A stretch of DNA of 64,000 nucleotides from Allobosea sp. 117 (GTDB taxonomy: Bacteria; Pseudomonadota; Alphaproteobacteria; Rhizobiales; Xanthobacteraceae), in contig NZ_JNLC01000012.1 of NCBI RefSeq assembly GCF_000702305.1, positions 186,001-250,000 on the forward strand, read 5' to 3'. Positions within the stretch are counted from its first letter, which is position 1. Each line of letters opens with the position of its first letter. The notes beneath the pieces were generated by a model. That model did not search any database, was not told the DNA's origin, and saw only the letters and a list, made by a program, of their open reading frames with translations. Below, in pieces: positions 1 through 64,000 of this stretch. A program made the position numbers and the translations under genes.

Positions 1-96
1 CCGCCCTCCCGTCGCGGCGCCGTCGTCGCGCTGGTGGTCGGATTGTGCGCCGGCGCGCTGCTCGCCGCCGCGGCGCTGACCTTCATCCCGCGCTGA
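1..96 (+). CDS. C-terminal end of a membrane protein (partial)
   Basis: The frame is open from base 1 to a TGA at 94-96 and gives 31 residues. They start with a short basic stretch (PPSRRG) followed by about 20 hydrophobic residues (Val/Leu/Ala-rich) and end in FIPR. That is a single C-terminal membrane helix or the last helix of a larger protein. The rest lies left of the window, so the family cannot be named. It ends 8 bases before the convergent phosphoesterase gene. Confidence 0.55.
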   Translation, partial: PPSRRGAVVALVVGLCAGALLAAAALTFIPR

Positions 97-104
97 GCCC
101 GCAA

Positions 105-1034
105 TCAGATCGCGCGTCGCGGCGGCGCCGTGAGCACCCGCACAGTGCGCAGCGCGACCGCATGGTCGCCCGGCGCGAAACCGTGCGCCTCCATGGTGCA
201 GCGCCAGCCGGCCTCCAGCCGCTCGATGCGGTAGAGGTTGTATCCCCCGGGCCAACGCTTGTCGTCCGGCCCTGCTGCCGAGGACGGCGCCTCGACCACC
301 GGGATCAGCCCGTGCGGCCCTTGGATCTGCTCGACCATCAGGTGATGGTCGTGGCCGCAGATGACGAGATCGGCACCATGCCGGGCAAGGCAGGCACGGA
401 CCGCCTCGGCGTCGATCAGCCGCTTGTGCGTCGCCCGCGGCCCGCACGGAGGATGGTGGATCAGCACCACCCGGAACAGGTCCTCCCGCGCGAGCTCGTC
501 CAGCACCCGCCCGAGCCGCACGAGCTGGGCGCGGCCGACGCGCCCGGTCGCCATGAACGGATTGGTCGGCACCGCCGTCGACACGCCGATCAGCGCCACC
601 TCGCCGCGCCGCCGCACGAACGGGAAGGCGCTCTCGGCCGTGACGTCGCCGCCGGCAGCGTCTCCGCGCATGTAGTCGCCCCAGTTGAGCAGCGCGTGAT
701 GGGCGGTGGAGCGCACATAGGCGTCGTGATTGCCCGGCACCACCGTCACATCGTGCCCGTCGCCGAGCGACTCGAGGAAGGCAAGGCCGGTCTCGTATTC
801 CGCCGGCAGGCCGACATTCACCAAATCGCCAGTAACCGCGATATGATCGGGCGCCTTGGCCTTGATATCGGCGATCAGCGCCTCGATGGTCGAGGCGATG
901 AAGCGTCGCCGGCGATTGCGCAGGTTCAAAATGCCGAGCGCGCGCTTGCCGGCAAGCTCGCGCAGTCGCGCGCGTGGCGTGGGGCCGAGATGAGGGTCGG
1001 TGAGATGGGCGAGAACGAACACGGCCGTTTCCAT
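105..1034 (-). CDS. Calcineurin-like metallophosphoesterase
   Basis: A 309-residue cytoplasmic metallophosphoesterase. All block motifs of the superfamily are visible in order: DPHLG (D-x-H) near residue 12, GDLVNVG, GNHDA, HHPP and GHDHH near the C-terminus. These supply the dinuclear metal site that hydrolyses phosphomono- or diesters. Length and the isolated HHPP-GHDHH end resemble CpdA-type (class III cAMP phosphodiesterase) proteins, but the substrate is not defined by sequence. I chose the ATG at 1034 because the conserved domain begins at once (METAVFVLAHLTDPHLG); the frame upstream is open but carries no domain and runs antisense to the Nudix gene. It is divergent from that gene with about 90 bases between. 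Confidence 0.85.
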   Translation of the reverse strand: METAVFVLAHLTDPHLGPTPRARLRELAGKRALGILNLRNRRRRFIASTIEALIADIKAKAPDHIAVTGDLVNVGLPAEYETGLAFLESLGDGHDVTVVPGNHDAYVRSTAHHALLNWGDYMRGDAAGGDVTAESAFPFVRRRGEVALIGVSTAVPTNPFMATGRVGRAQLVRLGRVLDELAREDLFRVVLIHHPPCGPRATHKRLIDAEAVRACLARHGADLVICGHDHHLMVEQIQGPHGLIPVVEAPSSAAGPDDKRWPGGYNLYRIERLEAGWRCTMEAHGFAPGDHAVALRTVRVLTAPPRRAI

Positions 1035-1124
1035 ATCAGCCCCTACCGGCCGAGGGAAAGCGATCCGCCGCTGAATCACGAGCGCCCGCCCGATGAGCCG
1101 CGGCGGCCGCGACGGCTGCAGCGC

Positions 1125-1559
1125 ATGATGCATGTGTGGTGGCGCTTCGCCCGGGGCATGACGCTCGGGGTGCGCGGGGTCGTGCTGGCACCGGACCAGC
1201 ACGTCCTGCTGCTGCGCCACACCTATTCGCCCGGCTGGCAGTTTCCCGGCGGCGGCGTCGAGCCCGGCGAGACGCTGATGGAGGCGCTGAGGCGCGAGCT
1301 GGAGGAGGAGGCGGCGATCCACGTCGTCGGCGAGCCGCGTCTGCACGGCGTGTTCTTCAATTCCTTCGCCTCGCGGCGCGACCATGTGGCGGTCTATGTG
1401 ATCGAGCACTTCCGCGCCGGGGCGCCGATGGTGCCGAACCGCGAGATCGCCGAGGTCGGCTTCTTCCCGCTCGACGACCTGCCGCCGGAGACGACGCCCG
1501 GCACCCGCCGGCGCCTGCATGAGATCGTCGGCCAGCAGCCGGCGGCGCCGCGCTGGTAG
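1125..1559 (+). CDS. Nudix hydrolase
   Basis: A 144-residue Nudix domain protein expected to hydrolyse a nucleoside diphosphate linked to another group. The Nudix box is visible: GGVEPGE, then ALRRELEEEAAI, matching Gx5Ex7REUxEExGU except that the late glycine is Ala. It is preceded by the usual strand WQFPGGG. The start is uncertain: ATG at 1125 (MMHVWWRFARGMTLGVRG) is the last in-frame ATG before the conserved domain. An upstream ATG at 991 would overlap the divergent phosphoesterase, and no convincing Shine-Dalgarno sequence is seen. The substrate cannot be told. It ends 9 bases before the convergent methyltransferase gene. Confidence 0.8.
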   Translation: MMHVWWRFARGMTLGVRGVVLAPDQHVLLLRHTYSPGWQFPGGGVEPGETLMEALRRELEEEAAIHVVGEPRLHGVFFNSFASRRDHVAVYVIEHFRAGAPMVPNREIAEVGFFPLDDLPPETTPGTRRRLHEIVGQQPAAPRW

Positions 1560-1568
1560 GATGGCGCC

Positions 1569-2282
1569 TCAGACGCGCTCGCAGAAGAAATAGTGCGAGC
1601 GCCCGCCCCATTCCGGGGAATGATCGAGCACCCTGAAATTGCTCGCCTCCAACATGCCAATCATGGTGCTCGGCGCGTAGAGCCACCACCACGGTCCGTA
1701 ATTGGCCTTGCCGTCGACGCGGAACGGCTCCGACTCGGCACGGTTGAAGTGCATGATCTCGATGCCGCTCAGCCGGAAATGCTCGGACATGATGGCACGC
1801 TTGCGCTCGTTCACAGCCGGGATGAACAGGGTCTGCCCGCCGCTGAAGTCGATGGCCCCGACCTCGTTCTCCACCCGCTCCGGCACCACCATCGAGCCGA
1901 GCAGCAGATATCTGCGCGTCACGCTGGCGAGCCGGTCCAGCGTGTGGACCGGCGAGGGCGCGTGATAGATGATCCCCGAGCAGTGCACGACATCGAAGGT
2001 GCCGAGACGCTCGTGGACGTCCGGGGAGTCGAGATTGACGTTGCGCCGGCCATAGCCGGAAAAGCCGAGTTCGGCGGCGCGGGCGTCGAAACGGCCCCAG
2101 AGCTCGTGACTGAAGGGCAGGATGTCCGCCATCGTCGCGGCGCTCGCGCCGGCGTCCATCGCCACCGTGACCTTCTCGTTCACCGTGCCCCACAATCCGC
2201 CGATATCCACAAAGCTGAGGCCCGGCACATGGGCGCGGATGAGGCGATTCTGGAAGATGGTCGGATCGGGCAGTTCGGCCAT
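1569..2282 (-). CDS. Class I SAM-dependent methyltransferase
   Basis: A 237-residue protein with a Rossmann methyltransferase layout: a motif I-like loop FVDIGGLWG near residue 25, then FDVVHCSGIIYHAPSP (motif IV region) near residue 95, and a long C-terminal part rich in aromatic residues (GPWWWLYAP). The CSGIIYHAPSP element resembles the loop of CmoB-like and glycan/lipid methyltransferases, but the acceptor is unknown. The start at 2282 is favoured by GAGGGGGG a few bases upstream; an ATG at 2327 gives 15 extra residues without a domain. It sits immediately left of tRNA-Met and just outside the capsule locus, so a role in surface glycan modification is possible but not shown. Confidence 0.75.
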   Translation of the reverse strand: MAELPDPTIFQNRLIRAHVPGLSFVDIGGLWGTVNEKVTVAMDAGASAATMADILPFSHELWGRFDARAAELGFSGYGRRNVNLDSPDVHERLGTFDVVHCSGIIYHAPSPVHTLDRLASVTRRYLLLGSMVVPERVENEVGAIDFSGGQTLFIPAVNERKRAIMSEHFRLSGIEIMHFNRAESEPFRVDGKANYGPWWWLYAPSTMIGMLEASNFRVLDHSPEWGGRSHYFFCERV

Positions 2283-2425
2283 GAGACCCCCCTCGCATCG
2301 AACCTGCCCGCTTGCGAGAGCAGGCATGACGCTGGCCCGGCCGACCGCGCCTTGACACTGATCGGCCGCGTTCCTTATATCCGCCCACCTCGCGCTCGGA
2401 GCCGCATGCCGGCTTCGATCTCGGC

Positions 2426-2502
2426 GGCGGAGTAGCTCAGCTGGTTAGAGCACGGGAATCATAATCCTGGGGTCGGGGGTTCAAGTCCCTCCTCCGCTAC
2501 CA
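2426..2502 (+). tRNA. tRNA-Met (anticodon CAT), elongator type
   Basis: A complete 77-nt cloverleaf with encoded CCA. The acceptor GGCGGAG pairs with CTCCGCT (first pair G-U). The D arm is GCTC/GAGC, the anticodon stem CGGGA/TCCTG with loop ATCATAA, and the T arm GGGGG-TTCAAGT-CCCTC. The anticodon is CAT at about 2459-2461. The stem lacks the three G-C pairs next to the loop that mark initiator tRNA, and the body matches alphaproteobacterial elongator tRNA-Met rather than tRNA-Ile(CAT). Confidence 0.95.
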
Positions 2503-3106
2503 CTTAAAGAAAAATACCTCGACGACCCGGGCCGGCTCCGCACTGGCGGATGATCCACGCCACAGCGCGCCGGCTTGCGCAGCGTGAGGGTGACGGGCCG
2601 GCGTGCGCACGGCCGCGAAGCGACGTCACTTTACTGTAGCGTCGATGCGATCTGCTCTTCGGCAAAGCCGGCTCGCCACCACGAACGGTATTGGACGTGC
2701 CAAGGACATTCTGCCGCAGGCCCCATGCCAGGCCGACATCCTTCGGATGCTGGGACAACTGGTCCGAATCTTGCCAGTGACGTTACTGGAAGTTTGGGCT
2801 CGACGATGGGGGTACGCCAACGATATTACCGCCACGCGCTTCGATCCCGACTCTCAGGGCCGGACCTCGAAGAGAAGCCCTCAAGACGATTGCGACCGGG
2901 AGGCGAATTATGCCGGGGAAACAACCCGGCGCGGTTAACGCATTTATGCCGAGCCTCGTCAGCGCTCGTTAATCGCTGGACTTGGGTTGGTCATAATTGC
3001 ACAATGAAGAATAAATATTCCTAGCGCATCTCGCGTACGAGTAAAGAGATTCAAAATTGCCTTTAAGTTATGCCCATACTCACTCTAAGCGCAACGCTTG
3101 TTGGTG
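2503..3106. other. Long intergenic stretch between tRNA-Met and the capsule locus
   Basis: No convincing gene. Short frames here (for example 2603-2938 on +) have no recognisable domain and untypical codon use. Composition falls from GC-rich to clearly AT-rich between about 2940 and 3095, which fits a promoter region for the kpsS-like gene. I see no integrase, no insertion sequence and no repeat of the tRNA 3' end here. Confidence 0.6.
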
Positions 3107-4477
3107 ATGAACATGAGCATCGCGTTTCATCAATCGCAGCATGGGCAGCGCCGCCGGCGTGCCATATTCCTTCAAGGTCCGGTCGGGCCCTTCTTTTCTA
3201 CGCTGCAGGAAACGCTTGATCGCGCAGGCTGGCTAACCGTCAAGATCAACTTCAACGGCGGCGACCTCCTGTTCCAGGGAACGGGGCGCAAGCTGAGCTT
3301 CACCGACCGCCTGGCGAGCTGGCCTCGCTGGTTCAAGGGATTTCTGCAGAACTTCCAGCCCGACGTCATTCTGCTGTTCGGCGATCAGCGGCCGATCCAC
3401 CGTGCCGCCCGCGCCATCGCCCGCGCGGCAGGCGTGCAGGTCATATGCTTCGAGGAAGGCTATCTGCGGCCGAACTACATCACCATGGAGATGGGGGGCA
3501 ATAACGCGGCCTCCGCCCTGCGCCTGTGGCGCGGTGACGAACCAACGGTCGAGGCCACCCCGCCCGCGATCATGCCCACCAACGGCTTTTCGCCGATGGC
3601 GCGCTCCGCCGTATGGTACTTTACAGCCATGCATGCCGGCGTGCTGCGCTTCCCCCATTATCGCCATCATCGCCGGCGCGGCTTTGTGCTCGAAAGCGTG
3701 ATGTGGGCGCGGAACGCGCTACGGAAATGCCTGCGCCGCTATGAAAACCTTTTTCTGATCCAGTCGATTGTGGAGCGCCTGGACGGCCAATACTTTGTCG
3801 TCGCGCTGCAGGTACACGACGATCTTCAGTTGCGGCGGCACGGATGCCGCTGGACGATCGAGGGCCTCATCGAGACGGTGATCGGCTCCTTCGCGCGCGA
3901 GGCGCACCCCACCCATAATCTCGTGTTCAAGGGCCATCCGCTGGATCGCGGCCACAGCTCCGCGCGCGAGCTGGTTCGGGAGCTTGCTGCACTGCACGAT
4001 ATCAAGGATCGCGTGCATTTCATCGACGACGGCTCCCTCGGCCTCCTCACCCGCCATTCATGCGGCATGATCACGGTCAACAGCACCTCGGCCATGGTCG
4101 CCTTCGCGCATGGCAAGCCGGTGCTGGCACTCGGCGACAGCTTCTACGAGCCGCTGACCGTCAATGGCGCGGACCGCGCCGATCACACGCTCTCGCGGTT
4201 CTGGCGGGCCGCGCCGCTGCCCGAACCGGAGCGCTGGGAAGCCTTCCGTGCCCACATCGTTGCCACCAGCCAGGTGAATGGCAGCTTCTACATCGAGAAC
4301 GAGATCGATCAGACATGCGTCAGGGTATTGGCTCGCCTCGAAGCTATGCTCGAGGAGCAGCCCGCAGTGCAGCAAAATGTCATCCCGCTCGTGTACCGTG
4401 AGCAAACCAACGATGATCATGAGCCCGTCGACAACGTCGTCTGGCGCGGAACGGAAGATGGTGTATGGAGGCGGTAG
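3107..4477 (+). CDS. kpsS: Capsular polysaccharide biosynthesis protein, KpsS-like (Kdo transferase)
   Basis: A 456-residue cytoplasmic protein of the capsule KpsS/LipB family. In group 2 capsules KpsS adds the first beta-Kdo to lysophosphatidylglycerol, starting the linker that anchors capsule. Recognisable segments are RAIFLQGPVGPFF near residue 15, GDQRPIHRAARAIA and CFEEGYLRPNYITME (the acidic EEGY element common to KpsS and KpsC), FKGHPLDRGH, and TVNSTSAMVAFAHGKPVLALG. The start is ambiguous: TTG 3098, GTG 3104, ATG 3107 and ATG 3113 are all in frame with no strong Shine-Dalgarno; 3107 is taken. It leads a three-gene run with a GT4 gene and kpsC. The GGAGG just before its stop probably serves the next gene. 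Confidence 0.85.
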   Translation: MNMSIAFHQSQHGQRRRRAIFLQGPVGPFFSTLQETLDRAGWLTVKINFNGGDLLFQGTGRKLSFTDRLASWPRWFKGFLQNFQPDVILLFGDQRPIHRAARAIARAAGVQVICFEEGYLRPNYITMEMGGNNAASALRLWRGDEPTVEATPPAIMPTNGFSPMARSAVWYFTAMHAGVLRFPHYRHHRRRGFVLESVMWARNALRKCLRRYENLFLIQSIVERLDGQYFVVALQVHDDLQLRRHGCRWTIEGLIETVIGSFAREAHPTHNLVFKGHPLDRGHSSARELVRELAALHDIKDRVHFIDDGSLGLLTRHSCGMITVNSTSAMVAFAHGKPVLALGDSFYEPLTVNGADRADHTLSRFWRAAPLPEPERWEAFRAHIVATSQVNGSFYIENEIDQTCVRVLARLEAMLEEQPAVQQNVIPLVYREQTNDDHEPVDNVVWRGTEDGVWRR

Positions 4478-4482
4478 GCGAC

Positions 4483-5787
4483 ATGCGGTTGTTGCTCGAC
4501 GTCACGCGCTTGTGCCAGCGCGGACGGAGAACGACGCCGAGCGGCATCGACCGCGTCGAGTACGCCTATTTCTCCCATGCGATGGGCCAGCCCGCCGGCC
4601 TTGAGCCCTCTTTCGTCGTCTTCCAGAAGCTCATCGCCGGAATGCTGCGCAAGGAGCGCGCCCGCGAGTTGCGGCAGGCCATCGTGGAGGCCTGGAGCCT
4701 AGACCGCGGCTCGAACGAGGAAGCTTCCTATGTCGACCTGTGCGCCGAGCTGGAGCGCCCGCTTCGACTGGAAGCCCGGACACCGCTGCGCGTCGCGGCG
4801 CCGTCATCGGTCACGCATTGGCCCGGACGGGTGCTGTTCACGCCGCGCGACATGCTCCGCGCGCGCGTCCGGCTCGACCGGCATCTCGGCAGCGTCCCGC
4901 GCCATCCGCCCATTTATCTGCATACCTCGCACGGCCGGCTCGATCAGGGAGCCATTCAGCGCTGGCTGTCCTCGGCCAAGATCGCGCCGGTCTTCTTCCT
5001 GCACGACGTAATCCCGATCGACTATCCGGAATTCTGCCGCCCGGGCGAGAACGAGCGCCATCTCTCACGCCTCAGGGCCATCTCGAACCACGCCCGTCTC
5101 GTCTTGGTGAATTCGCAGGCGACCGCGGCTGCGGCATCCGCGCAGATGGATGCGATGGGCCTGCGCGTTCCACCCTTCGCCATTGTTCCTCTCGGCGTGG
5201 AGGACTGCTTTCGCGACCGCTCCGCGCTCACGCCGCCGCGCTCCACCCATCCTTATGCGGTCGTCGTCGGCACGATCGAACCGCGCAAGAACCTCGCCTT
5301 CCTTCTCGCCATCTGGCGCCGCCTCGTCGAGAAGCACGGCACGCGCACGCCGCGCCTGGTCATCATCGGTCGCCGGGGCTGGGAGAACGAGAACGTTCTC
5401 GACTATTTCGAGCGCTCGACCCTGCTCGCCCCCTTCGTCGTCGAGGCGTCCGACATTTCCGATACCGCGCTCGCTTCCGTCATGGCTGGCGCCTGCACGA
5501 TGATTGCGCCTTCGCTCGCCGAGGGGTTCAATCTGCCCATCGCCGAAGCGCTGGCGCTCGGCTGCCCGGTCATCGCGTCGGACCTGCCCGTCCACCGCGA
5601 GATCGCCGAAGGCAGCGCCCGTTTCGTCGATCCGCTCGACGGGCCGGGCTGGATGCACGCCATCGAACAGACCTTCCTCACCGAGAACGACGCGTCATCG
5701 CACGCGGCTCCGCCTTATGCTTCGCTCAGCTGGCGCGAGCATGTCGAACGCGCACTCGGCTTCATCGCCGAAAACGTCGCCGCATGA
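4483..5787 (+). CDS. Glycosyltransferase family 4 protein
   Basis: A 434-residue GT-B retaining glycosyltransferase. The C-terminal half carries the GT4 signature: VVVGTIEPRKNLAFLL, then APSLAEGFNLPIAEALALG with the E-x7-E pair, then FVDPLDG. The N-terminus begins MRLLLDVTRL and contains TPSGIDRVEYAYF, typical of capsule and O-antigen transferases. ATG 4483 is preferred over 4465 because GGAGG at 4468-4472 lies about ten bases upstream. It starts 5 bases after the kpsS-like stop and its TGA overlaps the kpsC ATG. It probably transfers a sugar of the capsule repeat or linker; donor and acceptor are not readable. Confidence 0.85.
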   Translation: MRLLLDVTRLCQRGRRTTPSGIDRVEYAYFSHAMGQPAGLEPSFVVFQKLIAGMLRKERARELRQAIVEAWSLDRGSNEEASYVDLCAELERPLRLEARTPLRVAAPSSVTHWPGRVLFTPRDMLRARVRLDRHLGSVPRHPPIYLHTSHGRLDQGAIQRWLSSAKIAPVFFLHDVIPIDYPEFCRPGENERHLSRLRAISNHARLVLVNSQATAAAASAQMDAMGLRVPPFAIVPLGVEDCFRDRSALTPPRSTHPYAVVVGTIEPRKNLAFLLAIWRRLVEKHGTRTPRLVIIGRRGWENENVLDYFERSTLLAPFVVEASDISDTALASVMAGACTMIAPSLAEGFNLPIAEALALGCPVIASDLPVHREIAEGSARFVDPLDGPGWMHAIEQTFLTENDASSHAAPPYASLSWREHVERALGFIAENVAA

Positions 5788-7778
5788 GTCCGCGTCGTAT
5801 CGCGCTGCCTCTCGTCACCCTCCGCCGCTTCCCCTGGTTAGCCACGGCACTTGCCCCGATCGAGGTCGGGGCGCTTGAGGATCCGAGCTTCCGGCCCGAC
5901 GCTGTCGCCGGCTGGGGCGCGAAGACGACAGCTTTCTACGCCCGCCTGCATGCGAAGGCACGCGGCCTCCCCTTCCTGACGCTCGAAGACGGTTTCTACC
6001 GCTCGGTCGGCCTCGGCAAGCAGGGAACGCCGGCGCTCTCCTTCACCCTGGACGCGCGCGGCCCCTATTTCGACGCGCGGCAGGAGAGCGAGCTCGAGAT
6101 GCTCCTGCTCGGCCCACTCGGCGCCGATATCGAGAGCCGCGGCCGCTCCCTGCGCGAGTTCATCGTCGAGAAGCGCCTGTCAAAGTTCAACTATGTCCCG
6201 GAGGATCCCGTTCGGCTCGACGCGCCGGAGGGACTGCCGCGAATCCTCCTGGTCGATCAGGTCGCCGGGGACCGCTCGCTTCTGGGCGCCGGAGCGAGCA
6301 CCGCGACCTTCGCGGCCATGCAGGCACAGGCGGAGGCGCTAGCGCGCGAGGGGCGCGCAGCGGCTTTCCTGAAAGTCCACCCGGACGTGGTTGCCGGCTA
6401 CGCGAAGGGCATGTTCGGTGCACCCTCCCCGCTCACGCGCCTCGCGCCCGAGGCGGGCCCGCACGCGCTCCTCGACGAGATCGACGAGGTGTGGACCGCA
6501 TCGAGCCAGTTGGGCTTCGACGCCCTCCTGCGCGGACGGCGCGTCGTCACCTTCGCCGCCCCCTTCTATGCCGGCTTCGGGCTGACGGAGGACCGCCCCG
6601 ACGATGCCGCGCCGCACGCCCGGGCCGCCCTCGCGCGGCGTGCCGCAAAACGCCTCTCGCTCGACGCGCTCGCCGGGGCGGCGATAGGCCTCTATCCGCG
6701 CTATTTCGATCCCGGCAGCGGCCGCGCCCTCGATGCCGAGGCGGCGCTCGAGCGCCTCGCCTTCTGGCGGGATCACTACCACGCACGGCGCTGGCCCGTC
6801 GTCGCGGTCGGCTTCGCCCGCCACAAGCATCGGCTCATGCGTGCCTATCTCGGTGCCGCCGGCCCCGGTGTACGCTTCTTCCGGCGCGAGCCGAGGGATC
6901 TGGTTCAGCGGGCACAGGCCGCGGGCGCCGGCGAGGTCGTCGCCTGGGGCGACCGGATATCGAGGAAGGCGGAATCCGTGGTGCGCGCGGCCGGTATTAC
7001 CGTGACGCGGGTCGAGGACGGCTTCCTGCGTTCGCGCGGGCTCGGGCGGAAGACAACCCCTCCCGTCTCGCTCTGCTTCGATCGCCGCGCCGCGCATTTC
7101 GATGCCACCCGCCCGAGCGATCTGGAAGCGCTGCTGCAGACCCACGCCTTCACCGACGCCGAGCGGGCCCGTGGCGCCGCCCTCGTGCACCGGATCGTCA
7201 CCGGCGGACTCACCAAATACAATCTGCGCGAAACGCTGCCGGACCTGCGGGCCAGGGCACGGGGGCGACGCATGGTGCTGGCGATGGCGCAGGTGCCGGG
7301 CGATGCCGCCTGGCGATTGGGCGCCGTGCCTTTCACCAACAATCTGGAGTTTCTCTCGGCGGTTCGCGCCGAATGCCCGGACGCGTATCTCATCTACAAG
7401 GAGCATCCCGACGTCGTCGCGCGCCTGCGCTCGGGAGCGATCGATCGCGAGGCCGCCGACCGGCTGGCCGACTGCGTGCTGACGCAGGGCGACGCCGCCC
7501 AACTCTACCCGCAGATCGACACGCTGCACGTCATGACCTCGCTCTCCGGCTTCGAGGCCCTGCTCCGGCGGCGCGAGGTGGTCTGCTGGGGCCTCCCCTT
7601 CTATGCCGGCTGGGGACTGACGCAGGATCGCGTACGCTCGTCGCGGCGGGGGCGGAAGCTCACCCTCGACGAGCTTGTCGTCGGCACGCTCGCGCTCTAT
7701 CCGGCCTATCTGTCGCCACAGTGCGGCATCCCGTGCGAGGTCGAAGACGTTCTGACCGCGCTGGCGGAGCCTGCCTGA
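5784..7778 (+). CDS. kpsC: Capsular polysaccharide biosynthesis protein, KpsC-like dual Kdo transferase
   Basis: A 664-residue protein made of two homologous halves, as in KpsC, which alternately adds beta-2,4 and beta-2,7 Kdo to build the capsule lipid linker. The duplication is visible: LEDGFYRSVGLGKQGTPALS near residue 65 recurs as VEDGFLRSRGLGRKTTPPVS near residue 411. The pairs FNYVPED/YNLRETLP, FLKVHPDVVAGY/YKEHPDVVARL and FAAPFYAGFGLTEDR/WGLPFYAGWGLTQDR also match. ATG 5784 overlaps the previous stop (ATGA), the usual sign of translational coupling. With the kpsS-like gene it predicts a poly-Kdo-anchored, ABC-exported (group 2-like) capsule. Confidence 0.9.
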   Translation: MSPRRIALPLVTLRRFPWLATALAPIEVGALEDPSFRPDAVAGWGAKTTAFYARLHAKARGLPFLTLEDGFYRSVGLGKQGTPALSFTLDARGPYFDARQESELEMLLLGPLGADIESRGRSLREFIVEKRLSKFNYVPEDPVRLDAPEGLPRILLVDQVAGDRSLLGAGASTATFAAMQAQAEALAREGRAAAFLKVHPDVVAGYAKGMFGAPSPLTRLAPEAGPHALLDEIDEVWTASSQLGFDALLRGRRVVTFAAPFYAGFGLTEDRPDDAAPHARAALARRAAKRLSLDALAGAAIGLYPRYFDPGSGRALDAEAALERLAFWRDHYHARRWPVVAVGFARHKHRLMRAYLGAAGPGVRFFRREPRDLVQRAQAAGAGEVVAWGDRISRKAESVVRAAGITVTRVEDGFLRSRGLGRKTTPPVSLCFDRRAAHFDATRPSDLEALLQTHAFTDAERARGAALVHRIVTGGLTKYNLRETLPDLRARARGRRMVLAMAQVPGDAAWRLGAVPFTNNLEFLSAVRAECPDAYLIYKEHPDVVARLRSGAIDREAADRLADCVLTQGDAAQLYPQIDTLHVMTSLSGFEALLRRREVVCWGLPFYAGWGLTQDRVRSSRRGRKLTLDELVVGTLALYPAYLSPQCGIPCEVEDVLTALAEPA

Positions 7779-8206
7779 CCAGGTGCTGGAGCCGTTTGGA
7801 GTGCGCCGGCATCGAGCCCGACCGGCCGCGCTTGTTCTCCCTGATAGAGCGCGGGGACATTTGCAGCCCGCTTCGTCCCCATTCCCGGCAATTTCGGCGC
7901 TCGAACGCGGCGCCACACCTGGTCACTTGCCGTTGCCGCACTGTGCTCGGCGGCGGCGTGACAATCCCCGCTATGAAATTCGCGCAGTTTTATCTTCACT
8001 CTGTCATCGCGGCTGCGTAGAGGGAGCGGAAATGACAACCTCCTCCTTTGAAAGAAACCTGAGGAAAAGGAAATTGGCGTAACACGGTGACTGGCCAAGA
8101 TGCCTGTGGCCGGCAGGAGACACTGTCGGCGTAAGCGTTTCCATTGGGGTCGCCTCGTTACGGTGTGCGTGTTATGGCTTCCCGGTAGGGGTCGAGATCG
8201 AGACAG
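7779..8206. other. Intergenic region between kpsC and the export lipoprotein gene
   Basis: 428 bases without a clear gene. It probably holds the promoter of the wza/kpsD-like gene. A 17-codon mini-frame with a good ribosome binding site (8032-8082) is listed separately. I see no hairpin followed by a T run after kpsC. Confidence 0.55.
8032..8082 (+). CDS. Possible 16-residue leader or small peptide
   Basis: ATG at 8032 follows the strong Shine-Dalgarno-like AGGGAGCGGA and reads MTTSSFERNLRKRKLA before TAA. The peptide is basic and the local base use is AT-richer than the genes around it. It lies about 120 bases upstream of the export lipoprotein gene, so it could be a leader peptide, but so short a frame with a chance SD is weak evidence. 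Confidence 0.22.
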   Translation: MTTSSFERNLRKRKLA

Positions 8207-9367
8207 ATGCGTTTGATTGTTTTGGCCGCGATGGGTTTCGCATTGGCGGGATGCGCGATGCTGCCCTCCGCCGGTCCCACGGCAAGGGATGTGCGCGAAG
8301 AGAGCAAGCAGCAGGAAGCCGTGTTGCCGGGCTTTGCTCTCATTCCGGTCGACGACCAGGTCATCTCGGTGCTGCGCCGTCGCGCGGCCGATACCTCCCT
8401 CTCCTCCTTCGGCGACCGGCGTGCCTCGGGCGACTATAAGGTCGGCGTCGGCGACGCCGTCACCGTGACGATCTGGGAGGCGGGCTCCGGCGGCCTTTTC
8501 AGCGCCCCCGCCGTGCGCGAAGGGCAGATTCCCGGCTCGCGTCAGGCGACCATTCCCGAGCAGATCGTGGGGCGCGACGGCGCCATCACTGTGCCTTATG
8601 CCGGACGCGTGCAGGTGGCCGGCCGCCACACCAGCGAGATCGAGCGCTCGATCGAGCAGACCCTCGACGGCAAGGCCATCCAGCCCCAGGTGCTCGTCAC
8701 CATCACCAGGCCGCTTAGCAACACCGTGACGGTGGTCGGCGAAGGCGCGGCCGGTGCCCGCATCCCGCTGTCGCCCAAGGGTGACCGGATTCTCGACATT
8801 CTGGCTTCCGCCGGCGGCAACCGCGTGGACGTCAATGAGAGCTTCATCCAGCTCACCCGTGATTCTCGCACGGCCCGCGTGGCGATGACCAAGGTCGCCG
8901 CCGACCCCCGCGAGAACATCTATCTGCGCCCCGGCGACGTGCTGACCGTGATCCGCGATCCGCAGATCTTCTTTGCCGTTGGCGCAGTCGGCCGCAATGC
9001 CGAGATTCCGTTCAACGCTGAAGGCATCACGCTCGGCCAGGCGATCGCCAAGGCCGGCGGCCTGCTCGATTTCCGCGCCGACCCGGACGGCGTCTTCGTC
9101 TTCCGTCTCGAGAAGCCGGAGATTGCGCGGGCTCTGACGGAGGTGACGCCGGAGATGATGACGATGGGCGGCGTCCGCGTCGCTTATGCGTTCAACATGC
9201 GTGAGACGTCCGGCATCTTCGCGGCGAGCCAGTTCCGGATCTTCAATCGCGACGTCATCTTCGTGTCGAACGCCATCCTGAGCGACGTCCAGAAGGTCGC
9301 CCAACTCTTCAACATGATCACCTCGCCGGTGGCCCAGGGCGCGAGCATCGCCAACGCGGTGCAGTAA
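8207..9367 (+). CDS. Polysaccharide export outer-membrane lipoprotein (Wza/KpsD-like)
   Basis: A 386-residue OPX protein. The N-terminus MRLIVLAAMGFALAGC is a lipoprotein signal with the lipobox LAGC, Cys16 being the lipidation site. Next comes the PES domain (DYKVGVGDAVTVTIWEAG near residue 80, then GRDGAITVPYAGRVQVAGR). Two SLBB-like segments follow (VTVVGEGAAGARIPLS; FFAVGAVGRNAEIPFNAEGITLGQAIAKAGGL). It forms the outer-membrane channel through which capsule leaves the cell, partnering the KpsE-like PCP proteins at 20.5-23.7 kb. A good terminator follows, so it is probably transcribed alone. Confidence 0.9.
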   Translation: MRLIVLAAMGFALAGCAMLPSAGPTARDVREESKQQEAVLPGFALIPVDDQVISVLRRRAADTSLSSFGDRRASGDYKVGVGDAVTVTIWEAGSGGLFSAPAVREGQIPGSRQATIPEQIVGRDGAITVPYAGRVQVAGRHTSEIERSIEQTLDGKAIQPQVLVTITRPLSNTVTVVGEGAAGARIPLSPKGDRILDILASAGGNRVDVNESFIQLTRDSRTARVAMTKVAADPRENIYLRPGDVLTVIRDPQIFFAVGAVGRNAEIPFNAEGITLGQAIAKAGGLLDFRADPDGVFVFRLEKPEIARALTEVTPEMMTMGGVRVAYAFNMRETSGIFAASQFRIFNRDVIFVSNAILSDVQKVAQLFNMITSPVAQGASIANAVQ

Positions 9368-9403
9368 CAGCGCCGCGGCTCCCGCGAGAGCGCGCAGACA
9401 CAG

Positions 9404-9443
9404 AAACGCCCGTCTGCGTGCATCGCAGGCGGGCGTTGTTCTT
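9404..9443 (+). terminator. Rho-independent terminator after the export lipoprotein gene
   Basis: Arms AACGCCCGTCTGCG (9404-9417) and CGCAGGCGGGCGTT (9423-9436) pair over 14 bases with one G-T pair around a 5-nt loop, followed by GTTCTTT. It lies 36 bases past the stop codon and also between convergent genes, so it may act in both directions. Confidence 0.85.
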
Positions 9444-9463
9444 TCCGGGGACGGTCTGTCGGA

Positions 9464-10135
9464 TCAGGCGGCCGGCATGCGCAGGGCGACGTCGTGATGC
9501 GCGGTGCCGCTCAGCGCCACACCTATGACCTTGGCATTCGTGTCCCGCACGAACTGGTTGACCGCCGCCACGACGCCATAGGGCTGCACCTCGTTCAGCG
9601 ACCAGTTGGTGTAGTCGTTGAACATCACGATGGCGCCCGGCTTTATCTTCCGGCGGATGACCTTGAGCTCCGAAACGACGGAGTCATAACCGTGGTCGGC
9701 GTCGACATATATAAAATCGAAATAATTATCCGAGAAACCGGAAAGTATTTTCGTTGAATCTCCGAGGTGTTTACTGACCGCGATATTTTGCCGCAGACCT
9801 TCGTCGAAGCGCGAAAAATCTATGTCAATCACATGAAGCTCTTCGGGATCGAAGGCGGCTAATATTTCTTTGGCGAACGCGCCGGTGGAGGTTCCCACCT
9901 CACAACAAAATGAATTTTTTGGGAGTGACAGGCTCGCGAGCAGACTTGATCTGCTGGCAAATACCTTGGCGCTCACGACGTCCTCATCCCTCAAGTGAAC
10001 GATGGGATGATCCATGAAAGCCTTGGGATAAGTGAGTTTCTCACCCTTCTGAAATTTCCTCAGATTTCGAACCGAACGCTTCAGGGCAGCGAGGTTATGC
10101 TCAATCGCGACTTGAAGATCTTTGACATCGATCAT
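9464..10135 (-). CDS. Class I SAM-dependent methyltransferase (Methyltransf_24-like)
   Basis: A 223-residue methyltransferase. Motif I is FCCEVGTSTGAFAKEIL near residue 80, an acidic strand follows (LHVIDIDFSRFDE), then YFDFIYVDADHGYDSVVSEL near residue 140 and a GAIVMFNDYTNW segment, as in the Methyltransf_24 group that often modifies sugars in surface polysaccharide loci. Base composition is clearly AT-richer (e.g. AAATTTCC-rich 5' half) than the neighbouring kps genes, which suggests separate acquisition. It is divergent from the GSCFA gene across about 400 bases. The substrate is unknown. Confidence 0.8.
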   Translation of the reverse strand: MIDVKDLQVAIEHNLAALKRSVRNLRKFQKGEKLTYPKAFMDHPIVHLRDEDVVSAKVFASRSSLLASLSLPKNSFCCEVGTSTGAFAKEILAAFDPEELHVIDIDFSRFDEGLRQNIAVSKHLGDSTKILSGFSDNYFDFIYVDADHGYDSVVSELKVIRRKIKPGAIVMFNDYTNWSLNEVQPYGVVAAVNQFVRDTNAKVIGVALSGTAHHDVALRMPAA

Positions 10136-10548
10136 GATACACCGCGAGAGTAAGGGATGGAGACGCTGAAAGCGCTAGCACGCATGGGCCAATTTGCAAA
10201 GGTCTGAGCCCTATCACCCGCATCCGCAGCTTGAAGCGGATTGGCGCGACAGTATATTCGTAAAGGCAGTTACACCTCTTACCTAATGTCGTTCATTCCT
10301 CTGGGACAAATTGGCCCAGAACATGCATCATTCAAGGCACCGCAACTCAACGTCAGTGCCGCGCGATGTCATCGTGGATACACCTGCCTGCCAGTAGACA
10401 GGCCTCCGAGGCGTGGCATGCCTGGCCTCGTTGGGACAGACGGGGAACGTAAAAATTCGCCCTTCAGCATCCAGCAATACGCAACACAACTGAGCTGCAC
10501 TTGGAAAAATAGTTATTTTCGATTAGTGACGATATCGGAGGCATTTGC
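10136..10548. other. Divergent intergenic region before the GSCFA gene
   Basis: 413 bases without a gene, lower in GC than the coding DNA. It contains a perfect 12-base inverted repeat (10185-10196 and 10307-10318) and, just before the GSCFA gene, a good ribosome binding site (CGGAGG, 10536-10541). Promoters for both divergent genes should lie here. Confidence 0.5.
10185..10318. repeat. Separated inverted repeat, 12-base arms
   Basis: TGGGCCAATTTG at 10185-10196 is the exact reverse complement of CAAATTGGCCCA at 10307-10318, with 110 bases between. It may be a regulatory site pair or the remains of a small element. A match this long could occur by chance about once in a window of this size. 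Confidence 0.35.
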
Positions 10549-11616
10549 ATGGAACACGGCATTAAACAAACGACCGACCTCTCTCAACAGGAGGTAATTT
10601 CGTTCAATCTTGATAGCGAAACCCCAAAATCCATTGGATCGTCATTTTTTCGAGGCGAAAATTGTAATTTAAATCCGTATCACAAGGATTTTATCCGAAA
10701 CGATTTTCTGAAGAAAACGCTAAAAGGCTGGACACCCGACGCCCCTGTCATCAATAAATCGACAAAGATAACCGCATTCGGCAGCTGCTTTGCCTCGAAC
10801 ATAGCCAAGCACTTAAGCGGTGTCGGATATAATCTCACCAAAGACCGCCATCCTGATATTTACATTTCAAAGATGGGCGAAGGACTGGTCAATATCCATT
10901 CGCTATATCAGCAATTTGCCTGGGCGCTTGAAGATGTGGCGCCGCCGACCGGGCTCTGGCACGGATTCAAGGCAGAAGAGTTCGGTTACGACGAAGACGT
11001 CCGGAAACGCACGCGAGAGGCCTTCCTCGACACCGATTTCTTCATCATCACGCTCGGCCTGTCGGAAGTCTGGTACGACGAGGTCACGGGCGGCATTTTC
11101 TGGCGAGCGGTGCCGCGCCAGAACTACGACCCGAGCCGGCACAAATTCCGGGTGTGCAGCTTCGCCGAAACCAAGGCTGGCCTGGAGGCGATCTATCAGG
11201 CGATCCGCAAGCATGTGCCGAACGCGAAGCTGCTCTTCACGCTCTCGCCGGTGCCGCTCGCCGCGACCTTCCGGCCGGTCAGTTGCATCACGGCAAACTC
11301 GGCATCCAAGGCGATCCTGCGCGCAGCGCTCGACGAATTCATGCGGGAGCATGACGACGAGCGAAGCAAAAATCTGTTCTATTTTCCATCCTACGAAATC
11401 GTCAACGATCTCTTCTTCTGCCGTTTCAGCTCGGATGGACGTCATCCCTATGACGAGATCATTGACGTCATCATGTCTTCTTTTGAACTATTCTTCTGTG
11501 AGACGAATCTGACGATGGAAGAACTGACGCAGAAATATCTTCAGGTCCGGAAGCTGAACGGCGACAAATCGTCCCGGGTCGGCAATCTCCAGAACACAAT
11601 CAAGGTCGATGCCTGA
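10549..11616 (+). CDS. GSCFA-family SGNH-like protein
   Basis: A 355-residue protein with the motif that names the GSCFA family: TAFGSCFASNIAKHL near residue 78, where the Ser is the SGNH-type nucleophile position. Further family features are FFIITLGLSEVWYD near residue 165 (the oxyanion block), LFTLSPVPLAATF, and a late D/H pair in SSDGRHPYDE. No signal peptide is visible, so it should act in the cytoplasm, plausibly as an O-acyl (acetyl) esterase or transferase on sugar precursors. The first ~350 bases are AT-rich and the rest is GC-rich, a mosaic within one gene. It overlaps the next gene, an exported SGNH hydrolase, by 8 bases, so the two probably work as a pair. Confidence 0.8.
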   Translation: MEHGIKQTTDLSQQEVISFNLDSETPKSIGSSFFRGENCNLNPYHKDFIRNDFLKKTLKGWTPDAPVINKSTKITAFGSCFASNIAKHLSGVGYNLTKDRHPDIYISKMGEGLVNIHSLYQQFAWALEDVAPPTGLWHGFKAEEFGYDEDVRKRTREAFLDTDFFIITLGLSEVWYDEVTGGIFWRAVPRQNYDPSRHKFRVCSFAETKAGLEAIYQAIRKHVPNAKLLFTLSPVPLAATFRPVSCITANSASKAILRAALDEFMREHDDERSKNLFYFPSYEIVNDLFFCRFSSDGRHPYDEIIDVIMSSFELFFCETNLTMEELTQKYLQVRKLNGDKSSRVGNLQNTIKVDA

Positions 11617-12289
11617 CACCATGCTGACGAGCGCGGCGCGCCGGACCTTCCTGCGCAATTCGCTCGCCAGCCTTGTCTTCTGCCTGTCCGCCCCGGCCTT
11701 CGCCGAGACCGGAAATATCGGCCTGACTTCAGTCACATGCGTGCTGCTCGGCGACAGCATCATGAGCGACGGCCCGTCGGGACCGGGCTGGGCTACGCTG
11801 GCGCTGGGCAGCCTGCGTGTACGGTCCCTGCAACGCTCCGTTCCCGGGCGCAGGCTTCAAGGATATGCGGACGCGCCGGATCTGCTGCGATCCAAGATCG
11901 TGGGCGCGACGCATATCATAACCAATCTCGGCATTAACGATCTCGTCTCCACCGGGACGAAAGCGGACGATTTATTCGCGATGTATGACGAGGTGCACTC
12001 CGTCATCGCCGCCCAAGGCGCCCGGATGATTCAGTGCACGCTGCTGCCATGGACCCGGAAGAACAGGCCCGACGTCCAAGCCAGCCGGACCCAGGTCAAT
12101 CAATGGATCCGCACCAATCCTTTCGGCAATGGCATCCTCGACATGGATTCCGTGGCAAGGGATCCATCACGACCTGCCCATTGGCGCCAGGACCTAGGGC
12201 TTCCGACACGCGACGGAACACACCCTACGCGCCCGGTCATAGAAGCCATGGCGACCTATGCACGCACCGAATTACCCGCCTTCCTATAG
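11609..12289 (+). CDS. Tat-exported SGNH/GDSL hydrolase
   Basis: A 226-residue exported hydrolase. The N-terminus has a twin-arginine signal (AARRTFLRNSLASLVFCL, then APAFA for cleavage). The SGNH blocks are clear: LLGDSIMSDG near residue 47 (Ser nucleophile), NLGINDL near residue 108 (Asn), and DGTHPT near residue 202 (Asp-His). A periplasmic esterase acting on acyl groups of polysaccharide is the likely role. ATG 11609 overlaps the GSCFA stop; ATG 11621 would leave a shorter signal. Export through Tat suggests folding before export, unusual for a small esterase in a capsule locus. Confidence 0.8.
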   Translation: MPDTMLTSAARRTFLRNSLASLVFCLSAPAFAETGNIGLTSVTCVLLGDSIMSDGPSGPGWATLALGSLRVRSLQRSVPGRRLQGYADAPDLLRSKIVGATHIITNLGINDLVSTGTKADDLFAMYDEVHSVIAAQGARMIQCTLLPWTRKNRPDVQASRTQVNQWIRTNPFGNGILDMDSVARDPSRPAHWRQDLGLPTRDGTHPTRPVIEAMATYARTELPAFL

Positions 12290-12598
12290 CGTGGTTACTT
12301 GCCCATTCAAGCGATTCCGGTTCGAATTGTGAATCATTTCAACTATAGCGGAAGTACTCCAACGTGACACGCACCCCTCACATCCCGCATCATACTGGAA
12401 TGAATTCCCGCATGGTTAATATTGTAGGCACGTGGATACCTCTTAGCGCATTGGAGGCGGCCGGAATTTGAATGGAGACGCAAATCGTGTTGGCAAGAGG
12501 CGGTCACCGGTTTTAAGCTGCACTGCGGCATAAACCGCGATAGGATTTCGCGAGCGCGCCACTTTTGTTGCAGCGCAAACGAAACGGGGGTCACGAGT
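12290..12598. other. Intergenic region before the TPR/GT2-GT4 operon
   Basis: 309 bases without a gene, moderately AT-rich, presumably the promoter of the following run of genes. No hairpin with a T run was seen after the SGNH gene. Confidence 0.5.
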
Positions 12599-13480
12599 TT
12601 GCGTAAGATCTTTAAAGGACGGGACGCCGCCTCTTCCTTTGGTTCGGGCTCTTCCGTCCCACTTCTGCCGGTTCCTCCCGTCACCGGCCTCGATCCGCTG
12701 GTGATCGACATCGTTGAGAACGATTTCGACGAGGCCTATCTCTTCGGGCAGATTGACGGGTCCTTCGGCGGTGACGGCGACGCGCTGGTCGAGCGCCTCG
12801 TCCAGGCGGTCTCGGCCGCCAAGCAGGCGAATTTCGAGACGCCCGTCTCCCTCAACTATTTCATGCAGCGCTTCACGCAGGCCACATCGTGCCGGCGCAA
12901 GCTGGCGGTTGCGGCGACCGCGCGCTTCATCTCCCTCGACGAGGATTTCAGGTACAGCGTGGCCGACGCCGACGCCAAGCGGGACGCCCGCAACTGGAGC
13001 GCCGGCGAGGCCGCCTACTACCAGGCGCTGCGACGATATCCCCTGTGCGCTGGCTATTACATCCAGTACGGCCACTGCCTGAAGGAGCAGAACAAGTGGG
13101 AGGATGCGGAGCTCACCTACCGCACCGCCTGGTCGCTCGGTGAGACGAGCGATGATCTGTTCGAGCACATCGCCTTCGTCTCGCGCCAGCGCAATGCGAA
13201 CCTGAACAGGTCCACCCTCGAGGCGATCCGACGCTATTGGGCGGACCCCTCGCGAAGCGGCGGCCTGCTCGACGCCCCGCCCGTGCGACAGGACGTCGAA
13301 ACCCTGTTCCGCGCCTTCCTGGCGCGCTCCTATTACGCGTTCCACGAGATCTGTGCCGTCATGAACAACGCGCCGACAAATGCAACCGCGCTCGAGCTCA
13401 TCGTGCGACAGCCCGAATTCGCCTCCGTCAATCGCGACCTGATGGCGGTCATCGCCGAGTCGAAGGGGAATGCCGCGTGA
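12599..13480 (+). CDS. TPR-like protein of the polysaccharide locus
   Basis: A 293-residue protein with no enzyme motif. The middle (about residues 130-200) reads like two tetratricopeptide repeats: WSAGEAAYYQALRRYPL followed by YIQYGHCLKEQNKWEDAE and TYRTAWSLG. The flanks are helical. The start is a TTG at 12599, 8 bases after GGGGG; no ATG occurs before residue 88, so TTG is likely. Its stop overlaps the GTG of the bifunctional glycosyltransferase. A scaffold role for the glycosyltransferases is a guess from this coupling. Confidence 0.65.
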   Translation: MRKIFKGRDAASSFGSGSSVPLLPVPPVTGLDPLVIDIVENDFDEAYLFGQIDGSFGGDGDALVERLVQAVSAAKQANFETPVSLNYFMQRFTQATSCRRKLAVAATARFISLDEDFRYSVADADAKRDARNWSAGEAAYYQALRRYPLCAGYYIQYGHCLKEQNKWEDAELTYRTAWSLGETSDDLFEHIAFVSRQRNANLNRSTLEAIRRYWADPSRSGGLLDAPPVRQDVETLFRAFLARSYYAFHEICAVMNNAPTNATALELIVRQPEFASVNRDLMAVIAESKGNAA

Positions 13481-15747
13481 AGCTCCCGAGCTTTTCCATC
13501 GTCATCAACACCTATAATCGCGGCAAGGAACTCGCCGATACGCTTCTGAGCCTGCGTGGCCTCGATTATCCGGATTACGAGGTGATCGTCGTCAACGGGC
13601 CGTCGACCGATGACAGCCAGCAGGTGATCGACGGCTGGGCCGGCAAGGTCAAGATTCGCACGTGCCCCGAGGCCAACCTGTCGATGTCGCGGAACATCGG
13701 CATCGAGGCGGCGTCCGGCGACATCGTCGCCTTCCTCGACGACGACGCCGCGCCGCACTCCAAATGGCTCCAGGCGCTCGCCTCCCCTTATGGCGACCGC
13801 CGCGTCGGCGCCGTGGGCGGCTTCACCATCGACAATTCGGGCGTGCGCTTCCAGGTACGCAAGACGGTCTGCGACCGCTACGGCAACGCCTTCGACGTCT
13901 CGCCCTTCTTCGACGAACGCCCGCTGTGCGTTAAGGGCACGCCCTTCTACCCGAGCCTCCTTGGCACGAACTCGTCGTTCCGCCGCGACGTGCTGCGGCA
14001 GATCGGCGGCTTCGACAACATCTTCGCCTATCTGCTGGACGAGACCGACGTCTGCCTGCGCATCGTCGATGCCGGCTATCAGGTGCTCTATGCGCCCGAG
14101 GCGCTGATCTTCCATCAGTTTGCGGAATCCCACATCCGCACGCCCAAGCGCATTCCCAAGACCCTCTACCCGTCCGTGGTGAGCAAGTCCTATTTCATCA
14201 TGCGCCACGGCTCGGCGCGGCTCGACGAGGCGAACCGCCAGCTCGAGGATTATAGGGCCGAGCTGCATCGGGCCAACGCCTGGCTCGCCGATCACAGCGA
14301 GATCACCCGCGAGCACCAGACCAGCCTCGATCAGGATGTCGCCTGGGGCATCGACCGCGGGTCGGTCGCAGGCATGCAGGCGGTCGGCCAGCCGCTCGGC
14401 GATCTCGATCTCGAGAAGACGACCGATCCCTTCCTGCCCTTCCCGAAGACGCAGGGCCTGCAGATCGCCCTCGTCAGCCAGTCCTTCCCGCCGGACAACG
14501 ACAGCGGCATCGCGCGCTGGACGTCGATGATGGCGGCGGGCTTCTCCAAGCTCGGCCATGTGGTGCATGTCATCGCGCGTTCCGACAAGGAGCCCAGCGT
14601 CAACTACAAGAACGGCTACTGGATCCACCGCGTGGTGCCCGATACCGGCCTCGAATCCGTCGTCATGGCCGACCACAAGGTGCCGCCGAACGTCGCAGGC
14701 TGGGCCGCGGCCGTGCGGCGGGAGGTCGAGAGCCTCAAGACGTTCGGGCTCGACGTCCTCTCTTTCCCGATCTGGGACGTGGAAGGCGTCGCGGTGGCGG
14801 ACGATCCCGACATCGGGATCATCATGAGCCTGCACACCAGCTACGCCATGGCCATGCCGTTCAAGCCCGAATGGTCTCTGCGGCCGATCTACAACCACAT
14901 GACGGTCCAGAAGATCATCCGCAAGGAGCAGGAGCTGCTCGAACGCACGCCCGTCATCCTCGCCAATTCGAACGCGATCATCGACGACCTGACCAATGCC
15001 TATTCGATCTCCTTCAGGGACCGCACGGTGCTGGCACCGCACGGCACCTGGGATCCGTTCGAGCTCAAGCCCTCCCGCCGCAACCTGCGCGGTGCGCGCG
15101 ACGCAGCCTTCCAGGTGGCCTATGTCGGGCGCTTCGAGCCGCGAAAGGGCATCGACGTCGCTGCCCGCGCCCTCAAGCTCCTGCTCGATGCCGTGCCGGA
15201 AGCCACGGTCGTCTTCGTCGGCGACGAGGTGTCGGCCAACGCCCGCGAATATTTCGTGGACGCGGACGCCGAGGCGCTCCTGACGCATCCGCGCGTCTCG
15301 TTCCGCGGCATGGTCACTCGCGAGGAGCTCGACGACATCTACGCGACCTGCGACACGACGCTGATGCCGAGCCGCTATGAGAGCTTCGGCCTCGTCGCCA
15401 TCGAGGCCATGGCCGCGGGAGCGAGCGTGGTGGCGCTCGCCTCGGGCGGCCTGAAGGAGGTAGTGAGCGACGGTGTTTCCGGTTACCTCGTGCCGGTCGA
15501 CGGCAACGAGGCCGACGTCTGCGCGCGCCGGCTGATCGATATCGCCCGTGACCGGCAGCTGCGCGAGCGTCTCAGCCAAGGTGCGCGCGCCGAATTCGAA
15601 AACCGCTTCACCGTCACATCCATGGTTGAACAGGCGATCCCGGCCTATGAAAAGGCGGCCCGCCGGAGGAACGTGAATGAGCCTGAATCCCACTCTCACG
15701 ATCGAAGCCTGGCAGCTCTGCAAGTCGAAGACGCTGTCGGAGGATGA
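13477..15747 (+). CDS. Two-domain glycosyltransferase (GT2 + GT4 fusion)
   Basis: A 756-residue protein joining two transferases. Residues 1-250 form a GT-A family 2 domain: SIVINTYNRGKELADTLLSL, NLSMSRNIGIEAASGDIVAF, and the metal-binding FLDDDAAP near residue 85. Residues ~330-740 form a GT-B family 4 domain: LVSQSFPPDNDSGIARW, VAYVGRFEPRKGIDVAARAL, and MPSRYESFGLVAIEAMAAG with the E-x7-E pair near residue 635. It could add two successive sugars. The GTG start overlaps the preceding stop (GTGA) and has GAAGGGGAA upstream. The 3' end overlaps the next gene by 71 bases in another frame. Confidence 0.85.
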   Translation: MKLPSFSIVINTYNRGKELADTLLSLRGLDYPDYEVIVVNGPSTDDSQQVIDGWAGKVKIRTCPEANLSMSRNIGIEAASGDIVAFLDDDAAPHSKWLQALASPYGDRRVGAVGGFTIDNSGVRFQVRKTVCDRYGNAFDVSPFFDERPLCVKGTPFYPSLLGTNSSFRRDVLRQIGGFDNIFAYLLDETDVCLRIVDAGYQVLYAPEALIFHQFAESHIRTPKRIPKTLYPSVVSKSYFIMRHGSARLDEANRQLEDYRAELHRANAWLADHSEITREHQTSLDQDVAWGIDRGSVAGMQAVGQPLGDLDLEKTTDPFLPFPKTQGLQIALVSQSFPPDNDSGIARWTSMMAAGFSKLGHVVHVIARSDKEPSVNYKNGYWIHRVVPDTGLESVVMADHKVPPNVAGWAAAVRREVESLKTFGLDVLSFPIWDVEGVAVADDPDIGIIMSLHTSYAMAMPFKPEWSLRPIYNHMTVQKIIRKEQELLERTPVILANSNAIIDDLTNAYSISFRDRTVLAPHGTWDPFELKPSRRNLRGARDAAFQVAYVGRFEPRKGIDVAARALKLLLDAVPEATVVFVGDEVSANAREYFVDADAEALLTHPRVSFRGMVTREELDDIYATCDTTLMPSRYESFGLVAIEAMAAGASVVALASGGLKEVVSDGVSGYLVPVDGNEADVCARRLIDIARDRQLRERLSQGARAEFENRFTVTSMVEQAIPAYEKAARRRNVNEPESHSHDRSLAALQVEDAVGG

Positions 15748-16099
15748 GGCCAAGCGGCTCAGCCGGATGCTCTGGTCGCGTGAGGAGCTGGCCGCCTCTC
15801 TTCTGCTTGATCCCCTCGTCTTCGACACCTACCCCGATCTGCGCGCGGCGTTGATCAAGGTGGCGAAGGCGAGCCACGCGGCCGCCAAGACGCCGCGCCC
15901 GCAGAAGGGCGATGCCAAGATGCGACGCGACCTCGACGTCGCGCGGACCACCGCGCTCGGGAACCTTATCCGGGCCGAGTCCGAGCGCAGGTCCCTGACC
16001 GAAGGCGTGCATGCCGCGCTGCGAACCGTTGCGCGGCAGGGCGACGGTTCCGGCCTCGCACATGGCTACCAGTGGTGGATTGCCGCCGACGCGCGGTGA
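15677..16099 (+). CDS. Conserved-looking hypothetical protein
   Basis: A 140-residue, mostly helical, charged protein with no signal peptide and no motif I recognise. A strong GGAGG Shine-Dalgarno sequence about ten bases before ATG 15677 supports the start even though this puts 71 bases inside the end of the GT2-GT4 gene. It precedes an exported protein gene by 21 bases. Position suggests an accessory role in the same polysaccharide pathway. Confidence 0.6.
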   Translation: MSLNPTLTIEAWQLCKSKTLSEDEAKRLSRMLWSREELAASLLLDPLVFDTYPDLRAALIKVAKASHAAAKTPRPQKGDAKMRRDLDVARTTALGNLIRAESERRSLTEGVHAALRTVARQGDGSGLAHGYQWWIAADAR

Positions 16100-16120
16100 T
16101 CCCCACCAGGGATCGTAGGC

Positions 16121-17296
16121 ATGACGCACGCCACCAGGTCTCCTGAACCTCCGGTGCGAGCAGGGCTGTTCCGGGTTCTCGCGGTTGCGCTCGTCGGGTT
16201 CCTGGTTGGAACCTGCTGCCTCGTCGTGTCCCGGGAGGCCCTTGCGCGCAGCGCTGCGGGCAAGCTCATCCTGGGCTTCTCGATCGAGGAAGCCTTCGTC
16301 AACAGCCCGGTGCAGAATCGCGACTTGGCCGGCCTATCCAACACGCTCGACGCCATCAAGGGACTGGAAGGAACCTTCCAGCCCCTCGTCTTCCTGGGCT
16401 GCGCGCAGACCGACGAAACCCTGCTGTTCGACGCGCTCGATCTCGTCGTGCAGAAGCAGTTGAACTTCGTGCTCGACACCTGGACATCCGGCACCAAGGC
16501 GCCGCCCCGTCCGGCGGCGAAACCCGTCACGCAGCCCTATGACCGGCTGCACGGCGTCTGCAAATCGGTCGAACAGTTGCAGGCGATCCGCGACCGGTAT
16601 GGCGCGTCCTTCGCCGGCATCCGCATCCATGAGAGCTTCGCGGCGAATTTCTCTACTCAAATGTATCATAGCGGGGTGAACTGGTTCACCAAGAAGAAGG
16701 CCATCTTCCCCGACGGACCGTATTTCCTCCGCAAGATCCTCGACGACCAGCTCGGCTTTGCTGCGCGCAACGACATGCTCGTCGTTTTCAATGATCCCTG
16801 GTGGTACGCCTCGGGCAACAAAGATCTGCGCAAGCCCTTTGTCGGTCAGGAGCGCAATGAACGCGAGTTGATCGACGCCGTGTCACAATACCGCTCACGA
16901 GTGATCATAACCTACGGCAACAACGAGCCGCTGAAATCATGGGCGGATCCGCTCGCCGCGCGCATGGACAGTTGGCCGAAGCTGTTTCCACCTCAGCTTG
17001 TCGCGGAGGCTGAAGGCATCGGCTTGTCAAACCAGGCCTGGCTGTGCGATCGCATTTCGGTGCCGGAGACGTCTTGCAGCGTCGATTGGCTGATCAAGTG
17101 GTCGGAACGTGCGGTCGATCTCGGCTCGACGCTTATCCAATACGAGCCTTACTGGTATTTCTTCAACTATCCACGTTCCGCAGGAGAGAAGAACGACTAT
17201 GGCCCTTGGCTTTCCAATCCGCAACGTGGCGCTCCCACGCGCAATTTTACCGTGATGGTGGAGGCGCTGAGGGCATATGTCCGCGATCGGAATTGA
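16121..17296 (+). CDS. Exported protein, possible glycoside hydrolase fold
   Basis: A 391-residue protein with an N-terminal membrane/signal segment (GLFRVLAVALVGFLVG, residues ~15-40). The mature part has alternating strands rich in Trp and Tyr: FVLDTWTSG, FAGIRIHESFAANF, MLVVFNDPWWYASGN, VIITYGNNEPLKSW, TLIQYEPYWYFFNYP. This spacing, with acidic residues at strand ends (HESF, NNEP, QYEP), resembles a TIM-barrel glycosidase, but I cannot assign a family. It may trim or remodel the exported polysaccharide. No close membrane anchor other than the N-terminus is seen. Confidence 0.55.
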   Translation: MTHATRSPEPPVRAGLFRVLAVALVGFLVGTCCLVVSREALARSAAGKLILGFSIEEAFVNSPVQNRDLAGLSNTLDAIKGLEGTFQPLVFLGCAQTDETLLFDALDLVVQKQLNFVLDTWTSGTKAPPRPAAKPVTQPYDRLHGVCKSVEQLQAIRDRYGASFAGIRIHESFAANFSTQMYHSGVNWFTKKKAIFPDGPYFLRKILDDQLGFAARNDMLVVFNDPWWYASGNKDLRKPFVGQERNERELIDAVSQYRSRVIITYGNNEPLKSWADPLAARMDSWPKLFPPQLVAEAEGIGLSNQAWLCDRISVPETSCSVDWLIKWSERAVDLGSTLIQYEPYWYFFNYPRSAGEKNDYGPWLSNPQRGAPTRNFTVMVEALRAYVRDRN

Positions 17297-17555
17297 GCGC
17301 CATGGGCAAGGAGCTTGGCTGCTCGGTGGAATCGCGCTCCGCGGCGGACAACCGTAAGTCGCGGTTCATCTCCAGCCGCCTGGTCGACACCCGAAGATTG
17401 TCGGCAAGGCGTGGAAGACGCAGGGGAAACGCTTTCCCGGCGACCCGAATAACCCTAAAAGCCAACAAGGTCGCGAGGCATGAACCTCATCCTTGCTTCG
17501 GGACCATCTGCGTCAGATTGCACAAAGGCTGGGCCATAATAATAGGCGATCCGGA

Positions 17556-18386
17556 ATGACAAAATTCCTCAATCTTCATCGCTTGAAGACGAATAATATC
17601 GGCGATCTGAAATGCGCCCCCTATCTGTACTTTGACCAGAAAATCCCCGTCATCGGACGCGAGATTCTCGGCTTCATGCCGCGCGAAGTGCCGACTCAGC
17701 CGGAACGCAGGGAGTGGAAGGAGCGTTTCTTCGAAGCGGCAGTGATCATCGTCGGTGGCGGCGGGCTCCTGGAGCTCGACTTCTTCATGCCGGGCCTCAC
17801 TTACATCTTCCAGAACAAGCGGCAGGAGACGAAGGTCGTGGTCTGGGGTGCCGGGCACAACGACTGGAAGCTGGGCGACTGGCGCCATCTCAAGCGCAAA
17901 TATCATTTCGAGGGCCTCCCCTTTGATCTCATCGGGGTGCGCGATCACGGCCATCCCTACGAATGGGTGCCGTGCGTGTCGTGCATGGACCCGATTTTCG
18001 ACCGCAAGTTCGAGGTGAAGCACCCGATCGTCATGTATGCCCATGAGGGCACCTATCGGAACGAGAACCTGCGCAAGACCCTGCCCCAGGATGTTCCGCT
18101 CCTGACCAATTCCGCGGATTTCGAGACGGCCATTACCTTCCTCGGGGAGGCGGAGCTGGTGCTCACGGACAGCTTCCACGGGGCCTATTGGGCGACCCTG
18201 ATGGGTCGCAAGGTCATCGCGTTCCCGAGCTCGTCGAAATTCTACGACTACAAGCACCCGGTGCCGCTGTGCGACCCGACCGATTGGCAGCGCTTCCAGA
18301 GAATGGCCACCTCCTATCCGGAGGCGCTGGAGGAATGCCGGTCCGCCAATACCACCTTTGCCGACAAGGTGGCGGCGCTCGCCTGA
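17556..18386 (+). CDS. Polysaccharide pyruvyl transferase family protein
   Basis: A 276-residue protein of the CsaB/polysaccharide pyruvyl transferase family, which adds ketal-linked pyruvate from phosphoenolpyruvate to sugar hydroxyls. Visible features are the N-terminal NNIGDLKCAPYLYF, VIIVGGGGLLELDFF near residue 65, VVWGAGHNDW, and the C-terminal LVLTDSFHGAYWATLMGRK in which DSFHG is the family hallmark. ATG 17556 is chosen since the conserved domain starts there; the frame is open for 21 more codons upstream. A 260-base gap separates it from the previous gene, and it converges on the GT4 gene with 12 bases between. Pyruvylation of the capsule is predicted. Confidence 0.8.
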   Translation: MTKFLNLHRLKTNNIGDLKCAPYLYFDQKIPVIGREILGFMPREVPTQPERREWKERFFEAAVIIVGGGGLLELDFFMPGLTYIFQNKRQETKVVVWGAGHNDWKLGDWRHLKRKYHFEGLPFDLIGVRDHGHPYEWVPCVSCMDPIFDRKFEVKHPIVMYAHEGTYRNENLRKTLPQDVPLLTNSADFETAITFLGEAELVLTDSFHGAYWATLMGRKVIAFPSSSKFYDYKHPVPLCDPTDWQRFQRMATSYPEALEECRSANTTFADKVAALA

Positions 18387-18398
18387 ACCGTCAGGACG

Positions 18399-19721
18399 TC
18401 AGCGAAGGGTCGCGTCGTAGGCCGCGGCGATCCTTCGCGCGTAGATGTCCATCGAGAATTTCTTCGCCTGCTCCAGGCCCCGCCCCTTCAGCCCCTGCCG
18501 CAGGTCCGCGTCGGTGTCGAGCGCGACGATGGCCCGGGTCATCTCGTCGATATCGTAGGGATCGACATAAAGCGCCGCCTCGCCGGCCACCTCCGGCAGG
18601 GAGGCGACGTTGGACGTCATCACCGGCGCGCCGAGCGTCATAGCCTCGAGCACCGGCAGGCCGAAGCCCTCGTAGAGCGACGGGAACAGCACCGCGCGGG
18701 CACCCCGGATGAGCGCCACCAGATGACTCAGCGGGACATGATCGACATGGCGCACCCGGCGCTCGCGGCGGATCTCCTCCTCGCGGATGCGCCATGAGGA
18801 GAAATGCTCCTGGTCGATCTGCTTGACCTCGGATTCGTAGCTCCAGCCGAGGCCCCCCGCGATCACCAGCGGCGCCTTCACCCCCGACGCGGCATAGGCG
18901 TCGATGAGGCGCGAGACGTTCTTCTTCGGTTCGAGCGCGCCGAAGAACAGGAAATAGCCGCCCATCTCGAGCCGGAAAATGTTGTCGAGTATGTTGGCCG
19001 TCTGCGCTTCGTCGCGCTCCAGCAGAGCGGGCGGCAGGCTCACGGCCTGATAGGTGACGTCGATCTTGTCCTCCGGCATGTCGACGATGCTCAGAATGTC
19101 GCGCTTGGAACATTCGGAGACCGTCAGGATCCGGTCGCAGTCGCGGCAGAGCACGCGCAGCGAATTGAGGAAGTGTTTCTTGTTGTCGAGCGTCGCGTTG
19201 GGCAGGCGCAGCGGGATGACGTCGTGCACCGTGCAGATATTGGCCGCTCCCCGCACGCGCACGGGCGCGAGATGGGTGAGGTGGAAGAGGTCGGGCGTCC
19301 TGTCGGGCTTCAGCTCCAGCAGCCGCCCGTGGCGACGGAAGTGCCGGCGCGCCGCGTTGACGAAGCGATAGGCCACGAACAGCTCATTATACCGGGCGAG
19401 AAGATCGTCGGTCGACCCCTGCAGGACGATGCCGGTGCGCGCGAGCCCATGGGCGCGCAGACCGAACGGCACGCCGACCGCTACCTCCAGCGGTTCGCGC
19501 AGATAGCGATCCTTCCAGTTGGTGCTGCTGACGCCTTCGAAGAAGGCGATCTCGGCGAGCATGTTGTCGCGCCGGTTCAGCCGCCGGTCGGATTGCAACA
19601 GCGCATCGACCTTGTAGCCGAGCTCGCAAGCGATGTCGGAAAGCGCCTTCACATAGGTCTTGATGCCCGTACCCCTGGCGAGGGTGAGGTTGTAGGCTTC
19701 GATCAGGATGGACTTGGACAT
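18399..19721 (-). CDS. Glycosyltransferase family 4 protein
   Basis: A 440-residue GT-B transferase. The N-terminus is [20 protein letters not shown]; the GT4 core has [20 protein letters not shown] near residue 255 and [20 protein letters not shown] with the E-x7-E pair, ending [21 protein letters not shown] matches mannosyltransferase-like members. ATG 19721 is used; TTG 19730 is also in frame. It is the last gene of the minus-strand export operon, 13 bases after the kpsT stop, so it is expected to be co-expressed with the exporter. Confidence 0.85.
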
Positions 19722-19734
19722 CAGGTACAATCAC

Positions 19735-20478
19735 TCAAAGCGTGGCGTAGATCCGGATCGCCAGATCGATATCGTCGAAGATGCGCGCCCGGCCGCCCTT
19801 CAGAACCATCGCCCGATGGCAGAAGGTGCGTATCGAACCGATGTCGTGGCTGACCATGATCAGCGCGCGGTCGGCCCGCTTCACGAACAGCTCCTCGTGA
19901 CACTTGCGATGGAAGCGCTGGTCGCCGACCGCCGTCACCTCGTCAATCAGGAAGCATTCGAAATCGATGGCGAGCGTCAGCGCGAAGGCGAGACGCATGC
20001 GCATGCCCGACGAATAATTGCCGACGGGCACGTAGAGGAAGCGGCCGAGCTCCGCGAAATCCTCGACGAAGGCGGTCACGTGGTCGACCGGGCGGTTGTA
20101 GAGCTTGCAGATGAAACGGATGTTGTCCATGCCGTTCATGTTGTTCTCGACGCCGCCCGAGAAGCCGAGCGGCCAGGACATGAACAGACCCCGCTCGACA
20201 GAACCGACCGTCGGCGTCTCGACGCCGCCGAGAAGGCGCACGAGCGTCGACTTGCCGGCGCCGTTGCGCCCGAGCACTGCGAGCTTTTCGCCCTCGCGAA
20301 CCTCCAGGCTGACGCCGTCGAGCACGCGCTTGACGCCCACAGGCGTCTCGTACTCCTTCACGACATTGGTCATCCGCACAGCGCGGGGACGGGCCACGCC
20401 CGTCTGCACCGGGGCCGGAGGGCGGGGAGCGAAAGGCCAGTCGCGCAGTACGGGAGCCGGCAGCAGGGATTTCAGCAT
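19735..20478 (-). CDS. kpsT: Capsule ABC transporter ATP-binding protein KpsT
   Basis: A 247-residue ATPase that energises capsule export through KpsM. The Walker A motif is GRNGAGKST near residue 75, the signature region is NYSSGMRMRLAFAL near residue 153 (SSGMR replaces LSGGQ, as in KpsT/TagH-type ATPases), Walker B is FLIDEV, and the H-loop is MVSHD. The VKEYETPVG-VLDGVSLEV segment is the usual start of the nucleotide-binding fold. ATG 20478 shares one base with the TGA of the kpsE gene. A longer reading frame upstream lies in the neighbouring gene and is not used. Confidence 0.9.
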   Translation of the reverse strand: MLKSLLPAPVLRDWPFAPRPPAPVQTGVARPRAVRMTNVVKEYETPVGVKRVLDGVSLEVREGEKLAVLGRNGAGKSTLVRLLGGVETPTVGSVERGLFMSWPLGFSGGVENNMNGMDNIRFICKLYNRPVDHVTAFVEDFAELGRFLYVPVGNYSSGMRMRLAFALTLAIDFECFLIDEVTAVGDQRFHRKCHEELFVKRADRALIMVSHDIGSIRTFCHRAMVLKGGRARIFDDIDLAIRIYATL

Positions 20479-21704
20479 CAGCCGTTGTGATCCCAGATGA
20501 GGGTGCGCACGGCAAGAATAACCCGATAGGCAACCCAACCGACCGCAAAGACGATGAGGAACCACATGATCCGGCGGGGATATTCGGGCGTCTGGATGCG
20601 ATTGGGCTCGCTGACGCGCGCGAGATAGAAGTGCTGGACCTGTGCTTCCTGGCTGACCTTGTCGAGATAGGAGGAAGCGGCTTCCAGCCCCTTGGCGGCG
20701 ATACCTCGCTCCAGAGATAGGCGCTCGAACTCCCCGAGGTCGCGCGTCATGGAGGTGCTCTCGCCCGTGACCCGCTTCTTCAGCTCGTCGATCTGGCTCT
20801 TGAAGGAGGCGATGCGCTCGCGCAGCGAGGGAATGCCCGGATGGTTCGGCGTCACGCTCATGGTCTGCTTGAGCGATGCCTCCATCTGGGCGAGCTCGGT
20901 CGCCATTTTGCCGATCTGGTTGAGCGCGGCCGTGGATTCGCGCCCGAGGTCCACCGTCTGCGTCGCGTTGCGGAAGGCGGTGAGATTGGCTTCGGCCTTG
21001 GCCACCTCGCTTCGCGCCTTCTCGATGACGCTGCGGGCATAGTCGACCCGGTCCTGATAGGCGCGCGCGTTCAGCCGGTTCACGAGTTCCTCGGCCGAGG
21101 TGAGCATGGCGGAGCCGACCGCATAGGCATCGTCCGAGCGATAGGCATAAGCGCGCAGCGTCATGATGCCGGTCGCCTCTTCCAGATCCGTCGTGGCCCA
21201 GCTCTTGAAGTGGCGCAGCAGGCGCTCCTCGGTTCCAGCCATGAAGGGCAATGGAAAGCGGCTGAGGAAATCTGCTTCCGGGCGCGAATAGATCGCCCGC
21301 AGATCAAGCTTCCGGTCGATATCCACCATCATGTCCCGCGAGGACATATAGGCCTCGACGATCTGCGACTCGTCGCTCGAGCGCAGCATCCCCTGGTTCA
21401 CGGCCACGGTGAAGGCGCCGGTCGAACTCGGCGCACGCACGAGGAACTGAGCTTCGGACATGTAGACGTTCGAGGCGAACAGGAAGATGTAGATGCCGAA
21501 AAGCGTGGTCGGGATGGTGACGCAGAAATGGAGCAGCCAGCGTCGGCGGCGCGGCGCTGCAAGTGTCGCCTCTCCCGACACCGGCACGATTTCCCGCCCC
21601 TCGAGCTCGCGCGGGGCGGGAACCGGCCGCATCTCGATCGGGCGCAATTCCGGCTCGCGGACCGCGACTATCTCGCCCGAGGATGTGCGCTCGACTTCGC
21701 TCAT
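20478..21704 (-). CDS. kpsE: Capsule export inner-membrane protein KpsE-like (PCP), copy next to kpsT
   Basis: A 408-residue polysaccharide co-polymerase type 3 protein. It has a cytoplasmic N-terminus of ~55 residues, TM1 (HFCVTIPTTLFGIYIFLF), a long periplasmic coiled-coil-rich part (SVIEKARSEVAKAEANLTAF; SLRERIASFKSQIDELKKRV) and TM2 near the C-terminus (IMWFLIVFAVGWVAYRVIL). The motif PNRIQTPEYPRR just before TM2 is the family's conserved element. It links the KpsMT pump to the outer-membrane lipoprotein. Its start overlaps the kpsM stop by 4 bases. A second KpsE-like protein is encoded upstream of kpsM. Confidence 0.88.
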   Translation of the reverse strand: MSEVERTSSGEIVAVREPELRPIEMRPVPAPRELEGREIVPVSGEATLAAPRRRRWLLHFCVTIPTTLFGIYIFLFASNVYMSEAQFLVRAPSSTGAFTVAVNQGMLRSSDESQIVEAYMSSRDMMVDIDRKLDLRAIYSRPEADFLSRFPLPFMAGTEERLLRHFKSWATTDLEEATGIMTLRAYAYRSDDAYAVGSAMLTSAEELVNRLNARAYQDRVDYARSVIEKARSEVAKAEANLTAFRNATQTVDLGRESTAALNQIGKMATELAQMEASLKQTMSVTPNHPGIPSLRERIASFKSQIDELKKRVTGESTSMTRDLGEFERLSLERGIAAKGLEAASSYLDKVSQEAQVQHFYLARVSEPNRIQTPEYPRRIMWFLIVFAVGWVAYRVILAVRTLIWDHNG

Positions 21705-22492
21705 GTGCCGATATGCTTCTTGACGTCGCGCATCAGCAACAGGCCAAGCGCGCTCATGGCGAGACAGCAGCCGATCAGATAGGGCACGCTGAACTTCGTG
21801 ACGACCTCCGGAGGCATGACACCCGAACGAAACATCTCAAGTGCATTCACCATCGGCGAGTAGAGCATGACATTCTGGACAGCTTGAGGCAGCCAATCGA
21901 CCATGGTGAAGACACCGGTCAGCGGCAACGTCACATACATCGTCGCTTGCGCGAATTTCTCGATGATCTCGTAGCGCTCCGACAAAGCGGCCAGGCACAG
22001 GTTGAAGCCCGAGCCGAACCAGCCGAGCAGCATGAACCCTCCAACGAGGTTGAGCGGATCGTAGATCGGATGGACGACCTCGAAGAGCGCCAGCGGGATA
22101 TAGGCGATCATGAAGGCGGTGAAGATGCCGAGCGTCTCCAGCACGCAGATCGCGAGCAGGATGTCGAGCGGCTTGACGTTGGCGTGATAGAGCAGGCCTG
22201 AGCGGCGCCGGAGCGCGTGCACCGACTGGTTGATCAGATGGCGCCACAGGGTGATCGCGCAATAGCCCGTGAGCACGAACAGGACGAGGCCGACCTCCTC
22301 CATATGGTTATGCTTGATGATGGTCCACAGAGCCATGACGGCACCGGCGAAGACGAGCGGCTCGCCCATGACCCAGAAGAAGCCGAGATTGTCGTGGCCG
22401 TACTTGGCAAGCCCCTCGCGCGCGACCAGCGCCGACAGGACCCGGAACTGCATCCGCACTGGTGCCCAGCGGCGCGCGTCGAAAAGCTTCAT
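21701..22492 (-). CDS. kpsM: Capsule ABC transporter permease KpsM
   Basis: A 263-residue ABC-2 type permease with about six membrane helices. Typical features are the amphipathic N-terminus REGLAKYGHDNLGFFWVMGEP, followed by hydrophobic helices, and the segment MLYSPMVNALEMFRSGVM near residue 215. It forms the channel energised by KpsT. It overlaps both neighbouring kpsE-like genes by 4 bases (ATGA), so all four exporter proteins are translationally coupled. Confidence 0.9.
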   Translation of the reverse strand: MKLFDARRWAPVRMQFRVLSALVAREGLAKYGHDNLGFFWVMGEPLVFAGAVMALWTIIKHNHMEEVGLVLFVLTGYCAITLWRHLINQSVHALRRRSGLLYHANVKPLDILLAICVLETLGIFTAFMIAYIPLALFEVVHPIYDPLNLVGGFMLLGWFGSGFNLCLAALSERYEIIEKFAQATMYVTLPLTGVFTMVDWLPQAVQNVMLYSPMVNALEMFRSGVMPPEVVTKFSVPYLIGCCLAMSALGLLLMRDVKKHIGT

Positions 22493-23667
22493 ACCGCGTG
22501 CTCCTTGGTTCCCACCGACAGGATCCAGAACATGGCGTAGATGATCAGCGTGACAACCAGCACCATGAAGACCAGCCGCAGCCGGCGCGGCTCCGTCGAT
22601 TGATCCGGCAAATTGGGCGCGGAGATGGACTCCACGTAGATTTGCTGGCGCAGTGCCTCGGAGCGCGCCGACTCGAGCGACGTCATGGCTGACGCCAGCG
22701 CCTTGTCGGCGAGGTCGCGCACCAGGGTCAGCCGCTCATAGGCCGAGACCTTCGTCGCAAGTGCGTTGTCGTCACCCGCCAGGCTTGCTCGTTCCGCGCT
22801 GATGCGCGCCCGCAGTGCCTCGACCCGCGCCTGCGCGATGGCAATCGCCGGGTTCGAAGGCGCGGTGCGGCTCATCTCCACGATCTGGGCCTGGGTGAGG
22901 CTCATCTCGGTCGCCAGGCTGGTGATGGTTTCGAGCACCGAGGTCGAGGTCTTGGTCGGATCGACCAGAACCGCGGCATTGCGGAAATCGGTTAGGGCCG
23001 CCTGCGCCTCGATCAGACGGCGCTCCGAGGCCCTGACCTCGTTCTGGGCAAGATTGATCGCGTCTCCGAGAGCACGCTCGTTCATGCGATTGACGACCTG
23101 CTCGGCCAAACGCACCAGTTCCTCGGTGATGCGCTTGGCGTCCTCGGGCTGGAAGGCCTCGGCCGTCAGGGTGATGATGCCGCGATTGAGGTCCTGTATC
23201 GCCGAGATGCGGGTCTGGTAATAGCGGAAGAAGCTCTCGAAGCTCCCGTCGTCCCACGGACGGGGATAGCGGGAGAAAACATCCACCCAGCTATGCCCGA
23301 ACATTTCGCGCAGGGGCAGGCGCTCCTCCAGCGCGATCAGCGCGTCGCGCGCGACGAGATATTTCTGGACCACATTGGTATCGTCGACGGCGCGCGCGAC
23401 GCCGAAGCTGCGGAACAGCGCCTCCAGCCCCGATACGCGCGAGGAATTCGCGCTGCGCACGACGATCTGCGTCTCGGAGACGTAGCGGGGCGTGGCGAAG
23501 AATCCAAAATAGACCGCTGCCAGCAAGGTGGGCAGCACGAGCGCGATCCGCAGCAGCATGCGGCGCCGGCGGACGAAGCCGCGGAAGGCGCCATGCGTGC
23601 GGGCTTCGCCCGCGACGCGCCGGGCCGGAATCGCGACGGCGGACGATGTCTTGACCAGCCAGTTCAA
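22489..23667 (-). CDS. Second KpsE-like polysaccharide export PCP protein
   Basis: A 392-residue paralogue of the protein at 20478-21704. TM1 is LLRIALVLPTLLAAVYFGFF (residues ~37-57), followed by SETQIVVRSANSSRVSG, a helical periplasmic domain (LIEAQAALTDFRNAAVLVDP; PSNPAIAIAQARVEALRARI) and TM2 (LRLVFMVLVVTLIIYAMFWIL) preceded by LPDQSTEPRR. The same landmarks (LTAFRNA / LTDFRNA, Pro-rich motif before TM2) occur in the other copy, but the rest differs strongly. Its stop overlaps the kpsM start by 4 bases. A mixed PCP ring with the other copy is possible. Confidence 0.85.
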   Translation of the reverse strand: MNWLVKTSSAVAIPARRVAGEARTHGAFRGFVRRRRMLLRIALVLPTLLAAVYFGFFATPRYVSETQIVVRSANSSRVSGLEALFRSFGVARAVDDTNVVQKYLVARDALIALEERLPLREMFGHSWVDVFSRYPRPWDDGSFESFFRYYQTRISAIQDLNRGIITLTAEAFQPEDAKRITEELVRLAEQVVNRMNERALGDAINLAQNEVRASERRLIEAQAALTDFRNAAVLVDPTKTSTSVLETITSLATEMSLTQAQIVEMSRTAPSNPAIAIAQARVEALRARISAERASLAGDDNALATKVSAYERLTLVRDLADKALASAMTSLESARSEALRQQIYVESISAPNLPDQSTEPRRLRLVFMVLVVTLIIYAMFWILSVGTKEHAV

Positions 23668-23740
23668 CGGAAGCCTCCGCGCCCGACGGCCTCAGCGCCA
23701 AGCCTTCGTTCTAATGTACGACATTTGCGGTTTGCGCTCA

Positions 23741-24754
23741 TCATAGCCGCTCATACTCAAGATGCCGAAGCGCCAGATAGCCCTCGATTGCCCCCTGCTG
23801 AAGCACCATCCGGAGCTGGACCGGCGGAAAGGCATCGGAGACATCGAAGTCGATCTCGAAGGTGAAGGCGCCCTGCGCGGGCAGCGGACCCGTTACGCCA
23901 CCCACGGACAGGTCGCCGAGCAGCACGTCGGTCGACAGCACGTTTCCCGACAGGTTCTCCTCGACCTCGATCTCCACGCGTGCGCGCCAGCGCCCCACCG
24001 GAAGATGGAGCGAATGTCCCGCCGTGAGAATCCGCGCCGGCCCGGTCAGGTCGATCGGAGCGGGCGACAGATAGTGGCCGGGGTGGTCCCAGTCGTGCAG
24101 CAACTCGACGGGGCAGACGACATTGTTGATCGGCCTGCGCCCCATGGCCATCGCATAAGGCATGAGTGCGGTGCGGGCGAGCGCCTGCTCCGCCTTGTCG
24201 AAGGTGGTCGCCACCGGCGGGATGTGTCGGGCGAGGTTGTCCTTCGCCGTCTCGTCGAGCGACCCGGGGCCGATCATGCGTGTGAGCACGGCCTGCATCT
24301 GCTCCTCGCCCAGCGTCAGATTATAGGCCGACAGAACATGGTGGATGAAATCCGCCAGCCGCATCGACTTGTTGCGCGGTGACACGACAAGCGAATTTGA
24401 GGCCAAGTAGATGTTCTCAAGCGTGGCGTAGCTCTGTGCGAGGAAGCGGATGCCCTGCCGCAGGTCGATCTGGCGCGCCTGCATGTTGAAGGCCAGCGCG
24501 AGCAGCGGATCGTCATAGGCAACGACGATCGGCGCGCGCGCCTGCAGCATGAGCGCCGAGAGCTTCTGCTCGGGGATGTCGGAGAAGATGATGAGCGGCT
24601 CGCCGGCCCGATGCGCCCAGGCTTCTCGCAACTGCGAAAAATAGACGCAGCTCAGGATGCGGGCCGGGCCATGAGCGGTTTCCACGATCTGTCGCAACAG
24701 ATGCAGAAGCCACTGCGAATATGCCGATGGCGTCCCGAACAACGTATAGAGCAT
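23741..24754 (-). CDS. Hypothetical protein of the capsule export operon with a C-terminal beta-rich module
   Basis: A 337-residue protein without signal peptide or known motif. Residues 1-~230 are helical with segments such as LIIFSDIPEQKLSALMLQA and FLAQSYATLENIYLASNSL. Residues ~235-337 are strongly beta-like (LHLPVGRWRARVEIEVEEN; GAFTFEIDFDVSDAFPPVQL) and end in YLALRHLEYERL. That end resembles in layout the C-terminus of the neighbouring FkbM methyltransferase (..VALNWVELERIG). It lies 73 bases upstream of the second kpsE-like gene and 69 bases after the methyltransferase, in the same orientation. Function unknown; a glycan-recognising or regulatory part of the export machine is a guess. 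Confidence 0.6.
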   Translation of the reverse strand: MLYTLFGTPSAYSQWLLHLLRQIVETAHGPARILSCVYFSQLREAWAHRAGEPLIIFSDIPEQKLSALMLQARAPIVVAYDDPLLALAFNMQARQIDLRQGIRFLAQSYATLENIYLASNSLVVSPRNKSMRLADFIHHVLSAYNLTLGEEQMQAVLTRMIGPGSLDETAKDNLARHIPPVATTFDKAEQALARTALMPYAMAMGRRPINNVVCPVELLHDWDHPGHYLSPAPIDLTGPARILTAGHSLHLPVGRWRARVEIEVEENLSGNVLSTDVLLGDLSVGGVTGPLPAQGAFTFEIDFDVSDAFPPVQLRMVLQQGAIEGYLALRHLEYERL

Positions 24755-24823
24755 GTCACTCGCGATCCGCGCCTTCGCAGGCGTGCCGACAGCTAAGAAG
24801 GCCGTTCCACTGGCGATTTATCG

Positions 24824-26065
24824 TCAGCCGATCCTCTCCAGCTCCACCCAGTTCAACGCCACCGATGCGGGGCCACCCTTGGCCCGCGCGACGATCTCGA
24901 AATACTGCAGATCACGTTCGCATATGAATTCGGCAGATTTATAGGCGGCGCTCAGTGACAAGGTCGCAACCGGGAAGCCGAAGCGTGCGGCGACGGTGAG
25001 CGCAACGTCGCCATCGATCTCGCCGCCCAGCTTGATCCGGTAGACGCCGCGCCGCAGCCGCCAGTATGGCCCGTAGAAGAGGATTTCACGATCTCCGCCG
25101 GTGGCCTCAAGAAGATCGCGCTCCTGCCGCTGCAGAGTGGCCGCCTGCGTGACGAACTGCCGGGGATAGATCCGGAAAAACGACCGGGAACGCCGCAGGT
25201 CAGGATCACGGTGGGCAAGTACATAGCCACTGTAATCCGCCAGCGTATCCTTCTGCAACGGCCGCAGGACCGGACCGGGGTCGATCCCGAACAGGTGAAA
25301 GCCGAGCTTTTCGAAATAGGCTTCGAGTGGAGCCTCGTTTCCGGCGCCGCGTTCCAGCTTCTCGAACAGCACGACAGCATTCGGCGAGCGCGCCAGAGTT
25401 CCGCGCATGCCCCGCAAGACTCCGAGCTCGTGCCCCTCGACATCGATCTTCACAATGTCACAGATCAGACTATCGGGCATCAGGTCGTCGAGGCGGTGCA
25501 ATTCGGCCTTGATCTGCTGTCCGCTGCCTGCACCCTGGGTACCTCCCCCCAGATGATCCTGAGGATAGGAGAAGGTTACTTCGCCATTCTGCTCCCCGAG
25601 GCCGAGCTGGTGCACCACGATGCGGGCGTCCGCCGTTCCGTGTAGCTGCGAGAAACCGTTCAGATAGGCACTCGCCCGGGCGAGCCGTGCAAGCTGAGGA
25701 TGCGGCTCGAAAGCATGAACGCGACCGAATGGCAGCCGGCGCGCCAGATTGAGCGAGAAAAACCCTAAATTCGCACCAATATCGAGGAAGACCGAATCGC
25801 AATGAACGAAGCTGAACAGCGTCTCCAGATTGTCGACTTCGTAGAGCCCGCCCGCGACGAAATTCGCGGGAGGTCCGAAATCGTTGGAGTTGACATAAAT
25901 CGGCGTACCGTCCGCCAGATAGGTTAGCGCCGTCTGGGAACCGATGTAGCTCGACAAGTGACTGGTTATAAAATCCAGTTGAAACAACGCTTCGTCGAGC
26001 TTTGCTTCCAGACGCCGGAATTGAGCCGTGATGTCCACTGCGTCGGCAGCCGAAGAAAATTTCAT
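24824..26065 (-). CDS. FkbM-family methyltransferase with extra C-terminal domain
   Basis: A 413-residue protein. Residues ~60-290 are a FkbM-type SAM methyltransferase: SVFLDIGANLGFFSLNLARR (motif I), VHAFEPHPQLARLARA, and IVKIDVEGHELGVLRGMRG near residue 205. After the catalytic domain (~residue 320 on) comes a beta-rich module, LRRGVYRIKLGGEIDGDV to NWVELERIG. FkbM enzymes O-methylate sugars, so capping of the capsule is plausible. ATG 26065 is chosen; an upstream ATG at 26116 adds 17 codons with atypical, AT-ending codons. It is the first gene of the minus-strand export operon. Confidence 0.8.
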   Translation of the reverse strand: MKFSSAADAVDITAQFRRLEAKLDEALFQLDFITSHLSSYIGSQTALTYLADGTPIYVNSNDFGPPANFVAGGLYEVDNLETLFSFVHCDSVFLDIGANLGFFSLNLARRLPFGRVHAFEPHPQLARLARASAYLNGFSQLHGTADARIVVHQLGLGEQNGEVTFSYPQDHLGGGTQGAGSGQQIKAELHRLDDLMPDSLICDIVKIDVEGHELGVLRGMRGTLARSPNAVVLFEKLERGAGNEAPLEAYFEKLGFHLFGIDPGPVLRPLQKDTLADYSGYVLAHRDPDLRRSRSFFRIYPRQFVTQAATLQRQERDLLEATGGDREILFYGPYWRLRRGVYRIKLGGEIDGDVALTVAARFGFPVATLSLSAAYKSAEFICERDLQYFEIVARAKGGPASVALNWVELERIG

Positions 26066-26447
26066 CAATTTGTTCGTCTTATCCACACAAGGAAGGTAAC
26101 TCGCTCGCGAGCGCATCCCTTATAGCGGAGTCCTTCTCCCCTCGACAATGCCGCACTGCACACTCCGGCCGCCGCGCCCTCGGTTGCCGGCAGCGGACGG
26201 TATCAAGGTCACGATTTTACCACTGGATTACCGGTCGAGGCACCATGGCCATGCGGCGCGCGCATGCGCTCCGATGGCCGGCGTCGAACCCTGCCCACTC
26301 GCCTGGCCCAATAATCACCCAAGGTCATTACGTTAGGTTATTTGGCCAACGGAGAACACTTCTCGAAACAACTGTTCCTGCCGCGATTTCATCGCAGTTT
26401 CATGAAAGACGGGAATTGTCGGCCGCCCCGGCTGCAGAAGGTTCTCC
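26066..26447. other. Divergent promoter region between the capsule operon and lipid A module
   Basis: About 380 bases between the FkbM methyltransferase start and the GT2 start. Locally AT-rich around 26200-26400. Small frames here have no support. Promoters for both directions are expected; no operator-like dyad stood out. Confidence 0.5.
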
Positions 26448-27260
26448 ATGCGCGTCTCGGTCATCATCCCGGCCTATAATGAAGCTGGTAATATCGGCCG
26501 TCTCGTCGCCGAGACGCTCGCGGTGGTGCCGCAGGATATGCTCGGCGAGATCGTGGTGGTCGACGATTGCAGCGACGACGGCACCGCCGACGAAATACGG
26601 GCCATGCTCGAAGCCCAGCCCGCGGGCGCGCCGAAGCGCCTGCGCTATCTGCGCCACGGTCGCCGCGCCGGCCAGAGCGCGGCGCTGCGCACCGGTGTTT
26701 CCGCCGCCGCCTTCCCGGTCATCGCCACCATGGACGGCGACGGGCAGAACAACCCGGCCGACATCCCCGCGCTGGTTGCCCGCCTCGCCCCTCCCGGCGC
26801 CGAGGGGCCGGCGCTGGTCGGGGGCATTCGCGAGAAGCGCCGCGCGACGGGGTCGCGCCGTTTCGCCTCGCGCTTCGCCAACGGGCTGCGCGGCTGGCTG
26901 CTCGCCGACGACTGCCCGGACACCGGCTGCGGCATCAAGGTCTACTGGCGCGAGGCGTTCCTGCGTCTGCCTTATTTCTCCAGCATGCACCGCTATCTGC
27001 CTGCGCTTTTCCTGAGCTACGGCCAGCAAGTGGCCTATGCGCCGGTAGGCGATCGCCCGCGTCTCGCCGGCCGGTCGAAATACACGAATTTCGGCCGCGC
27101 CCTCGTCGGCATCTATGATCTGTTCGGCGTCACCTGGCTCAGGAAGCGCACCATCGTCCCGCCGATCGCCGAGGACAGTGGCGCCGCGATCCCGTTGAGG
27201 GTGGCTTCCAGCCTGCCCGCCAGCGCGCCGGCGAGCGACAGCAGCACCGGCACCTGCTGA
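26448..27260 (+). CDS. Family 2 glycosyltransferase, polyprenyl-phosphate sugar synthase type
   Basis: A 270-residue GT-A transferase similar to dolichyl-phosphate mannose synthase, ArnC and RgtE. Visible motifs are SVIIPAYNEAGNIGRLVAET, EIVVVDDCSDDGTADEI, RRAGQSAALRTGV and the metal-binding MDGDGQNNPADIP near residue 97, then TGCGIKVYWREAFLRLP. There is no C-terminal membrane pair, so it is the short soluble form. It should make a polyprenyl-phosphate sugar for the ArnT-like transferase at 28.6 kb. GAAGG precedes the ATG. The last 148 bases are antisense to the PAP2 gene, and the C-terminal tail after RKRTIVPP is low in conservation features. Confidence 0.82.
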   Translation: MRVSVIIPAYNEAGNIGRLVAETLAVVPQDMLGEIVVVDDCSDDGTADEIRAMLEAQPAGAPKRLRYLRHGRRAGQSAALRTGVSAAAFPVIATMDGDGQNNPADIPALVARLAPPGAEGPALVGGIREKRRATGSRRFASRFANGLRGWLLADDCPDTGCGIKVYWREAFLRLPYFSSMHRYLPALFLSYGQQVAYAPVGDRPRLAGRSKYTNFGRALVGIYDLFGVTWLRKRTIVPPIAEDSGAAIPLRVASSLPASAPASDSSTGTC

Positions 27261-28087
27261 GCGCCGAGCCGCCCGACGCTTCCGGCCACCCCTCGCCCGC
27301 CATCGACGAGGCGGCGGAACGCCGCCTGGCTGTTCAGCCCGATCCGGGTCAGCCGCGCCTCCAGCACTTCGTTGGAGAGCGCGGCGGCATGGCTCACATA
27401 GAACAGTTGCCGCGATGCCACGGCGACCGTCACCACGAGCGCGATGGAGATCGCCACGTCGGAAAGATAATGCGCCCCGAAGGCGATCCGGTTGAGCGAA
27501 ACGCCGCCGACCATCAGCGCGACGATGAAGACCACTTGCCAGCGCCAGGGCCGCGGCACGAACAGCACCAGCGGCAGCAGGCACGCCACCGCAGCCGCCT
27601 CGCCTGAGACGAAGGAGCGGTTGCTGAAGAGCTTGTCGCCGATCGACCAGGCGTCGACAAAGGGCAGCGAGCCGCCGAAATCGAGCGTCTTCACCGGCCG
27701 TGGGCGACCCCAGAAGGTCTTGAGGATGCCGTTCACCAGCAGCACCGGCCCCAGCAGGTACACGCTCGTCATGTAGAGAGTGAAGCGTGGCGGAAGCAGG
27801 CAGGGCCGAAGCGGATAGATGAGCTTCAGCACCAGCACGACGATCAGCACGATGGCGACCGCGACAGGAATGTTGCTTCCGGCCTCGCGCAGTTCCTGCA
27901 GCAGCCCGATGCGGGCCGCCGGGAACCCCTCGCCCGCAACATAGAACAGGCGGGTGAAGGCGAGATCGACCGCCGGAAACACGATGAAGAAGAGCGACAG
28001 GGCGAAGGTGGCGACGGCGACGAAGACGATCGGCCTCGCAGCCAGGCGTGCCCGAAGGCTACGCAGCAGCGGCTTCAGAATGGTCAT
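27113..28087 (-). CDS. PAP2-family phosphatase, LpxE-like with altered motif
   Basis: A 324-residue membrane phosphatase with five or six helices. Motif 1 is KTFWGRPRP (K-x6-RP) near residue 122 and motif 3 is NRIAFGAHYLSDV (R-x5-H-x3-D) near residue 205. Motif 2 reads SFVSGEAA near residue 157, so Glu stands where PSGH enzymes have the transition-state His. Such a form is found in an alphaproteobacterial subfamily. Likely substrates are lipid A phosphate or undecaprenyl pyrophosphate. The long C-terminal tail (after ~residue 240) lies beyond the PAP2 domain. It overlaps the GT2 gene end to end on opposite strands. Confidence 0.8.
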   Translation of the reverse strand: MTILKPLLRSLRARLAARPIVFVAVATFALSLFFIVFPAVDLAFTRLFYVAGEGFPAARIGLLQELREAGSNIPVAVAIVLIVVLVLKLIYPLRPCLLPPRFTLYMTSVYLLGPVLLVNGILKTFWGRPRPVKTLDFGGSLPFVDAWSIGDKLFSNRSFVSGEAAAVACLLPLVLFVPRPWRWQVVFIVALMVGGVSLNRIAFGAHYLSDVAISIALVVTVAVASRQLFYVSHAAALSNEVLEARLTRIGLNSQAAFRRLVDGGRGVAGSVGRLGAQQVPVLLSLAGALAGRLEATLNGIAAPLSSAIGGTMVRFLSQVTPNRS

Positions 28088-28213
28088 TTCCGCTCCCCCG
28101 GACCACGGCTTCCCGTATCCGGCGGCGACTACAGATCAGCGCTGTGAAGGGGGTGTGAAGCGGCGATGACGTCCCCCTGAAAGTTGCGGGATGCGGCGCC
28201 TCGCCGCGGGGCG

Positions 28214-28531
28214 CTACGGGGTCTCCGCGGCGGCGCCCGTGTCCTTCCCCCGCGTACGCTCACTGGCGAGAAAGTAGATGTTGCGCCCATAGATCAGCAG
28301 TCCGGCCGCCTGCCCGACGATGAACACCGGGTCCTGCCGGTAGATGGCATAGGCGAGCAGCGTGACGCCGCCGAGCACGGAGAACGTCCAGAAGGCGACC
28401 GGCACCACACTCCGCCGCGCCCGTTCGCTGGCGATCCACTGCACCAGGAAGCGGCCCGTGAACAGCGCCTGACCGATGAAGCCGACGACCAGCCACGGAT
28501 TGATCGACAATGCGGAGAGCGACATCGTCAT
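28214..28531 (-). CDS. Lipid A biosynthesis N-terminal (LAB_N) domain membrane protein
   Basis: A 105-residue membrane protein with three helices, matching the LAB_N domain: NPWLVVGFIGQALFTGRFLVQWIASERARRSVVP, of which the core is FTGRFLVQWIASE, followed by FWTFSVLGGVTLLAYAIYRQDPVFI and LLIYGRNIYFL. Such small proteins accompany ArnT/GT2 systems and are thought to help flip or handle polyprenyl-linked sugars. ATG 28531 has GAAAGG nine bases upstream; ATG 28525 is an alternative. It starts 25 bases after the ArnT-like gene and is followed by the PAP2 gene on the same strand. Confidence 0.8.
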   Translation of the reverse strand: MTMSLSALSINPWLVVGFIGQALFTGRFLVQWIASERARRSVVPVAFWTFSVLGGVTLLAYAIYRQDPVFIVGQAAGLLIYGRNIYFLASERTRGKDTGAAAETP

Positions 28532-28556
28532 GAGCGGAAACCTTTCGCAGGAGCGA

Positions 28557-30248
28557 TCATTTCGCAGCCCCTTCGGCCGCCAGCACGGCAAGCGAAACGG
28601 GGTGCATGGTACCGGAATTCACCCCCGAGACCGTCGCGAGCGGCTCCGGCGCGCGGCCGAGTTCGCGGTTGCGGGCATCGAAGCGGGCACGCTCGCGCTG
28701 CGCGACCACCGCCACGCGGCAGCCCGGCGTGGCGAGGAAGTCTGCCGCGCCGGCGCCGTCGCTGAATTGGACGTCGGTGCCGAGCTCGAACAGCACGCTC
28801 GCCTCGTAGAAGCCGGCGACGAGGATCCGCGGCTTCCCGCAGGAGACGTCGCGGGCGATCACCTCGGCAACGCGCGGGGAGAGCCACAGCGCATCGAGGC
28901 GAGGCATCACAACGCCGTAGCCGAGCGTGTAGAGGACGATAGCCTGCGCGAAGAGCGGCACATAGACCGCCTCGAGCCCCATCCTCAGGCTGCGGACTAC
29001 CGCGATGGCGCCGACCGGCAGGGCCGCCGCCGCGAGCAGCAGCGCCTGGAACGGCACATGCCCCTCGAACCAGTAGAGCGCGCCGACGAGGCCGATGGCG
29101 GCCAGCGATCCGCCCGCCGCCGCGAGGAAGGCGAAGAGCCGCATCCATCCCCTGGGCGGAGTCAGCGCGCCTGAGGCGAGCGCCGCGCCGGCGAGCAGCG
29201 CGATCGCCGGATAGGCCGGCAGCGTGTAGTGCGGCAGCTTGGTCGCGATCAGCTCAAAGGCGAGGAAGAACGGCACCGCCCAGCACAGGCAGAAGCGCAC
29301 GGCGGGCTCGTTGCGGTTCGCCCATGCCCAGGGCGCCGCCGCGGCGGCGAGCGCCGCGCCCGGCCAGAAGATGAAGAAGAAGGTGAGGAAATGCGCGCCC
29401 GGCGGCAGGCCGTGCGATTCCTGCCCGGTCGCTACCTTGCCGAGCAGATCGCGCCCGACGGCCTCCTCGAAGAAGGCGGTGCCGGATTTCATCGCGATGA
29501 CGATGAGCCAGGGCGCGACGATGGCAAGCAGCAGCGGCAGGCCGATGGCCGGCCGCAGCCGGCGAAGCCAGGCCGCCCGGCGGTCCCAGATCACCAGTCC
29601 GAGGATGGTGAGGCCGGCCAGCATCGGCACGATCGGCCCCTTGACGAGGATGCCCGCGCCCATCGCCCCCCAGAACAGCAGCGGCCAGCCGATCGACAGC
29701 CGTTCCTCGGCCTTGGCGAGATAGAGCCGCGCCAAGGCGAACTGCCCGGCGACGGCGGCGGCGAGCTGCGTCGCGTCGGTCTTGGCGAGCCGGGCCTCGG
29801 CGCCGAGGATGATCGAGGCCGCCATCAGCGCCCCGGCAACCAGTGCCGCGCGCGGGCCGAACAGCCTGAGGCCGATGGCGTGGATGAGCAGCACGACCAG
29901 GCATCCGGCGATGAGCGAGGGCAGGCGGTAGACCCAGATCGGCGCGTCGGCGCCGTGGCCTGTGATGCGCACCGCCGCCGCCTGCAGCCAGTAGATGCCG
30001 ATCGGCTTCTTGAAGCGCGTCTCCTCGCCGAGACGCGGCGTCACATAGTCGCCGCTCTCCACCATCTGCCGCGTCGCCTGCGCGAAGCGCGCCTCGTCGC
30101 GATCGAGGATCGGCATGGTGAAGAAGCCCGGCAGCGCGCAGGCGAGGAAGAGCAGCGCCAGCACGAGGCGCGAGCGGCGCGCGTCGGACGCGATCTCGCC
30201 AAGCGACGGCAGCCGCCTTTGCGGTGCAAGTCCGGCAGCCTCGCTCAT
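28557..30248 (-). CDS. ArnT-like lipid A / glycan glycosyltransferase (PMT_2 type)
   Basis: A 563-residue integral membrane GT-C transferase with about 12 helices. The catalytic loop is FTMPILDRDEARFAQATRQM near residue 45, matching the DEARYAEISREM element of ArnT, and KKPIGIYWLQA follows. It moves a sugar from a polyprenyl phosphate carrier to an envelope acceptor such as lipid A. Together with the soluble GT2, LAB_N and PAP2 genes it resembles the rhizobial RgtD/RgtE/LpxE set that adds galacturonic acid and removes phosphate from lipid A; that match is inference. GGAGGGGG before ATG 30248 supports the start. Confidence 0.85.
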   Translation of the reverse strand: MSEAAGLAPQRRLPSLGEIASDARRSRLVLALLFLACALPGFFTMPILDRDEARFAQATRQMVESGDYVTPRLGEETRFKKPIGIYWLQAAAVRITGHGADAPIWVYRLPSLIAGCLVVLLIHAIGLRLFGPRAALVAGALMAASIILGAEARLAKTDATQLAAAVAGQFALARLYLAKAEERLSIGWPLLFWGAMGAGILVKGPIVPMLAGLTILGLVIWDRRAAWLRRLRPAIGLPLLLAIVAPWLIVIAMKSGTAFFEEAVGRDLLGKVATGQESHGLPPGAHFLTFFFIFWPGAALAAAAAPWAWANRNEPAVRFCLCWAVPFFLAFELIATKLPHYTLPAYPAIALLAGAALASGALTPPRGWMRLFAFLAAAGGSLAAIGLVGALYWFEGHVPFQALLLAAAALPVGAIAVVRSLRMGLEAVYVPLFAQAIVLYTLGYGVVMPRLDALWLSPRVAEVIARDVSCGKPRILVAGFYEASVLFELGTDVQFSDGAGAADFLATPGCRVAVVAQRERARFDARNRELGRAPEPLATVSGVNSGTMHPVSLAVLAAEGAAK

Positions 30249-30422
30249 TCCCCCTCCGCGCTCCGCGACATGTCGCCGCCGGTCGCCTCGCGGACCCGGC
30301 GCAACGACCTTCCTTGGTGCCTGTGCATGTCGGTTGTGTGACGCGGATGCGGCGGCATGAAGCCTCCAATTCCTTGACGGCTCGGCCGAAAGTAGTGGGC
30401 CCCGCCGAGCCCGGCCAAGACT

Positions 30423-30433
30423 GACGTAACGTC
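30423..30433. promoter_or_regulatory. Short palindrome in the RND pump promoter region
   Basis: GACGTAACGTC is a perfect dyad (5-base arms around one A). It lies 57 bases before the adaptor gene and 180 bases before the divergent ArnT-like gene, just upstream of an AT-rich run (GAAGAAAAATTAATG). A TetR- or MarR-type repressor site is possible; so short a dyad is weak evidence. Confidence 0.3.
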
Positions 30434-30489
30434 CTGAAGTGAAGAAAAATTAATGCCTCCGCAAACATGCGACGACATCGATTCCGATA

Positions 30490-31740
30490 ATGATCTCGGG
30501 TGTCGTCGATCCATCGAGCACCCTGATGCCGGATTCCTCCACGCCCGCCCGCCGCCGCGTCCCGCGCGTCGCCATGCTCCTTGCCCTCGCGCTCGCCGGC
30601 GGCGGCGGTTTCGCATGGTACCGGCTACCGGCCCGCGCTGCGCCGGAAGCCCCGGCCAGGGCCGAGCACGTCGCCGTGCCGGTGAAGGTGGCGCAGGCCG
30701 AGAAGCGGGACGTGCCGGTCGAGCTCGACGCCATCGGCACGGTGCAGGCGTCCAACACCATCGCCATCCGCAGCCGGGTCGACGGCACGCTGCAGAGCGT
30801 CGATTTCGACGAGGGCCAGGAGGTCCATGCGGGCGATGTGCTCGCCCGGATCGATCCGCGCGTCTATCAGGCGGCGCTCGACCAGGCCAAGGCGCAGAAG
30901 GCGAAGGACGAGGCGCAATTGCGCAGCGCCTCCGCCGACCTCGCGCGCTACACCTCGCTGGTCCAGAAGGACTATGCCAGCAAGCAGAGCGTCGATCAGC
31001 AGCAGGCCACCGTCGACCAGATCAAGGCCGCGATCAGTGCCGACGAGGCGGCGATCGAGAGCGCGCAGACCACGCTCGGCTACACCACCATCACTGCCCC
31101 GACCGACGGCCGCATGGGCATCCGCCAGATCGACGCCGGCAACATCGTCCATGCCAGCGACACCACCGCGATCGCGACCCTCGCCACGCTGAAGCCGATC
31201 GCCGTGCTGTTCACCAGCCCCGAGAAGAATCTCGACGCCCTGCAGGCGGCAATGCGCGCCGGCGCGGTCACCGTGACCGCCTACGCCAAGCAGGACAGCA
31301 GCACGCCGCTCGGCACCGGCCGGCTCACGGTGATCGACAACCAGATCGACCAGACCACCGGCACCATCCGCCTCAAGGCGGTCTTCCCCAACGACGACGA
31401 GAAGCTCTGGCCCGGCGCCTTCGTGCGCGTGCGCGTTGCGATGTCCGTGCGCAGGGACTCCGTCACCATCCCGGTCGCCGCCGTGCAGCGCGGCCCGGAC
31501 GGGCTCTATGCGTGGGTCGTCGACGAAGGCTCGACCGTACGCATGCGCCCGATCGAGACTGGATCGATGTCGAACGGCGTCGCCGTGGTACTGAACGGAC
31601 TGTCGCCCGGCGATCGCGTCGTCACCGAGGGCCAGTACAAGCTCCGCCCGGACAGCCGGGTCGCCGTGGCCGACCCCGGCAGCGAGCGGACCGCCGAGGC
31701 GGCGGCACCCGCCGCTCCCGCCACCGGAAGCCGGCCATGA
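30490..31740 (+). CDS. RND efflux periplasmic adaptor (membrane fusion) protein
   Basis: A 416-residue MdtA/AcrA-type adaptor. It has an N-terminal anchor (VAMLLALALAGGGGFAWY), a lipoyl half (IRSRVDGTLQSVDFDEGQEVHAGDVLARIDPRVY, key residues G-x-L...G-x-x-V..GD), a helical hairpin with QAKAQKAKDEAQLRSA, the second lipoyl half (LGYTTITAPTDGRMG) and a beta-barrel. There is no lipobox Cys. ATG 30490 and ATG 30526 are both possible starts. Its TGA overlaps the ATG of the RND pump gene, so the two are coupled. No outer-membrane channel gene follows. Confidence 0.85.
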   Translation: MISGVVDPSSTLMPDSSTPARRRVPRVAMLLALALAGGGGFAWYRLPARAAPEAPARAEHVAVPVKVAQAEKRDVPVELDAIGTVQASNTIAIRSRVDGTLQSVDFDEGQEVHAGDVLARIDPRVYQAALDQAKAQKAKDEAQLRSASADLARYTSLVQKDYASKQSVDQQQATVDQIKAAISADEAAIESAQTTLGYTTITAPTDGRMGIRQIDAGNIVHASDTTAIATLATLKPIAVLFTSPEKNLDALQAAMRAGAVTVTAYAKQDSSTPLGTGRLTVIDNQIDQTTGTIRLKAVFPNDDEKLWPGAFVRVRVAMSVRRDSVTIPVAAVQRGPDGLYAWVVDEGSTVRMRPIETGSMSNGVAVVLNGLSPGDRVVTEGQYKLRPDSRVAVADPGSERTAEAAAPAAPATGSRP

Positions 31741-34700
31741 ACATATCCGAGCCCTTCATCCGCCGGCCGATCGCCACCTCGCTGCTGATGGCGGCGATCG
31801 CCTTCGCCGGCATCGTCGCCTATCCCTTGCTACCGGTGGCGCCGCTGCCGCAGGTCGACTTCCCGACCATCCAGGTCTCCGCGCAGCTCTCGGGCGCCAG
31901 CCCGGAGACCATGGCCTCCTCGGTCGCCGCGCCGCTGGAACGCCGCTTCGGGCAGATCGCCGGCATCACCCAGATGACCTCGGTGAGCACGCTGGGCTCC
32001 ACCTCGATCTCGATCCAGTTCGATCTCGACCGCAACATCGACGGCGCCGCGCAGGACGTGCAGGCCGCCATCACCGCCGCCCAGCGGCAATTGCCCGATG
32101 ATCTCACCAGCCCGCCGAGCTACCGCAAGGTCAACCCAGCCGACAGCCCGGTCATGGTGTTGGCGGTGCATTCCGACACCATGCCGCTGACCGACGTCGA
32201 CGACTATGCCGACAATGTGCTGGCCCAGCGCCTGTCGCAGGTCGTCGGCGTCTCGCAGGTGCTGATCGGCGGCGAGCGGAAACGCTCCATCAGGGTGCAG
32301 ATCGATCCGGCCCGGCTGGCCGCCACAGGCCTGACGCTGGAGGACGTGCGCGGCGTCATCGACGACGCCACCACCCTCGCCGCCAAGGGCAACATCCGCG
32401 GCCCTGTGCGCAGCTTCACCATCGGCGCGAACGACCAGCTCACCACGCCCACCGACTACGGCAACGTCGTGCTCGCCTACAAGAATGGCGCGCCGGTGCG
32501 GATCAGGGATGTCGGCGACGTCGTGGAAGCGCCGCAGGACGTCACCACCGGCGCCACCGAGAACAACCGGCCGGCCATATTGCTGCTGGTGTTCAAGCAG
32601 CCCGGCGCCAACGTCATCCAGACGGTCGACGCCATCAAGGAGGTACTGCCGAAGCTCTCCAGCATCGTGCCGCCCAGCGTCGAGGTCGACACCATCATCG
32701 ACCGCACCACCACGATCCGCGCTTCCGTCGAGGACGTCGAGTTCACGCTCGCCCTCACCATCGGGCTCGTGGTGATGGTGATCCTCGCCTTTCTGCGCAA
32801 CATTCGCGCCACCCTCATCCCGAGCGTCGTGGTGCCGCTGGCGCTGACCGGCGCGGTCGCCGCGATGTATCTGCTCAGCTTCAGCCTCGACAATCTGTCG
32901 CTGATGGCGCTGACCATCGCGGTCGGCTTCGTCGTCGACGACGCGATCGTCGTGGTCGAGAACATCTTCCGCTATCTCGAAAAGGGCATGACACCGTTCG
33001 ACGCCGCCATCGCCGGCGCGCGCGAGATCGGCTTCACCGTCGCCTCGATCAGCATCTCGCTGATCGCGGTGTTCATCCCGCTGCTGCTGATGGGCGGCAT
33101 CGTCGGTCGCCTGTTCCGCGAGTTCGCGCTCACCGTGACGCTCGCCATCGTGGTTTCGATGTTCGTCTCGCTGACGCTCACCCCGATGCTGTGCGCCCGC
33201 TTCCTGAAGGCTCATGGCGACGGGCATCACGGGCGGATCTACCGCGCCATCGAGGCGGTCTTCGACGGCATGCTCGGCTTCTATCGCCGTACGCTCGACA
33301 TCGCGCTGACCCACCGCTTCGTAACGCTGATGGTGTTCTTCGCCACCGTGGCCGCCACCGGCTGGCTGTTCCTCACCGTGCCGAAGGGCTTCTTCCCGAC
33401 ACAGGACAATGGCCTCATCACCGGCATATCCGAGGCCGCACAGGACGTCTCGCCTGACGAGATGCGCCGCCTCCAGACGGCTCTGGGCGCCATCGTCCTG
33501 AAGGACCCGGCCGTGGCCGGCTTCGGCTCGGCCATCGGCGGCAGCGGCAACACCACCAATACCGGCCGCTTCTTCATCGCCCTGAAGCCGCGCGACGAGC
33601 GCGATGCCTCGGCCTCGCAGGTGATCGACCGGCTGCGGCCGAAGCTGCAGGCGGTCTCCGGCGCCGCCCTGTTCCTGCAGCCGGCGCAGGACATCACGGT
33701 GGGCGGGCGCGCCTCGCGGGCGCAGTTCCAGTACACGCTGACCGACGCCAATCTCGACGAGCTCAACGAATGGGCGCCGAAGCTGCTGGCGAAGTTCCGC
33801 ACCCTGCCCGAGCTCGCCGACGTTTCAAGTGACCAGCAGGGCAACGCGCCGCAGGTGAAGATCAACATCGACCGCGACCAGGCCGCACGCTTCGGCATCC
33901 AGCCGCAGCTCATCGATGCCACGCTGAACGACGCCTTCGGCCAGCAGCAGGCGACCCAGTATTTCACGCAGCTCGACACCTACTCGGTGATCATCGAGGT
34001 GACGCCGGAGCAGCAGAAGCATATCGGCACGCTCAACGACATCTATCTGAAGTCGCCGCTTACCGGCGAAGCGGTGCCGCTCTCGACCCTCGTCTCGATC
34101 GACACCCGGCAGGTCGCCTCGCTATCGGTGTCCCACCAGGCGCAATATCCGGCGGTGACGCTGTCGTTCAACCTGCGCCCCGGCGTGGCGCTGAGCCAGG
34201 CGGTGGCGGCGATCAACAGGGCGTCGGCCGAGATCGGCGCGCCGACCGCGCTCACCGGCAGCTTCCAGGGCAACGCGCAGGCCTTCCAGAGCGCGCTGGC
34301 GAGCGAGCCGGCGCTGATCGGCGCAGCGCTCTTCGTCGTCTACATCATCCTCGGCATGCTCTATGAGAGCTATGTCCACCCCCTGACCATTCTCTCCACC
34401 CTGCCCTCCGCCGGCATCGGCGCCCTGCTCGCGCTGTGGGCGGGCGGCTTCGACCTGTCGGTTATCGGGATCATCGGCATCATCCTCCTGATCGGCATCG
34501 TGAAGAAGAACGGCATCATGCTGGTCGACTTCGCCATCGCCGGCGAGCGCGAGCGCGGGCTCACCCCCGAGGCGGCGATCCGCGAGGCGTGCCTGCTCCG
34601 CTTCCGGCCGATCCTGATGACCACCATGGCCGCGCTGCTCGGCGGCGTGCCGCTGATGCTCGGCCACGGCACCGGCTCGGAGATGCGCCAGCCGCTGGGC

Positions 34701-34853
34701 TACGCCATGGTCGGCGGCCTCGCGCTGAGCCAGGTGCTCACGCTCTACACGACGCCGGTGGTCTATCTCTATCTCGACCGGCTGAACCGCTGGATCGGCG
34801 GCACCCGCGAGGCCGACGAACCGGCCGAGGCCCTGCCCGCGCCGGCGGAATAG
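31737..34853 (+). CDS. RND multidrug efflux transporter, MdtB/MdtC-like
   Basis: A 1038-residue inner-membrane proton-driven exporter of the HAE1 family. It starts MNISEPFIRRPIATSLLMAA, has twelve helices with two large periplasmic loops, and contains the TM4 proton relay segment VGFVVDDAIVVVENIFRYLE with the Asp-Asp pair, near residue 405. The second half repeats the fold (ALFVVYIILGMLYESYVHP; GIIGIILLIGIVKKNGIMLVDFA). Sequence feel is closest to MdtC. Only one pump gene is present, unlike the MdtB/MdtC heteromer. Overlap with the adaptor stop (ATGA) shows a two-gene operon. Confidence 0.9.
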   Translation: MNISEPFIRRPIATSLLMAAIAFAGIVAYPLLPVAPLPQVDFPTIQVSAQLSGASPETMASSVAAPLERRFGQIAGITQMTSVSTLGSTSISIQFDLDRNIDGAAQDVQAAITAAQRQLPDDLTSPPSYRKVNPADSPVMVLAVHSDTMPLTDVDDYADNVLAQRLSQVVGVSQVLIGGERKRSIRVQIDPARLAATGLTLEDVRGVIDDATTLAAKGNIRGPVRSFTIGANDQLTTPTDYGNVVLAYKNGAPVRIRDVGDVVEAPQDVTTGATENNRPAILLLVFKQPGANVIQTVDAIKEVLPKLSSIVPPSVEVDTIIDRTTTIRASVEDVEFTLALTIGLVVMVILAFLRNIRATLIPSVVVPLALTGAVAAMYLLSFSLDNLSLMALTIAVGFVVDDAIVVVENIFRYLEKGMTPFDAAIAGAREIGFTVASISISLIAVFIPLLLMGGIVGRLFREFALTVTLAIVVSMFVSLTLTPMLCARFLKAHGDGHHGRIYRAIEAVFDGMLGFYRRTLDIALTHRFVTLMVFFATVAATGWLFLTVPKGFFPTQDNGLITGISEAAQDVSPDEMRRLQTALGAIVLKDPAVAGFGSAIGGSGNTTNTGRFFIALKPRDERDASASQVIDRLRPKLQAVSGAALFLQPAQDITVGGRASRAQFQYTLTDANLDELNEWAPKLLAKFRTLPELADVSSDQQGNAPQVKINIDRDQAARFGIQPQLIDATLNDAFGQQQATQYFTQLDTYSVIIEVTPEQQKHIGTLNDIYLKSPLTGEAVPLSTLVSIDTRQVASLSVSHQAQYPAVTLSFNLRPGVALSQAVAAINRASAEIGAPTALTGSFQGNAQAFQSALASEPALIGAALFVVYIILGMLYESYVHPLTILSTLPSAGIGALLALWAGGFDLSVIGIIGIILLIGIVKKNGIMLVDFAIAGERERGLTPEAAIREACLLRFRPILMTTMAALLGGVPLMLGHGTGSEMRQPLGYAMVGGLALSQVLTLYTTPVVYLYLDRLNRWIGGTREADEPAEALPAPAE

Positions 34854-34872
34854 GAAAGCCGCGATCGCCTTT

Positions 34873-34900
34873 GGCGCCCTCCCCCTTTGCGGCGGGCGCC
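34873..34900 (+). terminator. Hairpin after the RND pump gene (weak terminator candidate)
   Basis: GGCGCCC (34873-34879) pairs with GGGCGCC (34894-34900) across a 14-nt loop, 20 bases after the stop. No T run follows, so a Rho-independent role is doubtful. Confidence 0.3.
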
Positions 34901-34958
34901 TCTATGATCGCGCCGCGCGTCCCACCGGCCGCCCGGAACGCGATGGAATTGCCGCGAC

Positions 34959-37067
34959 ATGCGTTTGAAGATCGATGCCCTCAGGAAGCTCAAACACCGG
35001 ATCCGCAAGGCCCTGGGCATCAAGAAGAAGCGGCGCGGCGACTTCTGGCGCGATCCGGCGACCTTCGTCCACACGCTGCGCGACATCGACCCGGCGACGA
35101 TCCGCTTCCCCGAGGTGGACGGCACGCCGGACGTCTCGGTCATCATCCCGACCTATGGCAACGTCGTCCATGTGCTGAACTGCCTCGCCTCGATCGCCGG
35201 GCATCTCCCGAAGGCGTCGCTGGAGGTGATCGTGGCGGAGGACGCCTCCGGCGCGCCGGAGGTTGAGAAGCTGCGCCGGGTTGCCGGCATTGTGCTGATG
35301 GTCCATCCGGCCAATCTCGGTTTCCTGCGCTCCTGCAACGCCGCCGTGGCCAGCGCGCGGGGGCGTTTCATCCACCTCCTGAACGACGACACCATCGTGC
35401 TTCCCGGCGCCATAGACGCGCTCGTGGAATGCGCCAAGACCCGCACGGATGCCGGGCTCGTGGGCTCCAAGTTGGTTTACCCGGACGGGCGGCTGCAGGA
35501 GGCTGGCGGCATCGTCTGGTCCGACGGCTCGGCGGCGAACTATGGCTGGCGCGACGACCCCGACAAGCCGGAATACCAATATGCGCGGGAGGCCGACTAC
35601 GTGTCGGGGGCCTCGGTGCTGATCCCGAAGGAGGTCTGGCAGGAGCTCCGCGGTTTCGACGAGGCCTTCCTGCCGGCCTATTACGAGGACACCGATTTCT
35701 GCTTCCGCGTGCGGGCCTCGGGCCGGAAGGTCTATTTCGAGCCCCGCTCGGTCATCTGCCATTTCGAGGGCGTGTCGCACGGCACCGATACCGCCAGCGG
35801 CATCAAGGCCTATCAGGACGTCAATAAGCGCACCTTCGCCGCACGCTGGGCGGGCGTCCTCGCGCGCGAGAACTATCCATTCGAGCGCGAGGGCCGAGCG
35901 CCCCCTCGCCATATCTTCCGCGCCCGCGACCGGGCGAAGCTGCGGCCCGTCCTGCTGATCGTCGACGAGAAGGTGCCGGAGCCGGATCGCGACGCCGGAT
36001 CGCGCAACATGGTGGAGTTCGTGCGCAGCCTCCAGAGCATCGGCTGGGTGGTGAAATACTGGCCCTACCACCTCGCTTACGATCCCGTTTACGTCCCCGC
36101 CTTGCAAGCCATGGGCGTCGAGGTGTTCTACCGGCCGTTCGAGCATACGCTCGACGAATGGCTGCAAAAGAACGGTCGCGATATCAACTACGTGCTGATG
36201 TCGCGGCCCGGCATCACCGACGGCCTCATCGGGTCCGTGAGGAAATGGACCAAGGCGTCGGTGCTTTATTACGGGCACGACCTCCATTCCGCCCGCATGC
36301 GGCTGGAGGCACAGGTGAAGGGCGACGCCTCGATCGCCCGCGAAGCGGACAGGATGGAGACGATGGAGCGCCACGTCTGGCGCCGGGCCGATGCCGTCAT
36401 CTACCCCGCTGCCGAGGAGGCCGAGACCGTCCGCCAGATGGAGCCGAGCGTCGAAGCGCTGAGCGCGACGATCTTCTGCTTCGACCGCTTCGCTCCTCGT
36501 CAGGCCGCTGCCCGAGAACACAAGATCCTGTTCGTGGCGGGCTTCAGCCATGCGCCGAACATCGACGCGGCGATCTGGCTGGCGAACGAGATCATGCCCC
36601 GGATTCGCGCGCGGATACCGGATGCCGAGCTCTATCTCGTCGGCTCCAATCCGACGCCCGAGATCGTGGCCCTCGCCGGCCGATCCGTGCACGTCACCGG
36701 CTGGGTCTCGGCGGAGGACCTCGCCGCGCACTACGCCGATGCGCGCGCGGCCGTGGTGCCGCTGCGCTTCGGTGCTGGCGTAAAGCTGAAGGTGGTCGAG
36801 GCGCTGGTCGAAGGCGTGCCGCTGGTCACGACGCCGGTCGGCGCGCAGGGCCTGCCCGACCTCGCCGAGGTTGCGAGCGTCGAGGAGACCCCCGCGACGA
36901 TCGCGGACCGCCTCGTTGAAATTCTGGAGGCGGGCGACGAGGAATGGCTCGCCCGCTCGCGCCGGCAGACCGACTACGCGGCGCGCCACTTCGCGCGCCA
37001 GCGCCAGGTCGACGATCTGCTCGCCGCCTTTGCCGCGGCCAAGCGGGTGCGGGAGAATCGTTGCTGA
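34959..37067 (+). CDS. Two-domain glycosyltransferase (GT2 + GT4-like)
   Basis: A 702-residue protein with a GT2 domain at residues ~55-290 and a GT-B domain from ~325. The first has SVIIPTYGNVVHVLNCLASI, NLGFLRSCNAAVASARGRF, LLNDDTIVLPGAIDALVE and the late YYEDTDFCFRVRASG typical of rhamnosyltransferase-like enzymes. The second has FVAGFSHAPNIDAAIWLANE, ELYLVGSNPTPEIVALAG, and RFGAGVKLKVVEALVEGVPLV. The basic N-terminus (KLKHRIRKALGIKKKRR) may touch the membrane. Similar in design to the 13.5 kb fusion but outside the capsule cluster, so it may serve another glycan such as O-antigen. Confidence 0.82.
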   Translation: MRLKIDALRKLKHRIRKALGIKKKRRGDFWRDPATFVHTLRDIDPATIRFPEVDGTPDVSVIIPTYGNVVHVLNCLASIAGHLPKASLEVIVAEDASGAPEVEKLRRVAGIVLMVHPANLGFLRSCNAAVASARGRFIHLLNDDTIVLPGAIDALVECAKTRTDAGLVGSKLVYPDGRLQEAGGIVWSDGSAANYGWRDDPDKPEYQYAREADYVSGASVLIPKEVWQELRGFDEAFLPAYYEDTDFCFRVRASGRKVYFEPRSVICHFEGVSHGTDTASGIKAYQDVNKRTFAARWAGVLARENYPFEREGRAPPRHIFRARDRAKLRPVLLIVDEKVPEPDRDAGSRNMVEFVRSLQSIGWVVKYWPYHLAYDPVYVPALQAMGVEVFYRPFEHTLDEWLQKNGRDINYVLMSRPGITDGLIGSVRKWTKASVLYYGHDLHSARMRLEAQVKGDASIAREADRMETMERHVWRRADAVIYPAAEEAETVRQMEPSVEALSATIFCFDRFAPRQAAAREHKILFVAGFSHAPNIDAAIWLANEIMPRIRARIPDAELYLVGSNPTPEIVALAGRSVHVTGWVSAEDLAAHYADARAAVVPLRFGAGVKLKVVEALVEGVPLVTTPVGAQGLPDLAEVASVEETPATIADRLVEILEAGDEEWLARSRRQTDYAARHFARQRQVDDLLAAFAAAKRVRENRC

Positions 37068-37070
37068 AGG

Positions 37071-37508
37071 TCAGTCGCTGCCCGGGTCAGGCACGAAACC
37101 GGCCGCGGTGATGCCGGCGGCGGCCGCCGCCTCGTCATTCTCCGAGGTGTCGCCGGAGATGCCGACGGCGCCGATCACCGCCCCTTCCGTGTCGCGGATC
37201 AGCACGCCGCCCGGCACCGGAACCAGCGCGCCGCCGACCACGTGCGACACGGCGCTGATGAAGAAGGCCTGCTCCTTCGCCCGCTTGAACAGCGAGCGCG
37301 ACCCCATGCCGAGCGAGAGCGCGCCATAGGCCTTGCCATGCGCGACCTCGCCGCGCTTCAGGCTGGTGCCGTCCTCGGCGGCGGCGACCTTGATCGCGCC
37401 GCGTCCGTCGAGCACGACGACCGCCATCGGCTTGAAGCCGCCCTTGCGGCAATGATCGAGAGCGGTGGAGAGAATGGTCTGCGCCGCCGCAAGGGAAAGT
37501 GTCGTCAT
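37071..37508 (-). CDS. GlcG/HbpS family (DUF336) protein
   Basis: A 145-residue small protein. Characteristic elements are LSLAAAQTILSTALDHCRK, FKPMAVVVLDGRGAIKVAAA, GKAYGALSLGMGSRS and VPGGVLIRDTEGAVIGAVGISG, the Gly-rich end of the heme-degrading/HbpS-like family. These bind heme or small cofactors; some are linked to glycolate or diol metabolism. No signal peptide is seen, so it should be cytoplasmic. It converges on the GT2-GT4 gene with 3 bases between and is divergent from the crotonase gene. Confidence 0.78.
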   Translation of the reverse strand: MTTLSLAAAQTILSTALDHCRKGGFKPMAVVVLDGRGAIKVAAAEDGTSLKRGEVAHGKAYGALSLGMGSRSLFKRAKEQAFFISAVSHVVGGALVPVPGGVLIRDTEGAVIGAVGISGDTSENDEAAAAAGITAAGFVPDPGSD

Positions 37509-37631
37509 GGCCCCTACCTTCAGCCGGGGCCGGTCCGGGCGCAGCGCCCGGCATGGTTGCCGCCCCGATGCTTCTCCGATAAGCCGACCGCCGAGCCGGA
37601 TCAACCCGGGTCCTACGCGAAGGAGAGCGCC

Positions 37632-38432
37632 GTGAGCATCGCAGAGTCGGACCAGCCGAAGACGTCTCCCGGCACCGTCCGGCTTGCCGTCGACGGCCCG
37701 GTCGCCCGCATCACCTTCGATCGCCCCAGCGCCCGCAACGCCATGACCTGGCGCATGTATGAGGATCTGGCCGGCGCCTGCGCCACTATTTCCGCCGATC
37801 CATCCATCCGGGTCACGGTGCTGCGCGGTGCCGGCGGGAAGGCCTTCGTGGCCGGCACGGACATCGAGCAGTTCCTGGCATTCCGGTCGGGCGACGATGC
37901 CATCGAATACGAGAAGAAGGTTGAGGCCTACATCAGCGGGCTGGAGAGCCTGCCGATGCCGACCATCGCCGTGATCGACGGCTGGGCGGTCGGCGGCGGC
38001 ATGGCGATCGCCAATGCCTGCGACTTCCGCGTGGCCGTGCCGGGGGCGCGCTTCGGCGTGCCGATTGCCCGCACCCTGGGCAACTGCCTCTCGGCCGCGA
38101 ATCTGCGCCGGCTGACCGCCACGCTCGGCCTGCCGACGGTCAAGCGCATGATCTTCCTGGCCGAGACGCCGAGTGCCGAGGAGATGCCGCCGAACTACGC
38201 CGATGTGGTGCCGGCGGAGGCGGTCGACGCGCATATCGAGGCGATGTGCGCACGCATCGCGGGGCTGGCGCCGGTCACGCTGCGCTCGACCAAGGAGGCG
38301 CTGCGCCGGCTCGCCACGGACCCCGAGGCCAACGGTTCCGACCTCGTCAGGCAGACCTATGGCAGCGCCGATTTCCGCGAGGGAATCGAAGCCTTCCTCG
38401 CCAAGCGCCCGCCGCAATGGCGCGGCGAGTGA
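37632..38432 (+). CDS. Enoyl-CoA hydratase/isomerase family protein
   Basis: A 266-residue crotonase-fold protein. Visible are FDRPSARNAMTWRMYEDLA, the oxyanion-hole segments KAFVAGTDIEQF near residue 75 and AVIDGWAVGGGMAIANACD near residue 115, then GVPIARTLGNCLSAANLRRL. The Gly residues that polarise the CoA thioester are present. Which acid/base residues it has, and so whether it hydrates, isomerises or hydrolyses, is not certain. The start is GTG 37632 after AAGGAGAG. It stands alone, convergent with the binding-protein gene. Confidence 0.82.
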   Translation: MSIAESDQPKTSPGTVRLAVDGPVARITFDRPSARNAMTWRMYEDLAGACATISADPSIRVTVLRGAGGKAFVAGTDIEQFLAFRSGDDAIEYEKKVEAYISGLESLPMPTIAVIDGWAVGGGMAIANACDFRVAVPGARFGVPIARTLGNCLSAANLRRLTATLGLPTVKRMIFLAETPSAEEMPPNYADVVPAEAVDAHIEAMCARIAGLAPVTLRSTKEALRRLATDPEANGSDLVRQTYGSADFREGIEAFLAKRPPQWRGE

Positions 38433-38459
38433 GCGCCGCGCCGGCCGTTGCGCTGGGAC

Positions 38460-39473
38460 TCAGCGGATCGGCGGAGCGTACTGGATGCCGCCGGCGCTCC
38501 AGAGCTGGTTGATGCCGCGCGGAATGCCGAGCTTGGAATTCGCGCCGATATTGCGCTCGAACACCTCGCCGTAGTTGCCGACGCTGCGCACGATCCGCAC
38601 CGCCCAGTCCTTCGTCAGGCCGAGCTGCTCGCCATAAGTGCCCTCTGTGCCGACGAAGCGCTTCACGTTCGGCTTCTCGGACTTCAGCGCCTGGTCCAGC
38701 GTCGCCGTGCTGATGCCGAGCTCTTCCGCGTTCAGCAGGGCGTAGTAGCTCCACTTCACGATGTTGAGCCACGCATCGTCGCCCTGGCGCACCACCGGTC
38801 CCAGCGGCTCCTTGGAGATCACGTCCGGCAGTACGATGTGGTCGGCGGGCTTCGACAGCTTCAGGCGCAGCGCATAGAGCTGCGAGACGTCGGTCGTCAG
38901 CACGTTGCAGGTGCCGCTGTCATAGGCCTTGACCAGCTCGTCGATGTTCGGGAGCTCGACGAGCTCGAGCTGCATGTTGTTCTGGCGGAAGTAGTCCTTC
39001 ACGTTCAGGGCGCTGGTGGTGCCGCTCTGGGTGCACACCTTGGAGCCGCCGAGCTCGAGCGAGGATTCGATGTTCTTCGCCGCCGGCAGCATGAAGCCCT
39101 GGCCGTCATAATAGGAGACGGCAGCGAACAGCAGTTTCAGCTCCGCCTCGCGCTGCAGCGTCCAGGTGGAGTTGCGCGACAGCACGTCGATCTCGCCCTT
39201 GGCGAGCGCGGGGAAGCGCGCATCGGCGTTGAGCGGCACATAGGTGACCTTGGACGCATCGTCGAAGATGGCGGCCGCGACCGCCCGGCAGAGATCGACG
39301 TCAAAGCCCTGCCACTGCCCCTTGTCGTCGGGCGCGGAGAAGCCGGCGAGGCCCTGGCTGACGCCGCATTTCAGCGTGCCGCGCGCCTTGACGTCGGCAA
39401 GCGTGTCGGCCTGCACCGTACCGACGACGCAAGCGAGGCCGGCGGCGGCCAGCGCGATCTTGACGATATTCAT
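38460..39473 (-). CDS. Amino-acid ABC transporter substrate-binding protein (AapJ-like), orphan
   Basis: A 337-residue periplasmic binding protein. The Sec signal is MNIVKIALAAAGLACVVG with cleavage near VQA-DT. The mature part begins LADVKARGTLKCGVSQGLAGF and shows the family 3 landmarks GFDVDLCRAVAAAIF, DVLSRNSTWTLQREAEL and VCTQSGTTSALNV. It looks like the general L-amino-acid binding protein AapJ. GGGGGAAAC precedes ATG 39473. No permease or ATPase gene lies next to it, so its transporter must be elsewhere. Confidence 0.88.
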   Translation of the reverse strand: MNIVKIALAAAGLACVVGTVQADTLADVKARGTLKCGVSQGLAGFSAPDDKGQWQGFDVDLCRAVAAAIFDDASKVTYVPLNADARFPALAKGEIDVLSRNSTWTLQREAELKLLFAAVSYYDGQGFMLPAAKNIESSLELGGSKVCTQSGTTSALNVKDYFRQNNMQLELVELPNIDELVKAYDSGTCNVLTTDVSQLYALRLKLSKPADHIVLPDVISKEPLGPVVRQGDDAWLNIVKWSYYALLNAEELGISTATLDQALKSEKPNVKRFVGTEGTYGEQLGLTKDWAVRIVRSVGNYGEVFERNIGANSKLGIPRGINQLWSAGGIQYAPPIR

Positions 39474-39507
39474 GTTTCCCCCGTTCCGCGTCCCCAAACG
39501 CGTCGTA

Positions 39508-40125
39508 TCAGAGTTCCGGCGCCTGCCTGATGATGACCTTGGTGCCCACCGGCACGCGCTGGAAGAGGTCGGCGACGTCGGCGTTGACCAGCCGGAAGCA
39601 GCCGGACGAAACGGCCATACCGATGGTGTTCGGCATGTTGGTGCCGTGGATGCGATAGACAGTCTGGCCGAGATAGAGCGCAGCCGCCCCCATCGGATTG
39701 CCCGGACCGCCCGCCATAAATCTCGGCAGATAGGGCTGGCGCTGGATCATCTCCGGCGGCGGCGTCCAGTCCGGCCACTCCGCCTTGCGGCTCACCTTCT
39801 GCAGGCCCGACCACTGGAAGCCTTCGCGCCCGACGCCAATGCCGTAGCGCAACGCCCGGTTGTCTCCCTGCACCAGATAGAGGAACCGCTCATTGGTGTG
39901 GATGACGATCGTGCCCGGCGCCTCGGTGGTGCGGAAATAGACCGGCTGGCGGCGGAATGCCGGGTCGAGCTGTGATTCGTCGTCCGAGGGCACGTAGCCG
40001 GGCTTCTCGTCGATCTCCATCACGCTGTTGAGACCGGCCTGAGGGCGCGTCTGCGCCATGGCGCCGGAGGCGGCAAACAGGGCGGAAAGCCCGAACGCAA
40101 CGGCAAGGACCGACTGACGCATCAT
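39508..40125 (-). CDS. L,D-transpeptidase (YkuD domain)
   Basis: A 205-residue exported enzyme that makes 3-3 crosslinks in peptidoglycan or links it to protein. A Sec signal (VLAVAFGLSALFAASGAMA) precedes the YkuD domain: ERFLYLVQGDNRALRYGIGV, then YRIHGTNMPNTIG and SSGCFRLVNADV near residue 175. The Cys is the catalytic nucleophile, with Ser in place of the usual His in S-H-G-C. The RYGIGVGREGFQWSG segment is typical of the alphaproteobacterial group. ATG 40125 and 40122 are adjacent; CGGGAA lies upstream. Confidence 0.85.
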   Translation of the reverse strand: MMRQSVLAVAFGLSALFAASGAMAQTRPQAGLNSVMEIDEKPGYVPSDDESQLDPAFRRQPVYFRTTEAPGTIVIHTNERFLYLVQGDNRALRYGIGVGREGFQWSGLQKVSRKAEWPDWTPPPEMIQRQPYLPRFMAGGPGNPMGAAALYLGQTVYRIHGTNMPNTIGMAVSSGCFRLVNADVADLFQRVPVGTKVIIRQAPEL

Positions 40126-40274
40126 GAAATTCCCGTTTCGGCGTCTTCCTATATCGCGCATCGACGACGGCTGAGCGTCGGCGCCGCGCGGCGTGATCGA
40201 AAGCGCTAACGAGGCGGAAGTCAATCGGCGAGGTGTCTTTATGCCGCTCGCGAGCTCGTTAGTGCGCTCACATT

Positions 40275-40622
40275 TCAGCAACCCGACTGGGGCGATGCAG
40301 CCCCGCTCCGCGCCTGCGGTCCATCGATCGGATTGAGGCCGGTCGCGGCCTCGGGGTGCTGGTTCGGCGACGAGGGAACCGGCCCGCTGGGCGTGGTGCC
40401 TATGTTCGATCCGCCAAGCCCGCCAGTCCATCCGGTCGAGCCGGCCGATCCCGGATCCGTGCCGGAAGCCGAGCCGTCACCGGACGGCGGCGTCGGTGGT
40501 TGGGCCGCCGGCGCTTGCGGCGCGCGGGAAAGGTCGCAGGCGGTCGAAAGCGGCGTCTGGGCCATCGCCGAGGCGCCCAGCAGCAACAGGATCGCGAGAG
40601 GCATCACGCGCTTAATCGGCAT
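40275..40622 (-). CDS. Small exported Ser/Pro/Gly-rich protein
   Basis: A 115-residue protein with a clear signal peptide (VMPLAILLLLGASAMA, cleavage before QTPL). The mature part is low in complexity, rich in Pro, Ser, Gly and Ala, and has two Cys (one at TACDL, one at the last residue). No fold or function is evident. It lies 150 bases upstream of the L,D-transpeptidase on the same strand, so a cell-envelope role is possible. Confidence 0.55.
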   Translation of the reverse strand: MPIKRVMPLAILLLLGASAMAQTPLSTACDLSRAPQAPAAQPPTPPSGDGSASGTDPGSAGSTGWTGGLGGSNIGTTPSGPVPSSPNQHPEAATGLNPIDGPQARSGAASPQSGC

Positions 40623-40746
40623 CGGCTATGATTCCCTGCGGCACGCGACGTGCCCGACCGATAGGTTCCTGCGGTCAACGCGCCGCAGGCGGCTGCGTTC
40701 CACGCCGCTGTGCCCCGTGATAGTGGTGCGGCGGATAGGGAGTGGC

Positions 40747-41127
40747 ATGGGAATGGCGCGCAGCTCGGCACGCATGGCGGTGGTGGCGATCTTCGCCGCC
40801 TATCTCGTCGTGTTGCAGAGCCTTCTCGGCGGCCTCGCCACCGGCGCCCACGCCGGCGCCGCGAGCGGGCTGGACGCCTTTGGCCAGATCATCTGCCGCG
40901 ACGGCGCTGCCGACCCGCAACTGCCCTCCGCCCCCGATCACCACGTGCCGGACTGCTGCGGCCTCGGCTGCCAGCTCGGTATCGGCGCGGCCCTGCCGAC
41001 GCCCGCGGTGGCCGCGCCCGTCGGTCTCTCCGGCCGCGGCACGAAGATCGCAGCACCGCATCCCGCTCTCCTCCTCGCCGCCGCCGAACGCTCCCCGCGC
41101 AACGCCCGCGCACCGCCTGCCGCCTGA
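40747..41127 (+). CDS. DUF2946-like small exported protein
   Basis: A 126-residue protein with an N-terminal hydrophobic segment (MAVVAIFAAYLVVLQSLLGG) and a His/Cys cluster, DHHVPDCCGLGCQLG, near residue 65. This layout matches DUF2946-type proteins often found with copper genes. A GGGAG sequence stands five bases before ATG 40747. It is followed after ~115 bases by a PCuAC copper chaperone gene, which supports metal (copper) handling in the envelope. Confidence 0.65.
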   Translation: MGMARSSARMAVVAIFAAYLVVLQSLLGGLATGAHAGAASGLDAFGQIICRDGAADPQLPSAPDHHVPDCCGLGCQLGIGAALPTPAVAAPVGLSGRGTKIAAPHPALLLAAAERSPRNARAPPAA

Positions 41128-41243
41128 CACTGCTCGCCGCCTAGGCGGCCTGACGCCCTTTGTCAGTCGAAATCCGTGCCGTCGCGCCCCGCGCCTGTTG
41201 CGACAGAGCCCCCCGCGCAGACCGGCCGTGCAGGAGATATCCG

Positions 41244-41813
41244 ATGTTCCGTCTTCTTTCCGGCGCCCGCCCGCGCCGTCCGTTGCTGCCGAGCGCCGAG
41301 GATCGCCTCGGCTTCGGCCTGCTTGCCGTCGCGTTCGTGCTTTTCGCGCTCCAGCCGGCAGGCGCCCACGAGTACAAGCTCGGCACGCTTGAGATCGCCC
41401 ATCCCTGGGCGCGCATGACGCCCGCCGGCGCCAAGGTGGGCGGCGGCTATCTCACCGTCGCCAATGCGGGCGACGCCCCGGATCGGCTCGTCGGGGTGAC
41501 CGCCGAAGTCGCCGATCACGTCGAGATCCACGAGATGTCCGTAAAGGACGGCGTGATGACCATGCGCATGCTCCCCGACGGCGTCGAGGTGCCCGCGAAG
41601 GGCGAGGTGAAGTTCGCTCCGGGCGGCTACCACCTGATGCTGATGGGCCTGAAGCAGCCGTTGAAGCAGGGCGAGCGTGTCAAGGGCACCCTCACCTTCA
41701 CCAAGGCGGGGACGGTCGCAGTCGAATTCGCGGTCGAGGGCATGGGCGGACCGTCGGGCAGCAGCGGCATGCCGGCCGGCCACGACATGCACGGCGCCCC
41801 GCCCGCGAACTGA
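41244..41813 (+). CDS. PCu(A)C copper chaperone
   Basis: A 189-residue exported copper(I) chaperone. After a basic N-terminus and signal helix (FGLLAVAFVLFALQPAGAH) comes the PCuAC domain: AHPWARMTPAGAKVGGGYL, VEIHEMSVKDGVMTMRML and GGYHLMLMGLKQPL. The ligand set H-x-M ... M-x-M ... H-x-M-x-M that binds copper is present. The His/Met-rich tail (GMPAGHDMHG) may hold more metal. ATG 41244 has GGAGATAT upstream. Such chaperones deliver copper to cytochrome oxidase CuA. Confidence 0.88.
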   Translation: MFRLLSGARPRRPLLPSAEDRLGFGLLAVAFVLFALQPAGAHEYKLGTLEIAHPWARMTPAGAKVGGGYLTVANAGDAPDRLVGVTAEVADHVEIHEMSVKDGVMTMRMLPDGVEVPAKGEVKFAPGGYHLMLMGLKQPLKQGERVKGTLTFTKAGTVAVEFAVEGMGGPSGSSGMPAGHDMHGAPPAN

Positions 41814-41877
41814 GCGTCAGCGCATTCAGGCCGCCCGAACCAACCCCGCCTTGCGAGCGGGGAATGCGGGCGCATGT

Positions 41878-41887
41878 CCCCCCCCCC
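41878..41887 (+). repeat. Run of ten C residues before the PepSY gene
   Basis: A homopolymer of 10 C (41878-41887), 21 bases upstream of the PepSY gene start. Long single-base tracts slip during replication. It lies between a small CCCCGC/GCGGGG hairpin and the gene. It could also be a place for sequencing error. Confidence 0.6.
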
Positions 41888-41908
41888 TCCAATTCCGGAT
41901 CGCTTCCG

Positions 41909-43279
41909 ATGAACGCCACGACTCTGTCCGCCGAACCCGGCGCCGACACCGCGTCCGATCGCGCGGCCAACCTCTATCGCGCCGTCTGGCGCTGGCATTT
42001 CTATGCCGGCCTGATGGTGCTGCCCTTCATGGCGCTGCTGGCCGTCACCGGCGGCCTCTATCTCTTCCGCGACGCGATCGACCGTGCCTGGCACGCCGAC
42101 CTCAAGCAGGTGGTGGCGCGCGAGGCCACGCCGCTTCCGGCCTCCCGGCTCATCGACGCGGCGCTGGCCGCCCGTCCGGGCACCGCCCTGAAGATCGTCG
42201 TGCCCACCACGCCGGACAGCTCGGCCGAGGTGGTGGTGAAGGCCGAGAGCGGGCGACGCTCGGTCTATGTCGATCCCTATGACGGGCGCGTGCTCGGCGA
42301 GCTCGCCGACCGCGGCACGCTGATGTGGCTCGTCCGCCGACTGCACAGCCTTGCCGAGTTCGGGCCGGTCGCGAACGCCATCATCGAGATCGTCGGCGGC
42401 TGGGCGATCCTCCTCGTCGGCACCGGCTTCTATCTCTGGTGGCCGCGCCGGCAGACCGGCGGCGTCATCTCGGTGCGCGGAACGCCGCGACGGCGCGTCT
42501 TCTGGCGCGATCTCCACGCCGTCACCGGCGCCTTCGCCGGCCTCGCCATCGGCTTTCTGGCGTTGTCCGGCATGCCGTGGTCGATGTTCTGGGGCGCGAA
42601 GGTCAATGAATGGGCCAACAGCTCCAACTACGGCTATCCGGCCGGCGTCTATGTCGACGTGCCGATGTCGGACGAGCATCTCGCCCATGCCAACGGGCCG
42701 ACCACCTGGTCGCTGGAGCAGGCACGCATGCCGGAATCGCAGCCGGCTAGTGCCGCACCCGCACCGATCGGCATCGACAGGGCCGTCGCCATCATCGACG
42801 GCCTCGGCGTTTCGCCCGGCTACACGCTGAGCCTGCCCGCCTCACCAACGGGCGTCTATTCCGCCACCGTCTACCCGGCCGACCTGTCGAGGCAGCGCAT
42901 CGTCCATCTCGACCAGTACAGCGGCAAGCCGCTGATCGACATGAGCTATGCCGATTACGGCCCGGCCGCCAAGGCGATGGAGTGGGGCATCAACGTGCAT
43001 ATGGGGCAGGAATTCGGGCTGGCGAACCAGCTCTTCATGCTGGCCATCTGCCTCGCCATCATCCTCATGTCGGTCTCGGCCGGCGTGATGTGGTGGAAGC
43101 GCCGGCCCGCAGGCTCGCTCGGGGTACCGCCGGCCCCTGCGAACCGTTCGGTCATGGCCGGCCTCGTCGCGATCATGGCGGTGGTCGGCGTGATCCTCCC
43201 CCTGGTCGGCGCCTCGCTCGTCGTGATGGTCGCGCTCGACCTCGCCTTCGCTTGGCGGCGGCGGCCCGTCGCGGCCTGA
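41909..43279 (+). CDS. PepSY-associated membrane protein
   Basis: A 456-residue PepSY_TM protein with four helices. The first, WRWHFYAGLMVLPFMALLAV, follows a short cytoplasmic tail; then a periplasmic PepSY part, a second helix (IVGGWAILLVGTGFYLWWPR), the segment FWRDLHAVTGAFAGLAIGFL with conserved His, and two more helices at the end (QLFMLAICLAIILMSVSAGV). Conserved histidines in helices suggest heme or metal redox work, as in siderophore or copper-linked reductases. It follows the copper chaperone gene by 95 bases in the same direction. Confidence 0.82.
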   Translation: MNATTLSAEPGADTASDRAANLYRAVWRWHFYAGLMVLPFMALLAVTGGLYLFRDAIDRAWHADLKQVVAREATPLPASRLIDAALAARPGTALKIVVPTTPDSSAEVVVKAESGRRSVYVDPYDGRVLGELADRGTLMWLVRRLHSLAEFGPVANAIIEIVGGWAILLVGTGFYLWWPRRQTGGVISVRGTPRRRVFWRDLHAVTGAFAGLAIGFLALSGMPWSMFWGAKVNEWANSSNYGYPAGVYVDVPMSDEHLAHANGPTTWSLEQARMPESQPASAAPAPIGIDRAVAIIDGLGVSPGYTLSLPASPTGVYSATVYPADLSRQRIVHLDQYSGKPLIDMSYADYGPAAKAMEWGINVHMGQEFGLANQLFMLAICLAIILMSVSAGVMWWKRRPAGSLGVPPAPANRSVMAGLVAIMAVVGVILPLVGASLVVMVALDLAFAWRRRPVAA

Positions 43280-43296
43280 GCGCTTCCGGCCGCCCT

Positions 43297-43329
43297 CCTC
43301 TTCCCCTATCCTCGCGATCGGGGAAGAGG
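43297..43329 (+). promoter_or_regulatory. Hairpin that covers the ribosome binding site of the ModE-like gene
   Basis: CCTCTTCCCC (43297-43306) pairs perfectly with GGGGAAGAGG (43320-43329) around a 13-nt loop. The second arm is the likely Shine-Dalgarno sequence of the gene starting at 43335. It may be an end signal for the PepSY gene, a translation control element, or both. There is no T run after it. Confidence 0.45.
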
Positions 43330-43334
43330 GCCGC

Positions 43335-43829
43335 ATGAAGAAACCAGCGCTGCCGGACGAGGAAGGCGAATGCCACCGCGACGGCCTGTTCATTCGCGTC
43401 TATTTCGGCGACGGCCGGCATGTCGGGCCGGGGATGATCGATCTTCTGGAGCATGTGCGCGCCGAGCGCTCCATCCTCTCCGCCGCCAAAAAGATGGGCA
43501 TGAGCTATCGCCGCGCCTGGCTGCTGGTCGACGAGGTCGACCGCATGTTCGCCGAGCGGGTGGTCATCACCCATCCCGGCCGGCGCGGCCACGGCACGGA
43601 ATTGACCGCCTTCGGGGAACGGCTGATCGCCCTCTATCGCGACATCGAGGCGCACAGCGCCGAAGCGACGGTCGAGGCGGTGGGGGAGCTCCGCGCGACG
43701 CTCGCTCCCCGCGCGGCGGATACCGACGACGGGGACGCTAGCTCCGGGACTGATGCGGGGCCGCCACCTGCGTCGAGCCGTCCGCCGGCGGTCCGCCCTG
43801 CCCCGGCGCCGCGGCGTCGGGCGCGCTGA
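43335..43829 (+). CDS. ModE-type winged-helix regulator (DNA-binding domain only)
   Basis: A 164-residue protein. Residues ~15-115 match the ModE N-terminal winged helix: GPGMIDLLEHVRAERSILSA, AAKKMGMSYRRAWLLVDEV, and TELTAFGERLIALYRDIEA. It lacks the molybdate-binding TOBE domains of full ModE; the tail is low-complexity (Ala/Pro/Arg). It is probably a molybdate-linked regulator of the adjacent mod operon. Its 3' end overlaps modC by 92 bases on the opposite strand, and the tail beyond ~residue 130 may result from that overlap. Confidence 0.8.
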   Translation: MKKPALPDEEGECHRDGLFIRVYFGDGRHVGPGMIDLLEHVRAERSILSAAKKMGMSYRRAWLLVDEVDRMFAERVVITHPGRRGHGTELTAFGERLIALYRDIEAHSAEATVEAVGELRATLAPRAADTDDGDASSGTDAGPPPASSRPPAVRPAPAPRRRAR

Positions 43830-44913
43830 ACAGCGTGCTGCGGCTGTCGACCGCCACCGCCTTGATCATCGCCCACAGCGCCATTCCGGGCGCCAGCGCC
43901 AGCCGCTCGACGCTCTCCGCCGTCACCGTGGCATGCAGGCTGCTGCCGCCCACCACGAGCTCGACGTCGGAATAAGGCCCTTCCATCCGCACGATGGACT
44001 TCACCGTTCCGGCGAGCAGATTGGTGACCGAAACATCCGTCGGCCGCGCCAGCGCGAGCGCCACGTCTCGGGAGCGGATGCGTGCGCGCACCGGCGCGCC
44101 GAGCGGCTGGTCAACCAGCGGCACGCGCAGCTCGCCATCGGCGAAGCGCAGCGTCGAGAGCTCATAGGCGGGATCGTGCCGCGCCACGGTGCAGTCGAAG
44201 ATGGTGCCGAGGTCGAAGCGCCCGACCACCGGCAATATGCTCGGCTGCGACATCACCCCGGCCACCGGGCCGGCGGCAATCATGCGCCCCTGCGCCAGCG
44301 CCACCACGGTGTCGGAGAGGCGAAGCACCTCGTCTACCGAGTGGCTGACATAGAGGATCGGCAGCCGCGTCTCGTCGCGCAGCCGCTCCAGATAGGGCAG
44401 GATTTCGCTCTTGCGCTGCTCGTCGAGCGCGGCGAGCGGCTCGTCCATCAGCAGCAGGCGCGGCTGCGCCAGCAGTGCCCGGCCGATCGCCACGCGCTGG
44501 CGCTCGCCGCCCGAAAGCGTATGCGGCCGGCGCGCCAGCAGGTGCCGGATGCCGAGCATCTCGACCACCGCGTCGAAGGCGATGAAGGGAACGCCGCGTG
44601 CGCGCCTCTCGCCGTAGCGCAAATTGCGCTCGACCGACAGGTGCGGAAACAGGCGCGCATCCTGGAACACATAGCCGACGCGGCGCGCCTCGATCGGCAG
44701 GTCGATGCCGCGGTCCCTGTCGAAGAAGACAGTTTCGCCGACCGCGATACGCCCGGCATCTGGCCGCACCACGCCGGCCACCGCCTGGATGATCGTGGTC
44801 TTGCCGGCGCCAGAGCGGCCGAACAGCGCGGTGACGCCGACATCCGGCGCCGCGAAGGCGGCCCGCAGCGAGAAGCCGCCCGGCCGGTCGATACGGATGT
44901 CGACCCCGATCAT
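43738..44913 (-). CDS. modC: Molybdenum ABC transporter ATP-binding protein ModC
   Basis: A 391-residue ATPase of the molybdate importer. Walker A is GRSGAGKTT near residue 33, the Q-loop region VFQDARLFPHLSV, signature LSGGERQRVAIGRALL near residue 130, Walker B LLLMDEPLAALD, and H-loop VSHS. A TOBE/Mop-type domain follows (residues ~290-355: RARIRSRDVALALARPTDVS, LAGTVKSIVR), which binds molybdate in ModC. ATG 44913 overlaps the modB stop by 4 bases. Confidence 0.92.
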   Translation of the reverse strand: MIGVDIRIDRPGGFSLRAAFAAPDVGVTALFGRSGAGKTTIIQAVAGVVRPDAGRIAVGETVFFDRDRGIDLPIEARRVGYVFQDARLFPHLSVERNLRYGERRARGVPFIAFDAVVEMLGIRHLLARRPHTLSGGERQRVAIGRALLAQPRLLLMDEPLAALDEQRKSEILPYLERLRDETRLPILYVSHSVDEVLRLSDTVVALAQGRMIAAGPVAGVMSQPSILPVVGRFDLGTIFDCTVARHDPAYELSTLRFADGELRVPLVDQPLGAPVRARIRSRDVALALARPTDVSVTNLLAGTVKSIVRMEGPYSDVELVVGGSSLHATVTAESVERLALAPGMALWAMIKAVAVDSRSTLFSAPDAAAPGQGGPPADGSTQVAAPHQSRS

Positions 44914-45605
44914 GCGCGGCCGATCATCGTGCGGATGCGCCGGTCGGCCAGGTTGGCGAGCAGCAGCGCGGAGAGCGCCAGCACGATAGAGACGACGGTC
45001 AGGCGCAGCGCCATGGCGTCGCCGTCCGGCATGTGGGTGGCACTGTAGATGGCGAGCGGAATGGTGCGGGTCTGCCCTTCGACATTCGACACGAAGGTGA
45101 TGGTGGCACCGAACTCGCCGAGCGCCGAGGCGATGGCGAGCAGCGCGCCGGAAAGGATGCCGGGCAGCATCAGCGGCAGCGTGACGGAGAAGAACACGTC
45201 GAGCCGGCTCGCCCCGAGCGTGCGTGCTGCCATCTCGAGACCGCGGTCGACCGCCTCCAGCGACAGGCGGATCGCGTTGACGGTAAGCGGGAAGGAGACC
45301 ACCGCCGCCGCCACGGTGGCGCCTGCCGTGGTGAAGATCAGCCTGATGCCGAACCAGGCGTCGAGATATTGCCCGAGATAGCCGCGCGCGCCGAGCGTCA
45401 CCAGCAGCAGATAGCCGACCACCACCTTGGGCAGCACCAGCGGCAGATAGACGATGCCGTCGAACAGGCCCTTGCCGGGAAAGGAGGTGCGCGCCAGCAG
45501 CCAGGCCACCAGCACCGCAAAGGGCAGGCTCCAGAAGGTCGCCCAGAAGGCGACCCTCAGGCTGAGCTGCACGGCCGTCCATTCCTCGGGGGTGAGCATG
45601 TCCAT
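44910..45605 (-). CDS. modB: Molybdenum ABC transporter permease ModB
   Basis: A 231-residue permease with five or six helices and the EAA loop EMAARTLGASRLDVFFSVTLPL near residue 140, with the G at the right place for coupling to ModC. It imports molybdate (or tungstate) captured by ModA. ATG 45605 is taken (MDMLTPEEWTAVQLSLRVA); ATG 45599 is close by, and the open frame further upstream lies between genes. It follows modA after about 120 bases. Confidence 0.9.
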   Translation of the reverse strand: MDMLTPEEWTAVQLSLRVAFWATFWSLPFAVLVAWLLARTSFPGKGLFDGIVYLPLVLPKVVVGYLLLVTLGARGYLGQYLDAWFGIRLIFTTAGATVAAAVVSFPLTVNAIRLSLEAVDRGLEMAARTLGASRLDVFFSVTLPLMLPGILSGALLAIASALGEFGATITFVSNVEGQTRTIPLAIYSATHMPDGDAMALRLTVVSIVLALSALLLANLADRRIRTMIGRA

Positions 45606-45728
45606 CGCAAACTCGTCATTCCGGCCACCGGCGAAGCCGGAGAGCCGGGATCGCTCGACATTCATTCTGCGGGCGATCCCCGAAACGGCCTGTCGGCCGT
45701 TTCGGGTGCCTGACAAAATGCCAGTCGT

Positions 45729-46514
45729 TCACTTAACGATGAAGCCGTATTTGGCGTAGATCGCCTTGGCTTCCGGTCCGCCGAGAAAGGCGAGCAGCGC
45801 CTTGTTCGCCTCGGTGTCCTGTCCCTTGGCGATCGCCATCGGATATTCCACCGGCGGATAGGAGCCGGCGGGGAATTCCGCCACCACCTTCACATTCTTC
45901 GCGATGGCGGCGTCGGTCGAATAGACGATGCCGGCGGTCGCTTCGCCGCGCTCGACCAGGGCAAGCGCCGCGCGCACGCTCTCGGCGCCGACCACGCGAT
46001 CCTTCACCTTGTCCCACTGGCCGAGATTGGTGAGCGCGGCCTTCGCATAGACGCCGATCGGCACGCTATCGGTGAGGCCGGTGGCGATCTTGCCGTCTGC
46101 GCCGAGGAAGGCGTGCCAGTCGAAGTCCTTGGAGATGGTCACCGCCTTCGCCTTGTCGGCCGGCATGATGAGCACGAGGTTGTTGCCGATCGGCGTGATG
46201 CGCGTCGCCTTCAGCGTCAGGTCCTTGCTGTCCGTGTAGTCCATCCACTTCAGATCGGCGGAGGCGAAGATCGCCGCCGGCGCGCCGGCCTCGAGTTGCT
46301 TGGCGAGTGCCGAGGAGGCTGCGAAGGAGAATTTCGGCTCGACGCCAGCCTTCTCCTTATAGGCCTTGCCGATGTCCTGGAACGCGTTGGTCAGGCTCGC
46401 CGCGGCGAAGATGGTCGGCGGCTCCTGGGCGCGCGCACCGGTGATCGACAGCGGCGCGAAGCCGAGCACCAGCGCGGCGACGACACCCAGCGACAGCAGA
46501 CGGATGGACGGCAT
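45729..46514 (-). CDS. modA: Molybdate ABC transporter substrate-binding protein ModA
   Basis: A 261-residue periplasmic protein with a Sec signal (LSLGVVAALVLGFAPL, cleavage near ARA-QEPP). The mature part has the ModA hallmarks PTIFAAASLTNAFQDIGKAY, FSFAASSALAKQLEAGAPA, IFASADLKWMDY and GIVYSTDAAIAKNVKVVAEF. The two Ser of AASL and SSALA bind the oxyanion. It is the first gene of modABC, with an operator-like region upstream. Confidence 0.92.
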   Translation of the reverse strand: MPSIRLLSLGVVAALVLGFAPLSITGARAQEPPTIFAAASLTNAFQDIGKAYKEKAGVEPKFSFAASSALAKQLEAGAPAAIFASADLKWMDYTDSKDLTLKATRITPIGNNLVLIMPADKAKAVTISKDFDWHAFLGADGKIATGLTDSVPIGVYAKAALTNLGQWDKVKDRVVGAESVRAALALVERGEATAGIVYSTDAAIAKNVKVVAEFPAGSYPPVEYPMAIAKGQDTEANKALLAFLGGPEAKAIYAKYGFIVK

Positions 46515-46525
46515 GACGGAGCTCC

Positions 46526-46580
46526 CGGTCGTTATATCCGCTCATATACATGTATCCGTCCATATACATGATAGCGACCG
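46526..46580 (-). promoter_or_regulatory. modA operator/promoter region (Mo-box-like dyads and repeats)
   Basis: CGGTCGTTAT (46526-46535) and ATAGCGACCG (46571-46580) form an inverted pair with one mismatch; their TCGYTAT cores resemble the half-sites of ModE boxes. Between them CATATACATG occurs twice (46543-46552, 46561-46570), and ATACATGTAT (46546-46555) is a perfect palindrome. The region lies 12-66 bases before the modA start. The half-site spacing is wider than in the classic ModE box, so binding by the local regulator is likely but not proven. Confidence 0.55.
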
Positions 46581-46715
46581 GTCCGCTAGTCTTGATCGCG
46601 CGACGCGACGTAACGTTGTGCGGAGGAGAGCGGCGGAGCGGAAAGACGACGCGCACAAGCACGCCGACGGCCACTCGGCCATCGGCGCTGCTGCAAAGCT
46701 GAAGAGAGACGACCG

Positions 46716-46955
46716 TCAGTCGATGAAGCCGCACTCGCGGGCGACCGTCGAGGCCGCGGTCTCGGCCGCGCCAAGCAGATTCCAGGCCGCCACCTTGCCG
46801 TCCTTGCCGAAGGTGATGGACGGGCCCTGACTGACGACCTTCCGGCCGCAGCCGTCGTCCACCAGCGCGAACTCGTAGATATGGTGCTCGTTCCGGTGCA
46901 TCACCCGCACCGTCGATGGCGACAAGGTCACGACCTCGAATTCGGCAGCCGTCAT
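46716..46955 (-). CDS. Small conserved-looking hypothetical protein
   Basis: A 79-residue protein: MTAAEFEVVTLSPSTVRVMH at the start, then EFALVDDGCGRKVVSQGPSI and a C-terminus ending ARECGFID. It has no signal or membrane segment. GGGAGGGAG about nine bases before ATG 46955 supports translation. It is monocistronic between modA and the glycogen genes. No function can be assigned. Confidence 0.6.
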   Translation of the reverse strand: MTAAEFEVVTLSPSTVRVMHRNEHHIYEFALVDDGCGRKVVSQGPSITFGKDGKVAAWNLLGAAETAASTVARECGFID

Positions 46956-47025
46956 GGCGGCGTCTCCCTCCCCTTCGCCGGACACGTGGCCCGGCTGACC
47001 CCATGGGAATGCTGTTCTCGTTGTT

Positions 47026-47038
47026 TTACACAGTGTAA
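47026..47038. promoter_or_regulatory. Palindrome upstream of the 79-residue gene
   Basis: TTACACAGTGTAA is a perfect 6+1+6 dyad, 71 bases upstream of the start at 46955, in a locally AT-rich patch. It looks like a binding site for a dimeric repressor (TetR-type sites have this form). Confidence 0.35.
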
Positions 47039-47207
47039 CCAAATTTGAAGCCGCGGCCACAACGCGATGCGTGCATCCCGGTGGTGATGCGCGCCGGACG
47101 TCGCGACCGGGACCCCGCCGGGGAACCACTTGCCCCACCCCGGACTTGACCCGCGCAACCTTTGCCCTGCGTAAGGCGCCGGCCGGCGCCGTTTGGGGAG
47201 ACGCGCC

Positions 47208-47369
47208 ATGCAACGCAACACCTTGCTCGTGCTCGCCGCCGTCGTGCTCGTTCTGGCCATAGGGACGGCGATGTACTACTCTGGCCGGGGAACACCGGAC
47301 ACGGCCCAGCCGCCGGCAGCCCCGGTGACACAGCCCGCCACGCCGGCGACGCCTCCGCCGGCGCAGTAG
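47208..47369 (+). CDS. Small 53-residue membrane-anchored protein
   Basis: ATG 47208 follows GGGGAG at good spacing. The product starts MQRNTLLVLAAVVLVLAIG, a single N-terminal membrane helix or uncleaved signal, then a Pro/Ala/Thr-rich tail (TAQPPAAPVTQPATPATPP) ending AQ. Similar tiny helix-plus-Pro-rich proteins are common in Hyphomicrobiales. Function unknown. It converges on the glgX-malQ fusion gene with one base between. Confidence 0.55.
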   Translation: MQRNTLLVLAAVVLVLAIGTAMYYSGRGTPDTAQPPAAPVTQPATPATPPPAQ

Positions 47370-47370
47370 T

Positions 47371-50300
47371 TCAGCCGCCGCGCTCCGTGCGCATGGCGGC
47401 GAGCGCCTCGCGGGCATGCGCGGTATCGAGCACCTCGTCGATGGTCACCGAAAGTCGCCGGCGCCAGTTGGGACGCTCGCGGTCGGTGCCCGGCAGGTTC
47501 ACCGCGACCGTCTCTCCGGCGAGATCGTCAATCTGCGTGAGGGCCAGCATCGAACGGGTGCGCGCTACATAGGCATGCACGGCGACGAAGAAGGCTTCGC
47601 CGAGGTCGCCGTCGAGGTCAGGCACCGCCTCGATCAGCCCTTCCCGGATGAGCGCGCGCGCGAGCTCTTCCTTTTCCAGCCGCCGGGCGCCGAGCGCGGC
47701 CTCAGTGGCCTCATTGCCGTCGAGGCCCAGCGCGCGACGCTCCGTGATATCCGCCCCCGACCACCAGCCGGCGAGCGTCGGCAAATCATGCGTGGAGACG
47801 CAGGCGACGGCGAGGCTGGGATAGTCCTCCGGTGGCGTGAAACGCTGCTCGGAACGCTCGAACCACAGCACGCGATAGGACAGCATGCGTTCGCGCGCGA
47901 GCTGGTCGCGCATGCCGAACGGCACCGTGCCGAGGTCCTCGCCGACGACCAGACATTCGGCCCGCGTGCTCTCCAGCGCGACCTGCCCGGCGAGGTCGTC
48001 GAAGGGATAGGACAGATAGGCGCCCTCAGTCGCCTTAGCGCCTTCCGGCAGCAGGAACAGCCGCCGCAGCCCCATCACATGGTCGATCCTGAGCGCCCCG
48101 GCATGGCGCATATTCGCCGCAAGTAGACGCGCGAAGCCCTGATAGCCGTCGCGCTGGAGCGCCAGCGGATCGGGCGGCGGCAGGTTCCAGTTCTGCCCTT
48201 CGGGTCCGAGCGGATCGGGCGGCGCACCCACCGTCACACCCTGCATCAGCGCGTCCGCCTCGGCCCAGGCCTCGGCGCCGTCCGGCGCGGTGCCGACCGC
48301 GAGGTCGCGGTAGAAGCCGAGGCTCAGGCCGCCGGCGCGGGCCTTCTCCGCCGCCCCGGCGAACTGCCGGTCAGCGATCCATTGCTGCCAGAGCGCGAAG
48401 CGCACCGCCCGCTCATTGTTCCGCGTGAAGGCGGCCACGCCGGCGCCAGCAGGGTCGCGCAGCGCCTCCGGCCAGGATCGCCAACCGAGCGCCGGATGCG
48501 CGCTGGACATCGCCTCGAAGACGGCGAAGCGGCGCAGCGGCTCCCCGCCTACGCGGCAGAAGGCCTCGAAATCCGGATCGGGGCGTGATTCGAACAGCGC
48601 GAAGGCACTCGCCAGCACCGCCCGCTTCGCCGCCCACACCGCGCTGTAGTCGACCGCCGGCTTCGCGGCGAGCGCCGCGAAGGTCGCGGCATGGCCGTTG
48701 AGCGCGGCGTTGACCGCCTCGGGGCCGGCAAGGGCGGCGACGTCGATATAGATCGGGTCGAGAAAACGCCGGTCGGACGGGTAATAGGGGCTGGCCCGCT
48801 CCCGGTCGCCGGGAAACAGCGCGTGCAGGGGGTTGACGCCCACCGTCCCGGCGCCTGTCGCCGCCGCGGCCGCCCCGAGGGTGCCAAGGATGGTGAAATC
48901 GCCGATGCCCTGATCGTTCTCCGCGCGCCGCAGCGCATAGAGATGCGCGACGACGCCGAAGGCGCGCCGACCGCTCGCAAGGGCGTCGGGCAGGTAGCAC
49001 GACAGCGGCGCGACGGTGAGCCGGCAGTCCGTGTCGCCGAGCGTCAGGAGGTGACGGCCGACCGGCAATTCCGGCAGATCGACATGGCGCACCAGCGCAA
49101 GCCGTCCGTCCGGCCGCGCAAGCTCCGCCCGCTCGCCGCTGTCGGGGGCGATCGGCACATCGATCCGCGTACCATCGTCGCATTGGACAGCAAGCTCCAG
49201 CGCCCGCCCGGCGCGCGCCGCCGCACCGCCGAGCCGGAGGCGCGCCGGCTCACCTGTCCGCGCGACCAACGCATGCGGCAATGCGCGGGCGAATTGCTGC
49301 TCGGAAAGCGAGGCCAGGCTGTCCTGCGCTTCGCCCCGCCCCGAGGCGGGCAGGCGCAGCGCGGCGAGCAGCGCGCGCCTGGTGTCGTCGCTCACCGCGT
49401 GGCGCGTGCCGGATACGTCCCACCATTCGGACGCGATGCCGGCGGCCGCCGCCAGCTTGCCGATGAGCGCGGGATCGGCGGCCCGGCGCGGTGCCTCGGG
49501 CGCCGGCTGTTCGACCGTAATCGACACGGCGCGCGCCGAGGCAGTGAAGCTCTCGCCGGCAAGGCGCAGCGGCGCAGCCTGCGCCGAGGTCGCGCTATCG
49601 AGCACCACGTCCCACGCGAAGCCGTCGCGCGCCGACGGCAGCACCACGTCGACCGCCTCGTCCGAGCCGTTGAGCACCACCGCCACGCGGTCGGCGGGCT
49701 CCTGCGCGCTCGCCGGCGCGTAGAAGGCGGCGACCAGCACGCGGTTTCCGGGAGCCGACCAGTCGACCGGACCGCCGGCGGGCGAGCGCCACTCGACATC
49801 GGGAATACCGCTGTCGTCGAGCGGCCGGCCGTTCAGCGGCGCCTCGCCCCGCAGCGCGCGATGACCGCGGCGAAGCGCGATGAGCGCGCCGGCGAAGTCC
49901 GCGAGCCCGCCGTCGAAACGCGTCCAGTTGATCCAGGCGGTCTCGTTGTCCTGCGCATAGGCGTTGTTGTTGCCGCCCTGCGTGCGGCCGCATTCGTCGC
50001 CCATGGCGAGCATCGGCGTGCCGCGCGCGACCATGAGCGTCGCCAGCAGCGCCCGCATGTCCGCCCGGCGCCAGGTGACGACGGTGCGGTCGTCGGTCGG
50101 CCCCTCGACGCCGTGGTTCCAGGAATGGTTGGCGTCGGTGCCGTCGCGATTGTCCTCGCCATTCGCCTCGTTGTGCTTGTGCGCATAGGAGACAAGGTCG
50201 GCGAGGGTGAAGCCGTCATGCGCGGTGACGAAGTTCACGCCGCGCGAGAGCGGCCGGTGGCGCGGCGTAAAGATGTCCGCCGAGCCGGCGAGCCGCGTGG

Positions 50301-51555
50301 CGAGTTCGCCTATGAGGCCACCATCGCCCCGCCAGAAGCGCCGGGCGGTGTCGCGGAAATGGTCGTTCCACTCTGCCCATTCCGCCGGGAATTTGCCGAC
50401 CTGATAGCCGCCCGGCCCGACGTCCCACGGCTCGGCGATGAGCGCGAGGTTCTGCAGCGCAGGGTCCTGCTGGATCGCCGCGAGGAACGGCGCCTCCGGG
50501 TCGAAGCCGCCGACGCGCCGCCCGAGCGTCGCGGCGAGGTCGAAGCGGAAGCCGTCGATGCCGGTCGCCGCCCAGCGCCGCAGGCTGTCCATGGCGAGCC
50601 GCAGCACCGGCGCCCGCTCCAGCGCCAGCGTGTTGCCGGTGCCGGCATCGTTGAGCAGGCGCGAAGGCTCCTCCACCGCGTGCCGGTGATAGGTCGCGTT
50701 GTCGAGCCCGCGCAGCGAGACGGTCGGCCCGAATGCGTCGCTCTCGCCGGTGTGGTTTAGCACGACGTCGAGGATGACGCTGATGCCCGCCTCGTGCAGC
50801 GCCTCGACCGCCGCCCGCACCTCCTCGAAGCCGCCGGGCGCGAGCCGCGGATCAGGCGCGCCGAGCACGATGGGGTTGTAGCCCCAGTAGTTGGAGAGGC
50901 CGAGCGGCGGCAGATGCCGTTCGTCGATCCACGCCATGGCCGGCATCAGCTCGACAGCGGTGATGCCAAGTCGGGTCAGGTGATCGAGCACGGCCGGCTG
51001 GGCGAGCGCCGCGAAGCGGCCGCGCAGATCGACCGGAACGCCCGGATGCAGCCGGCTGAAGCCGCGAATGTGCAGTTCGTAGAGCACCTGGTCGCCCCAG
51101 GCGAAGGGCGGGCGTGCCGGCGCCCGTTCCGGCAACGCCTCGACGATAGCCTTCGGCACGAAGGGAGCACTGTCGATCTCGTCGCGCGAGGCACCCCGCG
51201 CGCGCTGGTCGAACAGCGCGGCATCGAGCCGGAACGGCCGGTCGAGCCGCACGGCATAGGGGTCGACCAGCAGCTTACAGGGGTTGAAGCGGTGGCCCTT
51301 GTCCGGCGCCCACGGGCCCGCAGCCCGCAGCCCGTAGCGCACACCCGGCGCGACCCCGGCGATATGACCGTGGAAGATGTCGCCGGTCCGCGACGGCAAG
51401 GCGAGGCGCGCCACTTCACGCTGCCCCTCCGCGTCGAACAGACAGAACTCGATCGCATCGGCATGAGCCGAGAACACCGCGACATTCACGCCGTCGGCAT
51501 CGGCGGTGACACCGAGCGGTTCGGGACGGCCGGGAGAGACGGAGAACTCGCTCAC
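47371..51555 (-). CDS. glgX-malQ: Bifunctional glycogen debranching enzyme GlgX / 4-alpha-glucanotransferase MalQ
   Basis: A 1394-residue fusion. Residues 1-~680 are GlgX (GH13 isoamylase type): an N-terminal CBM48-like part, [28 protein letters not shown] with the nucleophile Asp, and [14 protein letters not shown] with the acid Glu. Residues ~690-1394 are MalQ (GH77): [52 protein letters not shown] and [15 protein letters not shown] carry the three acidic catalytic residues. The two functions act in sequence: removal of limit-dextrin branches, then disproportionation of the released oligosaccharide. The GTG start overlaps the glgA stop (GTGA). Frame is open throughout with no sign of a shift. 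Confidence 0.92.
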
Positions 51556-53009
51556 CCGGCACGCTCCGCGATGAGGTCGCGATAGAGCCGCGCATATTGC
51601 GCCGCCGGGCCCCGCCACGACACGTCGGTCGCCATCGCGTTGCGCTGCGCCCGCCGCCACGCCGGGGGATCGCGCCACAGCTCGCCGGTCCGGCGCAGCG
51701 CTCCCTGCAGGGCCGGCACCGTGACCGGCGAGAACTGGATGCCGGTGCCGACGCCGGCGGCGCGCGCCATCTCGTTGATGTCCACCACCGTATCGGCGAG
51801 CCCGCCCACCCGCGCCACCACCGGCAGGGCGCCGTAGCGCAGAGCGGAAAGCTGGGTCAGCCCGCAGGGTTCGAAGCGCGATGGGACGAGCAACGCATCC
51901 GATCCGGCCTGGATCAGATGGGCGAGCGCCTCGTCATAGCCGAGCTCGACGCCGATCCGGCCCGGCAGGGCCCGCGCCGCACTGGAGAAGCGCTCGGCGA
52001 GATAGGGATCGCCCGAACCCAGCATGGCGAGCTGCGCACCCATGTCCAGCAGGGCGCCGAGCGATTCCGCGAGAAGATCGAGCCCCTTCTGCCAGGAGAG
52101 CCGGCTCACCACGCCGAACAGCAGCGCGGCGGGATCGGGATCGAGGCCGAGGCGCACCTGCAGCGCCGTCTTATTGGCGGCACGGGCCTTGAGCGCGCGG
52201 GCATCGAAGGGACGGGGAATCAGCGGGTCGCTCGCCGGGTTCCACACCGCCTCGTCGAGCCCGTTCAGGATGCCGTGCAGCACCGAGCGGCGCACATTGA
52301 GCAGGCCGTCGAGCCCCATGCCCGCCTCGGGCAGCAGGATCTCGGCGGCATAGCCGGGCGAGACCGTGGTGATGCGGTCGGAGAGTTGCAGGCCGGCCTT
52401 CAGATAGCCGATCATGCCGTAATACTCGACGCCGTCGATGGCGAAGGCATGCGCCGGCAGGCCGAGCGCCGGCATGAGCTGGCGCGGGAACTGGCCCTGG
52501 AAGGCGATGTTGTGGATGGTGATGACGGTTCCCGGCCGCCGGCCGCCGGAATAGTGCAGATAGGCCGGCGCCAGCCCCGCCTGCCAGTCATGCGCGTGCA
52601 CCACATCCGGCACGAAGGCCGGCACCAGGCCGAGCCCGATTCCCGAGGCGACCACGCCGAGCGCGGCATAGCGCTGGGCATTGTCCGCGAAATCCTTACC
52701 GTCCTCGCCGGCATAGGGGCCGCCGGACCGGTCGTAGAGATGCGGAGCGTCGATCACGAACAGGTCGAGCCCCGCCGCCTTGCCCGCCAGCAGCCGCGCC
52801 GGACCGCCGAACAGATGGTCGAAGCGGTGCACCACCTCGGCCTTGCCGATGCCCGCCTTCACGCGCGGATAGCCGGGCACCAGCGAGCGCACCTCGACGC
52901 CCTCGGGGCCGAGCGCGCCGGGCAGCGCCCCGGCGACATCCGCGAGGCCCCCGGTCTTGATCAGCGGATAGATCTCGGAGACGACCGAGAGCACCTTCAC
53001 GGGCGGCAT
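51552..53009 (-). CDS. glgA: Glycogen synthase GlgA (ADP-glucose)
   Basis: A 485-residue GT5 enzyme that extends alpha-1,4-glucan from ADP-glucose. [16 protein letters not shown] near residue 18 is the nucleotide-sugar binding signature. [43 protein letters not shown] and [20 protein letters not shown] (E-x7-E-like) follow. Its stop overlaps the GTG of the glgX-malQ fusion. The usual upstream partner glgC is reduced to a 3' remnant (see 53017-53049), so promoter supply may have changed. Confidence 0.93.
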
Positions 53010-53016
53010 TGCGTCC

Positions 53017-53049
53017 TCACGTCTCCAGCCGGTCGATCATCGGCTGGGA
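53017..53049 (-). pseudogene. glgC: Remnant of the 3' end of glgC (ADP-glucose pyrophosphorylase)
   Basis: Reading leftward, the last codons before a TGA at 53017-53019 give [10 protein letters not shown], 7 bases upstream of the glgA start. From memory, alphaproteobacterial GlgC proteins end in a TQ-x-MID-x-L segment, and glgC normally sits directly before glgA. Upstream of about 53050 the match stops: the small frame continues to an ATG at 53079 as MRILKAPQLP, which is not GlgC. The rest of glgC is not in the window. The best reading is an insertion into the 3' end of glgC by the adjacent integrase-bearing element. Confidence 0.6.
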
Positions 53050-53208
53050 GGGTAACTGCGGCGCCTTGAGAATTCTCATTTATTCCTATTTCCCAACTCT
53101 TAGTCAGGTACAGCGCCGTCCGATTGCCGCTCATTTACGCCCATTCTTGACCGTTTCGCATCGTCCGGCGCCGCAATATAGTACCGGCGTGAGGCTTACG
53201 GCGACATC

Positions 53209-54282
53209 ATGGGCATTATCACCACTCGCAAGCGAGGGGGTGGATCGGTCGGATATACGGCTCAGATCAGAAAGAAGCAAAAGGGCAAGGTGATCTTCAA
53301 CGAGGCGCAAACCTTCGACAGAAGGTCGGCCGCGGTGGCATGGATACGCAAGCGCGAAGGCGAGCTGGACAAGCCAGGGACGATGGAGCGCCTGAGCAGC
53401 CCGAAAATGACGCTCGGCGAGGCCATCGACCAGTACATCGAGCAGTCTTCGAAAAAATTCGGCCGCACGAAAGAGGCTACGCTCAAGCTCATAAAAATCT
53501 ACCACATCACCGAAATGGATTGTGCCTCCATCCAGAGCAGCGACATCACCGAGTTCGCTCAACAGCTCTCAAAGGAGCGATCCCCCGCTACGGTCGCGAG
53601 CTATATCGCACACCTTGCCGTCGTGTTCTCCATAGCGAAGCCAACTTGGAATGTGGCTCTCGATGCCGGCGTCATGGAGAGCGCCCGCAACGTGATGAAG
53701 CTCATGGCCACGACCGGCAACAGCAAGCGTCGTACTCGCCGGCCGACCGTCGACGAAGTGAAGCGGCTGATGCAGCACTTTGCCGATCGTCCGGAGCGGT
53801 GGCGCAGATCGCTCCCCATGACGAAGATCATACCCTTCGCGCTCTTCTCGGCACGCCGGCAGGAGGAGATCGTCAAGATCAGGTGGGCCGATCTGGATGA
53901 GGCCGGGAAGCGCGTCCTCGTTCGAGATATGAAGGACTCCGATGCGAAGGAGGGGAATCACATTTGGTGCGATCTTCCGGAGCACGCCTTGGAGATCATC
54001 CTGTCGATGGATCGGTCCTCAGAGGAAGTCTTCCCATGGAAGAAGGACACTGTCGCTCAAGCGTTCTGCGCCGCGTGCGATGAGCTGAAGATTGTGGACC
54101 TTCACTTGCACGATCTGCGCCACGAGGGCGTCTCTCGGCTATTCGAGATGGGGCGAACAATCCCGCAGGCGGCCAGCGTCTCCGGGCATCGCACGTGGAG
54201 CAGTCTTCAGCGCTACTCCCATCTGCGCCAGACCGGCGACAAATGGGCCGACTTCGACTGGAAGAAGTGGGACCCGGTTTAG
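53209..54282 (+). CDS. Tyrosine recombinase/integrase
   Basis: A 357-residue phage-type integrase. An N-terminal arm-binding part (residues 1-60), a SAM-like core-binding domain (LGEAIDQYIEQSSKKFGRTKE...) and a catalytic domain are present. Catalytic residues visible are Arg in FSARRQEEIVKIRW near 215, H-x-x-R in HLHDLRHEGVSRLF near 301-304, GHRTW, and the nucleophile Tyr in SLQRYSHL near 334. It sits 160 bases from the glgC remnant and should integrate the element there. The GC content is lower than in the glycogen genes. Most similar in feel to small Hyphomicrobiales island integrases. Confidence 0.9.
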   Translation: MGIITTRKRGGGSVGYTAQIRKKQKGKVIFNEAQTFDRRSAAVAWIRKREGELDKPGTMERLSSPKMTLGEAIDQYIEQSSKKFGRTKEATLKLIKIYHITEMDCASIQSSDITEFAQQLSKERSPATVASYIAHLAVVFSIAKPTWNVALDAGVMESARNVMKLMATTGNSKRRTRRPTVDEVKRLMQHFADRPERWRRSLPMTKIIPFALFSARRQEEIVKIRWADLDEAGKRVLVRDMKDSDAKEGNHIWCDLPEHALEIILSMDRSSEEVFPWKKDTVAQAFCAACDELKIVDLHLHDLRHEGVSRLFEMGRTIPQAASVSGHRTWSSLQRYSHLRQTGDKWADFDWKKWDPV

Positions 54283-54591
54283 ACCGGCTCTTCCAACTCC
54301 CAGGCCAACCACAAGGACACCATCAGCTCCATGGGCAGCGATGTCCTGCTCGATCATCTCGGCAAGACTTGCGAGCAAGTCCAACCACCAATGAATATCG
54401 CCTTCATGAGCACAATTGGCGGCTTGTTGCCGACGGCGCTGTGCGGGAGAACCTCGCCGCATAGCAGAATTGGGGCACCGTTAGCGTGCCCCTGGGCACC
54501 TGCCGCTTAAGCGCCAAGAACGGACACGCGCTACCCGTCCAGGAGCGAACGCCGCGCTCGATCCGCAAGCACGGCAGGAATTCAATCTAAT
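54283..54591. other. Stretch after the integrase without a clear gene
   Basis: 309 bases. Short frames show no domain. A hairpin GGGGCAC-N7-GTGCCCC (54472-54492) is present without a T run. The sequence looks like degraded island DNA between integrase and cargo. Confidence 0.5.
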
Positions 54592-55239
54592 TCAACCAGT
54601 CTTCGACTTCCGCGGCACCTCTTGCGCCGAAGGATTCATGAAGTTCGAAATCCGGCGCCCTCCCTGCTCGGGATCGTAGGAGATCGACAGCACGCGCGCG
54701 TCTTCCGGGCTCACGGAGATGTAGAGATGCGCCATTCCGCTGTCGAAATAGCTGCTCTCGCCCTGGTTCAACCGGTAAGGCTCGTAGAACTCGGTATGAA
54801 TCTCGATGGCGCCGGAGAGCACGTAGACGAACTCCTCGCCATGGTGCCGGCTCCAGTGATCGAACTCCTCGATGGCGCGGGCGCGCACCGTTATCTCGAG
54901 CGGCACCATTCCCTTTCGTGAGATTTCGGTCGCGTGTGCCTTGTAATCGTACTGCACGCTGGTGAAATGCACGCCGCCGTCGATGAGCGTCGCGGTTTTG
55001 CGGCCGGAAATCTGGCTCGGCGCGCCAGGTCGCACGAACTCTTCGATCGAAAGGTCGAGGCCATCGCATATCTTCTTGATGATGTCGAAGGACGGCGAGA
55101 CTTGGTTGTTCTCGATCTTCGACAGGGTCGAGATCGAGACCCCGGACAATTCGCTCGCCCGGCTCAGCGTCAGCCGGTTTGCCTTGCGCACCTCTTTGAG
55201 GCGACTGCCGATCACGCTCGCGACGCTGTTATCGCTCAC
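54592..55239 (-). CDS. XRE-family regulator with C-terminal cupin domain
   Basis: A 215-residue transcription regulator. Residues ~10-65 are a Cro/C1 helix-turn-helix (IGSRLKEVRKANRLTLSRASELSGVSISTLSKIE, core ASELSGVSISTLSKIENNQ), residues ~110-195 a cupin (EEFDHWSRHHGEEFVYVLSG, YFDSGMAHLYISVS) that may sense a small ligand. The GTG start at 55239 has AGGAGA six bases upstream and is preferred to ATG 55263, which lacks a Shine-Dalgarno. It is divergent from the enolase-superfamily gene and most likely controls that operon through the dyad at 55312-55361. Confidence 0.85.
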   Translation of the reverse strand: MSDNSVASVIGSRLKEVRKANRLTLSRASELSGVSISTLSKIENNQVSPSFDIIKKICDGLDLSIEEFVRPGAPSQISGRKTATLIDGGVHFTSVQYDYKAHATEISRKGMVPLEITVRARAIEEFDHWSRHHGEEFVYVLSGAIEIHTEFYEPYRLNQGESSYFDSGMAHLYISVSPEDARVLSISYDPEQGGRRISNFMNPSAQEVPRKSKTG

Positions 55240-55311
55240 CGAAGCTCTCCTGTTCGACGGCATTTTGCACGGAACTGCGCCGGGGCACGCCCAATTTTTA
55301 ACATAGTGAAC

Positions 55312-55361
55312 ATTTTTCTCGCAATTTTCTCTTTAAAGAAAATTTTCTCTTGCGAAAAAAT
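55312..55361. promoter_or_regulatory. AT-rich nested dyad and direct repeats between divergent regulator and catabolic operon
   Basis: ATTTTTCTCGCAA (55312-55324) is nearly the inverse of TTGCGAAAAAAT (55350-55361). Inside, AATTTTCTCTT is repeated exactly at 55323-55333 and 55341-55351, and TTTTCTCTTTAAAGAAAA is an imperfect palindrome at the centre. The spacing of 18 bases between direct repeats and the position in the divergent gap fit an operator for the XRE-cupin protein. Confidence 0.6.
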
Positions 55362-55401
55362 ATCACAGGTTCTTCACTGCGGTCCATCGAAAGGTATGGA
55401 C

Positions 55402-56556
55402 ATGAAGATCACCGCGATTGAAGCGATCCCCTTCCGCCTGCCGGCACGGCGCGATTTCAAATGGGCCGGCCTTGCGGTGGATCTTGGCGGCTTCGTGCTC
55501 GTCCGCATCCGTACCGACGAAGGGCTCGTCGGCATAGGCGAAGCCACGCCCCTTCCCGACTGGGGCGGGGATCACGGCCGTCGCTCCGGCGAAACGCTTC
55601 GCACGGTTTGCGCGGTCGTCGAGGACGTCCTTGCGCCGCGGCTCATCGGACAGGATCCGACGCGGATCGAAGCACTGCGGGTGGTAATGTCCAAGGCGCT
55701 GAAAGGCAACAGCTACGCCAAGGCGGCGATCGATATCGCGCTTCACGATCTTGCCGGCAAGGCGGCGGGCGTACCGCTCTATCGGCTTCTCGGAGGCTTG
55801 GCCCGCGAGGCCGTGCCGGTGACGCACATGGTCGGCCTCATGGCCTTCGACGAGGCGGTCGCCGAGGCCGTCGGGGCGGTCGAGGACGGCGCGCGCGGCA
55901 TGCAGATCAAGGGGGGCGAGGATGCCGAGCGCGACGTCGCGCTGGTGCAGGAGGTACGCCGGCAGGTCGGGGGCGACATCACCATCCGACTGGACGCCAA
56001 CCAGGGCTATGGCGATCCGCGCAACGCCATTTCCGTCGTGCGTCGCCTGACGGACGCCGGTGTGAGCATGGTGGAGCAGCCGACCTCCGGCCACAGGGAG
56101 ATGGCGCGCGTCGTCGCCTCCGTCGACGTGCCCATCATCGCCGACGAAAGCTCGTGGGATGCGCGCGAGGCGATGGAGCTCGTCGCCGCCGGCGCCGCCG
56201 ACCACATCTCGATCTATCTCGCCAAGGCGGGCGGGCTTGCCGGTGCGCGCCGGGTCGCCGCCATCGCCGAGGCGGGCAGCTGCCGGTGCGACGTCAACGG
56301 CTCGATCGAATCCGCCATCGGTACCGCCGCCAATCTGGCCTTCGCGCTAGCGACCCCCTGCGTGGACCTCGGATGCGTGATCCCGATCAGCGCGCCGGCT
56401 GGCGCGCACCCCTACCGCATCGCCGGCCACTATTACGAGGACGACATCGTCGCCGAACCGTTCCCGACCGCCGACGGTGCGCTTCTGCCACTCGAGGGCC
56501 CCGGCCTCGGCATCGAGATCGACGAGCAGCGCCTCGCGCGCTTCAGGCTCGACTGA
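55402..56556 (+). CDS. Enolase-superfamily enzyme (mandelate racemase / muconate lactonizing type)
   Basis: A 384-residue enzyme with the enolase-superfamily capping domain and TIM barrel. Metal ligands are Asp in IRLDANQGYG near residue 197, Glu in MVEQPTSGH near 224 and Asp in IIADESSWD near 248; the general base Lys lies in ISIYLAKAGGLAGA near 273. The second Lys of the K-x-K motif is present (GMQIKGGED near 168) but the first is Gln. This resembles the MLE/dipeptide-epimerase branch. ATG 55402 has AAAGG at good spacing; ATG 55396 is too close to it. First gene of a five-gene unit with an M19-like protein and an ABC importer. The substrate is unknown; an amino-acid or dipeptide derivative fits the neighbours. 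Confidence 0.85.
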   Translation: MKITAIEAIPFRLPARRDFKWAGLAVDLGGFVLVRIRTDEGLVGIGEATPLPDWGGDHGRRSGETLRTVCAVVEDVLAPRLIGQDPTRIEALRVVMSKALKGNSYAKAAIDIALHDLAGKAAGVPLYRLLGGLAREAVPVTHMVGLMAFDEAVAEAVGAVEDGARGMQIKGGEDAERDVALVQEVRRQVGGDITIRLDANQGYGDPRNAISVVRRLTDAGVSMVEQPTSGHREMARVVASVDVPIIADESSWDAREAMELVAAGAADHISIYLAKAGGLAGARRVAAIAEAGSCRCDVNGSIESAIGTAANLAFALATPCVDLGCVIPISAPAGAHPYRIAGHYYEDDIVAEPFPTADGALLPLEGPGLGIEIDEQRLARFRLD

Positions 56557-56592
56557 ACAGAAGAATCAAATCCGCAGACGTGGGACGTGGGG

Positions 56593-57609
56593 ATGCAAAT
56601 GTCCGCTTCAGCTGACGCTCTTCATCGGGATGCGGTCGTCTTCGACGGCCTCATCATTTCGAACTGGAGCCGCGAGATCTTCGAGCACATGCATGGCGCC
56701 GGCATCACCGCGGCCAACTGCACCTGCTGCATCTGGGACGACTTTAAGAGCGCGATGGACAACATCGTCCGCTGGAAGCGCTGGATCCGCGAGAACGACG
56801 ACATCCTGCTGCAGGTCTATTCCACCGCCGACATCGCGCGGGCCAAGCGCGAGAACAAGGTCGGCATCGTCCTCGGCTGGCAGAACACGTCCGGCATCGA
56901 CGACCAGATCGGCTATCTCGAGCTGTTCAAGGAGCTCGGCGTCGGGGTCATGCAGATGACCTACAACACCCAGAACCTGAGCGGCTCGGGCTGCCGCGAG
57001 GATCGCGACAGCGGCCTGTCCGGCTTCGGCCGCGAAGTGCTGGCCGAGATGAACCGGCTCGGCATCCTCTGCGACCTGTCGCATGTCGGCCCAAAGACCT
57101 GCGAGGACGTGATCCTCGCCTCGAAGAAGCCGGTGGCCTTCACCCATGTCTGCCCGGCGGCGCTGCGCGAGAATCCGCGCAACAAGAGCGACGACCAGTT
57201 GAAGCTCATCGCCGATCACGGCGGCTTCGTCGGCATCACCGTATATCCCTGGTTCCTGCGCCGCGGCAATGAATCGACCATCGACGACTTCGTCGAGGCC
57301 ATCGAGTACACGATCGACCTCATCGGAGAGGACAGGGTCGGCTACGGCACCGACTTCACCGAGGGCTATGGCCCCGACTTCCTGGATTTCCTGGGGCGGG
57401 ACAAGGGCTATGGGCGGCGCATCGTGCCGGTGGCCGATGCCGTGTTCCCCGCCGGCCTCGAATGCATCGGCGACACCCCGAACATCACCGCCACCATGCT
57501 GCGTCGCGGCTGGCCGGAAGCGCGCATCCGCGCCGTTATGGGCGAGAACTGGGTCCGCTTCCTCGCCGATGCCTGGAACGAGCCTGCCGCAGCAGAGGCG
57601 AAGCCATGA
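56593..57609 (+). CDS. Peptidase M19 (renal dipeptidase)-like protein with altered metal site
   Basis: A 338-residue amidohydrolase-fold protein. The usual first metal motif D-G-H-N-D is replaced by VVFDGLIISNWSR near residue 18, and the bridging Glu segment reads VLGWQNTSGIDDQ. The two later His remain: CDLSHVGPKTCEDV near 161 and FTHVCPAALRENPRN near 184, as does the overall fold path (NKSDDQLKLIADHGGFVGIT; YGTDFTEGYG). It may have one metal or a non-peptidase reaction. GTG 56587 and ATG 56599 are alternative starts. Its stop overlaps the start of the next gene (ATGA). Confidence 0.78.
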   Translation: MQMSASADALHRDAVVFDGLIISNWSREIFEHMHGAGITAANCTCCIWDDFKSAMDNIVRWKRWIRENDDILLQVYSTADIARAKRENKVGIVLGWQNTSGIDDQIGYLELFKELGVGVMQMTYNTQNLSGSGCREDRDSGLSGFGREVLAEMNRLGILCDLSHVGPKTCEDVILASKKPVAFTHVCPAALRENPRNKSDDQLKLIADHGGFVGITVYPWFLRRGNESTIDDFVEAIEYTIDLIGEDRVGYGTDFTEGYGPDFLDFLGRDKGYGRRIVPVADAVFPAGLECIGDTPNITATMLRRGWPEARIRAVMGENWVRFLADAWNEPAAAEAKP

Positions 57610-57968
57610 GCCATCCGGAGATCTTCAACGAAATCATGCGCGAGCGTGGCTTTGCCGAGCTGCCCGACTTCTACCGCGTCATGATCCCGTTTCCGCGCAT
57701 GACCGCTCAGTTCTGGCAGAGCCTGAAGGTGGCTATGGCGCCGGGGGTCATCGACGCCAAGACCAAGGAGATGATCGCCATCGCGATCTCGATCGCACTC
57801 AACGCGCGCTACGCGATCGATTCCCACATCGACATCGCCCGCGGCCTGGGCATGACCGACGACGAGCTCGACGAGCTTCTCATGCTGGCCGGCGCCTACG
57901 CCCACACCGCCGCCATCTGCGCGGCGCTGAAGCCGGCCTACGCGTCTTCGCCATCCACGCCCGGATGA
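57606..57968 (+). CDS. Carboxymuconolactone-decarboxylase-like protein without redox cysteines
   Basis: A 120-residue AhpD/CMD-fold protein. The core reads AKTKEMIAIAISIALNARYAIDSHIDIARGLGMTDDELDELL. Glu in TKEM and His in DSHI match the family, but the C-x-x-C of AhpD peroxidases is replaced by NARY. So a decarboxylase/lyase-like or structural role is more likely than a peroxidase. It overlaps the M19-like gene by four bases, so the pair is coupled, followed by the ABC importer genes. Confidence 0.78.
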   Translation: MSHPEIFNEIMRERGFAELPDFYRVMIPFPRMTAQFWQSLKVAMAPGVIDAKTKEMIAIAISIALNARYAIDSHIDIARGLGMTDDELDELLMLAGAYAHTAAICAALKPAYASSPSTPG

Positions 57969-58083
57969 CGTCAGCGCGTGTCGCCTGACGCGCAAGAGCC
58001 GCCTGCCGGCTTTACGGGCGCGGTCCGGCCGACGGCTTCCGATCCTAAGCAGTGCTTACGGCAACAACGACAGGACATGGGAA

Positions 58084-58938
58084 ATGAACACTGAGATCAC
58101 ACGCGGACAGTTCCTTTCGCTCCTCGCCGGAGCGCTCGCCTATTCCGGCGTCGGCCCGGCGCTCGCCGCCGACGGCCCGACCATCGCCGCCAAGGACGGC
58201 TCATTCGAGCGGGTCAAGAAGGCCGGCACCGTCGTCTTTGGCACATCGAACGACCAGCCGTTCAACTTCCTCGATCCCAAGACCCAGCAGATCAGCGGCA
58301 TCGACGCCGACATGCTGCTCTACATCATGGACAAGCTCGGCATCCCCAAGCGCGAGATGATCCAGAACGAGTTCTCGGGCCTGATCCCCGGCCTGCTCGG
58401 CGGACGCTTCGACATCGTCGCTGATGCGATGGCCATCACCGAGAAGCGCAAGCTGCAGATCGCCTTCACCGATCCCTGGTACATCTATGGCGACGCCTTC
58501 ATCGTCGCCAAGGGCAACCCCCTCGGCATCAAGTCCATGCAGGACCTGACCAAGGGCTATCGCGGCGCCTCCTATGCCGGCACCATCTACATGGACTGGC
58601 TGAACGAGCTCGCGCCGAAGGGCGCCAAGATCTCCAGCTATCCGGCGGTTCCCGAGATGTTGCAGGACTTCAAGAACGGCCGGCTCGACGCCGCGCTCGT
58701 GGACGGTCCGGTGTTCGGCTATCTGCTGATCCAGCAGCCGGACCTTGCCAACTATGTCGAGGTGCTGAAGGGCTACGAGGTGCGTCCGGACAAGACGAAT
58801 GTCGGCGCCGGCATCCGCAAGGAGGATGTGGCATTGCGTGAAGCCGTCAACTGGGCCCTGGCCGAGATGAAGAAAGAAGGCGCCGACCTGAAGATCCTCA
58901 AGAAGTGGGGCCTCGACGAAAGCAACCGCGCCTCCTGA
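58084..58938 (+). CDS. Polar amino-acid-type ABC transporter substrate-binding protein
   Basis: A 284-residue periplasmic binding protein. The signal is FLSLLAGALAYSGVGPALAA. The mature part has the family 3 landmarks ERVKKAGTVVFGTSNDQPFN, GIDADMLLYIMDKLGIP, FDIVADAMAITEKRKLQIAFT and PWYIYGDAFIVAKGNPLG. It resembles EhuB-type ectoine or polar amino-acid binding proteins. It should feed the permease-ATPase encoded next. A 115-base gap precedes it, with GACAGGACATGGGAA just before the start. Confidence 0.88.
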   Translation: MNTEITRGQFLSLLAGALAYSGVGPALAADGPTIAAKDGSFERVKKAGTVVFGTSNDQPFNFLDPKTQQISGIDADMLLYIMDKLGIPKREMIQNEFSGLIPGLLGGRFDIVADAMAITEKRKLQIAFTDPWYIYGDAFIVAKGNPLGIKSMQDLTKGYRGASYAGTIYMDWLNELAPKGAKISSYPAVPEMLQDFKNGRLDAALVDGPVFGYLLIQQPDLANYVEVLKGYEVRPDKTNVGAGIRKEDVALREAVNWALAEMKKEGADLKILKKWGLDESNRAS

Positions 58939-58964
58939 GCCGTCCAGACGCGGAATCGCCATCC

Positions 58965-60443
58965 ATGTCCTTCTCCTGGCAAGACTTTGTCGAGTTCCTT
59001 CCGATCCTGCTCGCCGGGGCGTGGATGACAGTCAAGCTTTCGGTCGTGTCGATGACCCTCGCGCTCAGCCTCGGCGTCGTGATGGCGCTGGCGCGAGGGT
59101 CCTCGAACCGGCTGATCCGGTGGCCCGCCGCCTTCTACATCGATTTCCTGCGTGGAACGCCGCTGCTGCTGCAGATTTTCTACGTCTATTACGCCCTACC
59201 CCTTGCCGGCATACGTTTCGACTCCTTCACCGCAGGCGTGCTCTCGCTCGGTATCAACTACAGCGCCTATCTCGCCGAAGTGTTTCGTTCCGGCATCCAG
59301 GCCATCCCCTATGGTCAGCGCGAAGCGGCATCCTGCCTCGGAATGTCGCCGCTCATGACGATGCGGCGCATCGTCCTGCCCCAGGCATTCCGTATTGTCA
59401 TTCCGCCGATCGCCAACTATTCGGTTGGAATGATCAAGGATTCCGCGCTTGTGTCGGTCATCGCGGTGACAGACCTGTTGCGCGCCGGGCAGCTGCTTGC
59501 GTCGACGACATACAAGCACTTTCAGATATACACTTACGTCGCGGGAATATACCTTGTTCTATGCTATCCGCTCACGCTGTTCACGAGCTGGCTTGAGCAG
59601 AAGCTTCGCTCGCGGATCGACCGTGTCGCGCCCGTGCCGGAGGTCGATCAGGCTGTGCGCGAGGCGCCGGCCGCTTCGGCGCCGGACAGATCGCCCGCGC
59701 TGCGCTCCGACGGCCCGCTGATCGAGGTCCGCAATGTCAGCAAGCAGTTCCACGATCACCCCGTGCTCGACCGGATCGAACTGACCGTCGCGCGTGGCGA
59801 GGTAATCGTCGTGCTCGGCCCGAGCGGTTCAGGCAAGAGCACGCTGCTGCGCACACTGAACAAGCTCGAGACCATCGACGACGGACAGATCGTCATCGAT
59901 GGCATGGACATCTGGGCGGACAAGGCTCCATCCGATGTGCCACGCGCACGGGTCGGCATGGTGTTCCAGCAATTCAATCTGTTCCCCCACCGGACGGTGA
60001 TCGAGAACGTCATCGAGGCGCCAATCCACGTCGCTGGCCTGCCGCGCCGGCAGGCCGAGGCCGAGGCGCTAGCGCTGCTCGACAAGGTTGGGCTGCTGCA
60101 CAAGGCCGGCGCCTATCCAGCCAAGCTTTCCGGCGGGCAGCAGCAGCGTGTGGCGATCGCTCGCGCGCTCGCGATGCACCCCGACATCATGCTGTTCGAC
60201 GAGGTGACATCGGCGCTCGACCCGGAGCTGGTCGGCGAGGTGCTGCGCGTCATGCGCCAGCTCGCCACCGACGGCATGACCATGTTCGTCGTCACCCATG
60301 AGATGAACTTCGCGCGCGACGTCGCCGACCGGATCCTGTTCCTGGCGGAAGGGCGGATCATTGAGCAGTCGACGCCGGAGGTCTTCTTCAGCAATCCTGC
60401 GACGGACCGCGCGAGGGCCTTCGTGGCGAGTTTCAGAGGGTAG
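58965..60443 (+). CDS. Fused ABC transporter permease and ATP-binding protein (amino-acid type)
   Basis: A 492-residue single-chain importer. Residues 1-~225 are a HisM/GlnP-type permease: FYIDFLRGTPLLLQIFYVYY, then the EAA loop YGQREAASCLGMSPLMTMRR and VIPPIANYSVGMIKDSAL. A ~40-residue linker (VPEVDQAVREAPAASAPDRS) leads to a GlnQ/HisP ATPase: Walker A GPSGSGKST near 285, Q-loop VFQQFNLFPH, signature LSGGQQQRVAIARALA near 388, Walker B IMLFDEVTSALDP, H-loop VVTHEM. It should form a homodimer. Follows the binding-protein gene by 26 bases. Confidence 0.9.
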   Translation: MSFSWQDFVEFLPILLAGAWMTVKLSVVSMTLALSLGVVMALARGSSNRLIRWPAAFYIDFLRGTPLLLQIFYVYYALPLAGIRFDSFTAGVLSLGINYSAYLAEVFRSGIQAIPYGQREAASCLGMSPLMTMRRIVLPQAFRIVIPPIANYSVGMIKDSALVSVIAVTDLLRAGQLLASTTYKHFQIYTYVAGIYLVLCYPLTLFTSWLEQKLRSRIDRVAPVPEVDQAVREAPAASAPDRSPALRSDGPLIEVRNVSKQFHDHPVLDRIELTVARGEVIVVLGPSGSGKSTLLRTLNKLETIDDGQIVIDGMDIWADKAPSDVPRARVGMVFQQFNLFPHRTVIENVIEAPIHVAGLPRRQAEAEALALLDKVGLLHKAGAYPAKLSGGQQQRVAIARALAMHPDIMLFDEVTSALDPELVGEVLRVMRQLATDGMTMFVVTHEMNFARDVADRILFLAEGRIIEQSTPEVFFSNPATDRARAFVASFRG

Positions 60444-60699
60444 AAGCTGTTCTTGAGGAACTTGTTCCCTTTGAGCCGTCGCGGCTGTGTTCGCATATGC
60501 TGACGGCGGGAGTACCTACCGGCTTCGCAGCAAACGCTTCAATTTGTCAAAAACCCGGCCACCCTCGCGTCCATGGCCGCAGGGCGCCATGAGCGGAAAG
60601 TCGCTGTTGGCCGGAGAGCAGACGTTGAGAGCAGCGGACCATGGGCATGCATCTGTCCACGCTCGGCCCGTTCGGCCAAGCGTGGACAGACCTTTGTGA

Positions 60700-61488
60700 T
60701 CAAACGGTCGGGACGGTGCCGCCGTCGACGACGAGCTCCGAACCATGGATCGAAGAGGCGCGATCCGAGGCCAGGAAGGCGATGGCTTCGGCGACCTCGA
60801 AGGGTTCGGCGCCGCGACCAATGGCAATGCCGCCGAGGCCCTTCAGGACGAGCTGGCGCGCGTCCTCAAGCGTGCCGCCGTTGGCGTCCTGAATGCGCTT
60901 CAGGAAGACATCAGTCCCCTCGGTCATGATCCATCCGGGGGAGACGACGTTGACCCGCACCCCTTTGGGACCGAGTTCCTTGGAGATGGACTTGCTGTAG
61001 GTCCGGAGCGCGGCCTTGGCGCTGGCGTAGGCGGTGGTCGCGTCGGGAAGCGGCAGGACCGACTGGATTGAGGTGACGTGCACCACCACGCCCGATCCCC
61101 GTTCGATCATCTGCGGGATCAGCAGGCGATCGAGACGGACGGTCGCCAGAAGGTTCAGATTAAGTTCGGAGAGCCAATGGTCGTCCGTCAGGGCGACGAA
61201 GCCGCCACCCGGTGTGGTGGAGCCGCCGAGCACGTGGGCGAGGATGTCGATGCCGCCCAGGCGCTCAAGCGCCAACCTGGCCAGGGCTTCGCCGCCCTCG
61301 GCCGTCGTGAGGTCCGCCTGGACGAACTCAACACCATCGATAGGTTCTAGGGCTCCACGGGCGGCGGTGACCACCCGGGCGCCGCCGGCCAGGAAGCGGT
61401 CGACGGTGGCGCGGCCCAGACCCTTGGTGCCGCCGCTGACGAGCACACGCTTGCCCGCGAACTCGGTCGGATCAGCCTGAATGGTCAT
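60700..61488 (-). CDS. Short-chain dehydrogenase/reductase
   Basis: A 262-residue classical SDR. The cofactor motif is VLVSGGTKGLGRATVDRFL near residue 16 (T-G-x3-G-x-G form with Gly-Gly-Thr), HVLGGSTTPGG takes the NNAG place, the catalytic Ser is in VHVTSIQSVLP, Y-x3-K is AYASAKAALRTYSKS near residue 158, and SPGWIMTEGT follows. NAD(P)H-linked oxidation of an alcohol is expected. ATG 61488 overlaps the stop of the SnoaL-like gene, so they form a coupled pair, divergent from a LysR gene. Confidence 0.88.
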   Translation of the reverse strand: MTIQADPTEFAGKRVLVSGGTKGLGRATVDRFLAGGARVVTAARGALEPIDGVEFVQADLTTAEGGEALARLALERLGGIDILAHVLGGSTTPGGGFVALTDDHWLSELNLNLLATVRLDRLLIPQMIERGSGVVVHVTSIQSVLPLPDATTAYASAKAALRTYSKSISKELGPKGVRVNVVSPGWIMTEGTDVFLKRIQDANGGTLEDARQLVLKGLGGIAIGRGAEPFEVAEAIAFLASDRASSIHGSELVVDGGTVPTV

Positions 61489-61814
61489 GCCGTGATCTCC
61501 AGGGCTTTGATGACGTCGTTCTCGAGCGTGAAGCGGTAGGTGAAGCGGATCGGGCTGCCCTTGAAGTCGCCATGGGCGGGTCCTTCGACGACAACCTGAT
61601 CGTCCTCGTGCCGCACGGTGTCCGGGGTGAAGATCGCCCTCACCGCGACCACTGCTTCCTCGAAGAGATGCCTGAGTTCGGCGTGCCCCTGAAGAACGGC
61701 GCCGTTGTCGCGAAGGACGGCGTCGGCCGCGAAGGGTGCCAACATGCCATCGATGTCCAGGCGGGCGTTCGCGGCCACATAGGCGGCGATGGGGATTGGA
61801 AGTTCGAGCGACAT
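61485..61814 (-). CDS. SnoaL/NTF2-like small protein
   Basis: A 109-residue alpha+beta cone-fold protein: [40 protein letters not shown], and [19 protein letters not shown] at the end. Such proteins act as isomerases, cyclases or binding partners for small hydrophobic molecules. ATG 61814 has AGGACAG upstream. It leads the two-gene unit with the SDR. It is divergent from the LysR gene with ~127 bases between. Confidence 0.8.
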
Positions 61815-61883
61815 TGTTCTGTCCTGCTTGCTGCGGTCGCAGCCGTGGCGGCCGCAACTGCGCTTGCCAGCCAAGGTAGAGAT

Positions 61884-61918
61884 GGACAGATCGTCCGATA
61901 ATCAGGACAATCGAGGAC
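61884..61918. promoter_or_regulatory. GGAC/GTCC repeat cluster in the LysR-SnoaL divergent gap
   Basis: GGAC occurs at 61884, its complement GTCC at 61893, and GGAC again at 61905 and 61915, giving short dyads. The position between a LysR gene and its divergent target pair fits a LysR box, but the arms are very short. Confidence 0.3.
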
Positions 61919-61941
61919 GTTTCATCACGAAAGTCGGGACA

Positions 61942-62865
61942 ATGGTGCAGAACAGCCTGACGGAACTGGAGGCCGTTCTCATGGTCGCCCGCCGAGGCAA
62001 GTTCCGCACGGCGGCGCTCGAGCTCGGGGTCTCGACGACCGCGCTCAGCAATGCGGTGGGAAAACTGGAACGCACGCTGGGCGTAAGGCTGTTCAACCGG
62101 ACAACGCGAAGCGTCTCCTTGACGGAGGCAGGCCAGCAGTTCGTCGCGCAGGTCGCTCCCGCCGTGCGTGATATTCATGAGGCGATGGAGGTTGCGCGCT
62201 CCCAACAGGCCACGCCTTCGGGCACACTGCGCATCAACGCCTTTCCGACAGCGGCACGGGAGATCTTCTCCTGGCTCGTCCTGCCGTTTCTGCGCGAGCA
62301 CCCCCGGGTCCATATCGACATCGTCACGGAGGGTCGACTAGTGGACATCGTCGCGGGCGGCTTCGACCTCGGCGTCCGGAGCTCGGACCTTGTGCCGGCC
62401 GACATGATCGCACTCCCCTTGGGGGTCGCGCGGCGCAATGTTGTAGTGGGCACTCCGAGCTATTTGAAAGCGCACGGGACGCCCATGATCCCTCAGGACC
62501 TCGCCGGGCATCGCTGTCTCCGCGTCCGGCTTCCCAATGGCGCGATCCACCGCTGGCCGTTCGGGAAGGACGGACAATCGGTCCATATCGACGTCGAGGG
62601 CGCCATCACCCTCGACGAGGCGAGCCTCGCACGCACCGCGGCGCTCGCCTCCGTCGGCCTCACCCTGGCGATGGAGTCCGACGTTCGCGACGACATCGAG
62701 GCGGGCCGCCTCGTGCCCGTGCTTGAGGATTGGACCCCGCCACTGTCGCCCTTGAGCCTCTATTATCCGAGCCGGCGCAATCCGACCGCTGCGTTCAAGG
62801 CGTTCGTCGACTTCGCGCGGCGACATAGTGGAGACGGCGATGCCCCTCGGCTGTCGACAGGATGA
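61942..62865 (+). CDS. LysR-family transcriptional regulator
   Basis: A 307-residue LTTR. Residues 5-65 form the winged helix ([54 protein letters not shown]); the rest is the two-lobed inducer domain ([38 protein letters not shown]). It matches the group that often controls divergent SDR/oxidoreductase genes. ATG 61942 begins the conserved domain; an earlier ATG at 61789 would overlap the divergent gene and is rejected. Confidence 0.88.
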
Positions 62866-63382
62866 GATGCGCCACTTTCGGACCTCGGCTCACTGCCAGA
62901 AAGCGGACACACCGCTAGGCGAAGCCTTGCCATGATCGTCATTCAACGCGTTTCTTCGCATAGAATTTCAGCAAGCTTCATCCCGATCGCTTGACCGGGT
63001 ACCCGTTGCGACACGGCCTGCCAGACGAAAAACCTCCTTCACCGTCTGCCACCGACCCCAAACTGCTCATTCGTGATAACCGCTGCGAACCCATAAGCTC
63101 CAGCAGTAATTCGTCGCGCGGCCGGGTGGCGGCCGGCTCTCCTCGCGCAGGAACGCACCCTTGCTCGCCCCACCCCGCATGTAGACGGCAGCAATCGCCC
63201 GCTGGGGCATTCCCGATCCACCCCCTCATGTCGCGCAGCCGGGCCCAGAGGGCCGGGGATTGCAGCGCTGCGCAAGATTGGCGAGGCCATTGCCAGGTTG
63301 CTCTATTGACGGATTGTCCGTCAATCTGTAAGTGTCGTGTCGGCGCTCTGGATCGGCCGCTCATCTTGGATGGAAAGCAAAA
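62866..63382. other. Long intergenic region before the PcaC-like gene
   Basis: 517 bases. Several short frames on both strands but none with a domain or good start. The final 80 bases contain a perfect operator-like dyad (63305-63325). The rest looks like non-coding or decayed island sequence. Confidence 0.5.
63305..63325. promoter_or_regulatory. Perfect operator-like dyad upstream of the PcaC-like gene
   Basis: ATTGACGGA-TTG-TCCGTCAAT: 9-base perfect arms with a 3-base centre, 58 bases before the start codon. TTGACG at its left could be a -35 element, so a bound TetR- or GntR-type repressor would block transcription. No repressor gene is in view; it may lie right of the window. Confidence 0.6.
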
Positions 63383-63766
63383 ATGAGTAATGATTCCCTG
63401 TTCGACATCGGCCTGAAGAATCGTCGTGAAGTTCTCGGCGCCGACTATGTGGATAACTCCATCAAGAACGCCGACTCCTTCAATACGGAATTTCAGAAGC
63501 TAGTCACCGAATATTGCTGGGGTGAGATCTGGAGTCGCGATGGGCTTACGCGGCGTGAGCGTTCTCTGATCAATCTTGCGATGATCTCGGCGCTCAACCG
63601 CCCGCACGAGCTCAAGCTGCATGTGCAGGGCGCGCTGAACAACGGCCTCAGCCGCGAGGACATCAAGGAAGTGCTGCTCCAGGTCATGATCTATTGCGGC
63701 GTGCCGGCGGCGGTGGACGCCTTCCGCATCGCCCGCGAAGTCGTCGGCCACGACAAGGACCGCTAG
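63383..63766 (+). CDS. Carboxymuconolactone decarboxylase family protein (PcaC-like)
   Basis: A 127-residue CMD-fold protein: LKNRREVLGADYVDNSIKNA, YCWGEIWSRDGLTRRERSLI, ALNRPHELKLHVQGALNNGL and VMIYCGVPAAVDAFRIA follow the gamma-carboxymuconolactone decarboxylase pattern. There is no C-x-x-C peroxidase motif. It should act in aromatic or related ring-cleavage product breakdown. GGAAAG lies six bases before ATG 63383. The next gene, an RraA/aldolase-like start, supports a catabolic operon. Confidence 0.85.
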   Translation: MSNDSLFDIGLKNRREVLGADYVDNSIKNADSFNTEFQKLVTEYCWGEIWSRDGLTRRERSLINLAMISALNRPHELKLHVQGALNNGLSREDIKEVLLQVMIYCGVPAAVDAFRIAREVVGHDKDR

Positions 63767-63789
63767 TTCGGCCGCCCCGGAGACGCAGC

Positions 63790-64000
63790 ATGTACGGCCA
63801 CATCTACCATACGTTCGAACGTGCCCCGGCCTCGCTGGTCGAGCGCTTCAGGGGCGTGTCCACCTCGACGCTGAGCGATGCCATGGGCCGGCACGGCGCG
63901 ATGAAGTCCAACATCCGGCCGATCTATGACGACATCAGCATGGTGGGCTCGGCCTTCACCGTGCTGTGCTTCCCCGGCGACAACATCATGACGCACAAGG
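63790..64000 (+). CDS. RraA-like / 4-carboxy-4-hydroxy-2-oxoadipate aldolase-like protein (start only)
   Basis: The first 70 residues of a protein cut by the window end. LVERFRGVSTSTLSDAMGRH is the N-terminal helix typical of the RraA/HMG-CHA aldolase superfamily, followed by NIRPIYDDISMVGSAFTVLC, where metal-bound pyruvate aldolases match. The neighbour PcaC-like gene makes a class II pyruvate aldolase of aromatic acid breakdown more likely than the RNase E regulator RraA. ATG 63790 is 24 bases after the previous stop. Confidence 0.75.
   Translation, partial: MYGHIYHTFERAPASLVERFRGVSTSTLSDAMGRHGAMKSNIRPIYDDISMVGSAFTVLCFPGDNIMTHK

Follow-up and report, generated by a model that had tools for sequence, protein, structure and literature searches.

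A proposed inducible import-and-degradation operon with a Q-x-K enolase on an integrase island of a soil bacterium

Introduction

In the genome of the soil bacterium Allobosea sp. 117, a stretch of 64,000 nucleotides (hereafter, the window) contains five tightly packed genes (55396-60443), which encode three enzyme-like proteins with altered active-site motifs and the parts of a transporter. The question raised by this locus is which compound the operon handles, and whether the altered active sites point to chemistry outside the named families, as the original prediction held. The reading preferred here, which we hold tentatively and at somewhat less than an even chance, is an inducible import-and-degradation operon: an amino-acid-like amide or lactam would be taken up, epimerised by the enolase-superfamily enzyme and cleaved by the M19-like protein, which would take over from HyuAB, the hydantoinase/lactamase pair of most related loci.

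Results

Organization of the locus

The features of the locus are as follows (positions in the window; + and - denote the strand).

53027-53048, no strand: 22-bp direct repeat, left copy; its right counterpart lies 30,366 bp away, outside the window, at 83393-83414 on the window scale
53209-54282, +: tyrosine recombinase/integrase at the left island end (Pfam Phage_integrase, 7.5e-14)
54592-55263, -: XRE-cupin transcriptional regulator (Pfam HTH_3 and Cupin_2)
55324-55361, no strand: dyad of two 19-nt arms in the divergent intergenic region, 74% complementarity
55343-55358, no strand: proposed operator TTTTC-N6-GAAAA, matched exactly once in the window (expectation 0.01)
55396-56556, +: enolase-superfamily enzyme with Q-x-K, 386 aa (Pfam MR_MLE_N and MR_MLE_C)
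56593-57609, +: 338-aa M19-like protein in which H-x-D and the bridging Glu are missing (Pfam Peptidase_M19, 5.1e-82); an alternative upstream GTG start is possible at 56587
57606-57968, +: CMD-fold protein with A-x-x-A replacing C-x-x-C, 120 aa (Pfam CMD, 5.1e-17)
58084-58938, +: family-3 solute-binding protein, 284 aa (Pfam SBP_bac_3, 1.1e-28)
58965-60443, +: 492-aa fusion of an amino-acid permease with its ATPase (Pfam BPD_transp_1 and ABC_tran)

The predicted order of enolase, M19-like protein, CMD-fold protein, binding protein and permease-ATPase was found in full, with Pfam folds that match the names, and the permease and ATPase form a single 492-residue protein as had been proposed. The predicted divergent regulator is also present, at a position outside the interval of 55312-60443 given for the operon originally. 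The M19-like gene follows the enolase gene in the same orientation after 36 bp, counted from the ATG, and its stop is overlapped by 4 bp by the start of the CMD gene; this close spacing suggests that the enzyme genes share one transcript. A gap of 115 bp lies between the CMD gene and the transporter genes. The promoter and terminator scans gave site numbers not above those of shuffled sequence.

The operon is carried on an integrase island of about 30.4 kb, which is missing in 3/3 relatives examined, where the site is empty; the 22-bp direct repeats are likely its attachment sites. Several other catabolic modules were read by eye on the island, as were electron-transfer flavoprotein genes further along. 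An island of this kind could hold a loose collection of genes, in which the regulator, enolase and transporter form one unit while the M19-like and CMD genes came separately and serve another substrate. The absence of the stretch from the relatives, the other modules and the lack of M19 and CMD genes in related loci (described below) are consistent with such a collection. However, the shared orientation of the three enzyme genes, with the short gap and the overlap between them, is typical of co-transcription, and we regard a loose collection as unlikely.

Regulator and proposed operator

The regulator scores as both HTH_3 and Cupin_2, and relatives with 51-70% identity occur in 13 of the 23 related loci that encode a Q-x-K enolase. 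The elaborate dyad predicted between the regulator and the operon is real and comprises the 19-nt arms together with TTTTC-N6-GAAAA. The latter occurs at two places in the 4.6-Mb genome, compared with one for the reversed control. When a single mismatch is allowed, the motif is found in the 300 bp that precede the enolase gene in 12 of 27 other loci, and likewise in 12 of the 23 loci with a Q-x-K enzyme; 421,349 positions elsewhere gave 14 such matches. These counts come from the loci that had also served to define the motif. In L038, L039 and L048, regulator genes that are not divergent have an exact copy directly upstream as well. The motif is missing upstream of the enolase in four regulator-bearing loci (L052, L055, L056 and L060), three of which belong to Ancylobacter relatives. 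An earlier operator candidate gave no match and was dropped.

The Q-x-K enolase

The enolase passes both Pfam gathering scores (161.8 versus 29.4 bits and 93 versus 22 bits), and its structure model has a pLDDT of 93. The hallmark of the muconate-lactonizing (MLE) subgroup is a K-x-K motif that ends the second barrel strand. The enzyme has QIK at 170-172 in place of K-x-K, and D200, E227, D250 and K277 are retained. The predicted substitution is therefore genuine, yet it is a trait of the whole related group: Gln occupies the first motif position in 22/22 aligned relatives and in L059, that is, in all 23 loci, the enolases of which are 56-66% identical, and Q170, K172, D200, E227, D250 and K277 are invariant in an alignment of 19 rows.

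Among solved folds, muconate cycloisomerases come closest, on a par with a racemase. The named functions were rejected, since the enzyme stays below the curated cut-offs for muconate cycloisomerase TIGR02534 (230.6 versus 334.95 bits), cis-3-hydroxy-L-proline dehydratase NF043002 (139.3 versus 500) and L-Ala-D/L-Glu epimerase NF041118 (106.8 versus 500). The Q-x-K enolases apparently constitute a widespread, unstudied branch of the known superfamily. Their module is shared by Hyphomicrobiales, sphingomonads, acetic acid bacteria and roseobacters, so that a function assigned to one of them would annotate a widespread catabolic module.

Partners in related loci

The conserved core of the 23 loci is the enolase, often accompanied by the regulator and the operator. 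In 21 of them the enolase is joined to HyuAB, an ATP-dependent pair, with HyuA starting at most 256 bp from the enolase end in 19 of these, and P450, SDR and GGT-like genes are often present as well; in the two loci without HyuAB, an M24 peptidase gene stands beside the enolase. Both kinds of partner fit the part of the original prediction that combined amino-acid-like import, epimerisation and amide cleavage, but the gene set itself was not seen elsewhere. Neither M19 nor CMD was detected in any of the 23 loci, and no other locus examined pairs a Q-x-K enolase with either of them. A search of related genomes and a plasmid collection with the enolase, M19-like, CMD and binding proteins as queries, in which most genome matches were viewed with 1.5 kb on each side and one scan covered no more than six candidates per genome, revealed no conserved five-gene set. 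The prediction had proposed such a search and had named rare co-occurrence as evidence against itself, and co-occurrence was indeed largely found to be rare. For an enolase-type enzyme with a hydantoinase, a literature search gave no described system.

A GGT-like protein is encoded in 18/23 loci. Together with HyuAB, taken as oxoprolinase-like, and a dipeptidase-like protein, it could represent a variant of glutathione-conjugate breakdown through a gamma-glutamyl/5-oxoproline pathway; the dipeptidase GliJ, which acts on glutathione conjugates, is among the M19 relatives. However, the GGT-like protein falls short of its cut-off (223 versus 358), the HyuA of partner locus L058 resembles caprolactamase most, even though it remains below that cut-off, and Pfam detects no GGT gene in the window operon, all of which make this pathway very improbable.

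The M19-like protein

The M19-like protein reaches 276 bits with Pfam Peptidase_M19, compared with a gathering score of 26. The motif of the family is D-G-H-x-D; the protein has DGLII at this position, where alignments to catalytic M19 enzymes stop short, and in the alignment with renal dipeptidase, Gln97 falls on the metal-bridging Glu. Two His, one Arg and one Asp (H164, H185, R196 and D254) are retained, while the H-x-D and bridging Glu that define the two-metal site of catalytic M19 dipeptidases are lacking. The predicted loss is thus real, but it is common to a large subfamily. Relatives with an annotated gene in the plasmid records listed are mostly labelled 'dipeptidase', a label given although the subfamily is without part of the metal site.

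Genes of this subfamily adjoin DUF5943 in L106 and L112-L117. They do so in L162 too, in a stretch that resembles a glycine betaine/dimethylglycine operon as judged from annotation, and in L163 the neighbors are genes for sarcosine oxidase; L107 and L119 are two more loci with a member of the subfamily, which there lies near HyuAB. According to PMC12093977, dgcAB is preceded in Vibrio natriegens and in Pseudomonas aeruginosa by one gene for a dipeptidase and one for a hypothetical protein. Since the subfamily also occurs in dimethylglycine- and sarcosine-type operons, a dipeptidase activity, judged from sequence, is not assured. The operon might accordingly serve an N-methylated or betaine-type amino acid, with the M19-like protein acting as it does in such operons and with no amide hydrolysis. 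The neighborhoods above, the flavoprotein genes seen by eye and the binding protein, whose best model match is the ectoine-binding EhuB (TIGR02995; 139.9 bits, below the curated cut-off of 190.9), point in this direction. On the other hand, Pfam identified none of the operon proteins scanned as a demethylase, a sarcosine oxidase or a member of DUF5943, a family that also went undetected in all 23 loci of the enolase group; we consider an N-methyl or betaine substrate doubtful. The activity of the M19-like protein is directly testable, and the answer would bear on the dimethylglycine-type operons that hold members of the subfamily as well.

The CMD-fold protein

The CMD-fold protein scores 62.1 bits against a Pfam gathering score of 23. 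Its motif reads E-x11-A-x2-A-x3-H, with the alanines at 67 and 70, and its only cysteine is C105, so that the C-x-x-C of AhpD-type CMD peroxidases is absent, as predicted. Redox activity was rejected, since neither cysteine of the motif is kept. The idea that its own relatives usually lack the motif was ruled out, as C-x-x-C is retained in 29/29 of the nearest relatives fetched. Unlike the enolase and M19 changes, the loss looks private to the window protein. The changes in the enolase and the M19-like protein are old features of their groups and do not mark chemistry special to this operon, whereas the CMD protein does differ from its nearest relatives; overall, the original interpretation is supported in part.

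Discussion

Proposed function

In the import-and-degradation reading, the XRE-cupin protein would bind TTTTC-N6-GAAAA and control transcription in both directions, and the binding protein with the fused permease-ATPase would import the amino-acid-like compound. The enolase, in which the metal ligands and one Lys on each active-site face (the second motif Lys and Lys277) are kept, would epimerise the carbon adjoining the carboxylate. The M19-like protein, with its reduced metal site, may then open the amide or lactam bond, standing in for the HyuAB of related clusters, and the CMD protein without its cysteine pair may be a non-redox accessory. Several points weigh against this reading, namely the two loci without HyuAB, the missing ligands that known M19 enzymes require, the presence of the M19 subfamily in N-methylamine-type operons, the muconate cycloisomerases among the nearest solved folds, and the operator motif, which was counted in the loci that defined it and is missing in four regulator-bearing loci. 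Because no other locus examined pairs the enolase with M19 or CMD, we infer the replacement of HyuAB from one genome, and since the tree gives the window copy no clear branching point in the Q-x-K clade, its line may have lacked HyuAB from the start.

A broader and rather improbable extension is that the Q-x-K enolases are an undescribed epimerase family for lactam-type or N-blocked amino acids. They would act as the racemases of a pathway built around an ATP-dependent lactamase, in a second pairing, of independent evolutionary origin, that parallels hydantoin racemase and hydantoinase; the island operon would then indicate that the ATP-driven step can be taken over by a reduced-metal M19 protein together with a CMD protein that lacks the cysteine pair.

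Comparison with known systems

Like the ectoine EhuABCD and glutamine GlnHPQ systems, the window has a family-3 binding protein and an amino-acid ABC transporter, but its permease and ATPase are fused, and its transporter proteins reach none of the cut-offs of EhuB, EhuA, EhuD, EhuC, GlnQ, GlnP and GlnH. The full-length fusion is also found in 5/23 Q-x-K enolase loci. The ATP-dependent hydantoinase/caprolactamase (HyuAB, CapAB) is the partner of the related enolase genes, whereas HyuAB is not among the window operon genes; HyuA and HyuB of L058 both score under the caprolactamase cut-offs.

The close solved relative of the M19-like protein is the 'amidohydrolase' PDB 2i5g (446 bits over 322 residues), which we take to be Pseudomonas aeruginosa PA5396, a locus name for which a literature search gave no described system. 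It belongs to the same subfamily and shares the loss of H-x-D and the change of Glu to Gln. Unlike the window gene, the subfamily genes whose neighborhoods were inspected never lie with a Q-x-K enolase; they sit in operons of the dimethylglycine type or of other kinds.

The enolase group differs from the muconate-lactonizing subgroup in having Gln for the first Lys of K-x-K, and every enolase score is below the curated family cut-offs. Nevertheless, the enolase shares a near full-length fold with this subgroup, including muconate cycloisomerases, N-succinyl Arg/Lys racemase (2p88) and L-Ala-D/L-Glu epimerase (1jpm), with Z of 45-50, and the metal ligands and the lysines of both faces align.

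Operon organization and genomic island

The five genes and the divergent XRE-cupin regulator described in the original prediction are present in the sequence, and the gene set itself is real. The features are as follows, where coordinates are on the scale of the window and may run past its end.

53027 and 83393: 22-bp direct repeat flanking the island
53209: integrase gene
54592-55263, minus strand: XRE-cupin regulator, divergent from the five-gene run
55396-60443, plus strand: five-gene run of enolase, M19-like protein, CMD protein, binding protein and fused permease-ATPase

The enolase gene is separated from the M19-like gene by 36 bp to its ATG, or by 30 bp to an upstream GTG. The M19-like and CMD genes overlap by 4 bp, and the spacings on either side of the binding protein gene are 115 bp (from the CMD gene) and 26 bp (to the permease gene). 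The five-gene set is probably functional.

The operon lies within an integrase island of approximately 30.4 kb inserted beside glgA, which occupies 53002-64000 and continues to 83390. The DNA from about 53,002 to 83,390 is absent from all three of the same-genus stretches examined, and the glgA query matched 18 other genomes of the genus. The GC content of the island is 0.65, and that of the flanks is 0.72 and 0.67. Another CMD-family protein of the same island, encoded at 63332-63766, likewise has no C-x-x-C and appears PcaC-like by eye. Judging by translations, the remainder (contig NZ_JNLC01000012.1, 245000-262000) would carry additional catabolic modules, with a putative aldehyde dehydrogenase, GntR and LysR regulators, a tripartite tricarboxylate-type transporter, electron-transfer flavoprotein subunits, a flavoprotein dehydrogenase and an HpcH-type aldolase.

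A search for the same gene set elsewhere, proposed with the original prediction, did not turn up the five-gene order a second time, either in the related genomes covered or in the plasmid collection. At a threshold of 1e-40, the binding protein matched itself only among 121 related and 397 same-order genomes, where at most six candidates were scored per genome in one search; its best plasmid match was a Selenomonas protein of 36.5% identity.

The Q-x-K enolase

The window enolase was assigned to the muconate-lactonizing branch by Pfam and PDB comparison. The structure predicted from 19 sequences has a pLDDT of 93. Muconate cycloisomerases and the N-succinyl Arg/Lys racemase 2p88 share its top structural alignments, with dipeptide epimerases close behind. 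Q170, K172, D200, E227, D250 and K277 are unchanged throughout the 19 aligned rows.

The replacement of K-x-K by Q-x-K, noticed originally in the window protein, is common to its relatives: it is found in 22/22 aligned sequences of 56-66% identity, counted after removal of repeats (L052, L054, L056, L065) and the split match L059 from an alignment that also held one unrelated row, L066. Since L059 reads Q-I-K, the total becomes 23/23 related loci. The enolase of L057 (46% identity) is likewise Q-x-K. The nearest enolases outside the group (L007/L065 and L064/L036, each pair a single locus, and L111) have K-x-K, as do most remoter relatives. Among the latter, L014 and L028 have E-x-K, and L002 (30% identity), encoded in the window's own genome (contig C10, 290177-291112), has QLK at the aligned position. 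The E-x-K and Q-x-K cases indicate that the first lysine is variable in further branches too. In the enolase tree, the window copy falls within a well-supported clade of 24, inside which the tree does not settle its branching.

In the proposed pathway, the enolase would epimerise an imported substrate, presumably an amide or lactam that the M19-like protein would cleave, and the regulator would bind the operator. A lysine on either face of the active site, by analogy with known relatives, suggests an epimerase-like 1,1-proton transfer.

The M19-like and CMD proteins

The loss of H-x-D and of the bridging Glu in the M19-like protein had been regarded as atypical. The changes are real, yet they are not particular to this protein. 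Among 30 relatives aligned out of 43 M19 loci fetched, Glu is replaced by Gln in 30/30, H-x-D is absent from 29/30 (the exception being L105, with an H-C-D shape at an insertion), and both His, Arg and Asp are retained in 30/30. The top PDB match, 2i5g (446 bits), carries the same changes. They are therefore an old trait of the subfamily.

The M19-like gene occurs in various surroundings. It adjoins a DUF5943 gene in L106 and L112-L117 and sarcosine oxidase genes in L163, and in L162 it lies in a stretch whose annotation resembles that of a glycine-betaine/dimethylglycine operon. The ATP-dependent hydantoinase/lactamase pair HyuAB is immediately upstream of it in L119 and slightly downstream, beyond a GntR gene, in L107. 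In the literature, a gene for a dipeptidase and one for a hypothetical protein are reported ahead of dgcAB in two species (PMC12093977), and a membrane dipeptidase is tabulated as part of the dgc operon (PMC8079746). In one genome (G087, contig C261), a 53% M19 relative (25202-26191, L124) and a distant K-x-K enolase relative (36396-37493, L009) are about 10 kb apart.

In the CMD protein, Glu and His are retained and A-x-x-A replaces C-x-x-C. Its best relatives in the 121 related genomes (1e-12) are only 40% identical, and both cysteines are present in 29/29 of those fetched. So far as the relatives seen show, the loss is thus confined to the window protein; the attention originally drawn to it was justified. 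Other CMD enzymes, such as PcaC, also lack C-x-x-C. Enolase and M19 genes are absent within about 1.5 kb on each side of all 29 relatives.

The putative operator

Comparison of upstream regions of the enolase loci revealed a shared inverted repeat. TTTTC-N6-GAAAA occurs once in the window, against 0.01 expected, and at two places in the whole 4.64-Mb genome, where the reversed control has one. When a single mismatch is tolerated, 13/28 loci including the window have it in the 300 bp upstream of the enolase, namely the window, 12/23 Q-x-K loci and 0/4 outer relatives; elsewhere, 14 matches occur in 421,349 positions. The regulator gene is not divergent in L038, L039 and L048, and in these loci one more exact copy sits a short way upstream of it. 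Three points count against the operator reading: the motif was drawn from these very regions, the loci are related to one another, and L052, L055, L056 and L060 have the regulator without the upstream motif.

Recurring context of the Q-x-K enolase

A scan of the genome collection for the enolase gave 23 loci. The 23 distinct Q-x-K loci counted here are 22 of these (all except L057) and L060 from the relatives search; L061-L063, being repeats of L052, L054 and L056, were left out. HyuA and HyuB are both present in 21/23, GGT-like and SDR proteins in 18/23 each, a P450 in 15/23, a regulator relative in 13/23, the full-length fused permease-ATPase in 5/23, and a binding-protein relative in 3/23, to which L058 is added under a less strict threshold. 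These counts are lower bounds because several loci end at contig ends or at the fetched length. M19 and CMD were each found in 0/23 at the set thresholds. In the two loci without HyuAB (L046, L047), an M24 peptidase gene adjoins the enolase instead.

The operon core is a recurring module whose enzyme partners differ in the window island, and the literature searched held no account of this module. The cluster of Q-x-K enolase, HyuAB and P450, for which no description was found in the literature searched, recurs in L037-L044, L048-L051, L053, L058 and L059, mostly with SDR and GGT-like genes, and its hosts are sphingomonads, acetic acid bacteria, roseobacters and a rhizobium. In L058, both HyuA and HyuB score highest against caprolactamase, although under the cut-off; caprolactamase, hydantoinase and 5-oxoprolinase are described in PMC8453981 as ATP-dependent lactam-opening enzymes.
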